Source of the DNA: Apium graveolens
Lineage: Eukaryota > Streptophyta > Magnoliopsida > Apiales > Apiaceae
Length of the DNA: 64,000 nt
Direction of reading: 5' to 3'
Assembly (NCBI RefSeq): GCF_009905375.1
Contig: NC_133657.1
Span: 67,055,233-67,119,232, forward strand
Part shown: positions 1 through 64,000 of the stretch, piece after piece
Numbering within the stretch: the stretch's first letter is position 1
How the letters are laid out: the number at the start of each line of letters is the position of its first letter
Made by a program: the position numbers and the translations under genes
The notes under the pieces: model-generated
What the model was told of the DNA's origin: nothing
Database searches by the model: none
Seen by the model: only the letters and a program-made list of their open reading frames with translations

Positions 1-1
1 T

Positions 2-2069
2 GAAGCCTCCATTGCTACTCACACTGTTGTCTTATCAGAAGATACTGATTCTTTAAGTTCTGATGCTGCAAATGTTGGAGATACTGGTGAAGCTGCTCCA
101 ACTGTAGATGCTGATGAAGCAGGTCCTTCAGGACATACTCCTCCACCGACTCTTCCTAAGTCTGAACTGGTAAAGGAGTTTGTTATCAGGGATGCATCAG
201 TGCCTTGGAGTGAAACTCCTGCAGGTCAGGAGTGGACTAAGGAATGGAACTCAGTTTCATGTGTTCCAAATGCTTTATATCTTGCTGAGCACTTGACTAA
301 AGCTGATGAAATGTTAAATTCTGATGATTTTAAAACCCAGCTTAGAGTCACTGCATTGAGTACTAAACATCTACAAGGTCTTCATTCAACTACTCATGCA
401 GAGCTACACAAGATTCAGGAGAACTTTATCAAACAGGAACAAGTTTGGAAAATTGATAAGAAAAAGTTCTTTCAACCTACCATTGACACGGTTTTTTGAA
501 GAGAAACAACAAGCTCAGATTGATCAAATTCTGACAAATCAAGCTTCTCAGCAATCGCAACTTACTGAAATCCAGACCTCAGTGGAAGTACTTATCTCTC
601 TTTTACTACCTGCTGATGCCAAAAAGGGGGAGAAGGTAATTAAGTCCAAATGCAAAACCAACAAGACACTGCAAGGAAAGGATGATGGAAAAGATGACCA
701 AGGAAACTCTGGAATGGGTAGCGGTCATAGTCAAGGTAGAAGGTTTACATCAAGACAAGCTAGTCACAGAACAAGTTCTGATACTGGGAAAAGAATAAGT
801 TCTGCTGCTGGTAAAAGGATAAGTTCTGATGAACTTCTAGATCTTGATGAGGAAATGTCAAGACAGTTATTTCTTCAAGAAAATCCAGGAATGGACTTGG
901 AAAGTTTAAAGGAAGAAGAAGCCAGACTTAAATCAGAGAAAGTCACATCTAAATCTGAAGCTTCTGGTAAAAAGTCACTTCCAAAACTTAAAGGCATTGT
1001 GATCAAAGAAAGGACACATACTGAAGCAACATTGGCTAGATCACAACCACAGATAGATCCAAGATCCAAGGGTAAAGAAAAGGTTGGTGAACCTATCAAG
1101 GGTTATGTACCTCCTAAGGAAGAAGAAATTGCTGATGAAAAAGATGATCTTGCTCTGACTTCAAGAAAAGTTCTTAAAACAACCTCTGACATAGCTCAAG
1201 TTGTTCAGAGTCAAGAAATTGTAAGTTCTGATATTCAGAAGAAGCAAGTAACCTCTGACAGAGCTCAAGTTAACTTGATATCAGAAAATAGATCAAAGAC
1301 ACTCCTACCAGGATTCACTAAAGCAAAACATACTCAATCCTTGAAGACTACTACAAGTGGTTTTGAAGCAAGAGTAGTTACTGGAAAGGAAGCTAGAGAT
1401 AAAACTGGATTGGGAAGTGCTGATGAAAGAAGAGTACACAACACTACCAATGATCCAACTTCCTTGAGTCAACCAGGTATTGGAGCAACTCCTGAGAGAT
1501 TGAATCAACTGGAATCTGTACAGATGGTTTACCATACCTACTTGAAAGAATACATCATGTTGTATTTCATGACAGATGGTAGGGTTTATCATATAAGACA
1601 AAATGCCATTCCTTTGAAGTATTTTGAAGAATTGGAGCATGTACTTTTCTTACTTCAAGTGGATGACAGAATAACAGAGACTGCTGCAAACTACTTAAAA
1701 GAACAGATTCAGAGACAGAAAAGGCTTTATTCTGTTAAGTCTAACAGCATATATGTTCCAAAGTACAGAGATCACAATGGTGATATTGTTGATATAAAGC
1801 CTAATACTGCACAGATCAGAACGTATCTTGGTATTAAGGGACTTGAATTCAATCTTGAGTCTGACAAAGCTTATGTCATAAGACTAGATCATGAGTTGAG
1901 AAAAGCAAAGATTAATGATCTCAGAGCTGCAATCTTTCAAACTGGTGAAGATACTGTAGAGCTTAAAGATGTTAAAAGGAGAATGATTGATGAACTAAGA
2001 TATGCTGAGAAATGTTTGTTGAAGAACTATCTCAGAACAACTCCTGACATCAGAGAGATCAGAAAATGA
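2..2069 (+). pseudogene. SIRE-type extra ORF after pol (element A), one frameshift
   Basis: Open from the window edge in frame 2 to a stop at 497-499, then open in frame 3 to 2069. The two frames meet at a run of six T at about 488-493, where one extra base explains the break. Over about 690 codons this is the only lesion, so the copy is young or was recently active. Parts in order: an acidic Ser/Asp-rich stretch, a helical glutamine-rich region likely to form a coiled coil (residues about 130-200), a long basic Ser/Lys/Glu-rich linker with a repeated GKRISS peptide (around 780-830), and a compact C-terminal domain from about 1490. The family is known from SIRE/Maximus elements, where it is often called env-like. 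I see no signal peptide or convincing membrane segment here, so an envelope role is not supported. The function is unknown. Confidence 0.75.
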
Positions 2070-2264
2070 AGAAGCCAAGTCGAAGATCTACAACTGCTTA
2101 AATTCTGATATTTATACAGATTGAAGTTGTTATCAGAAGTTGAAATTGGTAAAAACTTTAAGGACTGTAAGTTGTAGTTATCTAGTCTATTTCTCATGCA
2201 TTTGTACTTAATGTTTTTGACATCATCAAATATCTGTTAAACTTGTATATTTTGTTAATTTACA

Positions 2265-2277
2265 AGTTGGGGGAGAT
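2265..2277 (+). other. Polypurine tract of element A
   Basis: A G-rich purine run (GGGGGAGA) ends two bases before the TGTTAG start of the 3' LTR. This is where plus-strand DNA synthesis is primed in LTR elements. The same run precedes the 3' LTR of element K at 63584-63591. Confidence 0.85.
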
Positions 2278-2354
2278 TGTTAGATATATTTGATAATGTC
2301 ATGGCTAATATGTTTTATGTTTAGCTTTCAGAATCTTACGTGAACAGGATAAAT

Positions 2355-2465
2355 CAGTACTTAACTATTGATCAGTACTTATACTGGAAGTCAGGACTTA
2401 AGGATATCAGTACTTATATTATCAGGAGATAATCATCAGAAGATAGATATCAGAACTTAAGTGCT
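2355..2465 (+). repeat. Cluster of ATCAGTACTTA / TAAGTTCTGAT motifs in LTR A
   Basis: At least five near-copies of a 10-12 base motif: ATCAGTACTTA at about 2356, 2372 and 2405, a variant GTCAGGACTTA at about 2391, and ATCAGAACTTA at about 2449. They sit about 200-300 bp upstream of the TATA box, where plant copia LTRs often carry repeated enhancer boxes. The reverse complement, AAGTTCTGAT, recurs inside the coding part of A near 53, 772, 820 and 1222. Confidence 0.6.
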
Positions 2466-2654
2466 GAAGGACAATCAGATAAGGACAGTAGCTGATTAAA
2501 GGAAAGAAGATCGAGATAAACATAAGAAGAGATATGCATGAAGAAGGAATTCCGTGAAGAATGGAATACTTGGAAGAAAAGATATCTGATTGATATATTT
2601 TAGGAAGCAGAATTATATTCCATATCAATTAGCGATTATCTTGTAACTGTGTAG

Positions 2655-2663
2655 TATATAAAC
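2655..2663 (+). promoter_or_regulatory. TATA box of LTR A
   Basis: TATATAAAC, about 375 bp into the 616-bp LTR. An equivalent box lies at the same relative place in the LTR of element B (22584-22594, minus strand), which supports this being the core promoter. Confidence 0.65.
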
Positions 2664-2893
2664 ACAGACATAGGGTTTACACTATAAGTGTTATCATTAT
2701 TAGAAAAGATTATTCATTGTAACCCTTGCAGCTCTCGTGATATTTGTTCATCACTGAGAGGTAACAGTTCCATACTGTAACAGAGTTTATTGTTTCAATA
2801 AAGTTTGTTTTCTGTTACTTAAGTTCTTAAAGTTCGATTTGAGTGTACTATACACTGTATTCACCCCCTCTACAGTGTGTGTGTGACCTAACA

Positions 2894-4196
2894 TCATCTA
2901 CATCCTCTAGACCTGTAATCTTCTTTTCATCAAAAGACACATGAATAGATTCCATGACCACCCTTTTTCTAAGATTATAAACTCCGAAAGCTTTTGTTGA
3001 CAATGGATATCCAACAAAAATGCCTTCATCGGCTTTTAGATCAAATTTTGTAAGCTGTTCAGGATGAGTTTTGAGAATAAAACATTTACAACAAAAAATG
3101 TGAAAGTACTTCAAATTTGGCTTCTTTCCTTTCACCATCTCAAATGGTGTTTTACCATGCTTGTTGATCAAAGTGACATTTTGTGTGAAGCAAGCAGTTT
3201 GCACAGCCTCAGACCAGAAGTAGGTAGGCGATTTTGCTACCTCAAGCATGGTCCTTGTAGCTTCTATGTGAGTTCTATTCTTTCTTTCAACAACTATATT
3301 TTTTTATGGAGTTCTAGGGGCAGAAAATTCCTGTTTGATCCCCTTGTACTTGCAGAATTCTTCCATAGCGTTGTTCTTGAATTGAGTTCCATTATCACTT
3401 CTAAAGATCTTGATTTTATGAGCTGATCCTTTTTCCAGTTCCCTTAAACGATAAAAAAGAATGGATGGTGTCTCATCCTTTGTGTATAAAAAATACACCC
3501 ATATTTATCTTGTATACTCATCAATAATAATAAGTGCATACCTTTTTTTTTTGCAATAGACATTGCATTTATTGGTCCAAAAAGATCAATGTGCAGCAAG
3601 TGATATGGTTCAAGAATTGAGAATTCCGTTTTAATTTTGAAAGAGATTTTCCTTAGTTTGGCTTTCTGGCATGAATCACATAAGCCATCAGGAGTAAACA
3701 CTGCACTGGGCAATCCTCTCACAAGATCTTTCTTTACAAGTTCGTTGATGTTGTTGAACTTGAGACGAGAAAGTCTTTTATGCCAGTTCCAGCTGTCTTC
3801 CACAGATGCTCTACTAAGTAGATATACTTCAGAATTTTCAGTATTTGTGGAGACCCTGGCTTCATATAAGTTACCATGTCTAACACCAGTCATTGCAATC
3901 TTGCCATCTGATTTATTGACAATTTCACAATATTTCTTATAAAAATTCACATGGTAACCTCTGTCACAGATTTGATTCACACTGATCAAATTATGCTTGA
4001 ACCAGAGCTACATCTTCAATGATGAGATTTCCAAGCTTATTTTGCCATATCCCAAAATCTTTTCTAAGTTGCCATCTCCATAAGAAACATTTGGGCCAGT
4101 CTCTTCCTTAAACTCTGATAGCAGGGATTTATTTCCAGTCATATGTCCTGAGCATTCACTGTACAAGACTAGAGAATTCTTCCTATTACCTTGCAA
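2894..4196 (-). pseudogene. Protease-integrase part of pol (element B)
   Basis: From high to low coordinates: a start-like QGNRKN peptide at 4196, the protease core, the GAG-pre-integrase zinc region and the integrase core. The protease site, which reads D-S/N-G in active copia enzymes, reads Y-S-E here (about 4145-4170), so it is inactive. The zinc region keeps WHKRLSRL and CDSCQKAK (about 3650-3790). The integrase part keeps HIDLFGPI, SDNGTQFKN and YFWSEAVQTACF. Several frames are needed to read through, so the gene is dead. It stops at the LTR of element A, before RT. Confidence 0.85.
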
Positions 4197-4204
4197 TCAG
4201 ATTT

Positions 4205-5208
4205 AACAATTAGTTAGTGTTTTTAAGGACCCAGACTTTCTTGGATCCTTTGACCTTTTTAAGTTTGTTAACATTTGCAGCATAAGACTTTGAATCAGAG
4301 TTTGTGCTAACATTCTTAATATCAGAGTTTACACATGCATAATCTACTTTTGATATATTTAAATAGGATTTCATTTCATAATAGTCATAATACAAACTAT
4401 GATACTCTTTACATGTGTAAATTGAATGCCAAATACTACCACAATGAAAGCATGGATTCTGTGGTTTTTATCTAGCTATTATATTCATAAACTATGACTT
4501 AGGAGGAACAATGTTTATCCGTTTATTCTTCCTGCAAGCAACATCAAGATGATTAGTACTACCACAGTTAAAACAGACCTTTCTAGGTGCATTAGAGATG
4601 GGTTTATATTTGTTCTCCTTATTCACACATTCTTTTCCATTCCTATTCTTTCTAGGTTGTTTTTCCTTTTTTTTTTCATTTTAACATCCTTCAGCTTTTG
4701 CTTAAGCTGCTTCTGAGTCATTAAACCAACATTTACTGATTTTGTATGAATAGGTTCACACTTATCAATTTTTAAATCTAACCTAGATGCTGATGTTGAC
4801 TCTTTTTCATTAACTGACTTAACAACATCATCACTTAAGTTAAATTTAATGGGTCTTAACTGAGACTGGTTCAATTTTACCTTTATATCAGTATTTACTT
4901 GTTTATCTTTCTCAATTTCCTTTTATTTCTTTTATCAGAATTAGTCTTATCAGCATATCCTATCCCTGATCCCCAACAGTCATTTTCTATTAAACCCTGA
5001 GTTGTTTTTCCTGAACTAGTCCAAAGCTTAATTACTATTCGTTCTTTTTCTAGATAAGCATCATTTTCTAATAATTTCTCTTTAATATACAAATCATAAT
5101 CTCTTTCCTTTTGAGTTTCTAGCATGAAAATCAACTCAGATTCTAGGTAATCATTTCTTTTCTTAAGATCAAGGTTTTCACTCTTAATCCTAGCATTCTC
5201 AAGTGTTC
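4205..5208 (-). pseudogene. C-terminal half of gag (element B)
   Basis: Decayed minus-strand reading with peptides matching element K gag, such as the Q-L-K-Q-K-L-K stretch near 4690 (K has QLNDRLEKFEVK) and a gag end reading KVWVLKN (K: VTWVPKL). It contains a Lys/Glu-rich coiled-coil-like part at 4895-5134. Gag ends in a stop just before the pol frame begins at 4196, as in K. At 5208 it is cut by element C and continues at 20938. Confidence 0.75.
5204..5208. repeat. Left target site duplication of element C (TGTTC)
   Basis: TGTTC directly precedes the LTR start TGTAATAACCCC. The same five bases follow the 3' LTR at 20933-20937. This fixes both ends of C. Confidence 0.92.
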
Positions 5209-7006
5209 TGTAATAACCCCAATTTTTTTTTGAAATTTTTGAAACCCTGATGAATAGTAACTTTTGCTGATGATGCTGATTAAGGAAAATTATCAGACCA
5301 TGCTATATAGGAGTACTGTTATGGAAATTCTATGATCATATTAGTATTTCATAAAGTAAATGAGTGTATGTAAAGATCGTCATAATCCAAATACGAACAT
5401 TTTGATTTTTTCCCGAAAATCCACCAGATACCGAAATAATTGAGTATAAGGTAACATAATTAAAAGGATTTTAATTCAAGGATCATAAGAGATGATCATA
5501 AAAGGAATATAAAATATTGAGAAAGGTTTAGGAGAGCCCAAGTAATAAGATCCCGGGTATGATCCCTCAAACGATAAACGAGAACGAAAGTTAAGCGAAC
5601 CGTATAACAGATCAACGATCATTAGCCAAGTAATTAGGAGTTGATCAAAGGGGTTAGTGGATGATGATGTCATCACACCAACAAGAGGAAGACAAGTGTA
5701 ACAAGATGACATAAGCATGACCAAATGGGAAGGGTTGGTTGGTTGATTGTGAGCCACATAATTTTTACCATGGTAAAAGGTTAATTAACAAACAAAAAGA
5801 AAGCAACCAAGAAAACACATTCATTTCTCCCCCCATCTCCTTGCTCACGGTTTTTTGAAGAAAAACAAGAAGAAAAATTTCCAAACCCAAGCTCCACTCA
5901 ATCATAATTCAAGAGGTTTGTTTCCTTGGATTCTATATTTCATAACTAAGAAGAGCAAGTAGTTCGAGTGCTTGAATCCAAGGTTTGCTAGCTCAAATAA
6001 ATCATTTTAGTTTAGGGTGAATAGTAACTTTCAAGAACAAATTTTTGATTCTTGATTTTATATGTAAGGTCAAGGTAGCTTAAACATAGATTGAGGCTTC
6101 CATGGGCATTCCGATGATCTTTCATTGATTAAAAGCTTCAAGGAAGGTATAAAACTTCAAACCCTAGTTTTACTTTGAATATTTAGGAGTGGTTTTGATT
6201 AATATAGTCCATGAGAAGAATGATGCTTGTGTGTTTAAAGTTTGGTTGGGTTTGTAGTGATTGGATTTTAATTGAGGTGTTGATGATTGTTAATGGAGGA
6301 GTAGTAGTTTAAATGTTTAAGCATGAATTGAACCTTGTTTGATTTAGTAGTTTGATTGAATTTGAAGATCATGTTTGATTTCGGGAACGAACCATTACCC
6401 CTCGCCTTACCTTGAAACCTTGGTTAAGGCCCTAAATTGACTAATTGTAGTATGAAATAATTATGTAAAGTGGATTAGGCAGTTGGTAGAGTACTCACGA
6501 AAGAATCGCCTTAAAATTTTTAATGGTTAATTTATTAAAAATGGTGGAGCCGAGGGTACTCGAACGACTTATGTGATTCATTAAGCGTAGAAGTGACCAT
6601 AAACAAACATTAAGGTTCAATTGGTTTAAGTCTAGTTTCTTAAGCGACCGGGGTCTAATTCCGACTTATGTTGTTGGTCATAGGTTATCGGACCCACTTT
6701 AAGCTTAAGTTTATCCGGGAGCACTCAGACAAGTTTTCTACCCGTTATACTGTTATTGTAATGTATATATGTATATGCATTATCTTGTGATAAGTGCATG
6801 ATTTTTATTAGCAAATCTTGCGATATATTGGAGCATGTGATATGGTATATATGCATGTTTGTTTCGTAATCTTGATATCTAATTGTTGATTCAATTTCTT
6901 ATAATTGCATAATACCTATGCTAGAGATAAGCAGTAGTTGCGTATACCCTTAGTATAGGGGACCCAGAGGTGAACATTTTCTAAACCGGGAGTCGATGTT
7001 CCCGAG

Positions 7007-7010
7007 TATA

Positions 7011-7042
<32 letters not shown>
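7007..7042. repeat. (TA)n microsatellite in LTR C
   Basis: Alternating A/T run. The corresponding runs lie at 18968-19005 in the 3' LTR and 12423-12455 in S1. Confidence 0.85.
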
Positions 7043-7089
7043 AGATATAGTTTTCAAAACTATTTATCGAATAAGGTTATTTCGATAAC

Positions 7090-7210
7090 TTTATTTTATT
7101 TAATGAATATTATTTTGAATATTAATTCGAGGACTTATGACTCCGCTTATTTTATTTAATGAATATTATTTTTGAATATTCATTCGAGGACTTATGACTC
7201 CACTTATTTT
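7090..7210 (+). repeat. Tandem repeat, 2 units of about 57 bp, LTR C
   Basis: Each unit reads TTTATTTAATGAATATTATT, then an ATTCGAGGACTTATGACTCC core. Two copies are present here and two in the 3' LTR (about 19040-19165), but about five in solo LTR S1 (12093-12370). Confidence 0.85.
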
Positions 7211-8394
7211 ATTAAATAATATTCTTTATTTTATGAAAGAATAATGTTTCGATAATCAAAATTATTTTCGATTATTCGAATAAAGATCGTAGTTTCGTAT
7301 AAGTATATAAGTATATATGTTTCGATAAAGTTAGAGCGGATCCCAAAACTCATTTTTATATTTAAGATCTTCCTTTCGAAGGGGATTTAAATACTCGCTC
7401 AAAACCTGAGGGACCCGACTCAGTGGTGTATTTTACATTCGCAATGAGGTTACTGTTTTGAGAAAGCATCTTGATTACTTGCCCATCGTTCGGGAAGTAA
7501 GTTCATCTATTTGAGTCGACATAAGCAACATAGGCTCAGTGGGCGTCCATGAAAGTGTAAGTGGCTCAGTGGGAGTCCATCAATGCGTAAGTGGCTGAGT
7601 GGCAGTCCAACATAGGTCCTAATGTGGCCAGGGTGATGACCAGTGGGGAATTCATCCATCTACTAGTAGAAAAGGTTACCTATTGGTATCTTTGCCTGAT
7701 CAACAAGATATCAGGTTTATGCCAATGGTTTCTCCTTTCCAAATTCATTGGATATTACAACTCTGTTTATAATTTTCATAACAGAGGTTTTCAAGGAGTG
7801 TATGAAATGTATATATATAGGTGTGTGTATATATATCGGGACTTAATGAAGTATCTCGTAACTTCATTATTTATAATGATATTTCAAAGATTGAATCTAT
7901 CCAAGTCTTTTCTTGTAGTCTCATCTATGTGATGAACTTTTGAAACTGATTATACCTTGAACGATGGTAGTTCAAGTAGTATGCGGAAAAGATATAAGTA
8001 TATTGGAGTATCTTGTAACTTCATCTTTTCAACATTATATCTGGTTAATGATTATCTTATGCATGACAAAGATTTTCATAAAAACGTTGAGACAAGGTTA
8101 GATATATGAGATCACCTTGCAACAATATTTTTATACAGTTATAAACTCGAACTCTGTGTATATTATGCATGGAAGAGGACTTCCAAGATTTTGAAAAGTA
8201 TATATACATATATACTGAATATTTTGCGACTTGGTCGCGATAAGATATCAAACTTGGTTCATTTTTACTTGACCAAAACTTTCATGAGTACTATGAGGAT
8301 GCTCACATATTGTAAATCATTATACATATTATTTTGGTGGGCTTGTTGCTCACCCTTGCTTTCTTCTTTCATCACACAATAATAGATAGACAAG

Positions 8395-8541
8395 ATGAAC
8401 AAGACCAAGCTCCCAATTCGTGAGCGGATTGGAAACGTTCTGCAGTTTCCTGTAGGCATTGATGCCGTTGTAGCTGAGGTAGGAACTACCAACAGGCTAG
8501 GCTTTCAACTTTTGATGTACCAGACTTATGTATATTTATGA
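8395..8541 (+). CDS. Small ORF near the 3' end of LTR C (48 aa)
   Basis: A 48-codon ORF about 250 bp before the LTR end, hence upstream of the primer site and gag in the genomic RNA. It is conserved without stops in the 3' LTR copy (20537-20683). A related ORF occurs in the diverged S1 LTR (10530-10652), sharing the pattern R-(E/K)-R-(I/V)-G-(N/S)-V, a proline and a final A-E-V. It follows a pyrimidine-rich stretch and a CAG that resembles a 3' splice site. It could be an upstream ORF of the element RNA. Whether it is translated is unknown. Confidence 0.4.
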   Translation: MNKTKLPIRERIGNVLQFPVGIDAVVAEVGTTNRLGFQLLMYQTYVYL

Positions 8542-8794
8542 ATTGTAATAATGGCAAGGAATATGTAAATTTATTCAGAAACCCTTTTAAGGTGTAATGG
8601 TTTATAATTGTGGAATAAAATGACTTGTGTTATTTTTGGTATTCATATCTGAGACTATAACTTGTGGAGTGTGTGTATATTGTGGGGTCACAATGCGCAA
8701 TAATTGGTTGTTTATTAAGATTAAGTGTTATTAAGAAAAATGGAACTCGTGACAACCCGGATCCCCGACCCCGGATTTGGGGGTGTTACAGAAA

Positions 8795-8807
8795 TGGTAT
8801 CAGAGCC
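8795..8807 (+). other. Primer binding site of element C
   Basis: TGGTATCAGAGCC, four bases after the 5' LTR end, complementary to the 3' end of plant initiator tRNA-Met. It fixes C on the plus strand. Confidence 0.93.
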
Positions 8808-9239
8808 AAGCGTTATAAACCTTAGAGATGATGTGGCGTTAAGATAATAAGTTTACTAAGATAAATAAGAACTCTTGGCAAGTTCATAGTCGGACTACCT
8901 AACGTAGTACTGACAGTTAAAACCCTTATGTGAACCCTTATAAATATTGTGATAGAAGCGTAGTTCATTATCGTATATGGTAGCGGGACTCCGAACCCTG
9001 AGGTTGAGGAGCAACAACACGATGATGTTTTATTAGTTATTGGAGATAAGATGGTAGATCCGATAGAGCGTCCTAACACGAGACCGGATGATGTTCATAT
9101 TGAGGATGTAGCGGTTGAGGATGTTGTCCTAGAAGGGATTATTGCTGAGAAGGATCCCGTGAAGGATCCTGACAAGAATGAATAAAGGACCACTGAGGAA
9201 TTGATGACCATGGACAGGGCGACTACCAGAGGTAGGATT
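8808..9239 (+). other. Leader / gag N-terminal remnant of element C
   Basis: Between the primer site and the pol fragment. A reading from about 9050 gives an acidic Val/Glu/Asp-rich peptide, plausible for a gypsy Gag N-terminus, but no defined domain is visible. Confidence 0.4.
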
Positions 9240-10080
9240 GGCCCGTTACTACCGGAGGTTTGTTCAAGTTTGCAAAGAGAGTAGCCCCTTTAACGCGGCT
9301 TACTCGTAAGACTGAGAAGCTTTAATGGACAGAGAAATGCGAGAACAACTTTCAAGAACTGAAGCAAAGATTGGTGACGACCCCTATGTTGGCGTTACCG
9401 GATGGTAAAGGAGATTTTGTGATGTGTAGTGACGCTTCACATAAGGAATTATGGTGCTTCTTATACAGCACAACGAGGTAATCGCGTACGCATCAAGATA
9501 ATTAAGGGAATATAAAATTTGATATCCCCACCCATGAGCTTGGGCTCGTGGCAATAGTTTTGCCCTAAAGATTGGAGGCACTACTTGTATAGAGAGAAGT
9601 GCGAGATTTACCCAAGCCATGAGTGCTCTAGTACATTTTAACACAGAAAGAGCTGAACATGCGCTAGAGGAGGTGGTTAGAGCTAAGCAAGGATTACGAT
9701 TATGAGATTTTTTATCATCCAGGGAAAGCCAAAATGGTGGCTAATGCCCTTAGTAGGAAGGAGAGACTCAATATGATAATGTCCTCAGAAGAGTAGATAA
9801 AAGATGTCGAGAAAATGGAAATAAAAGTGAAGGTAACCAGAGCCGGTACCGAAAAGCTGTTTGAGATTGTAATACAGCCCGAATTATTGAAAAAGATCAT
9901 ATTGTGCCAAGAAAAATTGATGAATGAAGGCAGAGAGGCAATGACTGGAGAAGAGATTAATACCAAGAAAGATGATAAGGGAATAATGAGGTATCCCTAC
10001 AGAATTTGGGTTCCAAATGTTCAAGAGCTTAAGGACTGGATCTTAGATGAAAGTCATAGTTCGAGGAATAAGATTTAGGG
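9240..10080 (+). pseudogene. RT end-RNase H-integrase start fragment, misplaced before gag (element C)
   Basis: In two or three frames the fragment reads the end of reverse transcriptase (LVTTPMLALPDGKGDFV), RNase H (VMCSDASHKE near 9415-9450, FTQKELNMR-like near 9640), and the typical junction G-K-A-K-M-V-A-N-A-L-S-R-K-E (9720-9765). It then enters the integrase N-terminal part with RIWVPNVQELKDWILDE (10003-10050). This is gypsy pol, but it lies upstream of gag, and a second, more decayed pol follows gag further right. The segment is therefore duplicated or captured from another element. It is much better preserved than the pol at 14200-17035. Confidence 0.78.
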
Positions 10081-10259
10081 CAAACCTGAATGTGATAGTC
10101 AGGGAAGACGCCATCAAGATAGAAGGAACCCTTAACATAATGAAGTGGAAAATGAGGATTTAAAACATGTAGGATGAACCCGATTATGGGGAGGATGAGA
10201 AAACATTTCATACTGAGAAAACAGAAGTCGAGCAAGATAGGGAGAACCAGGACGATACT
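10081..10259 (+). pseudogene. Start of gag, left part (element C)
   Basis: Reads an acidic peptide (DEPDYGEDEKTFHTEKTE, about 10173-10226) that joins, across solo LTR S1, to a gag-like stretch at 13332. No intact start is clear. Confidence 0.5.
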
Positions 10260-10529
10260 TGTAACACCCCCAGATCCGGGGTCGGGGATCCGGGTCGTCA
10301 CGGTCTTTCTTTCCACAATATCACTTCACTTAATTAATAATAATAACCTTATGCTGTGACCCCACACTAACACACACCACAACCCGTTATAGTCTCAGAG
10401 ATGAAATTGAAATAAGTACAAGTCTTTGAATCCACAATTTAAAATTATTACAACCCAAAATGATTACTTGATAAATTTACAGTTAATTGCCATTATCTGC
10501 CACAAGTTATAATTATACATAATTGATTC

Positions 10530-10652
10530 TCAAAAATAGAATGCCTGATCTACCAATAGATCTACCTCTGCAGCTATAGCAGCCACAACATCATCGGGAA
10601 GACGCGGGACGCTTCCCACGCGCTTGCGCTGGGTCTGCTGGAGTCTGGCCAT
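10530..10652 (-). CDS. Small ORF near the 3' end of LTR S1 (40 aa)
   Basis: ATG at 10652 and stop at 10530, about 270 bp before the LTR 3' end in its own sense. The peptide keeps R-K-R-V-G-S-V, a following L-P and A-A-E-V, matching the element C small ORF with one gap. Upstream is a pyrimidine-rich stretch ending CAACAACAG, as in C. Translation is not demonstrated. Confidence 0.35.
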   Translation of the reverse strand: MARLQQTQRKRVGSVPRLPDDVVAAIAAEVDLLVDQAFYF

Positions 10653-12092
10653 CTTTCCTAACTGTTGTTGTGTGATGAAGAAATAAAGCAAGAGTGAGCC
10701 TTACAGCTCGCAAGATAATATATAGTGATAACAATAATATAAGTACCTAAATGGATACTTACTAGAATCTTTTATCGTGTGTAAGATAATTACTAGTATA
10801 TACTTACTAGTATATGAGCCTTCTCATAGTACTCATGAAAGTCTTGGTCAAAAGAAATGAACCAAGTTTGATATCTTAATGCGATGAAGTCGCAAAATAT
10901 TCAGTATATATACATATATACTTTTCAAAATATTGGAAGTCCTCTTCCATGCATAATATACACAAAATCCCAGTGTATAACTGTATAAAAATATCGTTGC
11001 AAGGTGATCTCATATATCTAACCTTGTCTCAACGTTTTTCTGAAAATCTTTGTCATTCATAAGACAATTATTAATTAGATATAAGTTTAAAAGATGAGGT
11101 TACCAAATACCCCAATATACTTATATCTTTCCCAATACTACTTGAACTACCACCATTCAAGTTATAATCAGTTTCAAAAGTTCATCCCACTGATGAGACC
11201 ACAAGATAAGACTTGAATAGATTCAATCTTTGAAATATTATTGAATGAAAAAGTTATGAGATACTTTATTTAGCCCCGATATATATATATATCCACATAT
11301 ATATATCCCTTTAAACATTTCCTGGAACCTCTGTTATGCAAAGTATGAACAGAGTTTGAAACATCCAATGAATTTTGGAAAGGAAAAGAATTTTGGCATA
11401 AACCCGATATCTCGCTGATCAGGCAAAGATACCAATAAGTAACCTTTTCTACTGTAGATGGATGAATTCCTCACCGGTCATCACCCTGGCCGCATTAGGA
11501 CCTCGCGCTAGACCGTACCCCGGCCCCTCACGCGTTGATGGACTGCCACCCAACCACTTACACAATAATAGACCGTACCCCGGCCTGTCGCTTATGCCGA
11601 CTCAATGAGATGGGCTTACTTCCCGAACGTTGGGCAAGTAATCAATTCATTTACCAAATCTGCAACCTCGTTGCGAATATTAAATACACCACAGAGCCGG
11701 ATTCCCCAGGTTTTGAGCGAGTATTTAAATCCCCTTTAAAAAGGAAGATCTTAAATATAAAAATGAGTTTTGGGATCCGCTCTGACTTTTAAAAATCATT
11801 TTGAAGACTCGAAAACACTTTAAAGAGTGTTTGGAGTAAGGCTGATTTAATGAAGTAAATCAGTCCCCAGAATATTAGAAAATATCTGAATATTATTAAT
11901 TAAATAATATTCCCATAAAGAATAGTCTTTATAAAAATAATTGAAGTAGAAGTATTAGAATTTATACTTGAAACGAGTTTTAATTAACCAAAGCTATACT
12001 TATATGAAAGTATTATCTTTATTTGAATAATCGAAAATAAGATTGATTATTGACATCTTATTCTTTAATAAAATAAAGAATATATTTCAGCA

Positions 12093-12370
12093 AATAATCG
12101 GAGTCATAGATCCTCAAATGAATATTCAAATAATATTCAATAAATAAAATAAGCTGAGTCATAATACCTCGAATGAATATTATAAATAATATTCATTAAA
12201 TAAAATAAAGGAGTCATACATCCTCAAATGAATATTCAAATAATATTCAATAAATAAAATAAAAGAGTCATAAGCCCTCGAATGAATATTCAAATAATAT
12301 TCAATAAATAATAAAAGGAGTCATACGCCTTCGAATAATATTCGAAATAATATTCAATAATAAATAAAGT
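12093..12370 (-). repeat. Tandem repeat, about 5 units, LTR S1
   Basis: Repeated GAGTCATA...CCTCGAATGAATATT units of 50-57 bp, the reverse complement of the two-unit array in the LTRs of C. The expansion from two to five units distinguishes the copies. Confidence 0.85.
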
Positions 12371-12420
12371 TTAAAGTTATCGAATAAACCTTATTCGATT
12401 AATAGTTTTGAAAACTATGA

Positions 12421-12422
<2 letters not shown>

Positions 12423-12455
<33 letters not shown>
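12423..12455. repeat. (TA)n microsatellite in S1
   Basis: Run of about 16 TA units adjoining the tandem array. Confidence 0.85.
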
Positions 12456-12456
<1 letters not shown>

Positions 12457-13331
12457 ATATCCATATATATACAAAATCTACTCGGGATCCTCGACTCCCG
12501 GTTTTAGAAAATATTTTCACCTTTTGGGTCCCTATACTAAGGGTATATGCAAGTTACCGCTATCCTCTAGCATAGGTATTATCAACTGAACCAACAGATA
12601 TATATTTCAAGAATATGAAACAGGCATGCATATATACCATATCACATGCTACAATATATCGCAAGAATTTGCTAAATAACCAACATGCATCTATCGCAAG
12701 ATAATGCATATACAAGTGTATTCATCACAACAACAGTATAACGGATAGAATACTTGCCTGAGCGACTGGGGGTTACGAATGGCTCGGGACGAGTCTGGTA
12801 ACCTATAAGCAACAAGTAAGTTGGAATTAAACCAAAGTCACTTGTCTAATTCTTATGGATTGATGATGTCATCTATTTTCTACTCCACTTGATTAATCTC
12901 CCTTGCTTCTCTTACAAGCTTGTTTCTTGACCGTTTATTTATTTTACGGTTCGCTTAACTTTTGTTCTCATTTATCGTTTGAGGGATCAAACCCGGGATC
13001 TTATTACTTGGGTTCCCTTAACCTTTCTCAATACATTATATTCCTTTTATGATCCTCTCTTATAATCCTTGAATTTAAATCCTTTTAATCATGTTACCTT
13101 ATACTCAATTCTTTCGGTATCTGGTGGATTTTCGGGAAAAATTAAAGTGTTCGGATTTGGATTCTGACAATCTTTACATACACTTATATACCACATAGAG
13201 TACTAATAATATCTCAGAAGATCAATAAAAGAACCCCTACATAGTGTGGTATGAAAAGTTTTCTCATTCAGCAAAAACACTATTCATAAGGGTTTCAAAA
13301 TTTTCCCAAAAATTGGGGTTATTACAATACT

Positions 13332-13800
13332 CCTATGAGGCAATTCATGGACCTGCCTAAACAAAACTTATACTTTTATTCCCAACCACCACCTTGAGGA
13401 AACATTGCGGTAGGAAATTCTTTCATGACCTTTAAGTCGCTAAGCTCTCAGAGTTCCAAGGAACAGGTTGACCCAGTCGAGGCAAGAGCCTGGCTAAAGG
13501 AAATATAGGAATCATTTGAGATTCTAAATGATTGACGAATCACAAAAGACTATTTTTGTCACTTACCCTCCTAAGAGAGATGTCACCCGTTGGTGAAAGG
13601 CCAAGAAAGGCACGAAGCCGGAGGTTATAATAAATTGATTAAAGTTCAGAAAATTGTTTTCGGGAAAGTACTTCCCAAGGTTATGGAGGTAGTGTAAAAG
13701 CTTTAGAGCTAGAACAAAAGCGGACGAGTATGATGAATTATGAATTTAAGTTGTAAAAGTTGTCAAGATTCGTTCTGAGGACACGAATCCAGAATGATGG
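13332..13800 (+). pseudogene. Gag (retrotransposon capsid) remnant of element C
   Basis: Reads the gypsy Gag capsid start: a peptide with VDPVEARAWLKEI, then a stop, then SFEILND (13465-13530). Further on come decayed equivalents of the W-W-E-...-F-...-L-F-L-E-K-Y-F-P core (about 13590-13690). The match to Gag of element E (VTAGAWLKEMEKSFNLV) shows the common family. It is interrupted by many stops, and no zinc knuckle is recognisable downstream. Confidence 0.65.
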
Positions 13801-14199
13801 GATGTTTGAAATCAATGCTTATGTTGTGTTGGTTCATGTAATGGTTGTAATAGAAATGAAAATAAAAGACTAAAAAGGGAAGGAGTATAAAGGGATATAA
13901 AGGAAATAGAGTTGAGAAGTGATAAGGGAGTTGGGTATGGGAAACCCTAAGAAACCCTTGCAATAAATATAGAGAAGTGTGTCATCATCAGCGCGATGGT
14001 GACTGATCATGAGATAAATTCAAGGTTTGAAGGCGTAAGCGATACGTATAATTAATCCCCTTTAAGTTGAGAGTATTCGATGATACTTTGAGATAGATCG
14101 ATGGATTAATAAGGAAACACGGATGGACTGAGGAGACATGAAAGCAAGAAATTAGGAAATGGGATGAAGGAAGTGACCTTCAAGAATGTGAAGTGTATG

Positions 14200-17035
14200 T
14201 AACAACTGTGACTTGATACCCAAAAGGGAGACACCAAGTATAGAAGATATCCCAATATTGAGATGACTGTTGAGATAAACGACAAAGATAAATGAGGATT
14301 TAGTAAGAAGAAGTTCACGTTGAACACGACCAATATCTTGCAGAACATCCCTGTTATCATTACCAAAGAAGGAAAGAAAAGCGGATAACCGTTGTTATCT
14401 TTTGGAGGCCATATGGATTGACCTCAACTTGAATAAGGATGCTATTGTGAAATTTGGTATAGACTATCGAGGTGGAAATGATTGAATAAGATACCCCTAT
14501 CAGGGATATATGACTTGATGTATCCATGGAAGGATGCAAGTACCTTTTTTGGGTAGAATTAAGGATAAAACCTCGATAACTTGAGATGAACCATGGGGGA
14601 ATGCATAAAGGTTGATATTTTACCCTTAATAGGGACATTATGAGTTTGGGTAATACGGAATGAAGGATTAAGGTAACAACAACCTTTAAGAATCAGTGGA
14701 GAAATTTTTCAGAAGTATATAGACAATGGTTCTAGTATTAGCAAATGGTATTTTGATATGCCCTGTTTCTAGGGAATACAGGAGGAACGATTCAAGGATA
14801 ACCTTAGAGGTTTTACAAGAAGAAAGGTAATATTCAAAGTTCTGAAGAATAGAAATTTTGATAAAGGAAATATGACGTAATTATAATAATGCCAGGTGGG
14901 GCACGTGTTGAACCATAAGAAAGTATAGATCGACCCAATGAGGGTCGAGATTGGTGAAAACAAGAAGGACCCTAGATAAGAAACGTCTTATGTATGATCG
15001 AGAGTCAGTCGTGACAATGTTCACATCTAACGACTAAGGTAATGACTTATGGAAAAAATGTTGATTTTTTTTCTCAACCAGGACTTAAGAAAAGCATTTT
15101 CACATAAGCAGTGATTGAAATGAGGTAGAAAATTTAGTTGGAGGTGGTTAAAATGACATTTATTATAAGGAAATTTTACTATCAGGAAAGGCCAAAGAGG
15201 TGGCCGACACTTTAAGTGTAAGAGAACAATTATAGGCGCTCGTGCCAGAGGAATACAGTGATGATGGTTAAAGCTGTGAAGGTTGTATTATGGTGTGAAA
15301 GATTGACATTCCTTCTGATGATTGTACGATACTCAACCGTAATAGTAGATTAGTAAAAACTTAATTCATGTTAATCGCCGTGAGCGGGCTACATATCTTA
15401 GAAGGTCCTATCATGAGATAAACCATGACCATGTTATGAAAGGACTAAATGAACCTTTGAGCTTCATATCTCCTAATAAAGAAATATGGTTAATAATGGT
15501 ATTAGCCTGCTATCGTTGCTTTCATTAAAACTCTTCTGCAATTTTATCTGCTTCATGTCATGTATGTACGTCAGGATCAAGAGTGTTCTTCATGAATCGT
15601 GAATGGTGATTATGTTACCTTCTTCGAAGAAATTGATATGACAGATATGGACCCCGTATGGTTAGCTATTAAGATTCCAAGGAAAACGAACGACTGCCGT
15701 AGGTCCAAGGTGGACTATAGTAATGCAGCAATGATTCTGCGAATAATGAGATGATAACAACCGGGAGAGTTGTATTGTAATGAATGTTGAGATTGAGTAC
15801 CACTAATCGGGTCGTGGTGATGTATAAGTTATTATTGATAGGCTATTTAAGTCGATTATCTACCTATTGAATATTTATTCCTTCTTATCAATAGAGGGTC
15901 ATATTACTATACGAGGAAGGTTGCGATGCAAGCATAGAATTCTAATAATGATGATGTCTAGAATGAAATCCCAGATTCGATTTTCGATGTCGAGGGAGTT
16001 TCAAAGGTGATTGTTTATAAGCTCGAGCAAGAGCATGGGTCCATAGAACGATGGACGGAATAGTAAATATTCAGACAAGTGAAATACGATGCGATAATAC
16101 TTGATGTTGAGATATATACATATATATGTTTTATTCTCCTGTGATAAACCTCTATAGTTCAGGGGTAGACTCCAAGCCAGATGTTTTGTGGCAGTATTTT
16201 TTTATATACAATTCTCTTGAATTCGCTCTTTTTCTCCTTTTCATTTTGTATAAGCTGAGAAGAACAACTCTTCCAGAAGGGGAGGTATTGCTAAATGACT
16301 ATCTATCTGTGTGATAGAAGCCTAGTAGGATACCACATGTTGTTTAATTGCTTGTCAAGTACTAAAGGCTGGCCACCTTCTGTACTAACTATGCAATAGA
16401 ACAAGTGTTCATGATCATAGTGATCTCTCAATAAATTCTTTTACTTCTATATGAAGGACCAAGCTTTTGAAGATAGATCAGCTAGAAAGGAGTAGTACCA
16501 GTGCGGTGGTATTCCGAATCTAACGCGTTCGTGATACTAAGGTTGACGTGGTTATTAAAAGGTTATAAAACTCTAGCGAGTAAAGGTATATCTAGAATAG
16601 TATTCTGTACGGAAGATAGTAACACTTACGAACAAGAAAAGAAGGAGTATTGAGAAGCAAAAGCTATAATACTAGAAGCTATGATGAGAGTCTGTGCAAT
16701 AAGACTTGAAAGAATTTGGAATGATCACTTAACGCGGATTGAGTTTTCTTACGACAATAGATCGTATGTCAGGTATCGAGATGTCGCCTTATGAGATCCT
16801 TGAGGGAAGACAATGTCGATCTCCCTTATGTTAGGATGAAGTTATAGAGCGCAAGATGCTCGTACCAGCAGCGGTCCAAAGAACCAAGGATATAATAGAT
16901 CTAATCAGAGGACGGCTGGTAGTAGCCCAAGATGGACATAAGAAGTATGTTATTTTGACACGAAAGGACAAGGAATAGGAAGTAGGGGACCTAGTGATGT
17001 TATAGGTATTCTCTTGGAAAAGATGGATGTGGTTC
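14200..17035 (+). pseudogene. Heavily decayed gypsy pol (RT, RNase H, integrase end), element C
   Basis: Only islands are readable. An RT thumb-like segment lies at about 14750-14950. A degenerate RNase H end with G-K-A-K-E-V-A-D-T-L-S is at 15185-15225. An integrase C-terminal part with W-N-D-H-L-T-R-I-E-F-S-Y-D-N is at 16718-16765. The final V-G-D-L-V-M-L...W-K-R pattern ends at 17030. The chain then passes without the usual pol end and purine tract directly into LTR sequence, so a deletion removed the pol end and the first part of the 3' LTR. Confidence 0.65.
15250..16640 (+). other. Unassigned interior of element C
   Basis: By position this should be the integrase core, but I could not recognise the zinc-binding region or the D,D,E residues. 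It contains a 62-codon ORF at 16126-16314 with a hydrophobic stretch, which matches nothing I know. It may be decayed pol or a small unrelated insertion. Confidence 0.4.
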
Positions 17036-17039
17036 GGAC

Positions 17040-20000
17040 ACTTTGATTTTTTCCCGAAAATCCACCAGATACCGAAAGAATTGAGTATAAGGTAACATGA
17101 TTAAAATGATTTTAATTCAAGGATCATAAGAGAGGATCATAAACGGAATATAAAATATTGAGAAAGGTTTAGGGGAGCCCTAGTAATAAGATCCCGGGTA
17201 TGATCCCTCAAACAATAAACGAGAACGAAAGTTAAGCGAATCGTATAACAGATCAGCGATCATTAGCCAAGTAATTAGGAGTTGATCAAAGGGGTTAGTG
17301 GATGATGATGTCATCACACCAACAAGAGAAAGACAAGTGTAACAAGATGACATAAGTAGGTGACATAAGCATGACCAAATGGGAAGGGTTGGTTGGTTGA
17401 TTGTGAGCCACACAATTTTTACCATGGTAAAAGGTTAATTAACAAACAAAAAGAAAGCAACCAAGCAAACACATTCATTTCTCCCCCCCCATCTCCTTGC
17501 TCACGGTTTTTTGAAGAAAAACTTCCAAACCCAAGCTCCACTCAATCATAATTCAAGAGGTTTGTTTCCTTGGATTCTATATTTCATAACTAAGAAGAGC
17601 AAGTAGTTTGAGTGCTTGAATCCAAGGTTTGCTAGCTCAAATAAATCATTTTAGTTTAGGGTGAATAGTAACTTTCAAGAACAAATTTTTGATTCTTGAT
17701 TTTATTTGTAAGGTCAAGGTAGCTTAAGCATAGATTGAGGCTTCCATGGGCATTTCGAGGATCTTTCATTGATTAAAAGCTTCAAGGAAGGTATAAAACT
17801 TCAAACCCTAGTTTTACTTTGAATATTTAGGAGTGGTTTTAATTAATATAGTTCATGAGAAGCATGATGCTTGTGTGTTTAAAGTTTGGTTGGGTTTGTA
17901 GTGATTGGATTTTAATTGAGGTGTTGCTGATTGTTAATGGATGAGTAGTAGTTTAAATGTTTAAGCATGAATTGAACCTTGTTTGATTTAGTAGTTTGGT
18001 TGAATTTGAAGATAGTATGACATTGGATTAAATTGAGATTCTTGGGCTTATTATGACTGAAATCAGTAGCATTGATGTGTATCTTGAGTTATTGTTGATT
18101 GGTAGTTGGATTGATATGATTTGGAATGGTAAAATTTGGGAAATCGCATAAACATAGCCGTCGTAATGCCCGATTTACCTTAGACTGCTTTTGTTCTTAA
18201 CTTCAGGACCCGTGAACTCACTCTTTGGTTTTGACCATTTCTATGATTAGATAGTTCATGTTACGAGCTTCGTTTTGGTATGTGGTTCGCTTGAATCCGA
18301 TGTACGGTTTAGGAGAAACGACCGTTTTAAGTAATGGCGTTTCGCGAACGAACCATTACCCCTCGCCTTACCTTGAAACCTTGGTTAAGGCCCTTAAATG
18401 ACTAATTGTAGTATGAAACAATTATGTAAAGTGGATTAGGCAGTTGGTAGAGTACTCACGAAAGAATCGCCTTAAAATTCTTAATGGTTAATTTATTAAA
18501 AATGGTGGAGCCGAGGGTACTCGAACGACTTATGTGATTCGTTAAGCGTAGAAGTGACCATAAGCGAATATTAAGGTTCAATTGGTTAAAGTCTAGTTTC
18601 TTAAGCGACCAGGGTCTAATTCCGACTTATGTTGTTGTTCATAGGTTATCGGACCCACTCTAAGCTTAAGTCTATCCGGGAGCACTCAGGCAAGTTTTCT
18701 ACCTGTTATACTGTTGTTGTGATGTATATATGTATATGCATTATCTTGTGATAAGTGCATGATTGTTATTAGAAAATCTTGCGATATATTGGAGCATGTG
18801 ATATGGTATATATGCATGTCTGTTTCGTAATCTTGATATCTAATTGTTGATTCAATTGCTTATAATTGCATAATACCTATGCTAGAGATAAGCAGTAGTT
18901 GCGTATACCCTTAGTATAGGGGACCTAGAGGTAAACATTTTCTAAACCGGGAGTCGATGTTCCCGAGTATAATATATATATTTATATATATATATATAGA
19001 TATAGTTTTCAAAACTATTAATCGAATATGGTTTATTCGATAACTTTATTTTATTTAATGAATATTATTTTGAATATTCATTCGAGGACTTATGACTCCG
19101 CTTATTTTATTTAATGAATATTATTTTTGAATATTCATTCGAGGACTTATGACTCCGCTTATTTTATTAAATAATATTCTTTATTTTATTAAAGAATAAT
19201 GTTTCGATAATCAAACTTATTTTTGATTATTCAAATAAAGATCGTACTTTCGTATAAATATATCTTTGGTCATTTATTATTAATTTCAAGTATAAGTTTT
19301 TAAAACTTCTACTTCAAGTATTTTTATAAAGATTATCCTTTATGGGAATATTATTTAAATAATAATATTCAGATATTTTCTAATATATCGGGACTGATTT
19401 ATTTCATTAAATCAACATTACTCCAAACATTCTTAAAAATATTTTCGAGTCTTCAAAATGATTTTTTAAAAGTTATAACGGATCCCAAAACTCATTTTTA
19501 TATTTAAGATCTTCCTTTCGAAGGGGATTTAAATACTCGCTCGAAACCTGAAGGATCCGGCTCAGTGGTGTATTTTACATTCGCAACGAGGTTATTGTTT
19601 TGAGAAAGCTTCTTGATTACTTGCCCATCGTTCGGGAAGTAAGTTCATCTATTTGAGTCAGCATAAGCAACATGGGCTCAGTGGGCGTCCATGAAAGTGT
19701 AAGTGGCTTAGTGGTAGTCCATCAATGCGTAAGTGGCTGAGTGGCAGTCCAGCATAGGTCCTAATGTGGCCAGGGTGATGACCAGTGGGGAATTCGTCCA
19801 TCTACTAGTAGAAAAGGTTACCTATTGGTATCTTTGCCTGATCAGCAAGATATCAGGTTTATGCCAATGTTTTCTCCTTTCCAAATTCATTGGATATTAC
19901 AACTCTGTTTATAATTTTCATAACAGAGGTTTTCAAGGAGTGTATGAAATGTATATATATAGGTGTATATATATATATCGGGACTTAATGAAGTATCTCG

Positions 20001-20932
20001 TAACTTCATTATTTATAATGATATTTCAAAGATTGAATCTATCCAAGTCTTTTCTTGTAGTCTCATCTATGTGATGAACTTTTGAAACTGATTATACCTT
20101 GAACGGTGGTAGTTCAAGTAGTATTCGGAAAAGATATAAGTATATTGGAGTATCTTGTAACTTCATCTTTTCAACATTATATCTGGTTAATGATTATCTT
20201 ATGCATGACAAAGATTTTTACAAAAACGTTGAGACAAGGTTAGATATATGAGATCGCCTTGCAACAATATTTTTATACAGTTATAAACTGGAACTCTGTG
20301 TATATTATGCATGGAAGAGGACTTCCAAAATTTTGAAAAGTATATATACATATATACTGAATATTTTGCGACTTGGTCGCGATAAGATATCAAACTTGGT
20401 TCATTTTTACTTGACCAAAACTTTCATGAGTACTATGAGGATGGTCACATATTGTAAATCATTATACATATGATTTTGGTGGGATTGTTGCTCACCCTTG
20501 CTTTCTTCTTTCATCACACAACAACAGATAGACAAGATGAACAAGACCAAGCTCCCAATTCGTGAGCGGATAGGAAACGTTCTGCAGTTTCCTGTAGGCA
20601 TTGATGCCGTTGTAGCTGAGGTAGGAACTACCAATAGGCTAGGATTTCAACTTTTGATGTACCAGACTTATGTATATTTATGAATTGTAATAATGGCAAG
20701 GAATATGTAAATTTATTCAGAAACCCTTTTAAGGTGTAATGGTTTATAATTGTGGAATAAAATGACTTGTGTTATTTTTGGTATTCATATCTGAGACTAT
20801 AACTTGTGGAGTGTGTGTATATTGTGGGGTCACAGTGCGCAATAATTGGTTGTTTATTAAGATTAAGTGTTATTAAGGAAAATGGAACTCGTGACAACCC
20901 GGATCCCCGACCCCGGATTTGGGGGTGTTACA
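17040..20932 (+). repeat. 3' LTR of element C, 5' truncated (about 3.9 kb)
   Basis: Begins inside the LTR at the segment CTTTGATTTTTTCCCG (5' LTR equivalent about 5400) and runs to GGTGTTACA at 20932, followed by TGTTC. It carries about 330 bp (18015-18345) and about 220 bp (19258-19480) that the 5' LTR lacks. S1 has an equivalent of the second segment, so that one was probably lost from the 5' LTR. It retains the two-unit tandem repeat and the small ORF. Confidence 0.88.
20537..20683 (+). CDS. Small ORF of LTR C, 3' LTR copy (48 aa)
   Basis: The same 48-residue product as the 5' LTR copy at 8395-8541, to my reading, although the surrounding LTRs differ by large indels and substitutions. In this copy the frame is also open further upstream to 20498, whereas the 5' copy has stops there. 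That supports the ATG at 20537 as the shared start. Confidence 0.4.
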   Translation: MNKTKLPIRERIGNVLQFPVGIDAVVAEVGTTNRLGFQLLMYQTYVYL

Positions 20933-20937
20933 TGTTC
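20933..20937. repeat. Right target site duplication of element C (TGTTC)
   Basis: Matches 5204-5208. Gag of element B resumes after it. Confidence 0.92.
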
Positions 20938-22312
20938 TATCCCTATAACTAACTTGTAGAGGTTTAAGAAACACTCTTAACTCACAGATATTATCAGTAT
21001 TAAAAGCAAGTATGGTTTGAGGTACCTTTCATTCAGCAGTGTCATCCTCAGTTTCAGCATTTGCCATTATAGCATAGTTGATTTCATCATCTGATTATGA
21101 TGTATCATCCCTGTTCTTTTTCTTGGTGATCTAGGCTTGCTTCCTCTCAGCCCTAGGCTTTTGGTAGTCAGCTGTAAAATATCCTACTCCATCACAGTTA
21201 TAGCATATTTTCATTGACTTGTCAAACTTTCCAGATCTAGAATCCTTCACATCAGAGTTTTTTCTGTAATTCCTCTTGACAGATTTTGAGGAACTAGAGC
21301 CCTTCCTAGAAAATCTCTTATTGTTGTTCTTGAAGTTCTTGTAGACCATATGCTTGAAGCTTTTAACCAAAAAAGCTCCAATTTGCTTAATATCTCCATT
21401 GTTATTATGATCACTTTTAGTATCTGATTCACTATCAGGGTTTAAGTCATCATCAGAGTTTGATGACTCAGTATCAGACTTTGCAATCATAGCCTTTCCT
21501 TTGGAGTGCATTTTTCTCTTTACTTTCACCTTTGGCTTCTATTCAACTTTAAGAGGAACTTGTCTTGCTTTTGGTCCTTTCCTCTTGTTTCTTTACTCCA
21601 TCTCCAGTTCGCGAGTCTTCAACATGTCATAGATCTCATCTAGAGATATTTCATCCAATTCATAGTTATCCCTGATTGATGTGACTTTTAAGTCCCACTT
21701 TTATGGGAGTGCAAGAAGAAACTTCAAGTTAGAGTCTTCAAGATCATATTCTTTGTCAACCAGAGACAAGTCATTGATCAGCTTTTGAAATATGTCACAG
21801 ATTTCAGTCAAGGACTCATCATATTTTGAGCCAAAGTGCTCATACTCCTGAGTCAGTATAGTCCTCCTGTTCTTCTTAATAACAGTGGTTCCTTGACATT
21901 TGACTTTCAAAGTGTCCCAATTTTGTTGGCAGTTCTACATCCAATAACTCTATTAGACATAACACTGTGAAGACTACTGTGAAGAATATGTCTCATTTTT
22001 GCATCTTTCATAATGGATGAAAGATCTTTAGGGGACTAGTCCTTCTTTTCCTTATCAACCATATTTTCTTCTTGGCCAGCAATAACAACAGCTAGCTTCA
22101 TTGGCTTGTGAGGACCATCATAAATTCTGCTCAGATATTCAGGATCTGTTGCTTCCAGAAAAATGACCATATTTTCCTACCATATTGGATATTCATGAAT
22201 CGTTAGTATTGGAACCTTGATAGCCTCAAAGCTGCTTATATTATGGTTGATAGGTTGATTGGCTGGTGGAGGAGGTGGGGGATTCTATTGAGGTTCTTTA
22301 TATATATGCCAT
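20938..22312 (-). pseudogene. N-terminal and middle gag of element B
   Basis: ATG at 22312, where J has an intact homologous start (MADKEPQQ). An insertion of TATA-like bases just after the ATG shifts the frame. Downstream it has the copia gag region K-C-Q-G-T-T-V-I-K-K...ILTQEYEHF (21830-21910), the SNLKFLLALP helix (21705-21735), an acidic Ser/Asp-rich linker (21410-21480) and a zinc knuckle. The knuckle reads C-Y-N-C-D-G-V-G-Y-F-T-A-D-Y (about 21165-21210), where the third ligand His and the last Cys are both Tyr, so zinc binding is lost. The linker codes from repeated ATCAGAGTTT motifs that also occur in the LTR. Confidence 0.82.
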
Positions 22313-22358
22313 TATAAAATTGATTTTAGATCTGAAACTATTTGTATATCAACAACAA

Positions 22359-22370
22359 GCTCTGATACCA
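22359..22370 (-). other. Primer binding site of element B
   Basis: On the minus strand TGGTATCAGAGC, three bases after the LTR end, complementary to tRNA-Met. Confidence 0.9.
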
Positions 22371-22583
22371 ATTGTTAGGTCCTTAATACAACTGTAGATG
22401 GGGGTGAATACAGTTTATGCAGACAAATCGAAATAATTACTCAACAGGATAAACAATTTTGTATTGATTAATAAAAACTGATTATAAATAATCTCTCAAA
22501 GGATGAACAGATATCCTTGAGAGCTTCTAGGTTACACAAAAGATATATCAATACGCGACACTTAAAGTGTTAACCTAATATGT

Positions 22584-22594
22584 GCTTATATACT
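22584..22594 (-). promoter_or_regulatory. TATA box of LTR B
   Basis: AGTATATAAGC on the minus strand, about 215 bp from the LTR 3' end (240 bp in LTR A). Confidence 0.6.
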
Positions 22595-22754
22595 GCACAA
22601 CTACACAATCAAATAAGGAATCCTATTCTATTAAAATAAGGAATCATAAAACATATACTTATTTTGATTGCTACTAGAAGTAAAGTCCTTCACGGACTTG
22701 TATTCCACAAATCATTTCCTTCTTCAATATCTCCTCATCTTTAGCTGTAGTGAC

Positions 22755-22880
22755 TAAATACTGATGTCATTTACTGATCAACAAATGTTGATGATATATA
22801 TTGATGACGTCACCTTCTACTAAACTCTAATATCAAATGCTGATAATAAACTCTAATAGTTTATAAGCTGATATCATCAA
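22755..22880 (-). repeat. Cluster of AAACTCTGATA-like motifs in LTR B
   Basis: Near-copies AAACTCTAATA at about 22813 and 22847, ATGCTGATAA at about 22833 and AAGCTGATATC at about 22866, lying upstream of the TATA box in LTR sense. The fuller form ATCAGAGTTT recurs in the coding part of B at about 4290, 4321, 21251 and 21451. Confidence 0.5.
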
Positions 22881-22893
22881 TTTCTTCTAATAA

Positions 22894-23241
22894 TTGTTTT
22901 ACAGTATAATTTAAGGTGTAAATCAGAACGGTGATTATTGGTGCAAAAATTATCGTAAGAAATTTTTCTTGGGCTATTTTATCCTGGACACGGCGTGGCA
23001 AACGAGATTGTTCTGCACTTTTCGGACATAGCCACAAAACGTCTTAAAGAAAGCATGATCAATGACTCATCCCAAAAAAATCAGGTATACTCATTTTTAT
23101 TTTTATATTTCAATAATTATAAAATATTCTTTCTCGAAAATATTTGTTTTTTTCAAAAAAATCATTTATTTATTTTTACAAAAATTTCACAACAATTTTA
23201 AGGCATTTCGAAATTTTACGATTGTTATATATCTGATTACC
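22894..23241 (+). other. Leader of element D with an exon-like segment
   Basis: AT-rich, with no LTR or primer site. A roughly 110-nt part (22980-23087) has normal coding composition, reads openly (ANEIVLHFSDIATKRLKESM and on) and ends CAG followed by GTATAC, like a plant exon end and splice donor. It may be a captured host exon or just leader sequence. No family is recognised. Confidence 0.3.
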
Positions 23242-24180
23242 ATGTCTAATGTAGCTTTTGATATTAATAAGCCTTTCCATTTTGAGGGTGTGTAATTTAG
23301 GCATTGTAAACAAAGAATGTTATTTTTCCTTACCATGCGTAAAGTAGCTTATGTCTTATCGACCCCAAAACCTTACCTGATCCACCTATTAGTACTGAAA
23401 CTTTTGAAACTGTGACACCCACTAATACTGAAATTACTAAGGAGATGGCTTTTTGGGTATAAAATGACTCTCTTTGTTAGAATTTTATTTTAAACGGCTT
23501 ATACGATAATTTGTACGATTACTATAATTTTGATAAGCCGGCCAAAGAAATATGGGAAGCATTCCAAAAGAAGTATGATACGGAGGAGGTTGGCGCCAAG
23601 AAATATGCGGTGAGCCGCCATCTCAAGTTTCAAATGACCGATGACAAGTCTGTGAAAGAATAATCACACGAGCTGCAAAAGATTGCACACGAGATCATCA
23701 TGGATGAGATACCCCTAGATGAGCAATCTTAAGTAGCTGTGATAATAGACAAGTTGCCGCTAAGCTAGAAGGACTTCAAGAATATCCTGAGGCATAAGAT
23801 TAAGGACTTCTCCTTAGAAAGTCTTATCACTCACCTCAAGATTGGAGAGGAAGCTTGGAAGCAAGATAAAAAAGAAGAGGTGATAGTTGTCTCCAACAAC
23901 GAGCAAGAAAGAACTCTAGTGTGGGTCTGAAGTCTAAGACAAAGAATTTCAAGAAGGCGAACCGCAAGCCACAAGAAAAGTCTCAACTTCTGAAGAATCA
24001 AATAGCGCAACCCCCCAAGAATGCCGCTGGAGCGTTCCACTGTTTCAACTTTGAAAAGCCAGGACATATGGTGAAAAAGTGCAGACTGAAGTGCCAAGAT
24101 CCCCCACAAGTTAGCAACACTGGGGAAGCCTTTGTATCTATGATCCGTAGATTAATCTTGTTATTGGAGCTGATAGGTGG
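23242..24180 (+). pseudogene. Gag of element D
   Basis: ATG at 23242 gives the copia Gag start MSNVAFDINKPFHFEGV, then a stop at 23293-23295. Continuing in other frames: KQRMLFFLTMRKVAYVLST, a W-E-A-F-Q-K-K-Y-like helix near 23550, and the SYHEL/ADKLP region near 23660-23760. The zinc knuckle at 24040-24085 reads C-F-N-F-E-K-P-G-H-M-V-K-K-C, where the second Cys has become Phe. At least six in-frame stops. This family is distinct from the SIRE elements A, B, G and K. Confidence 0.78.
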
Positions 24181-25201
24181 TGAGTAGACACTGGTGCCTC
24201 CCCCCAAGTCTACTATGACCGTACAATGTTTAAGACATATACGAATGACGAGGACAAGAAGGTGTTGTTAGGAGACTACCACACCATCAATATTGCTAGA
24301 ATTGGAAATTTGGAGCTCAAGTTTACCTATGAAAAGACCTTACTGCTGAAGGACGTCTTGCACACTCCGTAGATGCGAAAGAATTTGGTGTATGGGTTTT
24401 TAATTAATAAATGAGGGTTTATCCAAACTATAACTTTTGATTTGTACATCATTACTAAAAATGATATTTTTGTGGGTAAAGGGTACGCCGTATATGGAAT
24501 TTTTAAGCTAAATGCTGAAGTAATAAAATTTTTATTTCCTCTTGCATGTTGACTTATTTCACTACTTGGCATATTAGACTCTGTCACATTAGTAAACAAA
24601 GCATAATAAATATGAACAACCTAGGATTAATTCCCAAGTTGTCTCTCTCTGATTTAGATAAATGTGAGTATTGTAACCAAGAAAAAACCACAAAGAGTCA
24701 TCACAAGTCAGTAATGATTAAAGAAATAGAATTATTAGATCTAATTCATTTTGATATATTTGAATTAGATGGAGTTTTAACTCGAAATGGTGAGAGGTAC
24801 TTAATCACATTTATCGATGATTGTTCTGATTATACTTTTATTTATCTTATGAAAAACAAGAGTGACACATTTGATATGTTTAAGTTTTTTGCGAATAGAG
24901 TTAAAATTAGTACAATAAGAAAATTAAGAGATTTCATATTGACTGAAGAGCAGAGTACGAATCAAACCTATTTACCAAACATTATGACTCTCATAGAATT
25001 ATACATGAGAGAACTGCTCCTTATTCACCAGAATTGAATGGAAAAGCTGAAAGAAAAAATAGAACTCACATAGAGTTGGTAGTTTCCATTATGCTTGGGT
25101 CTGGTGCTGCATCTCATTGGTGGGGGAAAATCATACTAATCATATTTCACGTACTCAATAGTGTACCTAAATTTAGAAGTATGATAACTCCATATGAGAA
25201 G
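24181..25201 (+). pseudogene. Protease and integrase part of pol (element D)
   Basis: The protease active site D-T-G-A (24189-24200) is intact but directly preceded by a stop. The GAG-pre-integrase zinc region has WHIRLCHIS (24566-24592) and CEYCNQEKTTKSHH (24664-24705). The integrase core has DLIHFDIFELDG and YLITFIDDCSDYT (24736-24838). The later glutamate region is recognisable as N-G-K-A-E-R-K-N-R-T (25036-25065), in a shifted frame. The chain is cut by element E after ITPYEK and resumes at 35425. Confidence 0.85.
25197..25201. repeat. Left target site duplication of element E (AGAAG)
   Basis: AGAAG before the LTR terminus TGTGACGG, repeated at 35420-35424. The same five bases flank solo LTR S3. 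Confidence 0.92.
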
Positions 25202-25380
25202 TGTGACGGCCTCAACCTCGGGGTCAAGAGTTGACATCATCAACAACAACTATAAAACAAATAATTCAATGATAAAATATAACTACGATCCTTTTACCAA
25301 GATCTTTTCCAGGTTTAAGTATGACTTAGGTTATATTTAATACAAAACCAACCTATAACAATGATCTGAACAATACTATC

Positions 25381-25494
25381 TTAATACAGCAACTCAACAG
25401 ACCATCTATGATCCAACACAACTACCTCAGAGGAGCCTGACACGAAAGAAACTGGAACTCTGCCCTGACTACCGCGGAAGAATCTCCTAGGCAT
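25381..25494 (-). CDS. Small ORF near the 3' end of LTR E (37 aa)
   Basis: ATG at 25494 directly follows TATTGCAG on the minus strand, which resembles a 3' splice site. It encodes a basic start (MPRRFFRGSQGRVPV) and ends W-S-V-E-L-L-Y. S3 has the same ORF of the same length (50322-50435), with substitutions but no stop. It lies about 290 bp before the LTR end, the same place as the small ORF in element C, and both LTR types share GCTCACCCTTGC just upstream. The 5' LTR of E has lost this region. A translated upstream ORF is possible but unproven. Confidence 0.4.
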   Translation of the reverse strand: MPRRFFRGSQGRVPVSFVSGSSEVVVLDHRWSVELLY

Positions 25495-25751
25495 CTGCAA
25501 TACATATATAAAACATTCTGCAAGGGTGAGCAATCAATTGCTCAGCAGTACCATTATCTGAATAACAAGTAAAAATGATTTAAAGTAAAGCAGTTATAGG
25601 AACATAATTTATAACTTGTTAGAAACATGTAAAATATGTATAAACTGCATATCAAAACTAGCATGCTCTGTAAAATAAAATCAACAATCATGTGCTGTGC
25701 ATAAATATCAGAGTTCAATTTTAGCATGCTATTTTTATTTTCAAACTTTCC

Positions 25752-25909
25752 GTTCCATTACAGGAACCATAAAACCATCTGTCCCGTTACGGGGACCCAA
25801 AACCATTTGTTCCGTTACTGGAACCTCAATCACTTGTTCCGTTACTGGAACCATAAAATCATTTGTCCCGTTACAGGGACCACAAAACTATTCATTCCGT
25901 TACGGGAAC
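25752..25909. repeat. Array of six 16-bp palindromes, LTR E left copy
   Basis: Units start at 25752, 25781, 25809, 25836, 25865 and 25894, spaced 27-29 bp. Arms alternate between GTTCC/GGAAC and GTCCC/GGGAC, so a T-to-C change in one arm is matched by A-to-G in the other. Loops are ATTACA, GTTACG, GTTACT, GTTACT, GTTACA and GTTACG. The sixth unit starts ATTCC and is imperfect at its outer base. Spacers are CATAAAACCATCT-like. Confidence 0.9.
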
Positions 25910-28581
25910 CATTAAACCAAAATCAAATATAAAGTGGATGAATTCTAGGGTCAACTGATCAGTCTATCCCACCACAAATTGTTTCGAAACTCAGAGACTA
26001 GCTAGGTCTCTATTATGCTGGACTAAGCAGCCTACCAATGCGCGCATCCGACTTAGCCTCTTACGCAACCACTTGCTCGACCGTTACCTAATAACGGGCC
26101 TCTTACACCACTGACCATCCAATATCTGATTCATTTTATCCAGTTTCAAAATCACTTTTACCTATCTCTTGTTAAAATCAATCATGTCACAACACACTAT
26201 TCAAAACCTCTTTTCCATTTTTAATCACACTTTAGAGATAGTTATTTTCAGAAGTTACTTTTACCCAAAAATACATATTTAACAAAATTTTCAAACACAG
26301 GGGATACGTAACTTAAAACATTTCTGATCTTGTTCAAAAATAAAACAACATTTCATTCATATATACTGAACCATAAAAGAATGGTCAGGGGTACTTGCCT
26401 TGCAGAGCTTTACAACTATTACTGATCGACTTTGAGCCGACTCGGACGCTCAGGCTTTATCGTCTAACCACTAGATTACCTTAGATTTGACTTCAACACT
26501 CAGGTTCTTCGATTGGAACCCTACTGAGCTCGTCGACTGTCTCCTAGGTTATCTTTAGTCCAACGTCAATTCTCGAGTCCTTCGACTAGCACCTATAGAG
26601 TCGAAATACTCTATATTAGACGTCCAGGTATGTTTGACATATCCTCAATAACAAGCCTACCCATTCGATATCAAATCCCGACTCGTACTTATATGTACTA
26701 TTATAATACATATAGCAATCAGGGTTCACATACTCAAAACTCGACTCGATGATCATTTTCGGAAAACGCATATACTCGTTGTTTTAAGAAACAAGTTGCC
26801 AGTTATATTTCGCAAATTATTTATTTATAATTATATAACTATTTACATTCGACTGGTAGTTCCGATATTTTACTGGATATGCTCCCGAAAATCGGGCAGC
26901 GTCACCTTTGTTTATCGGACTACCCGTCGAATACAATCAATGTCAATTCACAACCAATCAATCCAATCCAAACCAATCACGTAATCCAACCAACCTCACA
27001 TCGGATATTTAACTACTACTTTTATTTTGAATGTTACAGAATAAAATTTATAAATTATTATTATTATTTAATAACTGTAGGACTCAGAAATAACTCATCA
27101 CCGCCCACCGTCGGCTCGCCGAGACTCATCACCGACGGCGGCAAAACCCGGAGGTACCCTAATTCAGGCTTCCATTCACGGGTTCCACCGATAAATTTTG
27201 GAATAACTAAAACAATAATTCATTTAGTCACCAAAATTCACTCGAATTTCTTTCAGAAAAATAATCCGAGTAAACCAACAGGAATAATCAAATATTTTCA
27301 TCAGGAATCTTATGAATCAGCAATTTAAACAGCAAGAATAATATTCGAATTAATCAAATATACTCAAGTCGAACCACAGTAACAAAGATTCAAATCAGCA
27401 AAAGATAACCACAACAAAAATACACAACATACACGCATGACCACACACAGGGAAAGGATAGAAACAACCACCAGCCACCGGAATAACCAGGGATGGCGGC
27501 GGCATAATACCGGAAAACGACGAAGTGCATAAATAATACCACTGGAAAGAAAACAATCACTAGCTGAATTTCAAGAACACAACAACAACTTACCCAACTG
27601 AAATACACATACATACATACGTATGTATGTATATATACGTACACAATCAGGACAAATAGAACCGAGCAACCAAACCAACCGAAAAAAAGGCGGCGACAAC
27701 AAGGTCAAGAACATAGATGGCCGGAAACAAGGCGGCCGAAGCCCACCTGCAACCAGAAGAGAACGGGGAGGAGGGAGGGTGGAGCAAGAGAGATCACAGA
27801 GATTTTGAGAGAGAACAATTGAGAGATTGAGACCCGAGAGAGGCTAAGATCGTGTTTTTTTTATTTTATTTATTTATTTTGTTCCAATCAGCAGTAGACA
27901 CGCACATAACAAAATGCTAAGGGTTAGACATGTGCCTCTCCTCTTGTTTAGGGCAGCCTATTTTATCCCGCTTCTGAAATTTAACGAATAATTGCGCAAC
28001 GAAAAATAATCCAAAAATTACCGAGTAAATTTTTAAAATATTGCAAATATCCCGAAGTTACTAGATACGTAAATTCCATAATTTTATAGCCATTTCTGAA
28101 ACATAATTTATACCCGCATTTTACAATTAAACGAATCAACGCGCGAGTGAAATTAATCCCAAAAATTCTCAAACTTCAATAAATATGAGTTTCATAATTT
28201 TTGAAGAATCCTGGAATTAAATACGGATTTTATGAATAAATGAAATCAGAAAATCATACAGGGCTAAATAATTAATGAAATATTGATTTATAAATTTTGA
28301 AAAATCCCAAAAATAATTATTATCATTATAAACCATAAAAATAATTTTAGAAACATTCCAAATATTTATACAAATAAATTTGCATCAAATCCACTTTTAA
28401 AAGTGATAACAATTCAGTATACTTAATAATTAATTACACGAACCACCCTATACACCATAAATCACACACATAGATAATAATAAAACAACACATAGTTGTC
28501 AGAAGCTATACATATATATTATTCATTTAATAATTCCCTAATTACACTTTAATTAAATATAAAAGTATACGAGTCATTACA

Positions 28582-28594
28582 TCCTTCCCCACTT
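28582..28594 (-). other. Polypurine tract of element E
   Basis: AAGTGGGGAAGGA on the minus strand directly precedes the 3' LTR start TGTAATGACTC. It fixes the orientation of E. Confidence 0.88.
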
Positions 28595-28599
28595 AAAAA

Positions 28600-29560
28600 A
28601 GATTCTGTCATCAGAATCTGATCTAATTAAACAAGTGAGGATATTTGTCAAGCATATCTGACTCTAACTTTCAAGTAGACTCTTCGACTCGAGGATTTAT
28701 TTAAAGGATACTCACTATAGATATAAACTCATTCCTAAGGATTCGCTCGAAATGATCTAGGATTTGGATCGATCATCCCACACAGAACAGTTTGGATGAG
28801 AGCCCATTGGCTCTTAATCAACGACTTGGTTCGAATCAGGAACATGTCACCTTAATATTGATATGCAGAACACATTATATATATATATATTACAACTGCG
28901 GCGGTAAGACCAACTCATGAGCAACTTTTACCTATATTTCTCAATACCTCGAAAGGTTTCATATACTTAGGAATCTACTTGTCCCTTTTTTTCAAACTCA
29001 ACCAATCTCTGTCAAGGTGAATCTTTTGTTAATACCAACAATCCTATTTTTATATTCACACTCTTTTAATGCAAGTCCGCCTTCTTTCTTTGTCTATCCC
29101 AAGCTGCTTCCTTTCTAATCTTCATAGGGAAATCCTTAAGCATTCTACACAGACTTTCTTAATCTTCGAATAACTGAGGATGTTATCAATAAATACAATT
29201 TGCTTATCTAAGTACTCCTTATATACTACGTTCTCTAAATCCTTGGAGACGACTTATACATTTGTTACTCCATATGATATCACCAAACTTGCCACGCACA
29301 TAACTCATTCTAATCGCAATCTTTGATATTTCCTCATGCTGGATCTTAAGTAAATTCTCGAGAAATTACACATTCCTTGAATTAGGTCACATAAGTAATC
29401 AATTCTTAATAAAAGTTATTTATTCTTATTCGTCGTTTTGTTAAACTCCCGATAATCAGTACACAACCTCATAATTCCATCCCCTTCTCCAACAACATCA
29501 CTGGTGTACCTCAATGGACTATATCTGGTATGCTCACTTTCCTCCTTCTAATAACTTTTA
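28600..29560 (-). pseudogene. Shrunken pol of element E (RT remnant and integrase end)
   Basis: On the minus strand: D-Y-R-E-F-N-K of RT (29440-29460), the catalytic region V-F-I-D-N-I-L-S-Y-S-K (about 29170-29205, usual F-I-D-D with the second Asp changed to Asn), then remnants of the integrase C-terminal part (G-P-F-E-V-L and LR-HVPDSNQVV near 28840-28960). RNase H and the integrase core are missing, so about 2 kb of pol has been deleted. Inactive. Confidence 0.68.
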
Positions 29561-29789
29561 CAATTATCGAACTAGTTATTTCATTCCAATGGCCTCTAGA
29601 ACTCCAGGGCATTTATTTATTACTCAAACTTCCCCCAAACTTAAGTATTTTCTTCTTTGTATTTTAGCACATGGTGGATCTACCTTATATCCTTAGCTTA
29701 TTACTCTTTTTTATCGTATAATTGGAAGAACTTCTTATATTGCTTCTGTACCTAGAAACTTACCTTACTATTGGCTTTTTCTGGTAATC

Positions 29790-30985
29790 AATTATTGCCC
29801 TGGTTCTTTATGAGGGTCTTGAGCAACTGATCTTTTACTCCTATTATAAGCCTTAGCCTTGGCTATACTAGACGAAAAACCTTTTGATGCACTACCTCCC
29901 ATGCTATCTCGAGAAGCACTTCTACAGTTCTTGGCAACATGCCCCACATTGCCACGGTTGTAATAGGTGACTCCTGGATTTTCCACCTTTCATTCTGACG
30001 CGTAGTGTTCTTTCTGTCCACACCTGAAACATTCAGTATTTGCCTTACACCTCCCACCATGCCTCTTACCATATTGTTTATACTCCGATATAGGCGACTT
30101 AACCGACTTGGCTTGATTAGAGCCGGCTGAGGTGTTACTAGTCCTATTTAAGGAAATACTTTTCCCTCTAAATTCTTTATTCTTACTCCTTCCAACCTTT
30201 TTCTGAGATTTCTGGCTGGACCCTTCTTGACCTAATGCTTCTTCTATATCATCTATCTTTCGCTTCTTATCTTCTTTTTCTCTAGCGGCTAACTTATGAT
30301 CAAATTCAATTACTAAGGCGGCCTAAACTATAGAAGGATACATCTTAAGTTGCAATGCCACCACTCCACTACGAATTTCAGACTTCAATCCTTGTTGAAA
30401 CCTCATTGCCTTCTGAGCTTCAGAGTGTACATAATCTGGTACAAACCTAGCCAACTCTGTGAACTTAGCCTCATACTCAACTACACTTCTATCAGCTTGC
30501 TTTAATTCTAGAAACTCAATCTCCATTTGACTCTGTACACAATCTGAGAAATACTTTTCCAAAAACAACTCAGTAAATCGGGCCCATAGAACAGGGCCTT
30601 CTCCTTCTAATGTTCTGGTTGACTCCCACCAATAATTCACTTCATTCCTTAGGAAGTAGCTTGCATAATCAGTCTTAAAATTATCACTTACTTGGACAAG
30701 ATTGAAAGATTTCTCCATCTCTTTTAACCATGCTCCAGCAGTTACGGGATTAGGTTCACCTTCAAACTCAGGAGGGTTAACATTCTGAAAAGATTTGAAA
30801 TTAGCACTTTGGTTCACTCCTTGTTGTTGATGCTGCAACAGTAGTTGCTGCTAGTGATCCTGTTGGATTAACTACAACTGTTGTTGCTGCTGCTGGTGCA
30901 ACGAGTCTAGAATTTCATTTATAGTTGGACCCTCCATAAAACTACTACTATTTTCTTTAGACTGGGTAGCTTTCTTGGGTGGCAT
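29790..30985 (-). pseudogene. Gag of element E
   Basis: ATG at 30985 begins MPPKKATQ, followed by a glutamine-rich stretch with two stops (30840-30910). The capsid domain is open at 30323-30838 and holds the typical gypsy order: NPPEFEGEPNPV, AWLKEMEKSFNL, YWWESTR, F-L-E-K-Y-F-S, EFLELKQ and YEAKFTELARFVPDYV. A stop at 30325 follows. The C-terminal zinc knuckles are ruined. The first reads C-F-R-C-G-Q-K-E-H-Y-A-S-E then a stop where Cys is expected (about 30000). In the second both leading Cys are replaced (Y-Y-N-R, about 29960). Confidence 0.85.
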
Positions 30986-32594
30986 TTTCCTGGAGTATAT
31001 AAATGAGTTTATTCAAAACATAACAAAATGTTTGACAAAAGGTATTACCGTTTAAACGGTGCGCCTCTATCAGGAAATGCTTCCCAATAAAAATACCCAT
31101 GTCCTTAATATCAGGGTCCATTTACAAAAGAAATCTATATTAACAGCACTAGCAATCATAGCAACAATGACAGTAGCTGAATCAACAACAGTTTAGGAAG
31201 ACTAGGATACAAAGAAACTAAACACTGTCATACGACTCCTTAATATAACAACAACTTACTAACTTCTCGTCACTACTCAATTAGCACCTCAACTTTAATA
31301 TACCACAAGACTTGGATGGCTATATCACCTACCTACATTGAACAAACTGATAAATCAGGTCAATTTTAAGTAACGCTAAACTCTTCCAGGCACCATAGTC
31401 CAAATTCCAACCAACCTTTTCTCCAAGGATGATTTCTTATCACCCTCAAGTGATTCATCAATCATCGTATTACCTTTCCTTCCCAAGGCGACTTCTTATC
31501 TTCTACCATTAACCTATCTTCCATAGAGTTAACTTTTCTAAAGCCGCACCCTTCAATATCGAATCATGAATCCTCTCTACTATTGTCGTTTCCCAGATAG
31601 CTAGCAACCCGCTGTAAAACTTCTATTTCCTCCAGACAGTCAATTCTCATTTACTTTCAATAACTAGGACTATCTAATTATAAAAACTACTGACAATTCA
31701 CTTCCTCGGGACTTCAAATGAAATTTCAAAGTCAATGAATCAATCGAATAAGAAGGAACAGTGAGGAATATATAGGTATGACTGAGAGCAACCATACAAG
31801 TACATAAGATGGCCAGTCTTAGTACCGCACAGTACATAACACATAACTCGGTGGTGTCCCACCAGACCATTTTGTGACATAGACAAATGGTCAATTCATA
31901 TGCATTGTTTTGCCCCAATCAACCAAAAAAGTCACCGAGGAAAGAAACAATGTTTAGATAAGAAATTCACAAATAGAATAGAAAGAATCTGATTTGTAAT
32001 GAGGTCAACAGGACTTTAAGTTTCTTACTTCGCGCTCCTAACTTGCTCACAGGATGAATACGCAACTTATGGAATAGTAAATAATTATTCCAGAAACAAA
32101 ATTATGCCTCAAGAAAGAATTATAGTGTTCAAGATATAAACCACCATACTAATCTCCATTCATTACGAGACTTGGCTGTCATGACAACCACTGACTATTA
32201 GCATTCCATCTGAATTCACCGAGGTCGCACACTTAATTCTTCAACATTCCTTGACGTCGAAAATGCTATATTTAGGGATAATATGGGTGTTTCTATAACT
32301 GACACACCAAGGATTCGCGCAAGGGTTGAATTCCCGCGATCAGACTCGTTTTCTCAAAGAGAAAACTAGAAATCTCTATCGAACATTACTAGTAATACAT
32401 AGGCGAAGGAAATGTACTCTAGGTTAGGGCGGTTCCAGTCAATCCTCAATAAACGTCAGGGTTACGCCTCCGAAACCCTTGACGGAACTCCTAGACTCGC
32501 TCATCTGATTGAGTTGCTGACTTACATCTATATGCAAACCTTCCTGTACTCTTTTAACTCTACTCCAAACCTAAATCAGGCACTCAAACCTGTA
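30986..32594 (-). other. Leader region of element E between primer site and gag
   Basis: About 1.6 kb between the primer site and the Gag start. I see no domain, RNA gene or repeat in it. Open frames on the plus strand here match nothing known to me. Confidence 0.5.
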
Positions 32595-32606
32595 GCTCTG
32601 ATACCA
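32595..32606 (-). other. Primer binding site of element E
   Basis: TGGTATCAGAGC on the minus strand, complementary to tRNA-Met. The shortened 5' LTR begins only one to two bases away, as if a deletion ran exactly up to the primer site. Confidence 0.9.
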
Positions 32607-32607
32607 A

Positions 32608-35419
32608 CTATTTTTATTTTCAAACTTTTCGTTCCATTACAGGAACCATAAAACCATTTGTCCTGCTACGGCGACCCAAAACCATTTGTTCCGTTACTGG
32701 AACCTCAATCACTTGTTCCGTTACTGGAACCACAAAATCATGTGTCCCGTTACGGGGACCACAAAACTATTCATTCTGTTATGGGAACCATTAAACCAAA
32801 ATCAGATATAAAAGAGGATGAATTCTTGGGACATCTAATCAGTCTATCCCATCATTAATTGTTCCGGAACTCAGAAACTAGCTAGGTCTCTGTTATGCTG
32901 GACTAAGCGGCCTACCAATGCGCACATCTGACTTAGCCTCTTACGCAACCACTTGCTGGGACGTTACCTAATAACGGGCCTCTTACGCCATTGACCATCC
33001 AATATCTGATTCATTTTATCCAGTTTCAAAATCACTTTTACCTATCTCTTGTTAAAATTAATTATGTCACAGCACACTATTCAAAACCTCTTTTCCATTT
33101 TTAATCACACTTTAGAGATAGGTATTTTCAGAAGTTACTTTTCCCCAAAAACACATATTTAACAACATTTTCAAACACAGGGGATACGTAACTTAAAACG
33201 TTTCTATTCATGTTCAAAAATAAAATAACATTTCATTCATATATACTGAACCATAAAAGAATGGTCAGGGGTACTTGCCTTGCAGAGCTTTACAACTATT
33301 ACTGATCGACTTTGAGCCGACTCGGACGCCCAGGCTTTATCGTCTAAGCACTAGATCACCTTGGATTCGACTTCAACACTCAGGTTCTTCGATTGGAACC
33401 CTACTGAGCTCGTCGACTGTATCCTAGGTTATCTTTAGTCCAACATCAATTCTCGAGTCCTTTGACTAGCACCTACAGAGTCGAAATACTCTATATTAGA
33501 CGTCTAGGTATGCTTGACATATCCTCAATAACAAACCTACCCATTCGATATCAAATCCTGGCTCGTACTTATATGTACTATTATAATACATACATCAATC
33601 AGGGTTCACATACTCAAAACTCGACTCGATGATCATTTTCGGAAAAGGCATATACTCATTGTTTTAAGAAACAAGTTGCTAGTTATATTTTGAAAAATAT
33701 TTATTTATAATTATATAACTATTTACATTCGAGTGGTAGTTCCGATATTTTACAGGATATGCTCCCGAAAATCGGGCAGCGTCTCCTTTGTTTATCGGAC
33801 TACCCGTCGAATATAATCGATGTCAATTCACAACCAATCAATCCAATCCAAACCGACAGCGGTTTATAAATTATTATTATTATTTAATAACTGTAGGACT
33901 CAGAAATAACTCATCACCGCCCACCGTCGGCTCGCCGAAACTCATCGCCGACCGTGACAAAACCCGGAGGTACCCTAATTCGGGCTTCCATTCACGGGTT
34001 CCACCGATAAATTTCGGAATAACTAAAACAATAATTCATTTAGTCACCAAAATTCACTCGAATTTCTTTCAGAAAAATAATCCGAGTAAACCAACAGGAA
34101 TAATCAAATATTTTCATCAGGAATCTTATGAATCGGCAATTTAAACAGCAAGAATAGTATTCGAATTAATCGAATATACTCAAGTCGAACTACAACAACA
34201 AAGATTCAAGTCAGCAAAAGATAACCAGAACAAAAATACACAACATACACGCATGACCATGCACAGGGAAAGGGTAGAAATAACCACCAGCCACCGGAAT
34301 AACCAGGGACGGCGGCGGCATAATACCGGAAAATGACGAAGTGCAGAAATAATACCACTGGAAAGAAAACAATCACTAGCTGAATTTCAAGAACACAGCA
34401 ACAACTTACCCAACTGAAATACACATACATATATACATATATATGTATATATACGTACACAATCAGGACAAATAGAACCGAGCAACCCGACCAACCGAAA
34501 AAAAAGACGACGACAGCAAGGTCAAGAACAGAGATGGCCGGAAACAAGGCGGCCGAAGCCCACCTACAACCAGAATAGAACGGGGAGGAGGGAGGGTGGA
34601 GCAAGAGGGATCACAAAGATTTTGAGGGAGAACAATTGAGAGATTGAGACCCGAAAGAGGCTGTGATTGTGTTTATTTATTTATTTTCTTCCAATCAGCA
34701 GTAGACGCACACAAAACAAAATGCTAAGGGTTCGACACGTGTCCCTCATCTTGTTTAGGGCAGCCTATTTTTATCTCGCTTCTGAAATTTAACGAATAAT
34801 TGTGCAACGAAAAATAATCCAAAAATTACCGAGTAAATTTTTAAAATATTGCAAATATCCCGAAGTTACTAGAAACATAAATTCCATAATTTTATAGCCA
34901 TTTCTGAAACACAATTTATACCCGCATTTTACAATTAAACGAATCAATGCGCGGGGGAAATTAATGCCAAAAATTCTCAAAAATATTTTAAAATTCTCGG
35001 ATCACTCCAAACTTAAATAAATATGAGTTTCATAATTTTTGAAGAATCCTGGAATTAAATACGGATTTTATGAATAAATGAAATCAGAAAATCATACAGG
35101 GCTAAAAAATTAATGAAATATTGATTTATAAAATTTGAAAAATCCCAAAAATAATTTTTATCATTATAAACCATAAAAATAATTTTAGAGACATTCCAAA
35201 TATTCATGCAAATAAATTTGCATTAAATCCACTTTTAAAAGTGACAACAATTCAGTATACTTAATAATTAATTACACGAACCTCCCTGTACACCATCAAT
35301 CACACACATAGATAAAAATAAAATAACACATAGTTGACAAAAGCTATACACATATATTATTCATTTAATAATTCCCTAATTACACTTAAATTAAATATAA
35401 AAGTATCTGAGTCGTTACA
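32608..35419 (-). repeat. 5' LTR of element E, lacking its last 527 bp
   Basis: Aligns with the left LTR from CTATTTTTATTTTC (left position 25729) to the end GAGTCGTTACA. The portion equal to 25202-25728, holding the LTR terminus and the small ORF, is missing. It contains the palindrome array (32631-32788) and lacks about 60-70 bp near 33855 that the left LTR has around 26978-27050. Confidence 0.88.
32631..32788. repeat. Palindrome array, LTR E right copy
   Basis: Same six units as in the left LTR. Units 1, 3, 4 and 5 keep perfect arms. Unit 2 (GTCCTGCTACGGCGAC) and unit 6 (ATTCTGTTATGGGAAC) are imperfect. Unit 5 differs from the left copy only in the loop. Confidence 0.88.
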
Positions 35420-35424
35420 AGAAG
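35420..35424. repeat. Right target site duplication of element E (AGAAG)
   Basis: Matches 25197-25201. The integrase of D resumes here. Confidence 0.92.
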
Positions 35425-37355
35425 CTTAAGCGTAGATAACCTGACATCTCCTACTCGAGGACTTGGGGTTTCTTACCTTATATGCGGATTCCTAACCCTA
35501 AGAGGCTTAAAATTGTGATTAATAGCCTCTAAGTGTGTATTTGTTGGATATGGCTTCGATAGCATAACCTACAGGTTCTTTGATTTAAATGCACGAGTTA
35601 TAGTAGAATCAGTTGATGTTGATTTCTATGAAGACAAGTTTCCTTTTTAAATTGAGGAATAACGGGGGGTGTCGTCGAGTATTACTCCTTTATTAAAGGA
35701 AAAAAAAATACAAAGGCGATTCAGAACCGAAAAGGAGCAAGAGAGCTAGAGTCGCCAAATATTTTAACCCTTACTTCTATGCTTAAAATTTAGGGGAAGA
35801 TCCTACCAGTATTAAAGAAGCCATAATTTCTCTAGATATCGATTTTTGGCAAGAAGCCATTAATGATGAGATGGATTCTTTGGAAACGAATAAAACTTGG
35901 CATTTGGTTGATTTACCTCCTGTCTGTAAATCAATAGGATGTAAATGGATCTTTAAGAATAAGTTAAGACCTTATGGTATTACTGAAAGGTACAAGAAGT
36001 TCAGACTTGAAATTTGGTTGATTTACCTCATAACTGTAAATGATGATTTATTTGACATATTTTCACCAGTCTCTATGATGTCCATCAGAGTTTTAATTTC
36101 TATAGTTTCCATCCATAATCTAGTGATTCACCAAATGGATGTAAAGATTGTCTTCCTAAACGGTGAACTAAAGGAGGAAATTTACATAGATCAACCCGAA
36201 GGTTTCGTGATCTATGGACAGGAAAAGAAGGTGTACAAGTTAGATAAGATTATATACGGTCTTAAGCATTCACCAACTTTGTGGCATGAAAAGTTTGACA
36301 TACTTATTATGTCGGATGACTTTAGAGTCAATGAAAGTGACAAATGCATTTCTTATAAATTCAAAAATAACATTTGCACTATTATATGTGTGTATGTAGA
36401 TGGCCTGCTGATATTTGGTTCAAATATTCATGTAGTAAATAAAGTGAAAACATTGTTGAATGTCAACTTTGAAATAAAAGATCTCGGGGAAGCAAGTATA
36501 ATCCTTGGTGTCAAGATTACTAGGTCAGAAAAAGGATTTCTTTTGATGAGTCTCGATACGTTGAAAAGATCTTAAAGAAATATAATTACTTTTATTGCAA
36601 ACCTTCTAGTACACCGTATGAACCCATTGTTAAATTATTTAAAAATGAGGGATATGGTGTAAGACAACAAGAATATGCAAGTATCATCGATAACCTTAGA
36701 TATGCTGCTGATAGCACTAGAGCTGACATAGCCTATGTCGTAGGATTGTTGGGCAGGTTTAACAGTAGACCTAGTGTGTAACATTGGTATGTTATTAAGA
36801 GGGCCGTGAGATATCTCAAGAAAATAATGAATCTTGGATTACACTATAGTAAGTTTTCCGCTGTTCTTGAAGGATACAATGATACTGACTGGAATACTTT
36901 GTTAGATGATTTCAAGACAGCAGATAGCTATATTTTTAATATAGCGGGTGGGGCTGTTTCTTGGAAATCAAAGAAACAGACTATATTCGCGGAGTCCACT
37001 ATGGAAGCAAAATTAAGAGCACTAGCCATAGCTAGTGAAGAGGCAAGTTAGTTAAGAAACTTGCTAGCAGAGATCCCTTAATAGGAAGGACCAATTCCAT
37101 CTGTCTTGATCTATCATGATAGTACCGCGGCTATCAATATAATTCAGAACCGTTATTTTAAAGATAAGAACTGACACATACGTCATAAGCATAGTACTGT
37201 CAGAGAGTATCTCTTTACAGGAGTTGTTAGAATGGATATACTAAGATCTAGATAATAATTTGGCAGATCCTTTGATGAAAGGATTAGCTAGTGAGAAAGT
37301 CCATAAAACTTTGGTTAATATGGGACTATTGCCCGTTGAGAGTAGTCCCCCGTTG
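35425..37355 (+). pseudogene. Integrase end, RT and RNase H of element D
   Basis: First a broken integrase C-terminal region (35425-35660, with F-V-G-Y-like and V-D-F-Y-E-D-K-F patterns). Then a largely open RT at 35871-36575: FWQEAINDEMDSLETNKTW, CKWIFKNK, HQMDVKIVFLNGELKEEIYI, KLDKIIYGLKHSP and CVYVDGLLIFG. The catalytic pair is Y-V-D-G instead of Y-V-D-D, so the enzyme is inactive. An internal segment near 35985-36030 replaces the usual K-A-R-L-V-A-K-G motif. RNase H follows with ADIAYVVG, GYNDTDW and SWKSKKQTIFAEST (36720-36990) and reads to about 37355, where the element is cut. Confidence 0.85.
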
Positions 37356-37358
37356 AAA

Positions 37359-38095
37359 GATGCAAATTGAAGATTATTTATATCAGAAAAAACTACAAGA
37401 ACTATTGGAAGAGAAGAAATCAGTTTCAATGAAGGATGAAGACTGGAAGCTATTGGACAAGCAGGCTCTGGGTGTTGTCAGGTTGAATTTGGTAAAGAAC
37501 ATTACTTACAATATCGTTAAGGAAACGACAACTTATGGCTTGATCAAGGCTTTGTTAAATATGTATTAGAAGCCATCTGCTTCAAATAAGGTGTATTTAA
37601 TTCACTTGTTAGTTGCCACGAGATTGAATGAAGGAGATTGTGTTGCTGATCACGTGAACAAATTTAATTTTATCCTAGCAAGATTGGAATCAGTGGATAC
37701 TAAATTCGATGATGAAGTACAAGCCTTGTTGTTGGCATCCTCATTACCAGAAAGTTGGTCAGGATTTGTCATTGCTATAAGTAATTCATCTGTGAGCGGT
37801 AAGATGACTTTTGATGGAGTTCAAGATTCGATTCTTGGAGAAGATATTCGTAGAAGAAACTCAGGAGAGTCATCAGGTTCCTTATTGAGTGCTGAGAGTA
37901 GAGGCAGAAAATTAGAAAAAGGGAAGGATATGGGGCGTAGAAGACCAAAGTCACGAAAGAGAGGATAATCCAAAGATCACAAGGATATTGTTTGTTGGAA
38001 TTATAAGAAGAAGGGTCATTTCAGGACTCAGTACACAGATCTCAAGGCTCCTAACGGAAAGAGTAAAGAGGTTAATTCAACTAACGTAGTTTGAA
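37359..38095 (+). pseudogene. Gag of element F, N-terminally truncated
   Basis: Begins within Gag at MQIEDYLYQKKL, then KDEDWKLLDKQALGVVRLNL and KALLNMY, a stop at 37567-37569, KPSASNKVYLI, and an open part to 37968 (RLNEGDCVADHVNKFN, ASSLPESWSGF). A basic R/K/S-rich tail precedes the zinc knuckle at about 37990-38035, which reads C-W-N-Y-K-K-K-G-H-F-R-T-Q-Y, with two of the four ligands changed to Tyr. Confidence 0.83.
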
Positions 38096-39620
38096 AAGTG
38101 GTAGATGATGATGCTTTTATTTGTTGTGTTGAATGTTTGGTTGAATCATGGGTTATAGATTCAGGTGCATTATTTCATGCTACCCCTTGCAAGGATTGAA
38201 TGTTAAATTTCAGAGTTGGAAATTTTGGTAAAGTTCGTCTTGCTGATGATGAGACTTTAGATATTATGGGCATGGGAGATATGAATCTTAGAACCTCTTT
38301 GGGAACTAGCCGGACGTTGAAAGATGTAAGGTACATTCATGGACTGAAGAAGATTTCGCTATCTGTGGGTCAGTTAGATAAGAAAGGGTATCGAGTTACT
38401 TTTGGAAACGGACAATGGAAGGTTATAAAGGGGAATTTAGTTATTGCTCGTGGAGAGAAAAAGGGGACTTTGTACATTGTTGAACAATCTAGCTATAAAG
38501 CAAATACAGTTGCTGATGAGATCGGGTCTTCAACTTTGTGGCACCAAAGGCTTGGTCATATGAGTGAAAAGGGTATGAAGCTATTAACTTCGAAGGGGAA
38601 GATTCCAGAATTGAAGAATGTGGAAAGTTGAAATATCTGAGCCATGTGTTCTTGGAAAGCAGAAACATGTTACTTTTGCAAAATCAGGGAGGACCCCCAA
38701 GGCTAAGAAGTTAGAGCCAGTTCATACAAATGTATATGGTCCAACAACAGTTGCGTTGTTGGGAAAATCTCACTATTATGTCACTTTCATTGATGATTCC
38801 ACTAGAAAGGCATGGATTTTTTTTGAAGAATAAATCAGATATGTTTTCTACTTTCAAGAAGTGCAAGACTGAAGTTAAAAATCAGACCAGTTTGAAGGTG
38901 AAAAGTTTGATATTAGATAATGTTGGTGAATATAGTAGTGATGAGTTTAAAATCTATTGCGTAGAATTTGGGATTAGAATGAGTAAAACTATTCCAGAGA
39001 CACCATGGCAGAATGGTTTTGCAGAGCGCATGAATAGAACCTTGAATGAGAGGGCGAAGAGTATGACATTACATACAGGGTTTCCAAAGATGTTTTGGGC
39101 AGATGCAGTTAGCACAACAGCGTCTCTCATAAATAGAGGACCTTAAAGTCCTATGGGGTCAAGATTCCCGAAGAAGAGTGGCAGGAAAAGGAGGTAAATC
39201 TTTCACACTTGCGAGTTTTTGGTTGTGTTTCTTATGTGCTTGTTAAAGATTCTGACAGGGATAAGCTTGATTCGAAATGAAAGAAGTGTATCTTCATTGG
39301 TTATGGTTTAGATGATATGGGTTACCGATTCTGGGATGAATTAACGAAGAAGGTCGTTAGAAGTAGAGATGTTACTTTTAATAAGAATGTAGTGTATAAG
39401 GATAAGCTTGTAGTTGATTTCGAGTTTACAAAGGAACAACCTGAAAAAGAGGAAGAAGTGCTTGAAGATATTACATAAACAAATCTTGCAGGAAATAGTG
39501 GGAGTTTAGAGAATGTCGATGACATGGTTCCAGTTACTCCACAGACCGAGGTAAGAAAACCTAGCAGAATTGTGAGGCCACCACAAAGATATTCTCATTC
39601 AACATATTATATGGTATTGA
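38096..39620 (+). pseudogene. Protease and integrase of element F
   Basis: The protease active site D-S-G-A (38158-38170) with H-A-T-P-C is intact; a stop follows at 38197-38199. The core continues to 38631 with GTSRTLKDVRYIHGLKKI and the zinc region LWHQRLGHMSEKGMK (38538-38582). Integrase is split over two frames at about 38820: HYYVTFIDDSTRKAW, then VKSLILDNVGEY (usual R-S-D-N-G replaced by L-D-N-V-G) and ETPWQNGFAERMNRTL, which keeps the catalytic glutamate. A further part to about 39620 has HLRVFGCVSYV and the I-F-I-G-Y motif. Confidence 0.83.
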
Positions 39621-40448
39621 CCAAGGACGGAGGGCCTCAATGTTATTTAGAGGTTGTACAAGTTGATGATTCAGTTTGGTGGAAATTAGCCATAGATTAA
39701 GCGATGAGTTCTCTTAAGAAGAATGAGACTTGGTCTTTAACAGAGTTACCGGCAGGAGAGAAGGCTTTACAGAATAAGGGGGTGTTCAGGATCAAAGAAG
39801 CACATGATGGCAGCAAATGATATAAGGGGAGGTTAGTAATCAAGGGTTATCAACAAAAAAGGGTATTGACTACACTGATATATTTTTTCCAATTGTTAAG
39901 ATGACTATAGTTAGAATTATGCTAAGTATTGTGGATGTAGAGGAGTCACATCTAAAGCAACTAGATGTTAAGACCACGTTCATACATGGTGATCTTAAGG
40001 GAGACATCTACATGGTTCATCCATAGGGATTTCAGGTAGTTGGGAAAGAAAACCTTATTTGCAAGCTTATAAAAAGCTTGTATGGTTTGAAGCAAGCACC
40101 AAGACAATAATACTTGAAGTGTGACAGCTTTATGATAAAGAATGGGCACACAAGAAGTGTTATGGATCATTGTTATTACTTTAAATAATTTGATTCATCT
40201 TATATCATATTGTTTTTGTATGTTGATGATATGTTGATAGCAGGATTAAACATAAGGGAAATCAATAGGCTAAAGAGACAGATGTCTAAGGAGTTTGAGA
40301 TGAAGGCTATGGGTGCAGCAAAACATATACTTGGTATGAGTATCATAAGGGATAGAGCGGAAGGTACTATAGAATTATCTCAATAAAAGTATGTTGTGAA
40401 ATTATTGCAGAAATTCAGTGTCCCAAGAAGCAAAGACCAGAAGTACAC
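39621..40448 (+). pseudogene. RT of element F, truncated
   Basis: Reads K-K-N-E-T-W-S-L-T-E-L-P, GRLVIKGYQQK, QLDVKTTFIHGDLKGDIYM (39958-40015), LICKLIKSLYGLKQAP (40053-40101) and LFLYVDDMLIAG (40210-40244), where the catalytic Y-V-D-D is intact. Several stops and frameshifts. It ends with HILGMSI and KYVVKLLQKF near 40420 and is cut before RNase H. Confidence 0.8.
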
Positions 40449-41176
40449 TGTTGGCGAGTGTTGAGCAAGATTGAAGTTGTATGTATAACTCAAATATACT
40501 GGTTTGGATAACTCAACATAGAACAGAGGACTTTGAAATAATCTATATTCCACTAGAATCAGTACAGATTATTTATTGGGCATATACACTATGGTTTTGG
40601 TAGCTACAGTGACGAAGACATCAACAGTGATTTGTATGAAGTTTATTAACATGTTCAGGCATCAGAAGAATAAGGTTGGAGTCATTCTATGCAGTTATTA
40701 AGATCAATATAAAGAACTCAAGGATTCTTAGAGAATTTGATTATATCTGATAAAAGACTTGACAATGATTTGAGAAGATATAGTACGAAGGTCTGAGAGC
40801 AGAACTAGTCACCTATGAACCAGACCATTGCACTAGGTGTCAGTGATTCATGAAAGAAAACTAAGTACTATCATTAGAATGATTGTTTAAGTGAGGACTC
40901 GTATTTAGGAATACAGGTTTTATGGTTCAGACGAAGACTTAAGAGATAAGACTTGAAGAAATGACAACTTTAGGATTGTAGTGCTCTACAGAAACTAAGT
41001 CAAAGTGATCACTACCTTGTAGTAGGAGTCAATATGATCAGTCTATTGCAAATCAGAAGCAATATGCTAGAAATACAGTTCAATATCTAAGTATAGGAAC
41101 TGATCTTTACTTGGTACGAGTCTTAGGGAATAAACAGGAGAAGAAAAGAATTCACAAGTGCATGTTTATACACCCT

Positions 41177-41743
41177 GGTCGCCAGTTAACATGCATGGAA
41201 ATGTTTCTAAGGTAAAAAGGGTTCTCTAGCTCTACTAGAGGGTCTTGGTCGCAAGTAAGAAATGGAGAGGATAGAGGAAATTTAACCCATGTGCTTGGAT
41301 GGCCCACATAATCACTTCTAAGCTTGTACTAGCCTCCAAGGTCGTAAGTAAGGGTTCCCAGGGAGTGTTCAAGTCTCCAGTTAGCTCCTAGAGAGGTTGA
41401 AGGTCGTAAGTCACGTCTTACAGGGAAAATTGGGTCACAATCTAGGTCATTCTCTATGGAAATTTCTCGTAGCTCATCAAGGTCGCAAGTTACCTCACTA
41501 GAAGCTTAGGGTCGCAAGTTAAAGTCTAAGAGGAAGAGGGAAGTTGCAAGTAAGCATAAAACTAAGTACCATGCCTTGTACTTTTTCCTAGTCGCAAGAA
41601 ATGACATCCTGGAATGCTCCAAGCCGCTAGTTAGCCTTAGTGCACTCCTAGGTCGCAAGTAAACATGAAATTGGCTAAGGCAAACTCCCTGTGATCTTTT
41701 AGTCGCCAGTAAATGGAAAACAATTTACAGTGGATGCAAGTTA
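41177..41743 (+). repeat. Twelve copies of a GGTCGCAAGTAA motif upstream of the TATA box
   Basis: Copies at about 41177, 41247, 41339, 41400, 41480, 41510, 41541, 41590, 41622, 41651, 41700 and 41732. The core is GTCGCAAGT, with variants GTCGTAAGT, GTCGCCAGT, GTTGCAAGT and CCGCTAGTT. Spacing is irregular (28-92 bp), always in the same orientation, and the array stops about 80 bp before the TATA box. The position fits an upstream activating array like the repeated boxes known in the U3 of Tnt1 and Tto1. The intervening sequence is not repeated. Confidence 0.85.
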
Positions 41744-41824
41744 ATCAATTTGCAAGCTTTCAATTTCAAATATATGGATACAATCAAGCCACGTAGTCTC
41801 TTCTCTCTCACATCAACCTATCAG

Positions 41825-41834
41825 CTATATAACC
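41825..41834 (+). promoter_or_regulatory. TATA box of LTR G
   Basis: CTATATAACC, about 80 bp after the last GTCGCAAGT repeat and about 480 bp before the LTR end. Confidence 0.65.
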
Positions 41835-42310
41835 AAAGAATAGAAGCAGATTGAAAAATATACTTCTCAGCACATTCAAAGGGAAGCTCTACAGAATTTA
41901 TTATTTGGAGAATTGTTTGATTTCATTTATTGAAATTAAGAAGAGAATTGTTGTACAATTTGATTCACACCTCATTAAAGTCTTACATCTTGTTACACTC
42001 ATTATTTATAGTCTCTTTGTGTGTATTGATTATCATTTGATAGAGAAGCTATAGATTTTTAGAGTGATAAAAAGAACCCTAGATTGATAGCTATTGTTTT
42101 TTGTTCTTTTTATACTTGTTACTTCAAATAATTTATATTCAGAGTTGTAAGCAACCCTTTGCGGTTTACTTTCTTAATAATAAGAATTATTCAGTGAATG
42201 TCCTTGTGTTTGTTTGTCTCATTTTTTGTTTTGAGATTCTGGTGCATTAATTTGATAAAAATGAAGAACATACATTCACCCCCCTGTATGTACCTTTTGG
42301 ACCTAACAAC

Positions 42311-42322
42311 TGGTATCAGATC
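42311..42322 (+). other. Primer binding site of element G
   Basis: TGGTATCAGATC, two bases after the LTR end; one mismatch to the tRNA-Met complement. Confidence 0.88.
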
Positions 42323-42569
42323 TTGTTGATCGATATACAGATCTGATCCGTTAGATTATCAAGTTTTGTAGTTGATTTTGGTTGTATGGAGTCTGGAAGT
42401 GCTTTCGGTGTGTAGATCTGATTTGGGTTGATTTATGGTTGTAGTGTTCTTGATTGTTTTGGATTGGTTGATTGATCGATATTGGTGGATTTTGACAGTT
42501 TGGGTTATCGTATTTTGAGACGTTATAATGCAGAATTTTTGTAGATCTGAAATTAGAGTACTTGGACAG

Positions 42570-43300
42570 TTAATGGCATCAAGGTTCCTTCCTTCAGTTG
42601 TGTCAGTGAAAACAACTATAAATTGTGGAAGAAAAAGATCACTCTATTTATTTTAGTAGTAAACCGTGATTACAAGGGAATTTTATAGAGTGGTCCTTTT
42701 GTCCCAAGAAAGGACATTTCTGTAACTACAGATTTAGACAGTAGAGTTCCTCAAGACTTTATCCCAAAGGATCCGTCTGAATACACTGATAGGGATAAGG
42801 AATTAGTTTCTTTGGATACAAGTCTTCGATCGATTTTAGTTGAGTCAATGGATTCCAACATGCATCATCGTATTAAGGATTGTGTTAGTGTTAAACACAT
42901 GCGGCAAACCATTGAAGCTATAGTGGAGGGAACTGAAGATAAGAACATATTGAATTTTTTGATGTCTGAATATAAGGAGTTTAAATCTCTTTCTGGTGAA
43001 AATAAAAATCATTTGCTTGGAAGGTACACCCAACTTATGGATGAGATGAGTACACTTGGAAAGAAATAATCACAGAAAAAGATAAACAAAAATTTTATTC
43101 TTACCTTACCTAATCATTTGAAAAATAAAGTGTAATCCAACAGAGAGGATTAGACTTCAATACAATGTCATTGGATGAGCTTTATGACAAGTTGAAGACC
43201 TATAAAGCTGAGGAAAAGCAGAGAAATGTCAAACATGGGTCTGAGACAGTGAACAACATGAACAAGACCATGAAAAAATCAACATGTCCTGTAGCAGAGG
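42570..43300 (+). pseudogene. Gag of element G, left part
   Basis: Copia Gag start: a peptide with V-P-S-F-S, NYKLWKKKITLFIL and VNRDYKGIL, then a stop near 42690. An open part at 42812-43069 holds the helices around LVESMDSNMHHRI, EAIVEGTED, LMSEYKEFKSL and RYTQLMDEMSTLGKK. Then come a stop, NFILTLPNHLKNK and SLDELYDKLKTYKAEE (43168-43215). Solo LTR S2 follows directly. Confidence 0.8.
43296..43300. repeat. Left target site duplication of S2 (AGAGG)
   Basis: AGAGG before TGTGGCGCCC, repeated at 46368-46372. Confidence 0.9.
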
Positions 43301-46300
43301 TGTGGCGCCCTCCAAACCTGGGACAGAAGTTTGGGGTCCACACACACACCTTATTTATAACCTGCTTATAACAATAATAAAGATAATAATAATAATATGC
43401 AGTGACCCTACTTACCAACTATCATGGATCGCAACAGGTTAAAGTATGTATACAAGCCACACACACACACTTATATTACAAATGCCCAAATCCCAACTAT
43501 TCAAACTTACAACTGAATATTAAACATCATTACAAACTTTACAAACTTAAACTATCCCAAAAGTTGTTAGCTATCTTAACTCGATCAACCGGGACCCCTA
43601 GCTCTCGTACTGGATTGGGGATCCTCGCTACCAACAGGTTCCTTCTTAACTGGAAAAAAACATAAACAACATCACACAAATGAGCTAACTAGCTCAGCAA
43701 GTCACATTGACAAGACCGAGAATAATGATCATCAAGTGAAAAGAGTTAAGGTATCAATTGAACAATGATTAATGATTTAGAATTGGATATTATATTTTCA
43801 TTTTAAAAACCAAGGTTAGGCTGCTGATCAGTCACACACTAACCCCGAGCAACACATACAGCTCTGCTCTAAATACTGGATCCAAGGCACACATTGACCT
43901 AACTTGACCACCAATCTGGTCTGACCACGAATCTGGTCCACAATTTTATAAAACAATCCAATTCTATCATAATAACAGAATAAATAATGTAAAGCAATAA
44001 ACAAAATCATAAGCAACATTGGATGTCCAATAATGAGATGGTTTCAATCTTCACAAAGGAACAATATGGCAATTTCAAAGAATGGCTGTCAGGTAATGAA
44101 AGAATTGGATAACAAAGGAATCAAAGTTTCAAGGTTACAAGAATTTGGTCTTTCAAAGCATAAGGTACAATTGTTTAAATATGTAAGCAATCTTGATTCA
44201 GTGTTCAATATGATTCTATTCTATTCGGTATCACTTCTATCTACCCTTCGTTTTACCCAAATCCGACTAACGGATTGAAAGTTATACTAAAAAAAGTAAA
44301 CACTGATCACATAGTCCGACAATCAAACAAACAAGTCATATATAACACATAACACGTCAAACAATCAATGAAATTTCATTTATAAGGAAGTCTCGGGTCA
44401 TAAACAGTCTTTCGGGTATTTAATACGATTTTGAAAACATTTTTCGGAGTCAAAACGGGTCGTTGGATAAATTTTAAAGCAATACACGGGGTCTGGTTGG
44501 CCAAATCTGGCTTCAAGATAATTTTATAATAATTATCGAGCCTTGAGAACAATTTAATATAATATTTTAAAGCTTGAACCTATTTTTCGGAATTTTTAAA
44601 TCAAAAATAAATAATTAAATCTAATTAAATAATTAATTAATAATTAATTAATAATTAATTAAATCAATTAATCAATTAATTTTGGAATTAATTGACCAAT
44701 TAATTAATTAATTATTAACTAAAATTAATTAACTAATTAATTCAGATTTATTTTTGAATTAAAAATAATTTCTTGAATTAAAATAATAATTTTTTGGAAT
44801 TTTTAATAATTAAAAACGAATTTTTATAATTAAAATAAATAGAAAATATGATTTTTAAACATTTTTAAAACAGGAATCCAAAATATGCAAACTCTGGAAA
44901 CCTGGGGGGCTAAACTGTTTCGTTTTTAAAACTACAAGGGCTAAACTGCAATTTTGCAGTTCACCCTGCTGGAAACGACGGGTTTGCCGGAGAACTCGTC
45001 TCCAGCACCGTCACACCTTCACAACCTCCAGATTACATCTTCTAATCACCAGGAACTCAGCCATGCAAACAAGACACACAACCTATCCCAGAATTGGCCG
45101 GAATATGGTCGGGAAGTTCGCCGGTTTCCGGGAATCGTTTGATAACATACTATACATGAATCGATTGCAAATTTCAAGGGGAACAAAACCCACTATCTCT
45201 CAACATCTGATAACCCCTAAATAAGAAACCTCCAAATTCAATCAAGAACATTCAAACGAATTATAAACCCTAATTTCTAAATTCGAAAATTAAACTCACT
45301 TTTGAACATGTTATTGAACTCCAAATCAGTCATATGACATATCAAATTATCAGGAAGAAAAGCTCTTCAACATGCAAGCATCAAATCATTCAAACAATCA
45401 TCCGAACAAAAATTCATATTTTTAATCAAAATAATTCGAAATTAATAAAAATTATAGAAAAATAACCTTTGATTCTGCAGTTCTGAAACTTGGATAATCT
45501 GATAGTACTCCTTAAACCCTTCATTTTGATTACCAGAGCTTTCCAAACGGATTTCAATAACACCTTCGATTTGCAGTTTGATTCTTGAAAGGTTTTATGA
45601 ATATATGTATTTTCTCTGTAAAATTATATAATTACTGTTTGCAAATGATTTTCGGTACGAAATAAAATACGGTAAAGGCTATTTATACTTACGGAAAATT
45701 AGTATCCCGTTGGATCATTCCGGATATAAAATAGTACGTTTATTAATAAAAACGGATCCAAACGGTACCGGTTTTCGGGATAATTATCCAAATTAGTACA
45801 ATTTGTACTGCGGTCTTGGTCTCAGCGCCTGGTTACACGTATTACGAGGTGATAATTGTAATAGTTTAATAAAAAGATCCTGTTTATCGAAAATACGAGT
45901 TTTATTGATTTACCGAAATGAATTTTATATCGAAAATATTGCGCCGGGACCTGCACAGGACAAACCGTACGCCGGATCGAGAAAGTCAAAACATGGAAAA
46001 TGCTCGGAATATTGCAATTAGGTTAGGAAGGAGTTCTCGGAAGAGTTTCGGGTTATAAAAACGTAAAAACGGGTGAAGTCGGCTGGTTTCCGATTATATA
46101 AAATAGTTTATAATTACTCGGAAAAAGAATTTATAAAATCCATAAATGTCCTATAAAATCATAAATCAACATAAAAATAAATAGGAAGATATGACAATTA
46201 TTAATATTTTATTTTGGACATATAAAAATTAAAATACTCAATTTATATTATTTTTAAACATCCAAACACATATACCACTTAACAAATAATTCACAGAATA

Positions 46301-46367
46301 AATACTGAACATGCATAATATTTATTTATTAGCAAAAATAATTACACGATATATCCCAGATATTACA
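43301..46367 (-). mobile_element. Solo LTR S2 of a Tekay-like gypsy element (3067 bp)
   Basis: Termini TGTGGCGCCC and ATATTACA, with 5-bp AGAGG duplications on both sides. No interior, primer site or coding region. The ends resemble those of E and S3 (TGTGRCG...TTACA), so minus orientation is inferred by analogy. Sequence is otherwise largely its own. An AT-rich AATTAATT zone lies at 44590-44760. It does not have the ATG of the small ORF seen in E and S3, although a pyrimidine-rich stretch ending CCAG is at the equivalent place. Confidence 0.88.
44590..44850. repeat. AATTAATT-rich low-complexity tract in S2
   Basis: Short direct and inverted AATTAATT repeats interspersed with AAAATAA runs. 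No coding content. Confidence 0.8.
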
Positions 46368-46372
46368 AGAGG
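46368..46372. repeat. Right target site duplication of S2 (AGAGG)
   Basis: Matches 43296-43300. Gag of G resumes after it. Confidence 0.9.
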
Positions 46373-47309
46373 AATACATAATTCCTGAAGAAAATGTTAA
46401 ATGATCATTGACTTCAGAAGCTTCTACAAGTGGATCGAAACTGACTGAAAATGAAGAAGCTACAGATGACTATTATACTTTGGAAGAAATTGAGAAATTA
46501 GAAGATCAAACTATGTTTAAGATGGCTTCTAAATGTAGTGCACTTAAATTCAGAAGAAATTCCTAATATAAGGTTAAGTCATCTAGTGGAAACAGTCAAG
46601 ATCTTGAAGATAGAAAATCTACAGAGTCAGTATCCAGTGAATGCTGCAAGGAACAGTTGATTGAAGAAAGCACACATGAACTGTGTGATGATGAAGAAAA
46701 GGGACACTCTAACAGTAAAATGGAAGAGTCCATACAAGAATGGGATAAAGAAGCTTGTCTGAGAAGGAATGAAGATGAACAGAAGAAGCATCGGGACAAA
46801 GAATTAGTCAGTGATGAAAAGCACTGGAATGGTACATATGTAGAGGAAAAAGAATGCAATGATCCAATATCAATGGAAACCTCTTCATCACATGTATCTT
46901 CTGAGACCACTACTAATCTATCCTGGCATGATTGCAAATATTGTGATAAGAATAAAAGAGTAGAATTGTTTCAACTTCATGATAGTGTGACCAGCTTTAA
47001 GGAAGAATTAGATAGAATTAAATCTAAAAATAAATTGTTGTTCACTAGACAAGAAGAACTAGTCCTAATTATTGTTAAATTAGATAATCTTAAGAAATAT
47101 AATGAATGCCTAGAAAACATGGTCAAATTCTGTGAGCTTTTAGATGTTGTCCGTAGGACTTAGATAGTTGAGATAGAATTTAAATTGAAAGATTATCAGA
47201 ACAATGCTATTAGTGTAAAGGAAATAATTGAACCAAATCGGTGGAGCCATAATTGACATTGGATCCAGTGATATTGGACATAAACATGTGATAGAATCAG
47301 AGAATGTTG
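46373..47309 (+). pseudogene. Gag C-terminal region of element G
   Basis: Acidic, Glu/Ser/Lys-rich linker with stops near 46405 and 46563. An open part at 46657-47163 includes a C-x2-C pair (C-K-Y-C-D-K, 46935-46955) and a long coiled-coil-like helix (FQLHDSVTSFKEELDRI). The same layout occurs in Gag of element K (53940-54466). Cut by fragment J at about 47309. The opposite-strand ORF here is a shadow. Confidence 0.65.
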
Positions 47310-47339
47310 ATAGATTTCAGTCAAGGACTCATCAGATTT

Positions 47340-47822
47340 TTAGTCAAAGTGTTCATACTCCTGAGTAAGTATTATCCTTTTGTTCTTCTTGATAGCAGTA
47401 GTTCCTTGACACTTGACTTCCAAAGTGTCCCAAATTTCTTTGACAGTTTTACATCCAATAACTCGATTAGACATAACACTATCAAGACTTCTATGAAGAA
47501 TATGTCTCACTTTTGCATCTTTCATAATGGATAAAAAATCTTCAAGAGTATAGTCCTCTTTATCCTTATCAACCGTCTTTTCTTCTTTGCCAGCAACAAC
47601 AACAACTACCTTCATTGGCCTATATGGACCATCATAAATCCTGCTCAGATATTCAGGATCTGTTGCTTCCATACACATGGCCATCTTCACCTTCCAGATT
47701 GGATATTTATGAATCTTCAGGATTGAAACTTTGATAGCCTCACATATGCTCATATTATGATTGATGGGTTGATTGGATGGTGGAGGAGGTGGGGGAATCT
47801 GTTGAGGTTCTTTATCTGCCAT
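47340..47822 (-). pseudogene. Gag N-terminal part of fragment J
   Basis: ATG at 47822 gives MADKEPQQIPPPPPP, then about 160 intact codons with a copia Gag fold: ISILKIHKYPIW-like start of the capsid (here VSILKIHKYPIWKVKM), AKVRHILHRSLD, GCKTVKEIWDTLEVKCQGT and ILTQEYEHF. It ends at a stop made by a small change relative to B. This is the best-preserved part of the B family and shows its true Gag start. Confidence 0.8.
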
Positions 47823-47867
47823 TATAAATTGATTTTCGATCTTAAACTGTTTGTATATCAACAACAA

Positions 47868-47879
47868 GCTCTGATACCA
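47868..47879 (-). other. Primer binding site of fragment J
   Basis: TGGTATCAGAGC on the minus strand, three bases from the LTR edge, exactly as in B. Confidence 0.88.
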
Positions 47880-48001
47880 ATTGTTAGGTCCTTAATATAA
47901 TTGTAGAGGGGGTGAATACAGTTTATGCAGATAAATCGAATTAAGCACTCAACAGGATAAACAGTTTTCTATTGAGTGGTAAAAACTGATTACAAACTAA
48001 T

Positions 48002-49024
48002 TGTTAGGAATATGTCATAGGCTTGATATAAGTTCACCAAGACACCTCACTAGATTCAATTCGGTGATTTTGTAGCTCTCGATGGATGATCACTCTAAAA
48101 TCCATTGAGAGAGTAGCTTATGTATTAACAAGTCTTGTAACACATTTCTGCATTCTACAATACCTTAAAGATCTAGAAGTTGTAGGATATTCAAAGTCAT
48201 GTTGACTACTAGTTTGATATGCAATGTAGGATGACTAATTGTAAATATTAGATGCCTTGTAATTTTGCATAAGTGAAATAGAGTTAACTGCTATGGAAGA
48301 CTTTCAACGGATGATTCTGCAAGGTTTCGACGGATGACCCAAGTCACATTCAATGGATGATCTAATGAAGCTTCGACTGATGATTCGACATAGTTTCAAC
48401 GGATGATCCAATGAAGTTTCAACGGATGTTTAAATTTAAATTGCAGTTGATAGTGACTTGACAGTCACATGGGTTGATTAGATGCTAATGGAATGTGGCA
48501 GCCTATTTACAGATTTTAGAGAACAAAGAAGCATTTCCATTTCCATGCTAACTTAAAGATATTCAAAGATCCTGTACAGAGAAATAAAGAAGCATGTAAT
48601 TAGACTAAGAAACTTTTTTTTTATTAGTTAGTCTTTTTATCATGTAATTTGGTGATACATAAACCAAGGGTAGCAAGTAGAAAATCAATCAAGCAATCAA
48701 CTAGAGAAATAGATAAAGCTGTATCTGTGAAAATTTTCCCTCTTCTTTGTCTGTTCTACTTGTAAGCAGCTGTGTGCAAACCTTGCATCATAGAGTTCTC
48801 GAATTATATATATCTCTGATGGAAAAGTTCAATCCACCAGAAAGTTTTTAAATACTCGTGTTCAACTACTTTGTGTTTGATTTCTTCAATATTTTCATTC
48901 CACACTTTAGCTAAATCAAACACATTTATATTTTTAAGATAGAATAGTTCTTAAATTAAAAAAGAAACCAGAATTACATTCAACCCCCTTCTGCAATTCT
49001 TTGGTAGATTGTTTGGGAATAACA
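48002..49024 (+). repeat. 5' LTR of element K (1023 bp)
   Basis: TGTTAGGAATATGTCATAGG start, identical to the 3' LTR start at 63593, and GGGAATAACA end followed by the primer site. Motif cluster at 48302-48430. A possible TATA-like GATACATAAAC lies at about 48654. Confidence 0.92.
48302..48430 (+). repeat. Cluster of six TTCAACGGATGAT motifs, 5' LTR K
   Basis: Copies at about 48302, 48325, 48348, 48371, 48394 and 48417, 23 bp apart throughout, all in the same orientation. Variants are TTCGACGGATGAC, TTCAATGGATGAT and TTCGACTGATGAT. An earlier copy TCTCGATGGATGAT lies at 48078, with an inverted partner TCCATTGAGA at 48101. Located about 220 bp or more upstream of the likely core promoter. Confidence 0.9.
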
Positions 49025-49025
49025 A

Positions 49026-49037
49026 TTGATATCAGAT
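49026..49037 (+). other. Primer binding site of element K (degenerate)
   Basis: TTGATATCAGAT at the expected place, one base after the LTR; the tRNA-Met complement is TGGTATCAGAGC. The mismatches probably arose after insertion. Confidence 0.65.
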
Positions 49038-49084
49038 CAAGCTCTTGAAGAACAAAGAGCTTAAAGATCACAACAACTAACAAG

Positions 49085-50139
49085 ATGAGCAGAAAAGATG
49101 TTGGAGTAAAAATTCCATTTTAGGACAAAGACAACTATCACCACTGGAAGGTGAAAATGCACCTGCATCTCCTCTCCCAAGATGAATAATATGTGGACTG
49201 TATTGAAAAAGGTCCTCATGTCTGTATGAGAGCTGCTACATGAAATGAGCCATTTATCCCAAAGCCTAAAGCATAATGGTCTGATCCAGATATTGAGCAA
49301 GGTCATAAGGATAAGAAGCTCATGGACATTTTGTTTAATGGTGTTGATGGTGACATGTTTGACAACATCATCAATTGCAAAACTGTTAAGGAGGTCTGGG
49401 ATACAATTCAAGTTATATGTGATGGAACTGAGCAAGTAAGGGAAAATAAAAATACAACTCTTGATTTGGAAATATGAGCATTTTCATAGTGAAGAAAATG
49501 AGTCTCTCACTGACATTTTTAGTAGGTTTCAAAAACAGCTAAATGCTCTAAAGATGCATGGAACAATCTATCAGACAAAGGACTCAAACCTCAAGTTCCT
49601 TAGATCTCTACCAAAGGAATGGAATCCTATGACAGTCTCACTAAGAAATTCTCAAGATTATAAGGAATTTACCTTGGACAGACTGTATGGGATTCTAAAG
49701 ACCTATGAGCTTGAAATAGAGCAAGATGAGAAGCTGGAGAAAAGAAGGAAGAAGGAAGGATCCATTACATTGGTTGCTGAGCAAGAGAGAGAGAAAGAGA
49801 TAAAGGTAGAAGCTGTGGAATCTGCACCAAACCCCAGAGTTTGTGTGAAGGCAAAGGAAAAGGGCTAGTAGCTGAACATGAAGACCATCTTAGTCAAAAT
49901 GATATGGATGACATAAATGAGCATCTGACTTTTCTAACCAAAAGGTTTTCCAAGCTCAATTTCAAGAAGAATTTTAGAGCATTCAAGTCAAATAGAAACA
50001 TGGTTGACAAGTCAAAATTTAAAATGTTTCAAGTGTGGCTTGAGTGGTCATTTTGCAAGTGAATGCAGAAAGCCTGATTATGATAGAAAGAAGTTTGAGC
50101 CTGTGGATTACAAAAAGAAATATTTTGAGTTGCTCAAAC
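49085..50139 (+). pseudogene. Gag of element K, left part
   Basis: ATG at 49085. MSRKDVGVKIPF then a stop, NYHHWKVKMHLHL, further stops, and NCKTVKEVWDTIQVICDGTEQV. A frameshift at about 49445-49465 leads into an open part at 49461-49868 with EYEHFHSEENESLTDIFSRFQKQL, SNLKFLRSLPKEW and RLYGILKTYELEI. A second frameshift follows at about 49855 and a third at about 50020, inside the zinc knuckle. That knuckle otherwise has all four ligands (C-F-K-C-G-L-S-G-H-F-A-S-E-C). S3 then interrupts the reading after KKKYFELLKQ. Confidence 0.87.
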
Positions 50140-50144
50140 AGAAG
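50140..50144. repeat. Left target site duplication of S3 (AGAAG)
   Basis: AGAAG before TGTGACGG, repeated at 53724-53728; the same five bases as element E. Confidence 0.9.
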
Positions 50145-50321
50145 TGTGACGGTCTCAACCCCGAGGTCAGGAGTTGACGTCATCAACAACAATAATAACA
50201 ATTATAAATCAATCTAAAATATAACTATGACCCCTTTATCAAGACCTTTTCCAGGTTTAAGTATGATTTAGGTTACAACTAACACGAACCAACCTACTGC
50301 AATTGTCCCGACGCAGTTAAC

Positions 50322-50435
50322 TTAACACAGCAACTCAACAGACCACCCTTGGTCCAGCACAACCAGCTCAGAGGAGTCTAACACGAAGGGAACTGGAACC
50401 CTGCCCTGACTACCACGCGAGAATCTCCTAGGCAT
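50322..50435 (-). CDS. Small ORF near the 3' end of LTR S3 (37 aa)
   Basis: Same length and place as in LTR E, starting MPRRFSRGSQGRVPV directly after TTGCAG and ending WSVELLC. The differences from E are substitutions only, with no stop or frameshift, although indels are common elsewhere between the two LTRs. Confidence 0.4.
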   Translation of the reverse strand: MPRRFSRGSQGRVPVPFVLDSSELVVLDQGWSVELLC

Positions 50436-50690
50436 CTGCAATACATATAACATATTCTGCAAGGGTGAGCAATTGCTTGCTCAGCAGCACCACTATATGA
50501 ATAACAAGCAAGATAGTTTAAAGTAAAATAGTTCTAGGAACATAATTCATAACTCGTTAGAAACATGTAAAATAGGTATAAACTGGATAGCAAAACTAGC
50601 ATGCTCTGTAAAACAAAAATCAACAGTCATGTGTTGTGCATAAAAACCATAGTTAAATTTTAGCATGCTATTTCCATTTTCAAACCTTCC

Positions 50691-50815
50691 GTTCCATTAC
50701 AGGAACCATAAAACCATCTGTCCCGTTACGGGGACCCAAAATCATTTGTTCCGTTACGGGAACCATAAAACTTGTCCCATCGCAGGACCTATAAAATTTG
50801 TTCCTCTCCGGGAAC
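50691..50815. repeat. Palindrome array, five units, S3
   Basis: Units at 50691, 50720, 50748, 50774 and 50800. Arms GTTCC/GGAAC, GTCCC/GGGAC, GTTCC/GGAAC, GTCC/GGAC and GTTCC/GGAAC. The fourth and fifth units have quite different loops (CATCGCA, TCTCCG), yet the arms still pair. Confidence 0.9.
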
Positions 50816-53723
50816 CTTACAATCACTTTGATTTGTTAACAATTTCAAAACTGAACCAATCAAATCTATTGGACATTAACGGGTGAAGATAGCTGATCAG
50901 TCTACCCTCACCGGACAGCGACTAGCGGCCGTCCAGAAATAGAATGTGTTCCGGAACTTGGGAAAAGACTAGCTAGGTCTTTCCCCCTTGCTGGACTAAT
51001 CGGTTAAACAATGCACAACCCAATTAGCCACTTACGCAACCTCATGCTGGGCCGTTACCGAATAACGGGCCTCTTACGCAACTCCAATAGATCAACTGAA
51101 TTCCCTTTTTGCCTTTTTTCCAAAATTCCACGACATAGGTGGATCAAAACATTCTCTTTATCCAGTTTCCAAAATCATTATCACCTATCTCTTTTATATT
51201 TTCAAAACCAATTCTGTCACAGCACACTATTCAAGTCCTCTTTTCATTTAAATCACATTTAGAGATAGGTGTTTTCAGAAGTTAATTTTCCCCAAAACAT
51301 AATTTTAACAACATTTCCAAATACGGGGAATACATAACTTAAAACGTTTCTGTTCCATTACGAAAGTACAACATTTAGTTATTCACATATACTGAACCAT
51401 AAAAGAATGGTCAGGGGTACTTGCCTTTCAGAGCGTTACAACTATCTCTGATTGACCTCGAACCGATTTGGAACACTCGGCTTTATCGCTTCACTATTTA
51501 ACTATCCTGGATCCGACTTCAACCCTCAAGTCCTTCGCTTGGAACCTCGATGCGCTTGTCGACTGATCACTAGATTATCTTAGTTCGATATCAATTCTTG
51601 AGTCCTTCAACTAGAACCTACAGAGCCGAAATACCCTACGTTAGACGTCTAGGTATGCTTGACATATCCTCACGAACAGTCCTACCCAAACGATAACAAT
51701 CCCAACTCGCATATATTCGAACTATTACAACTTACATAACAATTAAGGTTCATATATTCACAACCCAGTTCACTAATTATTTTCAGAATATACATATACT
51801 CTTAATCCCAAAAAATAGGTTTTGGAATTCCTTTTTCACAAAATATATAGATATACACCCAACTGTGTTACATATGACTAACTGTTTTGGAATCTTGGTT
51901 TTGAGTTTTAACCTATACTAGCAGAACCGAATTTATACTTAATTAATCGTTAGTAAGATAAACCGACCAACATAGGTTAGTAAGTTTATCTGAGTAACGG
52001 TTAATCAAATACAACTCAAGGTCGTACTAATCCGAGTCAGTACTCGTACCAAAAATTAAATTAAGAAATGTTATATCTATAATAATATAGGCAAACGACT
52101 TGATTGGTAAGTTCGATAATTATAGGAAATGTTTCCGAATTTCCGAAATAGTAATCTTCCGAAATCCGGACAGCACCTCCTCTATTTATTGGACTACCAG
52201 TCGATCTCATATCGACACCAAAATCAACAACCAAATTCACAACATCAATAATCCACAATCCCACCGATAACGCAACCAAACAATCAATACAATCCTAGTC
52301 CCAACCAAACACACTATCTAACAAATCTCGAAACTAATTATTTACAATTACTTTTATCCCAAATATTTTAAAAATAAAATTTATAATTTATTATTAGGCT
52401 CAAGAATCATCATTGCCAAAAATCCGTCGGCTCAACAAGTTCATTGCCGATGGCGACATAACTCCGACGGTGCCCATACGGGTTTCCGATCGGAGTTTCG
52501 CCATTAAAATTTAAGAACCCCGAATGATTCAATAATCACTAATTCGAAATAATCACAAAAGTCATTCGAATTATACAATTTCAATAAATAAATCAAACGA
52601 ATTTCAGAATATTCATTTGAATCACGGAAACAGCCACAAGCACGTCCTCGCCGAAAAAATACATTGGCAGCGAGGAAGAAGTGAGACAGAGCAGAAACAA
52701 ACCATGGCAACAGAGCACACACAGGCAACACATAACAATACACGCACTGTACGCGCGCATAGACCACCCAGCCGGAAAGAAGTCCGGCGGCGGCCAACAG
52801 AGAAAGAAATAAAGAAATCACAGACAGCACAGGTACTTCGATTACCAAGAACATGGATAACAGCCGCACCACTTGAAGCAATCGCTGAAGAACAAGAAGA
52901 AGGAGGGAGTTCAGAAGAACTGATAAGCTCAAGGAGGAGGAGGGGGTAAACTCGATTGAGTTTATCTACCTCTTCTATTTTTTTTTATAAAACTGATAAA
53001 TTCAAGAAGTTGCCACGTAACAGATGAATTGCAGCAGCTAAACACGTGTCCCACTCCCGGTTACGTGTCTGGTTTTGATCCGACTTTTACAAATTTAACG
53101 AATAACGCATGGGTGAATGAAACCCGAAAATTTACCAAATTACTTTTAAAATTTTATAAATATCCCGGAGTAAATAAAAACGTAACTTTCAAAATTTTAG
53201 AATAATTTTTAAAATGCAATTTATACCCGCTTTTAACAAATAAACGAATCAACGCGCGGGTGAAATTAATCTCAAAAATTCCCAAAATAATTTTAAAATT
53301 CTCAGAATAATACGAACTTGATACAATATAAGTTTCATAATTTTTGAAGATTCCCATAATTAAACATGGATTTTACTATTAAACACACTCAGAAAATAAT
53401 TTAAAAATAAATAATTAATGAAATATTGATTTCTCAATTTTATAAAATCCAAAAAAAAATTATTGAAATTATAAAGTCATGAAAATAATTTTAGAGACAA
53501 TCCAAGTATTTATGGAAATAAAACTGCAATAACACCATTTTAACAATGATACAAAATCATACAATTTAATAATTAATCACGCAATTTAATTCCATACACT
53601 AGTAATCACATACACATAGTGACAGAGTAATAACCCAATGACTGAACCCACACACATATTTTATTTAATTATTTATTCCACAATTACACATTTAATAATA
53701 ATAAAAATATACGGGTCATTATA

Positions 53724-53728
53724 AGAAG
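53724..53728. repeat. Right target site duplication of S3 (AGAAG)
   Basis: Matches 50140-50144. Gag of K resumes in the expected reading. Confidence 0.9.
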
Positions 53729-55066
53729 GATAGGGCATTTCTAACTCAATGAAATGACTGGGTTGCTGATGGATTAGAGGAGGATGAGGATACAAGCTAA
53801 GTCAATCTAGAACTTATAGCCAAATTAGATGAAACAGAGGTCAGTTCATCCAGTAATCAGGTAATCACAACTAATCTAGCACATTTATCTAAAGCTGAGT
53901 ATAATGATGCTATAAATGATATGCCAACTTAGTTATATCATCTGCGTGTTACCCTCAAATCACTCACCAAAGAAAATACTAAAATTAAAGAGAACAATTT
54001 GTTTTTGAGTGAAAGAAAAAATGTGCTAGAAACTCAATTTGTTGAGTTTGAGAAACTGAAGATGGAGTATAAGATTGCAAAAGATGAACTGACTAAATCC
54101 TTAAAGAAAGAGGAGATTTTAAAAAACCAACTTGAACGAGAACATGAAGTAATTAAGGCATGGAAATCATCTAGAGATGTCCATGCTCAAATTACTAAAG
54201 TTCAAGGTATAGAATCTTTCTGTGATGACGCCTGGAAAAAGAGCAAGGAGAAACTGAATCCTAACTTGGAAGAAGGACTTTCAACGGATGTGGATTCGAC
54301 GGATAATGAAGATTATCCGTCGAATGATCAAAAGAATTATTCGTCGAAAGACAAGGAACCACATCCGTTGAGTGAAAGAAAGCTAGTCAGTAAATCCCAA
54401 CTAGCTAAGTTAATTGAGAAATATGGATCAGTTTCCAAGAACTTTGTTCCAGGAGAAACAAGTTAAGTGAAAAAGAATAAGAGAGTCAATGTAGGGCATC
54501 TGTCAATCAAGCAATTGAATGACAGATTGGAGAAATTTGAAGTTAAAGTAGAATCTAAAAGGAAAAACAATAGAAATGGGAAAGTAAGAATTAACAAACA
54601 TAACAACTACACACCTGATAAATATGCACCTAGAAAAATCTGTGTGAAGTGTGGTAGTGTTAATCATTTGTCTGTTAACTACAAACTTGCTATGCCTGCT
54701 CCCATATCTGCATCTTCATTTCCTAACATGCCTACAATGCCTGTGAATGTTATGCCTACACATAATTTGAATGCACAATTTGCTAATATGCCATTTGCAC
54801 AAAATCCTTACTATGTTGCATTTAGTATGCCTCAAATGCCATTTAGCATGCTTTACTGGAATAACATGTTTGCACAGAATATGCCTTTTCATGTTAACCA
54901 ACATGTGCATGAAAATTCTGTAATGATGAATGGTTTTAAAGGTTCTACTCAAATGACTAAGGATGAATCTCAGATACTTAAGTCAAATGAGTACAAACCT
55001 AAGATACCTAAGAAAAAGGCTAATAAAGCAGGACCCAAGGTGACTTGGGTACCAAAATTAACTTGA
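53729..55066 (+). pseudogene. Gag of element K, right part
   Basis: An acidic stretch with three stops, then an open coiled-coil region at 53999-54466 (long Glu/Lys helix around FVEFEKLKMEYKIAKDELTK), a linker coded from five CAACGGATG-type motifs (54279-54374), an in-frame stop at 54464-54466, and an open tail to 55066. The tail has NVGHLSIKQLNDRLEKF, a second zinc knuckle C-V-K-C-G-S-V-N-H-L-S-V-N-Y (last Cys lost, 54640-54682) and a Met/Pro/Asn-rich stretch of about 80 residues. It ends VTWVPKLT with TGA at 55064-55066. Confidence 0.85.
54279..54374 (+). repeat. CAACGGATG motifs inside gag of K
   Basis: Forward TTTCAACGGATG at 54279 and ATTCGACGGATAAT at 54294; reverse ATTATCCGTCGAAT at 54312, ATTATTCGTCGAAA at 54336 and ACATCCGTTGAG at 54361. 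They are read as S-T-D forward and as P-S or H-P-L in reverse. Confidence 0.88.
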
Positions 55067-55080
55067 TTTGATTTTGTTGT

Positions 55081-56637
55081 GTGCAGGGAAATAGAAAGAA
55101 TCTTTGGTATTTGGATAATGGGTGTTCAAGGCATATGACTGGAGATTCTACCCTGCTCACTGAGTTCAAGAATAGATATAGCCCAAGTATCACTTTTGGA
55201 GATGAGAGCAAGGGTTATACTGTGGGATATGGCTTGATTTCTATAGACAATGTCATCATTGAGAAAGTTGCCCTAGTGGATGGACTCAAGAATAATCTAT
55301 TGTGTATCAGCCAACTTTGTGACAAGGGCAACTCGGTAACATTCAACTCTGAAGCCTGTGTTGTGACCAACAAGAAAAGCAACAAAGTGGTCCTCACTGG
55401 AGTGAGAAAAGGAAATGTGCATCTAGCTGACTTTAACTCATCAAATGCAGAATCTGTCACTTGTCTCTTCAGCAAGGCAAGTCAAGATGAAAGTTGGCTA
55501 TGGCACAATAAGCTATCCCATCTTAGCTTCAAGACTATGAATGAACTAGTCATGGAAGATTTTGTAAGAGGAATTCCTCAAGTGGAATTCTCAAAGGATG
55601 GATTGTGTGATGCCTGTCAGAAAGGAAAGCAGATCAATGCATCATTCAAAAAGAAGCCTGATTCAACAATTGAAGAACCTTTACAATTACTACACATGGA
55701 TTTATTTGGACCAGTCAATGTGTTGTCTATCTCAAAGAAAAGATACTACCTAGTAATGGTGGATGATTTCTCAAAGTTCTCTTGGACATATTTTCTCAAA
55801 TCCAAAGATGAAGCTAGTGAAATCATCATCAATCACAGAAGGCAAGTCAACAATCATCCTGATCTCAAAATTAGAAGAATCGGGAGTGAAAATTAAACTG
55901 AGTTCAAGAATTCTGTGATGAGATTGTTTTGTGATGAAAATGGGATCATGCATGAGTTTTCAGCAGCAAGAACCCCACAACAAAATGGAGTGGTGGAAAG
56001 GAAGAACATATCTCTTATTGAAGCTGCAAGAACAATGCTAGAAGAATCAAAGTTACCAACATACTTTTGGGCAGAAGCTGTAAATACTGCATGCCACACT
56101 CAGAATATTTCTTTGGCTAATCAAGCAAAATGCATGACACCCTACCAATTGTTCAAGAATAGGAAGCCAACATTAAACTTTCTTCATGTCTGTGGCTGTA
56201 AATGCTATATCTCAAGGAATCAAACTGATCAGCATGGAAAGTTTGATGCCAAAGCAGATGAAGGCATTTTTGTTGGGTATGTTATTGGAAAAGCATACAG
56301 AGTCTACAATATCAGAACCAACATTGTTATAGAATCTGTACATGTTGTGTTTGATGATAAGAAGATTGAAGGACTACAAGATGGAGATTTCCATAAAAAC
56401 CTCAAATTTGACAATATTGAGATGATTTGTGATGATAGTGATGATGAAAGTGATCAAGAAACAATATCTAAGGATAATGCAGAAAATCCTACAACATATG
56501 AAGCACATAATTCAATATTCGTCGAAAGACCAAGTGCATCCTCCGTTGAGAGACAATCTACATCATCCATCGAAAGGCAAAGATCAACATCCGTTGAGCC
56601 AGCAATAGGAGTTGAAAATCTATACAGATCACAATAA
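55081..56637 (+). pseudogene. Protease and integrase of element K
   Basis: The pol frame opens with QGNRKNLWYLD. The protease site is D-N-G in place of D-S/T-G, then C-S-R-H-M-T-G. The zinc region has LWHNKLSHLSFKTMNEL and CDACQKGKQ (55498-55640). The integrase core has LLHMDLFGPVNVLS and YYLVMVDDFSKFSWTYF. The second catalytic Asp appears as Glu and is followed by a stop (55887-55896). The frame continues TEFKNSVMRLFCDENGI and QQNGVVERKN with the catalytic Glu, YFWAEAVNTACH and KADEGIFVGY. The tail linker is coded from motif copies (56515-56598). Just upstream, both the gag and pol frames are closed by stops (55064 and 55069). Confidence 0.88.
56515..56598 (-). repeat. Motif copies in the integrase-RT linker of K
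   Basis: Four reverse-orientation copies, TATTCGTCGAAAG, CCTCCGTTGAGAG, CATCCATCGAAAG and ACATCCGTTGAG, about 24 bp apart, translated as a repeated V-E-R-type peptide. The reading frame of the motif differs from that in gag. Confidence 0.88.
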
Positions 56638-57662
56638 AAAAGAACCCCAACTTCAAGTCAAAGATCCATAAACTCAGGGGGAGTTTCTTCTAATCAAAAC
56701 TTAGTCACACATCAAGACAACTATCAGGCCTCTTCATCTAGAGCTAATCTACCTCAACAGAGAAAATGAACTAGAGATCACCCATTTGAATTAATTATTG
56801 GTGATGCATTTTTAAGAGTGCAAACAAGGAAAGCAACTCAGGAAGAATGTCTATACAGCAGCAATCTGTCTCGGGAAAAGCCTAAAAAGGTAGAAGAAGC
56901 TCTGTTGGATCTTGATTGGGTCTTAGTTATGTAGGAGGAGCTAAACCAATTTGAAAGAAATAAAGTTTGGAAGCTGGTACCCAAGCCTAAAGGAAACAAT
57001 TCTATTGACACCAAGTGGGTATTCAGAAACAAGATGGATAAAAACGGCATTGTAGTCAGGAACAAAGCTAGATTGGTTGCTAAGGGCTACTGTTAACAAG
57101 AATTAATGGATTTTGATAAGACTTTTGCTCCTATAGCAAGACTTGAAGCCATCAGAATCTTTCTAGCCTATGCAGCCCATGCCAATTTCAAGGTCAATCA
57201 AATGGATGTTAAAAGTGCATTTCTGAATGGAGATTTGGAGGATGAGGTATATGTCAGTCAGCCTCCTGGTTTTGAAGACCCCAACTTTCCAGAATATGTC
57301 TACTATCTTTTGAAAGCACTTTATGGACTGAAGCAAGCACCTAGAGCCTGATATGACACTTTATCAAAGTTTCTCTCAGAAAATCATTTCACAAGAGGTA
57401 CTGTTAATAAAACTTTATTCTTTCGAAATGTTAATGGCTCCAGTATACTTGTTCAAATTTATGTATATGATATTATATTTGGCTCTATAGATGAGAATAT
57501 TTGCAAAAAGTTTGCCAAATTGATGTAAAGTAAATATGAAATGAGCATGATGGGAGAACTAACTTACTTTCTTGGTTTACAAGTTAAGCAAGTTAGTGAT
57601 GGAATATTCATTAGTCAAACTAAATATATTTATGATCTTTTAAAGAAGTTTGACTTAAAGGA
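56638..57662 (+). pseudogene. Reverse transcriptase of element K
   Basis: Recognisable in one main frame with stops: EELNQFERNKVWKLVPKP, DTKWVFRNKMDKNG, KARLVAKGY then a stop, FDKTFAPIARLEAIRIFLAYA, QMDVKSAFLNGDLEDEVYV (57199-57255) and LLKALYGLKQAPRA. The catalytic region reads I-Y-V-Y-D-I-I-F-G-S (57456-57486), with the first Asp of Y-V-D-D changed to Tyr. Then come YFLGLQVKQ and KYIYDLLKKFDL. A frameshift at about 57660 leads into RNase H. Confidence 0.87.
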
Positions 57663-58403
57663 TTGCACATCTACAAAAACTCCCATGGCCATGCAACTAA
57701 ACTTGAAGTAAACACTACTGAAAAGTTTGTGGATATTTCAAGCTATAGAGGCATGGTTGGCTCACTTTTATATTTAACAGCTAGTAGGCTAGATATAATG
57801 TTTGCTACTTGTCTTTGTGCTAGATTTCAGGCTGATCCTAGAGAATCTCATTTTGTAGATATTAAGAGAATTTTCATATATCTCAAAGTAACACAAAAAC
57901 TTGGCATTTGGTATCCTAGAGATTATGGTTTTGATATAACTGGTTATTCAGATGTAGATTATGCATGTTATAAAATTGATAGAAAAAGTACTACAGAAAC
58001 CTGTCAATTTCTAGGAAATAAGCTAGTATCCTGGTTCATTAAAAATCAAAATTTAGTCTCTACTTCTACAACTGAATCTGAATATATTGTTGCTGTTAGT
58101 TGTTGTGCACAGATTTTATGGCTGAAAAATCAATTGTCGGGCTATGGTCTACAGGTGGATAAGATTCCTATTTTCTGTGATAACACAAGTGCCATTGCAA
58201 TTAATAAAAATCCAGTACAGCATTCAAGGACCAAGCACATTGACATTAAGTACCACTTCATTAGAGAACATGTCATGAATGGTATTGTGGAACTTCAATT
58301 TGTTCCAAGTGAGAAGCAACTTGCAGACATCTTCACCAAGCCACTTGATGAATCCACCTTTACTAGGTTGGTAAGTGAGTTAGGTATGCTTAATTACTCT
58401 TAA
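57663..58403 (+). pseudogene. RNase H domain of element K (open)
   Basis: A 246-codon open stretch in a frame shifted from RT: YRGMVGSLLYLTASRLDIMFA, ITGYSDVDYA (catalytic Asp), SWFIKNQNLVSTSTTESEYIVA (catalytic Glu), IFCDNTSAIAI (catalytic Asp), HIDIKYHFIREHV and EKQLADIFTKPLD. The catalytic residues appear intact. It is the best-preserved pol domain in the window but has no start of its own and cannot be made without the broken parts before it. Confidence 0.88.
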
Positions 58404-58496
58404 TTTGTTTTGATTTCTAAGCAATTTGTAATGCAGCCAGAATAAAATTTGATGCTTCTTGTCCAAGATGAAATTTTGGCCAAGTCAGAATTTACA

Positions 58497-58704
58497 TCTC
58501 GACGGATGTTCATTATCTGTTGAAAATGAATATTCGTTGAATTTTATCATCCGTTGAAATATCAAATATTATTCTGGGTACTTTTGTCTCGATGGATGAT
58601 TGTTTAATCCTTATATGTCGAATTGCTCTCAATCTTAGTCGTTAATTCTAGGCATTATCCGTCAAATTTCCATACAGCTTGTAAGTATATTTCGATGGAT
58701 AATC
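58497..58704. repeat. Motif copies in the post-pol spacer of K
   Basis: Forward copies at about 58497, 58587 and 58690; reverse copies at about 58546 and 58656; weaker reverse variants at about 58512 and 58529. Confidence 0.85.
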
Positions 58705-58813
58705 ATTAGAATTTCGACAGTTTATTTTATTTTTAAACAGCTATTTTGGGCCAATTTCATTGGTTACTTTATTTTTACTTTTTACTTTTTAACCGGCTAT
58801 TTTTGAGAAAGTA

Positions 58814-58820
58814 TAAAAGC
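58814..58820 (+). promoter_or_regulatory. Possible TATA box before the extra ORF of K
   Basis: TATAAAA about 110 bp before the ATG at 58929, followed by a CT-rich leader (TTTCTCTAACTCTTTCGTC). Composition looks like a plant core promoter, but there is no transcript evidence. Confidence 0.3.
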
Positions 58821-58928
58821 CTATTTCATTTTCATTTTTACTTTTATCTTTCTCAAGCAATTTCTCTAACTCTTTCGTCTCCAAAGCAAAAAAAACCCTC
58901 TTCTCTAAAATTACTTTCACTCTCAATA

Positions 58929-61900
58929 ATGGCACCAATAGTCAAGATCATGTCTCAAACTAAGGTTGTTTATGAAAAGAACAACTTCGTAGCATTGGTG
59001 AACAAGGAGATTGCCGCTTCTGAAGACTACCACAAAATAATGGATTTCATTCGAAGCTGCAAACTGAATTATGCTATGCTGGAGTCTTCTGTCATCTACT
59101 GTGAAGTGGTTGAGGAGATATGGATTATTGCTGTTTACAACTCACATGAAAAAACTATTACCTTCACTCTTAAAGGTAATAATTACTGCATAAATAGTGA
59201 TGTAATTCGAGCATGTTTCCAATTGCCTGAGAATAATGCACTAGTTCCACACACAGACACACATGTAAGTTCTATGCTTATCTTTATGGGTTATTCTCTT
59301 GACCCTGCCAAACTTGGTGAGGTTAGGAGAAAAGGTCTTAGAAAGGAGTGGAGCTTTCTATGTGACTCTTTTATTAAAGTCTTTTCTTGAAAAATAAGCA
59401 ATTTTGATGCTGTAACTTACTCTCTTGTTAACATGCTCTATATGCTGCTTAGTAATAAGTATCATAATTTTAGCGAGTCTGTTTTGTATGAGTTAGGTTA
59501 CAAACTAGGATATATTAAGAAAAGATCTAAGAACATATACTATGCTAGATTCTGTATGTTGTTAGCTAATTTTGTTTCTGAAAATCTTATCATTGAGAAC
59601 CCAACCAACAAGCTTGATTGTTGGGTCCAAGAAAGGAGAGTTATTGCTGACTTGAACAGGGCAAACAACCTCAATGAGGTTCCTCTAATCTACTTGCCAA
59701 TCATGGAGGGGCCTCAGGTAAGTGAGGTAAATACTTCTGTCTATGCCACTTCTCTACCATAAATTTCTTTGTAGACAATTGTGGTTATGGCATCTGTGAG
59801 TTTGCCCCAACAGATGCCTACCCAAGCCACTAAAACCAAAGTTTCTAAATCCAAGTCTCAAAGACCCCACTCTAGTTCCTCTCAAAAGGGACTAGTTTCA
59901 AAAACTACTAAAACAAAAGAGGGGAGTGTGAAGGGAAGTAAGCTTAGCGAGGGTTAGGGTGAACATCAAAGAAACCCTAAGGATAAGGAGGGAGAGGTAT
60001 GTGTAACCCAGCCTAGCCACACTGTAGTTTTCCAACAATCTGTAGTGACTAATAAGGAATCTAGCTCATTATTAGTTGCATCCTCTCAAAAGGATGTGAC
60101 TATTGAACAAAGCTCTCAGCCAAGAGCACAGGGAAAAATGATTAGGGAAACAGACTTACCTTAAACTTACACAAGAAAGAAGAAATCTAAAAAGCATGGG
60201 GATACACCTTCTCAAAGTCAGATTGATGTGGCTCTAATAAATGTGGAGTCACAGCCAAAATCTCTTATAATAGAAGCACCTCACACATAAAACTCACCCA
60301 CTAACTCTCCGGATGTGGACATGATTCACACATCAATTCCTGATTCTCTATCTTTAACTCTCATGGAGAAACCAAAATCTCAAGCAAGTGAGCATCATCT
60401 TTTGGATGATTTGTTGGCTCACTTGCTGTTTCTTTCCGATTCTACTGAGAAATCTGTGCAAAATCTAAAATTAATCACCACAGATTCTACAGTAGTTTCA
60501 ACTCCAAACCCTGTCATTTCTACTCTCTTGATGGATATTTTTCATCCGTCGACTAGTTATTGTATCTCAACGGATGTGCTTGACAGTAATCATCCGTTGA
60601 AACTCTCAACTACTATCTCGACGGATGTCTCTCATCGGTTGAATATCACAGCACCACTTGAAATTTCAACTATTATTACAAGTGCAGATGATCTGGTAGT
60701 TGTACAATCACTATTAGGATTTAGAGAAGGGAGTGAACAGAGTGAGAGGCTGAGTTGCTCTCAGGAAAAAGGAGAGGAAAAGAGTGAACTAATGCAAGCT
60801 ATTTCTTCCAGTTTGGCAAAAGAGAGTGAGAGGAGTCCCACCTTAGATGGTGCAGGTGAGGGTGTGAGGGTGGGAAGCCAAGGGGAGCCCTTGATGCAAG
60901 AACAGAGAGAACATGAGAGAAAAGCAGATACAGAAAAATGGGAAGAGCCCATTGTTAGTGAGTTAAGGGATGCCAATGAGGTTGAAAAGAAGCAGCTATT
61001 TCAGCAAAAATATCAAGCTATCTTGGACTCTTTTTCTTATGAAGCTGAGGCATTTACTCACCCTGTTCCAGCTTATCAAGCTTTGGTTGAACTAGACAAT
61101 GAGGCTGGTGAGAGGATACTAAACTTGGTGTGCACAACAGCATCTATGCTAAGGGCCAATGATGCAATCAATGCCATACCCTTCACAACTGGTGATGATT
61201 TAGAGTTTTCTGAAGACTCTTTTGGGGATGATGGTAAGGATGATGAAGGAGAAGGCATGAATATAGGGGAGATGCAGATATTCCATCATGGATGATGCAC
61301 AAGGAATGCACTTACTCACATCTCCAATCCACACTTTTCAAGCTAATTCATGACACCCAAAGTTCAATTCAAGCATACACAAGTGCCAACACCAAAAATC
61401 TACTCAAAACCCATCTGGAATCTCTCCAATTGCACAAAATACAAGCTCTCAAACAAAGTCAGGATGTGGATGAACTAAAGCAAGAACTTGCTGAAGTTAA
61501 ATAGGACTTTGTTGCAAGGTTGGATGCTAGGCTTCCAAACATATCAATGATAGAGATAGTCCAGAAGCTCAGGAAAGCAGCTGATTTAAACAGGAAAGTT
61601 GAGGCCATAGATTCAAGACTGAACAGTGTGGAGGAATCAATGGCCAAGATACTTGCAAATCAGGAAACTCAGACAAGTCTTCTTCAGAAATTGGTGGCTA
61701 CACAAACTTCCAACCCTGCTCAACTTGATGCTAATAAAAAGGGGGAGAAAGATGTACTTGTCTCAGTTAGTGAATGGGAGAAAACTGTAGTCATTCTAGT
61801 TAGTGAGGGGGGAAAGTGCACAACATTCAAGTCAGTAAAGTGATTGTTCCAGCAATTACTTTCTCTAAGCCACCAGTTCTGGATAGCATTGACATGATCA

Positions 61901-63447
61901 AGATAACATCAACTGAACTAGAGCTGAAAGAGAAATGGAAGAAGCTTGATGAGAAGATTGAGAAGAAGTTTGGTCCAATTGAGAAACAAGACAAAGCTGT
62001 GAAATATTTCTCTCATTTTTCTCAATTGAGACCAATTTCAATCAATGAAATTAGCTTAGGGAATATAGAAACGGGTCAACCCTCTGCAAGAAAACCTCTA
62101 CAGGCTATTGTGATTTTTCAGCCAAAGAAAAACTATCCAAAGAATTCAAGCAAAAATACAGTGGACCTAGTCTATGAAACTCCCAATCCTAATGAAAACA
62201 AGCTGCTTGGTAGATCTATTGCTTATTTCAAAGATCCCAGAGACTCAGTCATGAAGAAGAGAATTGCTAAAATCTACAAGAATGGCAAATTGATCTGCGT
62301 GACGGCTGGACATCCACAGTTTGTAGAAGCTAAGAAAGAATAAAAGATGAGGCTCAAACAACATCAAAAGCAAGCTGCCCTAGATGCCAAGAACCAAGCT
62401 AAGAAGCCTACAACCACAGAATCTGAAATGCCTGTTGTGATAGCTAAGTCTATAAATGAAAAAAGCAAGAAGAACCAAAGCAGACAAAGAAACCAAGACT
62501 GAAATTCAGACCAAAAAGGATGTTGGATTTTGATGAAGACAAGGAAGAGTACATGCCAACCCAATCTACCACTTAAAGTCAACCAGCCATGCCCACAATG
62601 GAGCAGGATGAATTCAAGGTTTATTCTGATATAAATTTTCATAGTGAACCCATAATTCCCAAGGATGAACCTATAGATTGGGAAAGCCTACCAATCCCTG
62701 ATATAAACTTCCCAATTCCAACCAAACCAAAGAGAACAAAGTCAAGAGCATTCAAAAAGGACAAAACCTATCAGACTTCAATCCAAAGCCTTAGCCAAAC
62801 CTAAACCAACTATCAACAAGAGAGATCAACTCTACATCTGTGACATTAAGAAATTTTCTGCATCAATCTTTACTTGGATGAGCTGGATGAAGTTAGAGTT
62901 ATTGATGCTTACAAAAGACTTCCAGAAAGATTGGTATTCAGATACAAGGGTGGAAAAGAGCTAAATTGGCCTCTTCACAGAATTCTCAATGAATGCTATT
63001 ATGTTATAGTAAAGATTTTCTCCTCAATAAAGAAGAACTTTGGGTTCAACATTGTTGCCAAAAGGATGGTACTGAATAAAATTGATGAGATAATGAATAG
63101 CAAGAGAAACCCAAATGCACTCCCAAGAGTCTTAACTATTCCCTAAAATGGAGATAGAGTACATTTGAGGCCATACTGGATAATGGCGTTCAAGGATGAA
63201 AAGAACATCAAATGATTCTTCAGATTTAAAGATCAATTGAAGATTTTAAGCAATGAATATCTCATGGAGATGCAAGAGATGTCGGATCATACTAATGAAG
63301 ATGAATCTGAATTTTATAGACAACTTCAACACCAGATTGAAGAGAATAATGAGAAACTGGGAAAGAAGTCTAGACAATCAAGGAAATAAACTAAATTTTC
63401 CCAGTCTAAAGGAGCACCTTAAAATGGCTTGTGAGATTCTCTATTAA
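58929..63447 (+). pseudogene. SIRE-type extra ORF after pol (element K), broken
   Basis: ATG at 58929 after a CT-rich leader. Parts in order: an N-terminal domain (58929-59760; VALVNKEIAASEDYHKIMDF, NYAMLESSVIYCEVVEEIW) resembling the domain I recall from extra ORFs of asterid SIRE elements; a Ser/Thr/Lys-rich linker (59780-60300); a part coded from motif copies (60542-60643); an acidic Gln/Glu-rich region (60720-61290); a coiled-coil-like segment (61520-61750) that aligns with element A; and a C-terminal basic part to 63447. At least ten stops or frameshifts (for example 59388, 59760, 59957, 60163, 61293). The intact form would exceed 1300 residues. No signal peptide or convincing membrane segment. 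Function unknown. Confidence 0.75.
60542..60643. repeat. Motif copies inside the extra ORF of K
   Basis: CATCCGTCGAC (60543), TCTCAACGGATG (60565), CATCCGTTGAAA (60590), TCTCGACGGATG (60616) and CTCATCGGTTGAA (60630), alternating reverse and forward so that neighbouring copies can pair. Forward copies are read as I-S-T-D-V and reverse copies as H-P-S/L. Confidence 0.88.
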
Positions 63448-63583
63448 CCTTCCTCTGTATAATTCTCAATATACTGTAGCACTTGTTAATTTTATCTACC
63501 ATTAACCAGTTTGTATTCATAAGGTGTTTTATTATCATCAAGTTTCTCTTAATTTATATCTACAATTTCAGTAGACATAAATT

Positions 63584-63591
63584 GGGGGAGA
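63584..63591 (+). other. Polypurine tract of element K
   Basis: GGGGGAGA directly before the 3' LTR, as in element A. Confidence 0.88.
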
Positions 63592-63592
63592 T

Positions 63593-64000
63593 TGTTAGGA
63601 ATATGTCATAGGCTTGATGATAAGTTCACCAAAACACCTCAGTAGATTTAATTCAGTGATTTTGTAGCTCTCGACGGATGATCACTCTACCATCCATTGA
63701 GAGAGTAGCTTATGTATTAATAAGTCTTGTAACACATTTATGCATTCTACAATTCCTTAAAGATCTAGAAGTTGTAGGATATTCAAAGTCATGTTGACTA
63801 CTAGTTTGATATGTAAAATAGGCTGGCTAATTATAAATATTAGATGCCTTGTAATTTTGCATAAGTGAAAAAGAGGTAACTGTTATGGAAGACTTTGATC
63901 AACGGATGATTCTATAAGGTTTCAACGGATGACCCAAGTAACATTCAACGGATGATCTAATGAAGCTTTAACAGATGATTCAACACATTTTCAACGGATG
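63593..64000 (+). repeat. 3' LTR of element K, cut by the window edge
   Basis: Same start as the 5' LTR (TGTTAGGAATATGTC) and near-identical over 408 bp, including the TCTCGACGGATGATC copy at 63677 and the TCAACGGATG cluster at 63899-64000. The rest, with the right target duplication, lies outside. Confidence 0.92.

Follow-up and report, generated by a model that had tools for sequence, protein, structure and literature searches.

Sireviruses carry a repeated motif (RM), a short motif in high copy number with a CGG/CCG core, which was described by Bousios et al. (2010; PMC2829016). According to that report, the RM occupies the upper LTR half and precedes the TATA box, and its words are element-specific. 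Further copies precede the env-like gene, and two elements also have them at the start of env. The published RMs are all palindromes, and a CpG island was predicted in pol of Osr9 and Osr8. In maize Sireviruses, small RNAs are drawn to the LTR palindromes (Bousios 2016, according to the summary in PMC10760457). The target motifs of VANC in the VANDAL elements of Arabidopsis have been described by Hosaka et al. (2017; PMC5735166) and Sasaki et al. (2023; PMC10398659).

We analysed a 64,000-bp stretch of DNA (the window), which ends in an element designated K. Judged by its sequence, K is probably a Sirevirus (Ty1/copia) of an Apiaceae genome. Its 5' LTR and partial 3' LTR share 91.7% identity across 410 bp, and the window stops within the latter. 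The attachment of AT/TG after a polypurine tract (PPT), which is typical of Sireviruses, is found at 63584–63598 (GGGGGAG-AT-TGTTAG), and the LTR carries the polyC-rich integrase signal near its 3' end (CAACCCCCTTCTGCAATTC at 48981, recognised by eye). A protein search with the RT-RNaseH region of K scored 7991 proteins, of which 7899 matched at E 0.001. Among the matches listed (at least 120), the named ones of highest identity are from Apium graveolens, with 82% over 77% of the query and 79% over 83% of the query. Scans of the window with Rfam and for tRNAs (bacterial code) gave no matches. The features are listed below with their positions in the window and their strands.

1–2893, +: end of a second Sirevirus-like element (A), with an env-like ORF, spacer, PPT and 3' LTR (2278–2893); own word AAGTTCTGAT
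48002–49024, +: 5' LTR of K, beginning with TGTTAGGA and ending with TAACA, defined from the sequence
48079–48108, +: one motif unit and, facing it, an imperfect inverted copy, TCGATGGATGAT-N6-AAAATCCATTGA; a 12-bp hairpin when folded
48304–48430, +: LTR array of six copies in direct orientation, spaced at exactly 23 bp
48805–48811, +: TATA-like box, downstream of the LTR array
about 50140–53735 (about 3.6 kb), no strand assigned: nested foreign insertion (another element) within gag of K, edges approximate
54281–54371, +: gag linker cluster, five copies, two forward (S-T-D) and three reverse (P-S, S-S, P-L)
56514–56597, +: integrase-RT linker cluster, four reverse copies at exact 24-bp steps (V-E, V-E, I-E, V-E)
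58499–58703, +: non-coding spacer cluster between pol and the extra ORF, seven copies in both orientations
58929–59387, +: N-terminal part of the extra (env-like) ORF
60528–60642, +: extra-ORF cluster, forward copies (M-D, S-T-D) alternating with reverse copies (H-P-S, H-P-L, H-R-L)
63584–63592, +: polypurine tract GGGGGAG followed by AT, ahead of the 3' LTR
63593–64000, +: partial 3' LTR of K, with the motif at 63671, 63689 (−), 63899, 63922, 63945 and 63968

An initial annotation of this DNA had reported more than 25 near-copies of one short word in K. With up to one mismatch, TCRACGGATRAT occurs 25 times in 48003–64000 and is absent from the remaining 48,002 bp; with up to two mismatches, the counts are 35 and 13. 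Over the whole window, TCAACGGATGAT gave 32 matches with up to two mismatches, and 100 shuffles gave a mean of 6.24 and a maximum of 14. The reported placement was also confirmed, with six copies in the LTR at 23 bp, five in gag, four in the linker, seven in the spacer and five in the extra ORF (60541–60642, preceded by a weak sixth at 60528 with a matrix score of 6.0). A seventh copy in the 5' LTR, at 48079, lies outside the array. Both orientations occur in K overall, as had been stated, with the LTR array entirely + and the pol array entirely −. The step size is 24 bp in gag and pol, which is compatible with the reading frame, versus 23 bp in the LTR.

A matrix was trained on the seven LTR copies and then scanned over the internal part of K. 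At a score of 12 it detected 16 internal sites, all of them inside the four clusters (gag, integrase-RT linker, spacer and extra ORF), versus a mean of 0.56 and a maximum of 4 in 1000 shuffles; the other 48 kb contain two sites. At the loose score of 6, the internal count of 48 was closer to the background (mean 25.9, maximum 46 in 300 shuffles). The nested insertion contains no motif copy at a score of 12 and two at a score of 9.

The word is abundant in the genome. In 3.33 Gb, TCRACGGATGAT has 94,222 exact copies versus 158 for a reversed control. Twenty sampled places correspond to related LTR (9), gag (6), spacer (2) and integrase-RT linker (1) sequences, with two unplaced, and these stretches contain 69 further copies at one mismatch versus 0 of the reversed pattern. 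Because the stretches, except L039, were selected for at least one exact copy of the word, the sample demonstrates a wide distribution of internal copies and not their frequency among elements. The initial annotation had named a lack of the internal motifs in other copies as a refuting result. Such a lack was not found in the sampled stretches of this genome, where pieces related to gag, to the integrase-RT linker and to the spacer bear the word, and five related spacer pieces have 5 to 8 copies each with up to two mismatches. Searches for DNA relatives gave none in the viral contig collection, two records (34%) in the plasmid collection, and three loci in the genome contig collection, comprising the Sirevirus-like L001 and two controls at 34–35% identity.

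As with RMs, the motif clusters stand out from the rest of the element as rich in CpG. The observed/expected (O/E) ratio of CpG is 0.07 in the internal body of K outside the clusters, 1.2–1.9 in the clusters including the LTR array, and 1.06 in the nested insertion. Within the internal part of K, 29 of the 54 CpGs lie within the 524 bp of the clusters, and the other 25 are distributed over 10,445 bp (Fisher p 1.3e-24). In nine internal genomic stretches, with seeds excluded, the motif copies total 406 bp and hold 40 CpGs, versus 29 in 15,695 bp elsewhere; the count in the motif matches is partly circular because the word contains CG, but the scarcity elsewhere is not.

The 12-bp word TCRACGGATRAT is probably a Sirevirus family-specific repeated motif that serves as a double-stranded DNA site for one sequence-specific protein, and the best reading of that protein is a host or an element-encoded (VANC-like) candidate. 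What is shared appears to be the DNA word and not one peptide, because it has three different readings, its flanks are not shared, synonymous shuffles seldom recreate it, its codons are kept in gag, and its CpGs persist. Binding at the clusters would keep the LTR promoter usable and/or spare the long body from silencing, and the coding copies would be tolerated in the linkers, the 24-bp steps of gag and pol being frame-compatible. The presence of the same word in gag and pol and the codon constraint in gag suggest a role beyond promoter building.

Within this explanation, it is possible, although we regard it as doubtful, that this protein is a MYB-type transcription factor of the host. The MYB-type core is YAACNG/CNGTTR. 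YAACNG fits 16 of the 35 copies in K and also CTGTTG in L001; however, the other 19 copies in K do not fit (seven of them are TCGACGG), and neither does the word of element A. Sites of mainly stress-related factors are found among the RMs described in PMC2829016, which is in favour of such a factor.

By analogy with VANC, the product of the extra ORF might bind the word of its own family, which would represent element-encoded anti-silencing in Sireviruses; we consider this rather unlikely. The word, written into the LTR, the spacer and the coding linkers roughly every 2 kb, would then cover the whole body. Word and protein would co-diverge, which would account for different words in neighbouring families of one genome, and CpGs would survive at the word because bound sites would stay unmethylated. 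Element A, which has the same PPT-AT/TG attachment as K (from 2269), L001 and K have three different words, with weaker statistics for A and L001. For A, the 14-mer CTTAAGTTCTGATA with up to three mismatches gave a window count of 24, which was reached by 3 of 100 shuffles. The p-values for the words of A and L001 are optimistic because these words were chosen by a census of the sequence and then tested by segment. Five pieces of the extra ORFs (three of K and two of A, covering part of both ORFs) had no Pfam match at the curated cut-off, the best match below it being CTNNB1_binding (20.4 bits versus 22.4 required), and no match to DUF1985, the domain of VANC, up to E 1. The structure of the first domain of the extra ORF of K (58929–59387), predicted without an alignment, was unusable (pLDDT 39.7). 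The extra ORFs of K and A gave one weak match (E 8e-4 over 104 aa). If the extra-ORF product or one host factor binds all clusters and holds off methylation, the sequence-specific anti-silencing of a DNA-transposon group in Arabidopsis would be extended to LTR retrotransposons.

An RNA-level signal, in which inverted copies form hairpins that serve packaging or translation or give rise to small RNAs, is improbable. Seven stretches of K were folded, each against 200 shuffles. Those of gag (z −9.1), the spacer at 58490–58600 (−6.0) and env (−5.8) folded better than all 200 shuffles, the facing pair at 48079 in the LTR folded moderately (−2.9; 4 of 200 shuffles were as good), and the spacer array of L001 gave a z of −6.0. 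The small RNAs at the LTR palindromes of maize Sireviruses (PMC10760457) are in line with such a signal. However, the LTR array (−1.0), the second spacer piece (−0.8) and the pol array (+0.2) folded no better than shuffles. Since the array of the LTR and that of pol in K each point one way and fold no better than shuffles, a hairpin was rejected as the property common to the clusters, and a common RNA structure, among the candidates of the initial annotation, is disfavoured.

Selection at the peptide level, which would keep the linkers S-T-D, Y-P-S, H-P-L and S-V-E-R and leave the DNA likeness as a by-product, seems very improbable, although the peptides are often kept in relatives. Among the gag relatives covering the site, S-T-D at 54296 is present in 10 of 13 and P-S at 54315 in 9 of 13. 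The env search gave 31 matches (18 aligned), all checked for coverage; 19 cover the motif part, and 14 of these have three to six motif-encoded tripeptides. The peptides are absent from the other five (P0124, P0126, P0127, P0132 and P0139), all from Heracleum. However, the word is non-coding in the LTR and spacer, and it is read otherwise in pol: the readings are S-T-D, P-S/H-P-L or S-V-E, in the frames already assigned for gag, the pol linker and the extra ORF. Moreover, the frameshifted relative P0160 has I-I-R-R twice, as expected of ATTATCCGTCGA in another frame. The claim that the DNA motif and not the peptide is conserved thus holds across regions but not among family relatives.

Synonymous-codon shuffles, scored with up to two mismatches, seldom recreated the observed numbers of copies, which were five in gag (mean 1.9, p 0.006), five in pol including one at 56467 that lies off the cluster (mean 1.5, reached by 0 of 1000), and five in env (mean 1.0, reached by 0 of 1000). 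For the exact 9-bp core, the shuffle within the pol ORF was not significant (one copy, p 0.14). CpG-containing codons are concentrated in the word: CCG makes up 4 of 6 CCN codons in the clusters and 0 of 65 outside, and the counts are 4 of 9 versus 2 of 84 for ACG and 6 of 17 versus 2 of 94 for TCG. In eight genomic gag copies besides K (one near-duplicate dropped, seed sites left out), the same codon was used, given the same amino acid, at 55 of 68 positions in the motif versus 274 of 471 elsewhere (p 2.8e-4). The corresponding test in six pol copies besides K (two near-duplicates dropped) gave 27 of 37 versus 131 of 159 (p 0.25), which is compatible with peptide selection. These codon counts are not independent events because related copies share descent. 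The codon comparison among genomic copies supports conservation at the DNA level in gag and gives it no support in pol. Between the 5' and 3' LTRs of K, there are 8 changes in about 84 bp of motif and 22 in about 319 bp of the rest, so that the motif evolves no slower there.

We give equally little credence to neutral spread, in which tandem slippage and template switching carried a short unit around the element. The regular steps of 23–24 bp, the resemblance by eye of the bases between the pol copies, and the number of pol units, which varies from 3 to 5 across aligned copies, are consistent with it, and some of the array in pol could be accounted for by tandem duplication by itself. However, the flanks do not accompany the core between regions: their identity is 0.29–0.32 versus 0.77 for the core, a value inflated by the selection of the 29 compared sites for the core. 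Moreover, the core CpGs persist in an element otherwise depleted of CpG, and array positions recur in copies of just 67–85% identity. Copying of larger blocks between regions is not supported, the flank identity being at chance, so that the spread by template switching suggested initially is disfavoured for larger blocks, and local gain and loss of tandem units in pol stands. Chance origin of the word is rejected by the shuffles and by the counts in the rest of the window, in the sampled stretches and across the genome.

The statement in the initial annotation that it knew of no description of such a motif is not supported, because the copies in the LTR, ahead of env and at the env start match the Sirevirus RM (PMC2829016). 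The RM cluster lies 200–400 bp into the LTR, and the array of K starts 302 bp in, upstream of the TATA-like box at 48805; the seven spacer copies correspond to the extra RM copies upstream of env. The palindromic CGG-CCG symmetry of the RM arises in K solely from pairs of facing units, since TCRACGGATRAT has a single CGG. The unit of K is thus a non-palindromic half-site, which is direct in the LTR array and facing in gag, the spacer and env. Both gag and the integrase-RT linker of K hold additional copies, none of which is mentioned in the accessible portion of PMC2829016. The LTR, spacer and env-start copies therefore look like the already published RM, and the gag and pol copies like a new extension of it. 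The LTR palindromes of maize Sireviruses are likewise repeated LTR motifs with a CGG core, but they are palindromic, and PMC10760457 treats them as a cis-regulatory region and as a structured target of small RNAs.

VANDALs are DNA transposons, whereas K is an LTR retrotransposon. The VANC21 motif is found mainly in non-coding parts and is arrayed in one orientation (PMC5735166), and binding is proven for VANC motifs, whereas the word of K is known from its sequence. However, the words of K and, with weaker support, of A and L001 resemble the VANC motifs (PMC5735166, PMC10398659) in being short, family-specific, present in many copies in multiple arrays, and different between related elements, and the tandem arrays gain and lose units in both systems.

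The short word repeated in the Sirevirus element K is a real, non-random feature that occurs genome-wide. K opens with the following LTR.

48002–49024, 5' LTR of K, 1,023 bp, with TG...CA ends

It is followed in order by gag, pol, a non-coding spacer, the extra (env-like) ORF, the polypurine tract and finally the 3' LTR, only part of which lies within the window. Both gag and the extra ORF are broken, gag by a nested insertion of about 3.6 kb as well as an in-frame stop at 54464. Among the matches listed, the highest-identity ones bearing a name for the RT-RNaseH are from Apium. Relatives of the extra ORF that carry a name come from Apium graveolens, Heracleum sosnowskyi and one Klebsiella-labelled contig, whose matching protein (P0141) is possibly plant DNA in a bacterial record. 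The same may apply to the small "plasmids" NZ_CP115454.1 and NZ_CP115302.1 (Kitasatospora, Streptomyces), which match a copia reverse transcriptase at 34%. The window has two copies (47312–48001 and 21799–22492, 87% identical) of a minus-strand copia gag/LTR end, and K was seemingly inserted within one of them, at 48001/48002.

TCRACGGATRAT has 25 matches with at most one mismatch in 48003–64000 and none in the remaining 48,002 bp of the window. With a matrix built from the seven LTR copies alone, 16 internal sites reach score 12, all within four short clusters in the gag linker, the integrase-RT linker, the spacer and the extra ORF; the shuffle mean is 0.56 (largest 4 in 1000 shuffles), the other 48 kb holds 2 and the nested insertion none. 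The distribution over these regions and the LTR, as described in the initial annotation, is confirmed, and the count at score 12 stands far above the shuffle counts. At score 9, 19 of 23 internal sites lie in the clusters, against a shuffle mean of 4.4 and a maximum of 13; the remaining 48 kb of the window has 23 such sites and the nested insertion 2. At score 6 the internal count of 48 is close to background (mean 25.9, largest 46, 300 shuffles). In a k-mer census filtered for low complexity and GC, the word ranked first at 9, 10 and 12 bases when the 5' LTR was included, and at 10 and 12 bases, not at 9, without the LTRs. The 834 LTR 12-mers outside motif sites, used as a control, recur internally at most 3 times at one mismatch, against up to 7 for the motif, and at most 12 times (mean 2.1) at two mismatches, against up to 15. 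Between regions of K, flank identity is at chance (0.29–0.32) and core identity is 0.77, the sites having been chosen for the core. The clusters lie near 48363, 54325, 56555, 58595 and 60590; they are spaced by about 2.0–2.4 kb, nested insertion excluded, and about 3.3 kb separates the last from the 3' LTR array.

In the genome of 3.33 Gb (4,849 contigs), TCRACGGATGAT has 47,522 + 46,700 exact matches and its reversed control 89 + 69; this count owes much to element copy number. Every fifth of 100 listed places, all on one contig, was sampled. The 20 places lie in or beside related LTRs (9), in gag (6), in the spacer (2) or in the integrase-RT linker (1), and 2 are unmatched to K. Seeds excluded, the stretches hold 69 copies at one mismatch and none of the reversed pattern. 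The unmatched stretches, L013 and L021 on contig C1, each carry 5 copies at 16–34 bp steps; a second element family may share the word. Another 20 stretches were then added, mainly pairs of listed places separated by about 2.25 kb. Of the resulting 40 loci, 18 had no piece under the length rule; the pieces that could be placed on K are 9 from gag, 8 from pol, 5 from the spacer and 0 from env. The gag pieces carry 3 to 5 copies (at most two mismatches) at corresponding positions. In pol there are 4 to 6 per piece, and the arrays aligned there consist of 3 to 5 tandem 24-bp units. Five stretches with such linker arrays (L025, L030, L032, L015 and L035) also have a facing copy just downstream, which K lacks.

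The word is read in several ways. In gag and in the extra ORF, copies in forward orientation encode S-T-D and reverse copies encode P-S, S-S, P-L or H-P-S, H-P-L, H-R-L (gag / extra ORF), and the pol copies encode F-V-E, S-V-E, S-I-E and S-V-E. When synonymous codons were shuffled within each ORF, the observed copies with at most two mismatches exceeded expectation in gag (5 versus 1.9, p 0.006), pol (5 versus 1.5, 0/1000 shuffles) and env (5 versus 1.0, 0/1000). The excess persists at one mismatch (p 0.010, 0.003 and 0.005, respectively), and the exact 9-bp core in pol is not significant (p 0.14). Of the 16 relatives of gag, 13 cover position 54296, and 10 of these keep S-T-D there; at 54315, P-S is kept by 9 of 13. 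A frameshifted relative, P0160, reads I-I-R-R twice, as expected from ATTATCCGTCGA in another frame. The motif part is spanned by 19 of 31 env matches, of which 14 have 3 to 6 motif-type tripeptides and 5, all Heracleum, have none. S-M-D, P-M-D or P-T-D often replaces S-T-D, and the T to M change is the one expected if ACG loses its CpG. Codons of the genomic copies were compared without seed sites and near-duplicates (1 gag, 2 pol). Given an identical amino acid, the codon is identical in 55/68 cases in gag motif copies versus 274/471 outside (p 2.8e-4), and in pol in 27/37 versus 131/159 (p 0.25), which gives no support. Amino-acid retention in gag is not higher in the motif (68/111) than outside (486/672). 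The proposal that the DNA word and not the peptide is conserved holds in part: the three-way reading, the synonymous shuffles and the gag codon test among genomic copies favor it, and the pol codon test gives it no support.

Outside the clusters, the internal part of K has 25 CpGs in 10,445 bp (O/E 0.07), whereas the clusters have 29 in 524 bp, 27 of them inside motif copies (Fisher p 1.3e-24 versus the rest of the internal part). CCG makes up 4/6 CCN codons in clusters and 0/65 outside. The nested insertion has an O/E of 1.06; therefore, location by itself is not the cause of CpG stripping. The O/E is 0.18 in the K LTR without its array, and 0.40 and 0.39 in the LTRs of K and of element A, a second Sirevirus-like element. 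Nine internal genomic stretches without seeds have 40 CpGs in the 406 bp that motif copies occupy versus 29 in 15,695 bp elsewhere, a partly circular comparison because the word contains CG. The simplest account of these compositions is that a methylated lineage would have lost CpG over the long term, with the motif CpGs held by constraint or protection. Sirevirus-type internal sequence in the window is strongly depleted (O/E 0.07–0.16; 49025–63592 without the insert, 1–2069 and 2892–5200), other window stretches have 0.54–1.06, and L001, a Sirevirus-like fragment, is more mildly depleted (0.35).

Element A, whose end occupies the first part of the window, has the same polypurine tract and attachment site as K and an env-like ORF, with no RT within the window. 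It apparently splits a minus-strand partial copia element (2894–5400, gag to integrase) that is 70% identical to the K integrase over 459 bp. The repeated word of A (1–2893) differs from that of K; AAGTTCTGAT is common to its LTR, spacer and env-like ORF, with 4, 2 and 8 copies at one mismatch or fewer (shuffle means about 0.1, 0.1 and 0.5). Outside these three regions of A there is no excess, as judged from 5 shuffles only for long segments, and the signal is weak when the word is lengthened and loosened. Synonymous shuffling gave 6 copies versus 1.4 in the long ORF (0/300) and 2 versus 0.4 in the short one (16/300). The fragment L001 (NZ_VCHY01000042.1) is of plant type and presumably contaminates the Labilibacter sediminis assembly that contains it; its RT is 58% identical to that of K. 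The L001 spacer has five copies of ATTCTTCTGTTG at 25-bp steps and one inverted, its gag has three (shuffle mean 0.07), and the integrase-RT linker and RT-RNaseH have one each. The linker also holds a separate 21-bp repeat containing TTCTTCTG in common with the word, and the spacer a second repeat, TGTCCCTAGAA.CATGCTGCTG-like, in at least 3 copies. The best 11–12-mer excess in L001 is 20.8-fold, versus 7.6 and 8.9 in two controls (RT identity 34–35%).

A hairpin as the property of all clusters was rejected. RNA folding was better than in every shuffle for three stretches, namely gag with z −9.1, the first half of the spacer with −6.0 and env with −5.8, and moderately better for the LTR pair at 48079 (−2.9); no excess over shuffles appeared in the LTR array (−1.0), in the other half of the spacer (−0.8) or in pol (+0.2). 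Every cluster is compatible with a protein that recognizes double-stranded DNA irrespective of orientation, and the word would be the site for such a putative binding protein.

The initial annotation knew of no description of this feature, which is not borne out. According to the accessible text of Bousios et al. 2010 (PMC2829016), Sirevirus repeated motifs define CpG islands and are located in the LTR and upstream of env; two elements also have them where env starts. The LTR, spacer and env copies of K are of the same kind, and the CpG concentration in the clusters is partly published there. A literature search, with subscription papers mostly beyond its coverage, found no report of copies in gag or the integrase-RT linker, of a half-site unit or of 24-bp steps. 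Compared with the motif as described in that text, K adds the gag and integrase-RT linker copies, its unit is a half-site, with direct copies in the LTR and facing copies in the interior, and its 24-bp steps are frame-compatible. The nearest functional model, from the portions available of PMC5735166 and PMC10398659, is VANC in VANDAL elements, whose likeness to K is on the DNA side.
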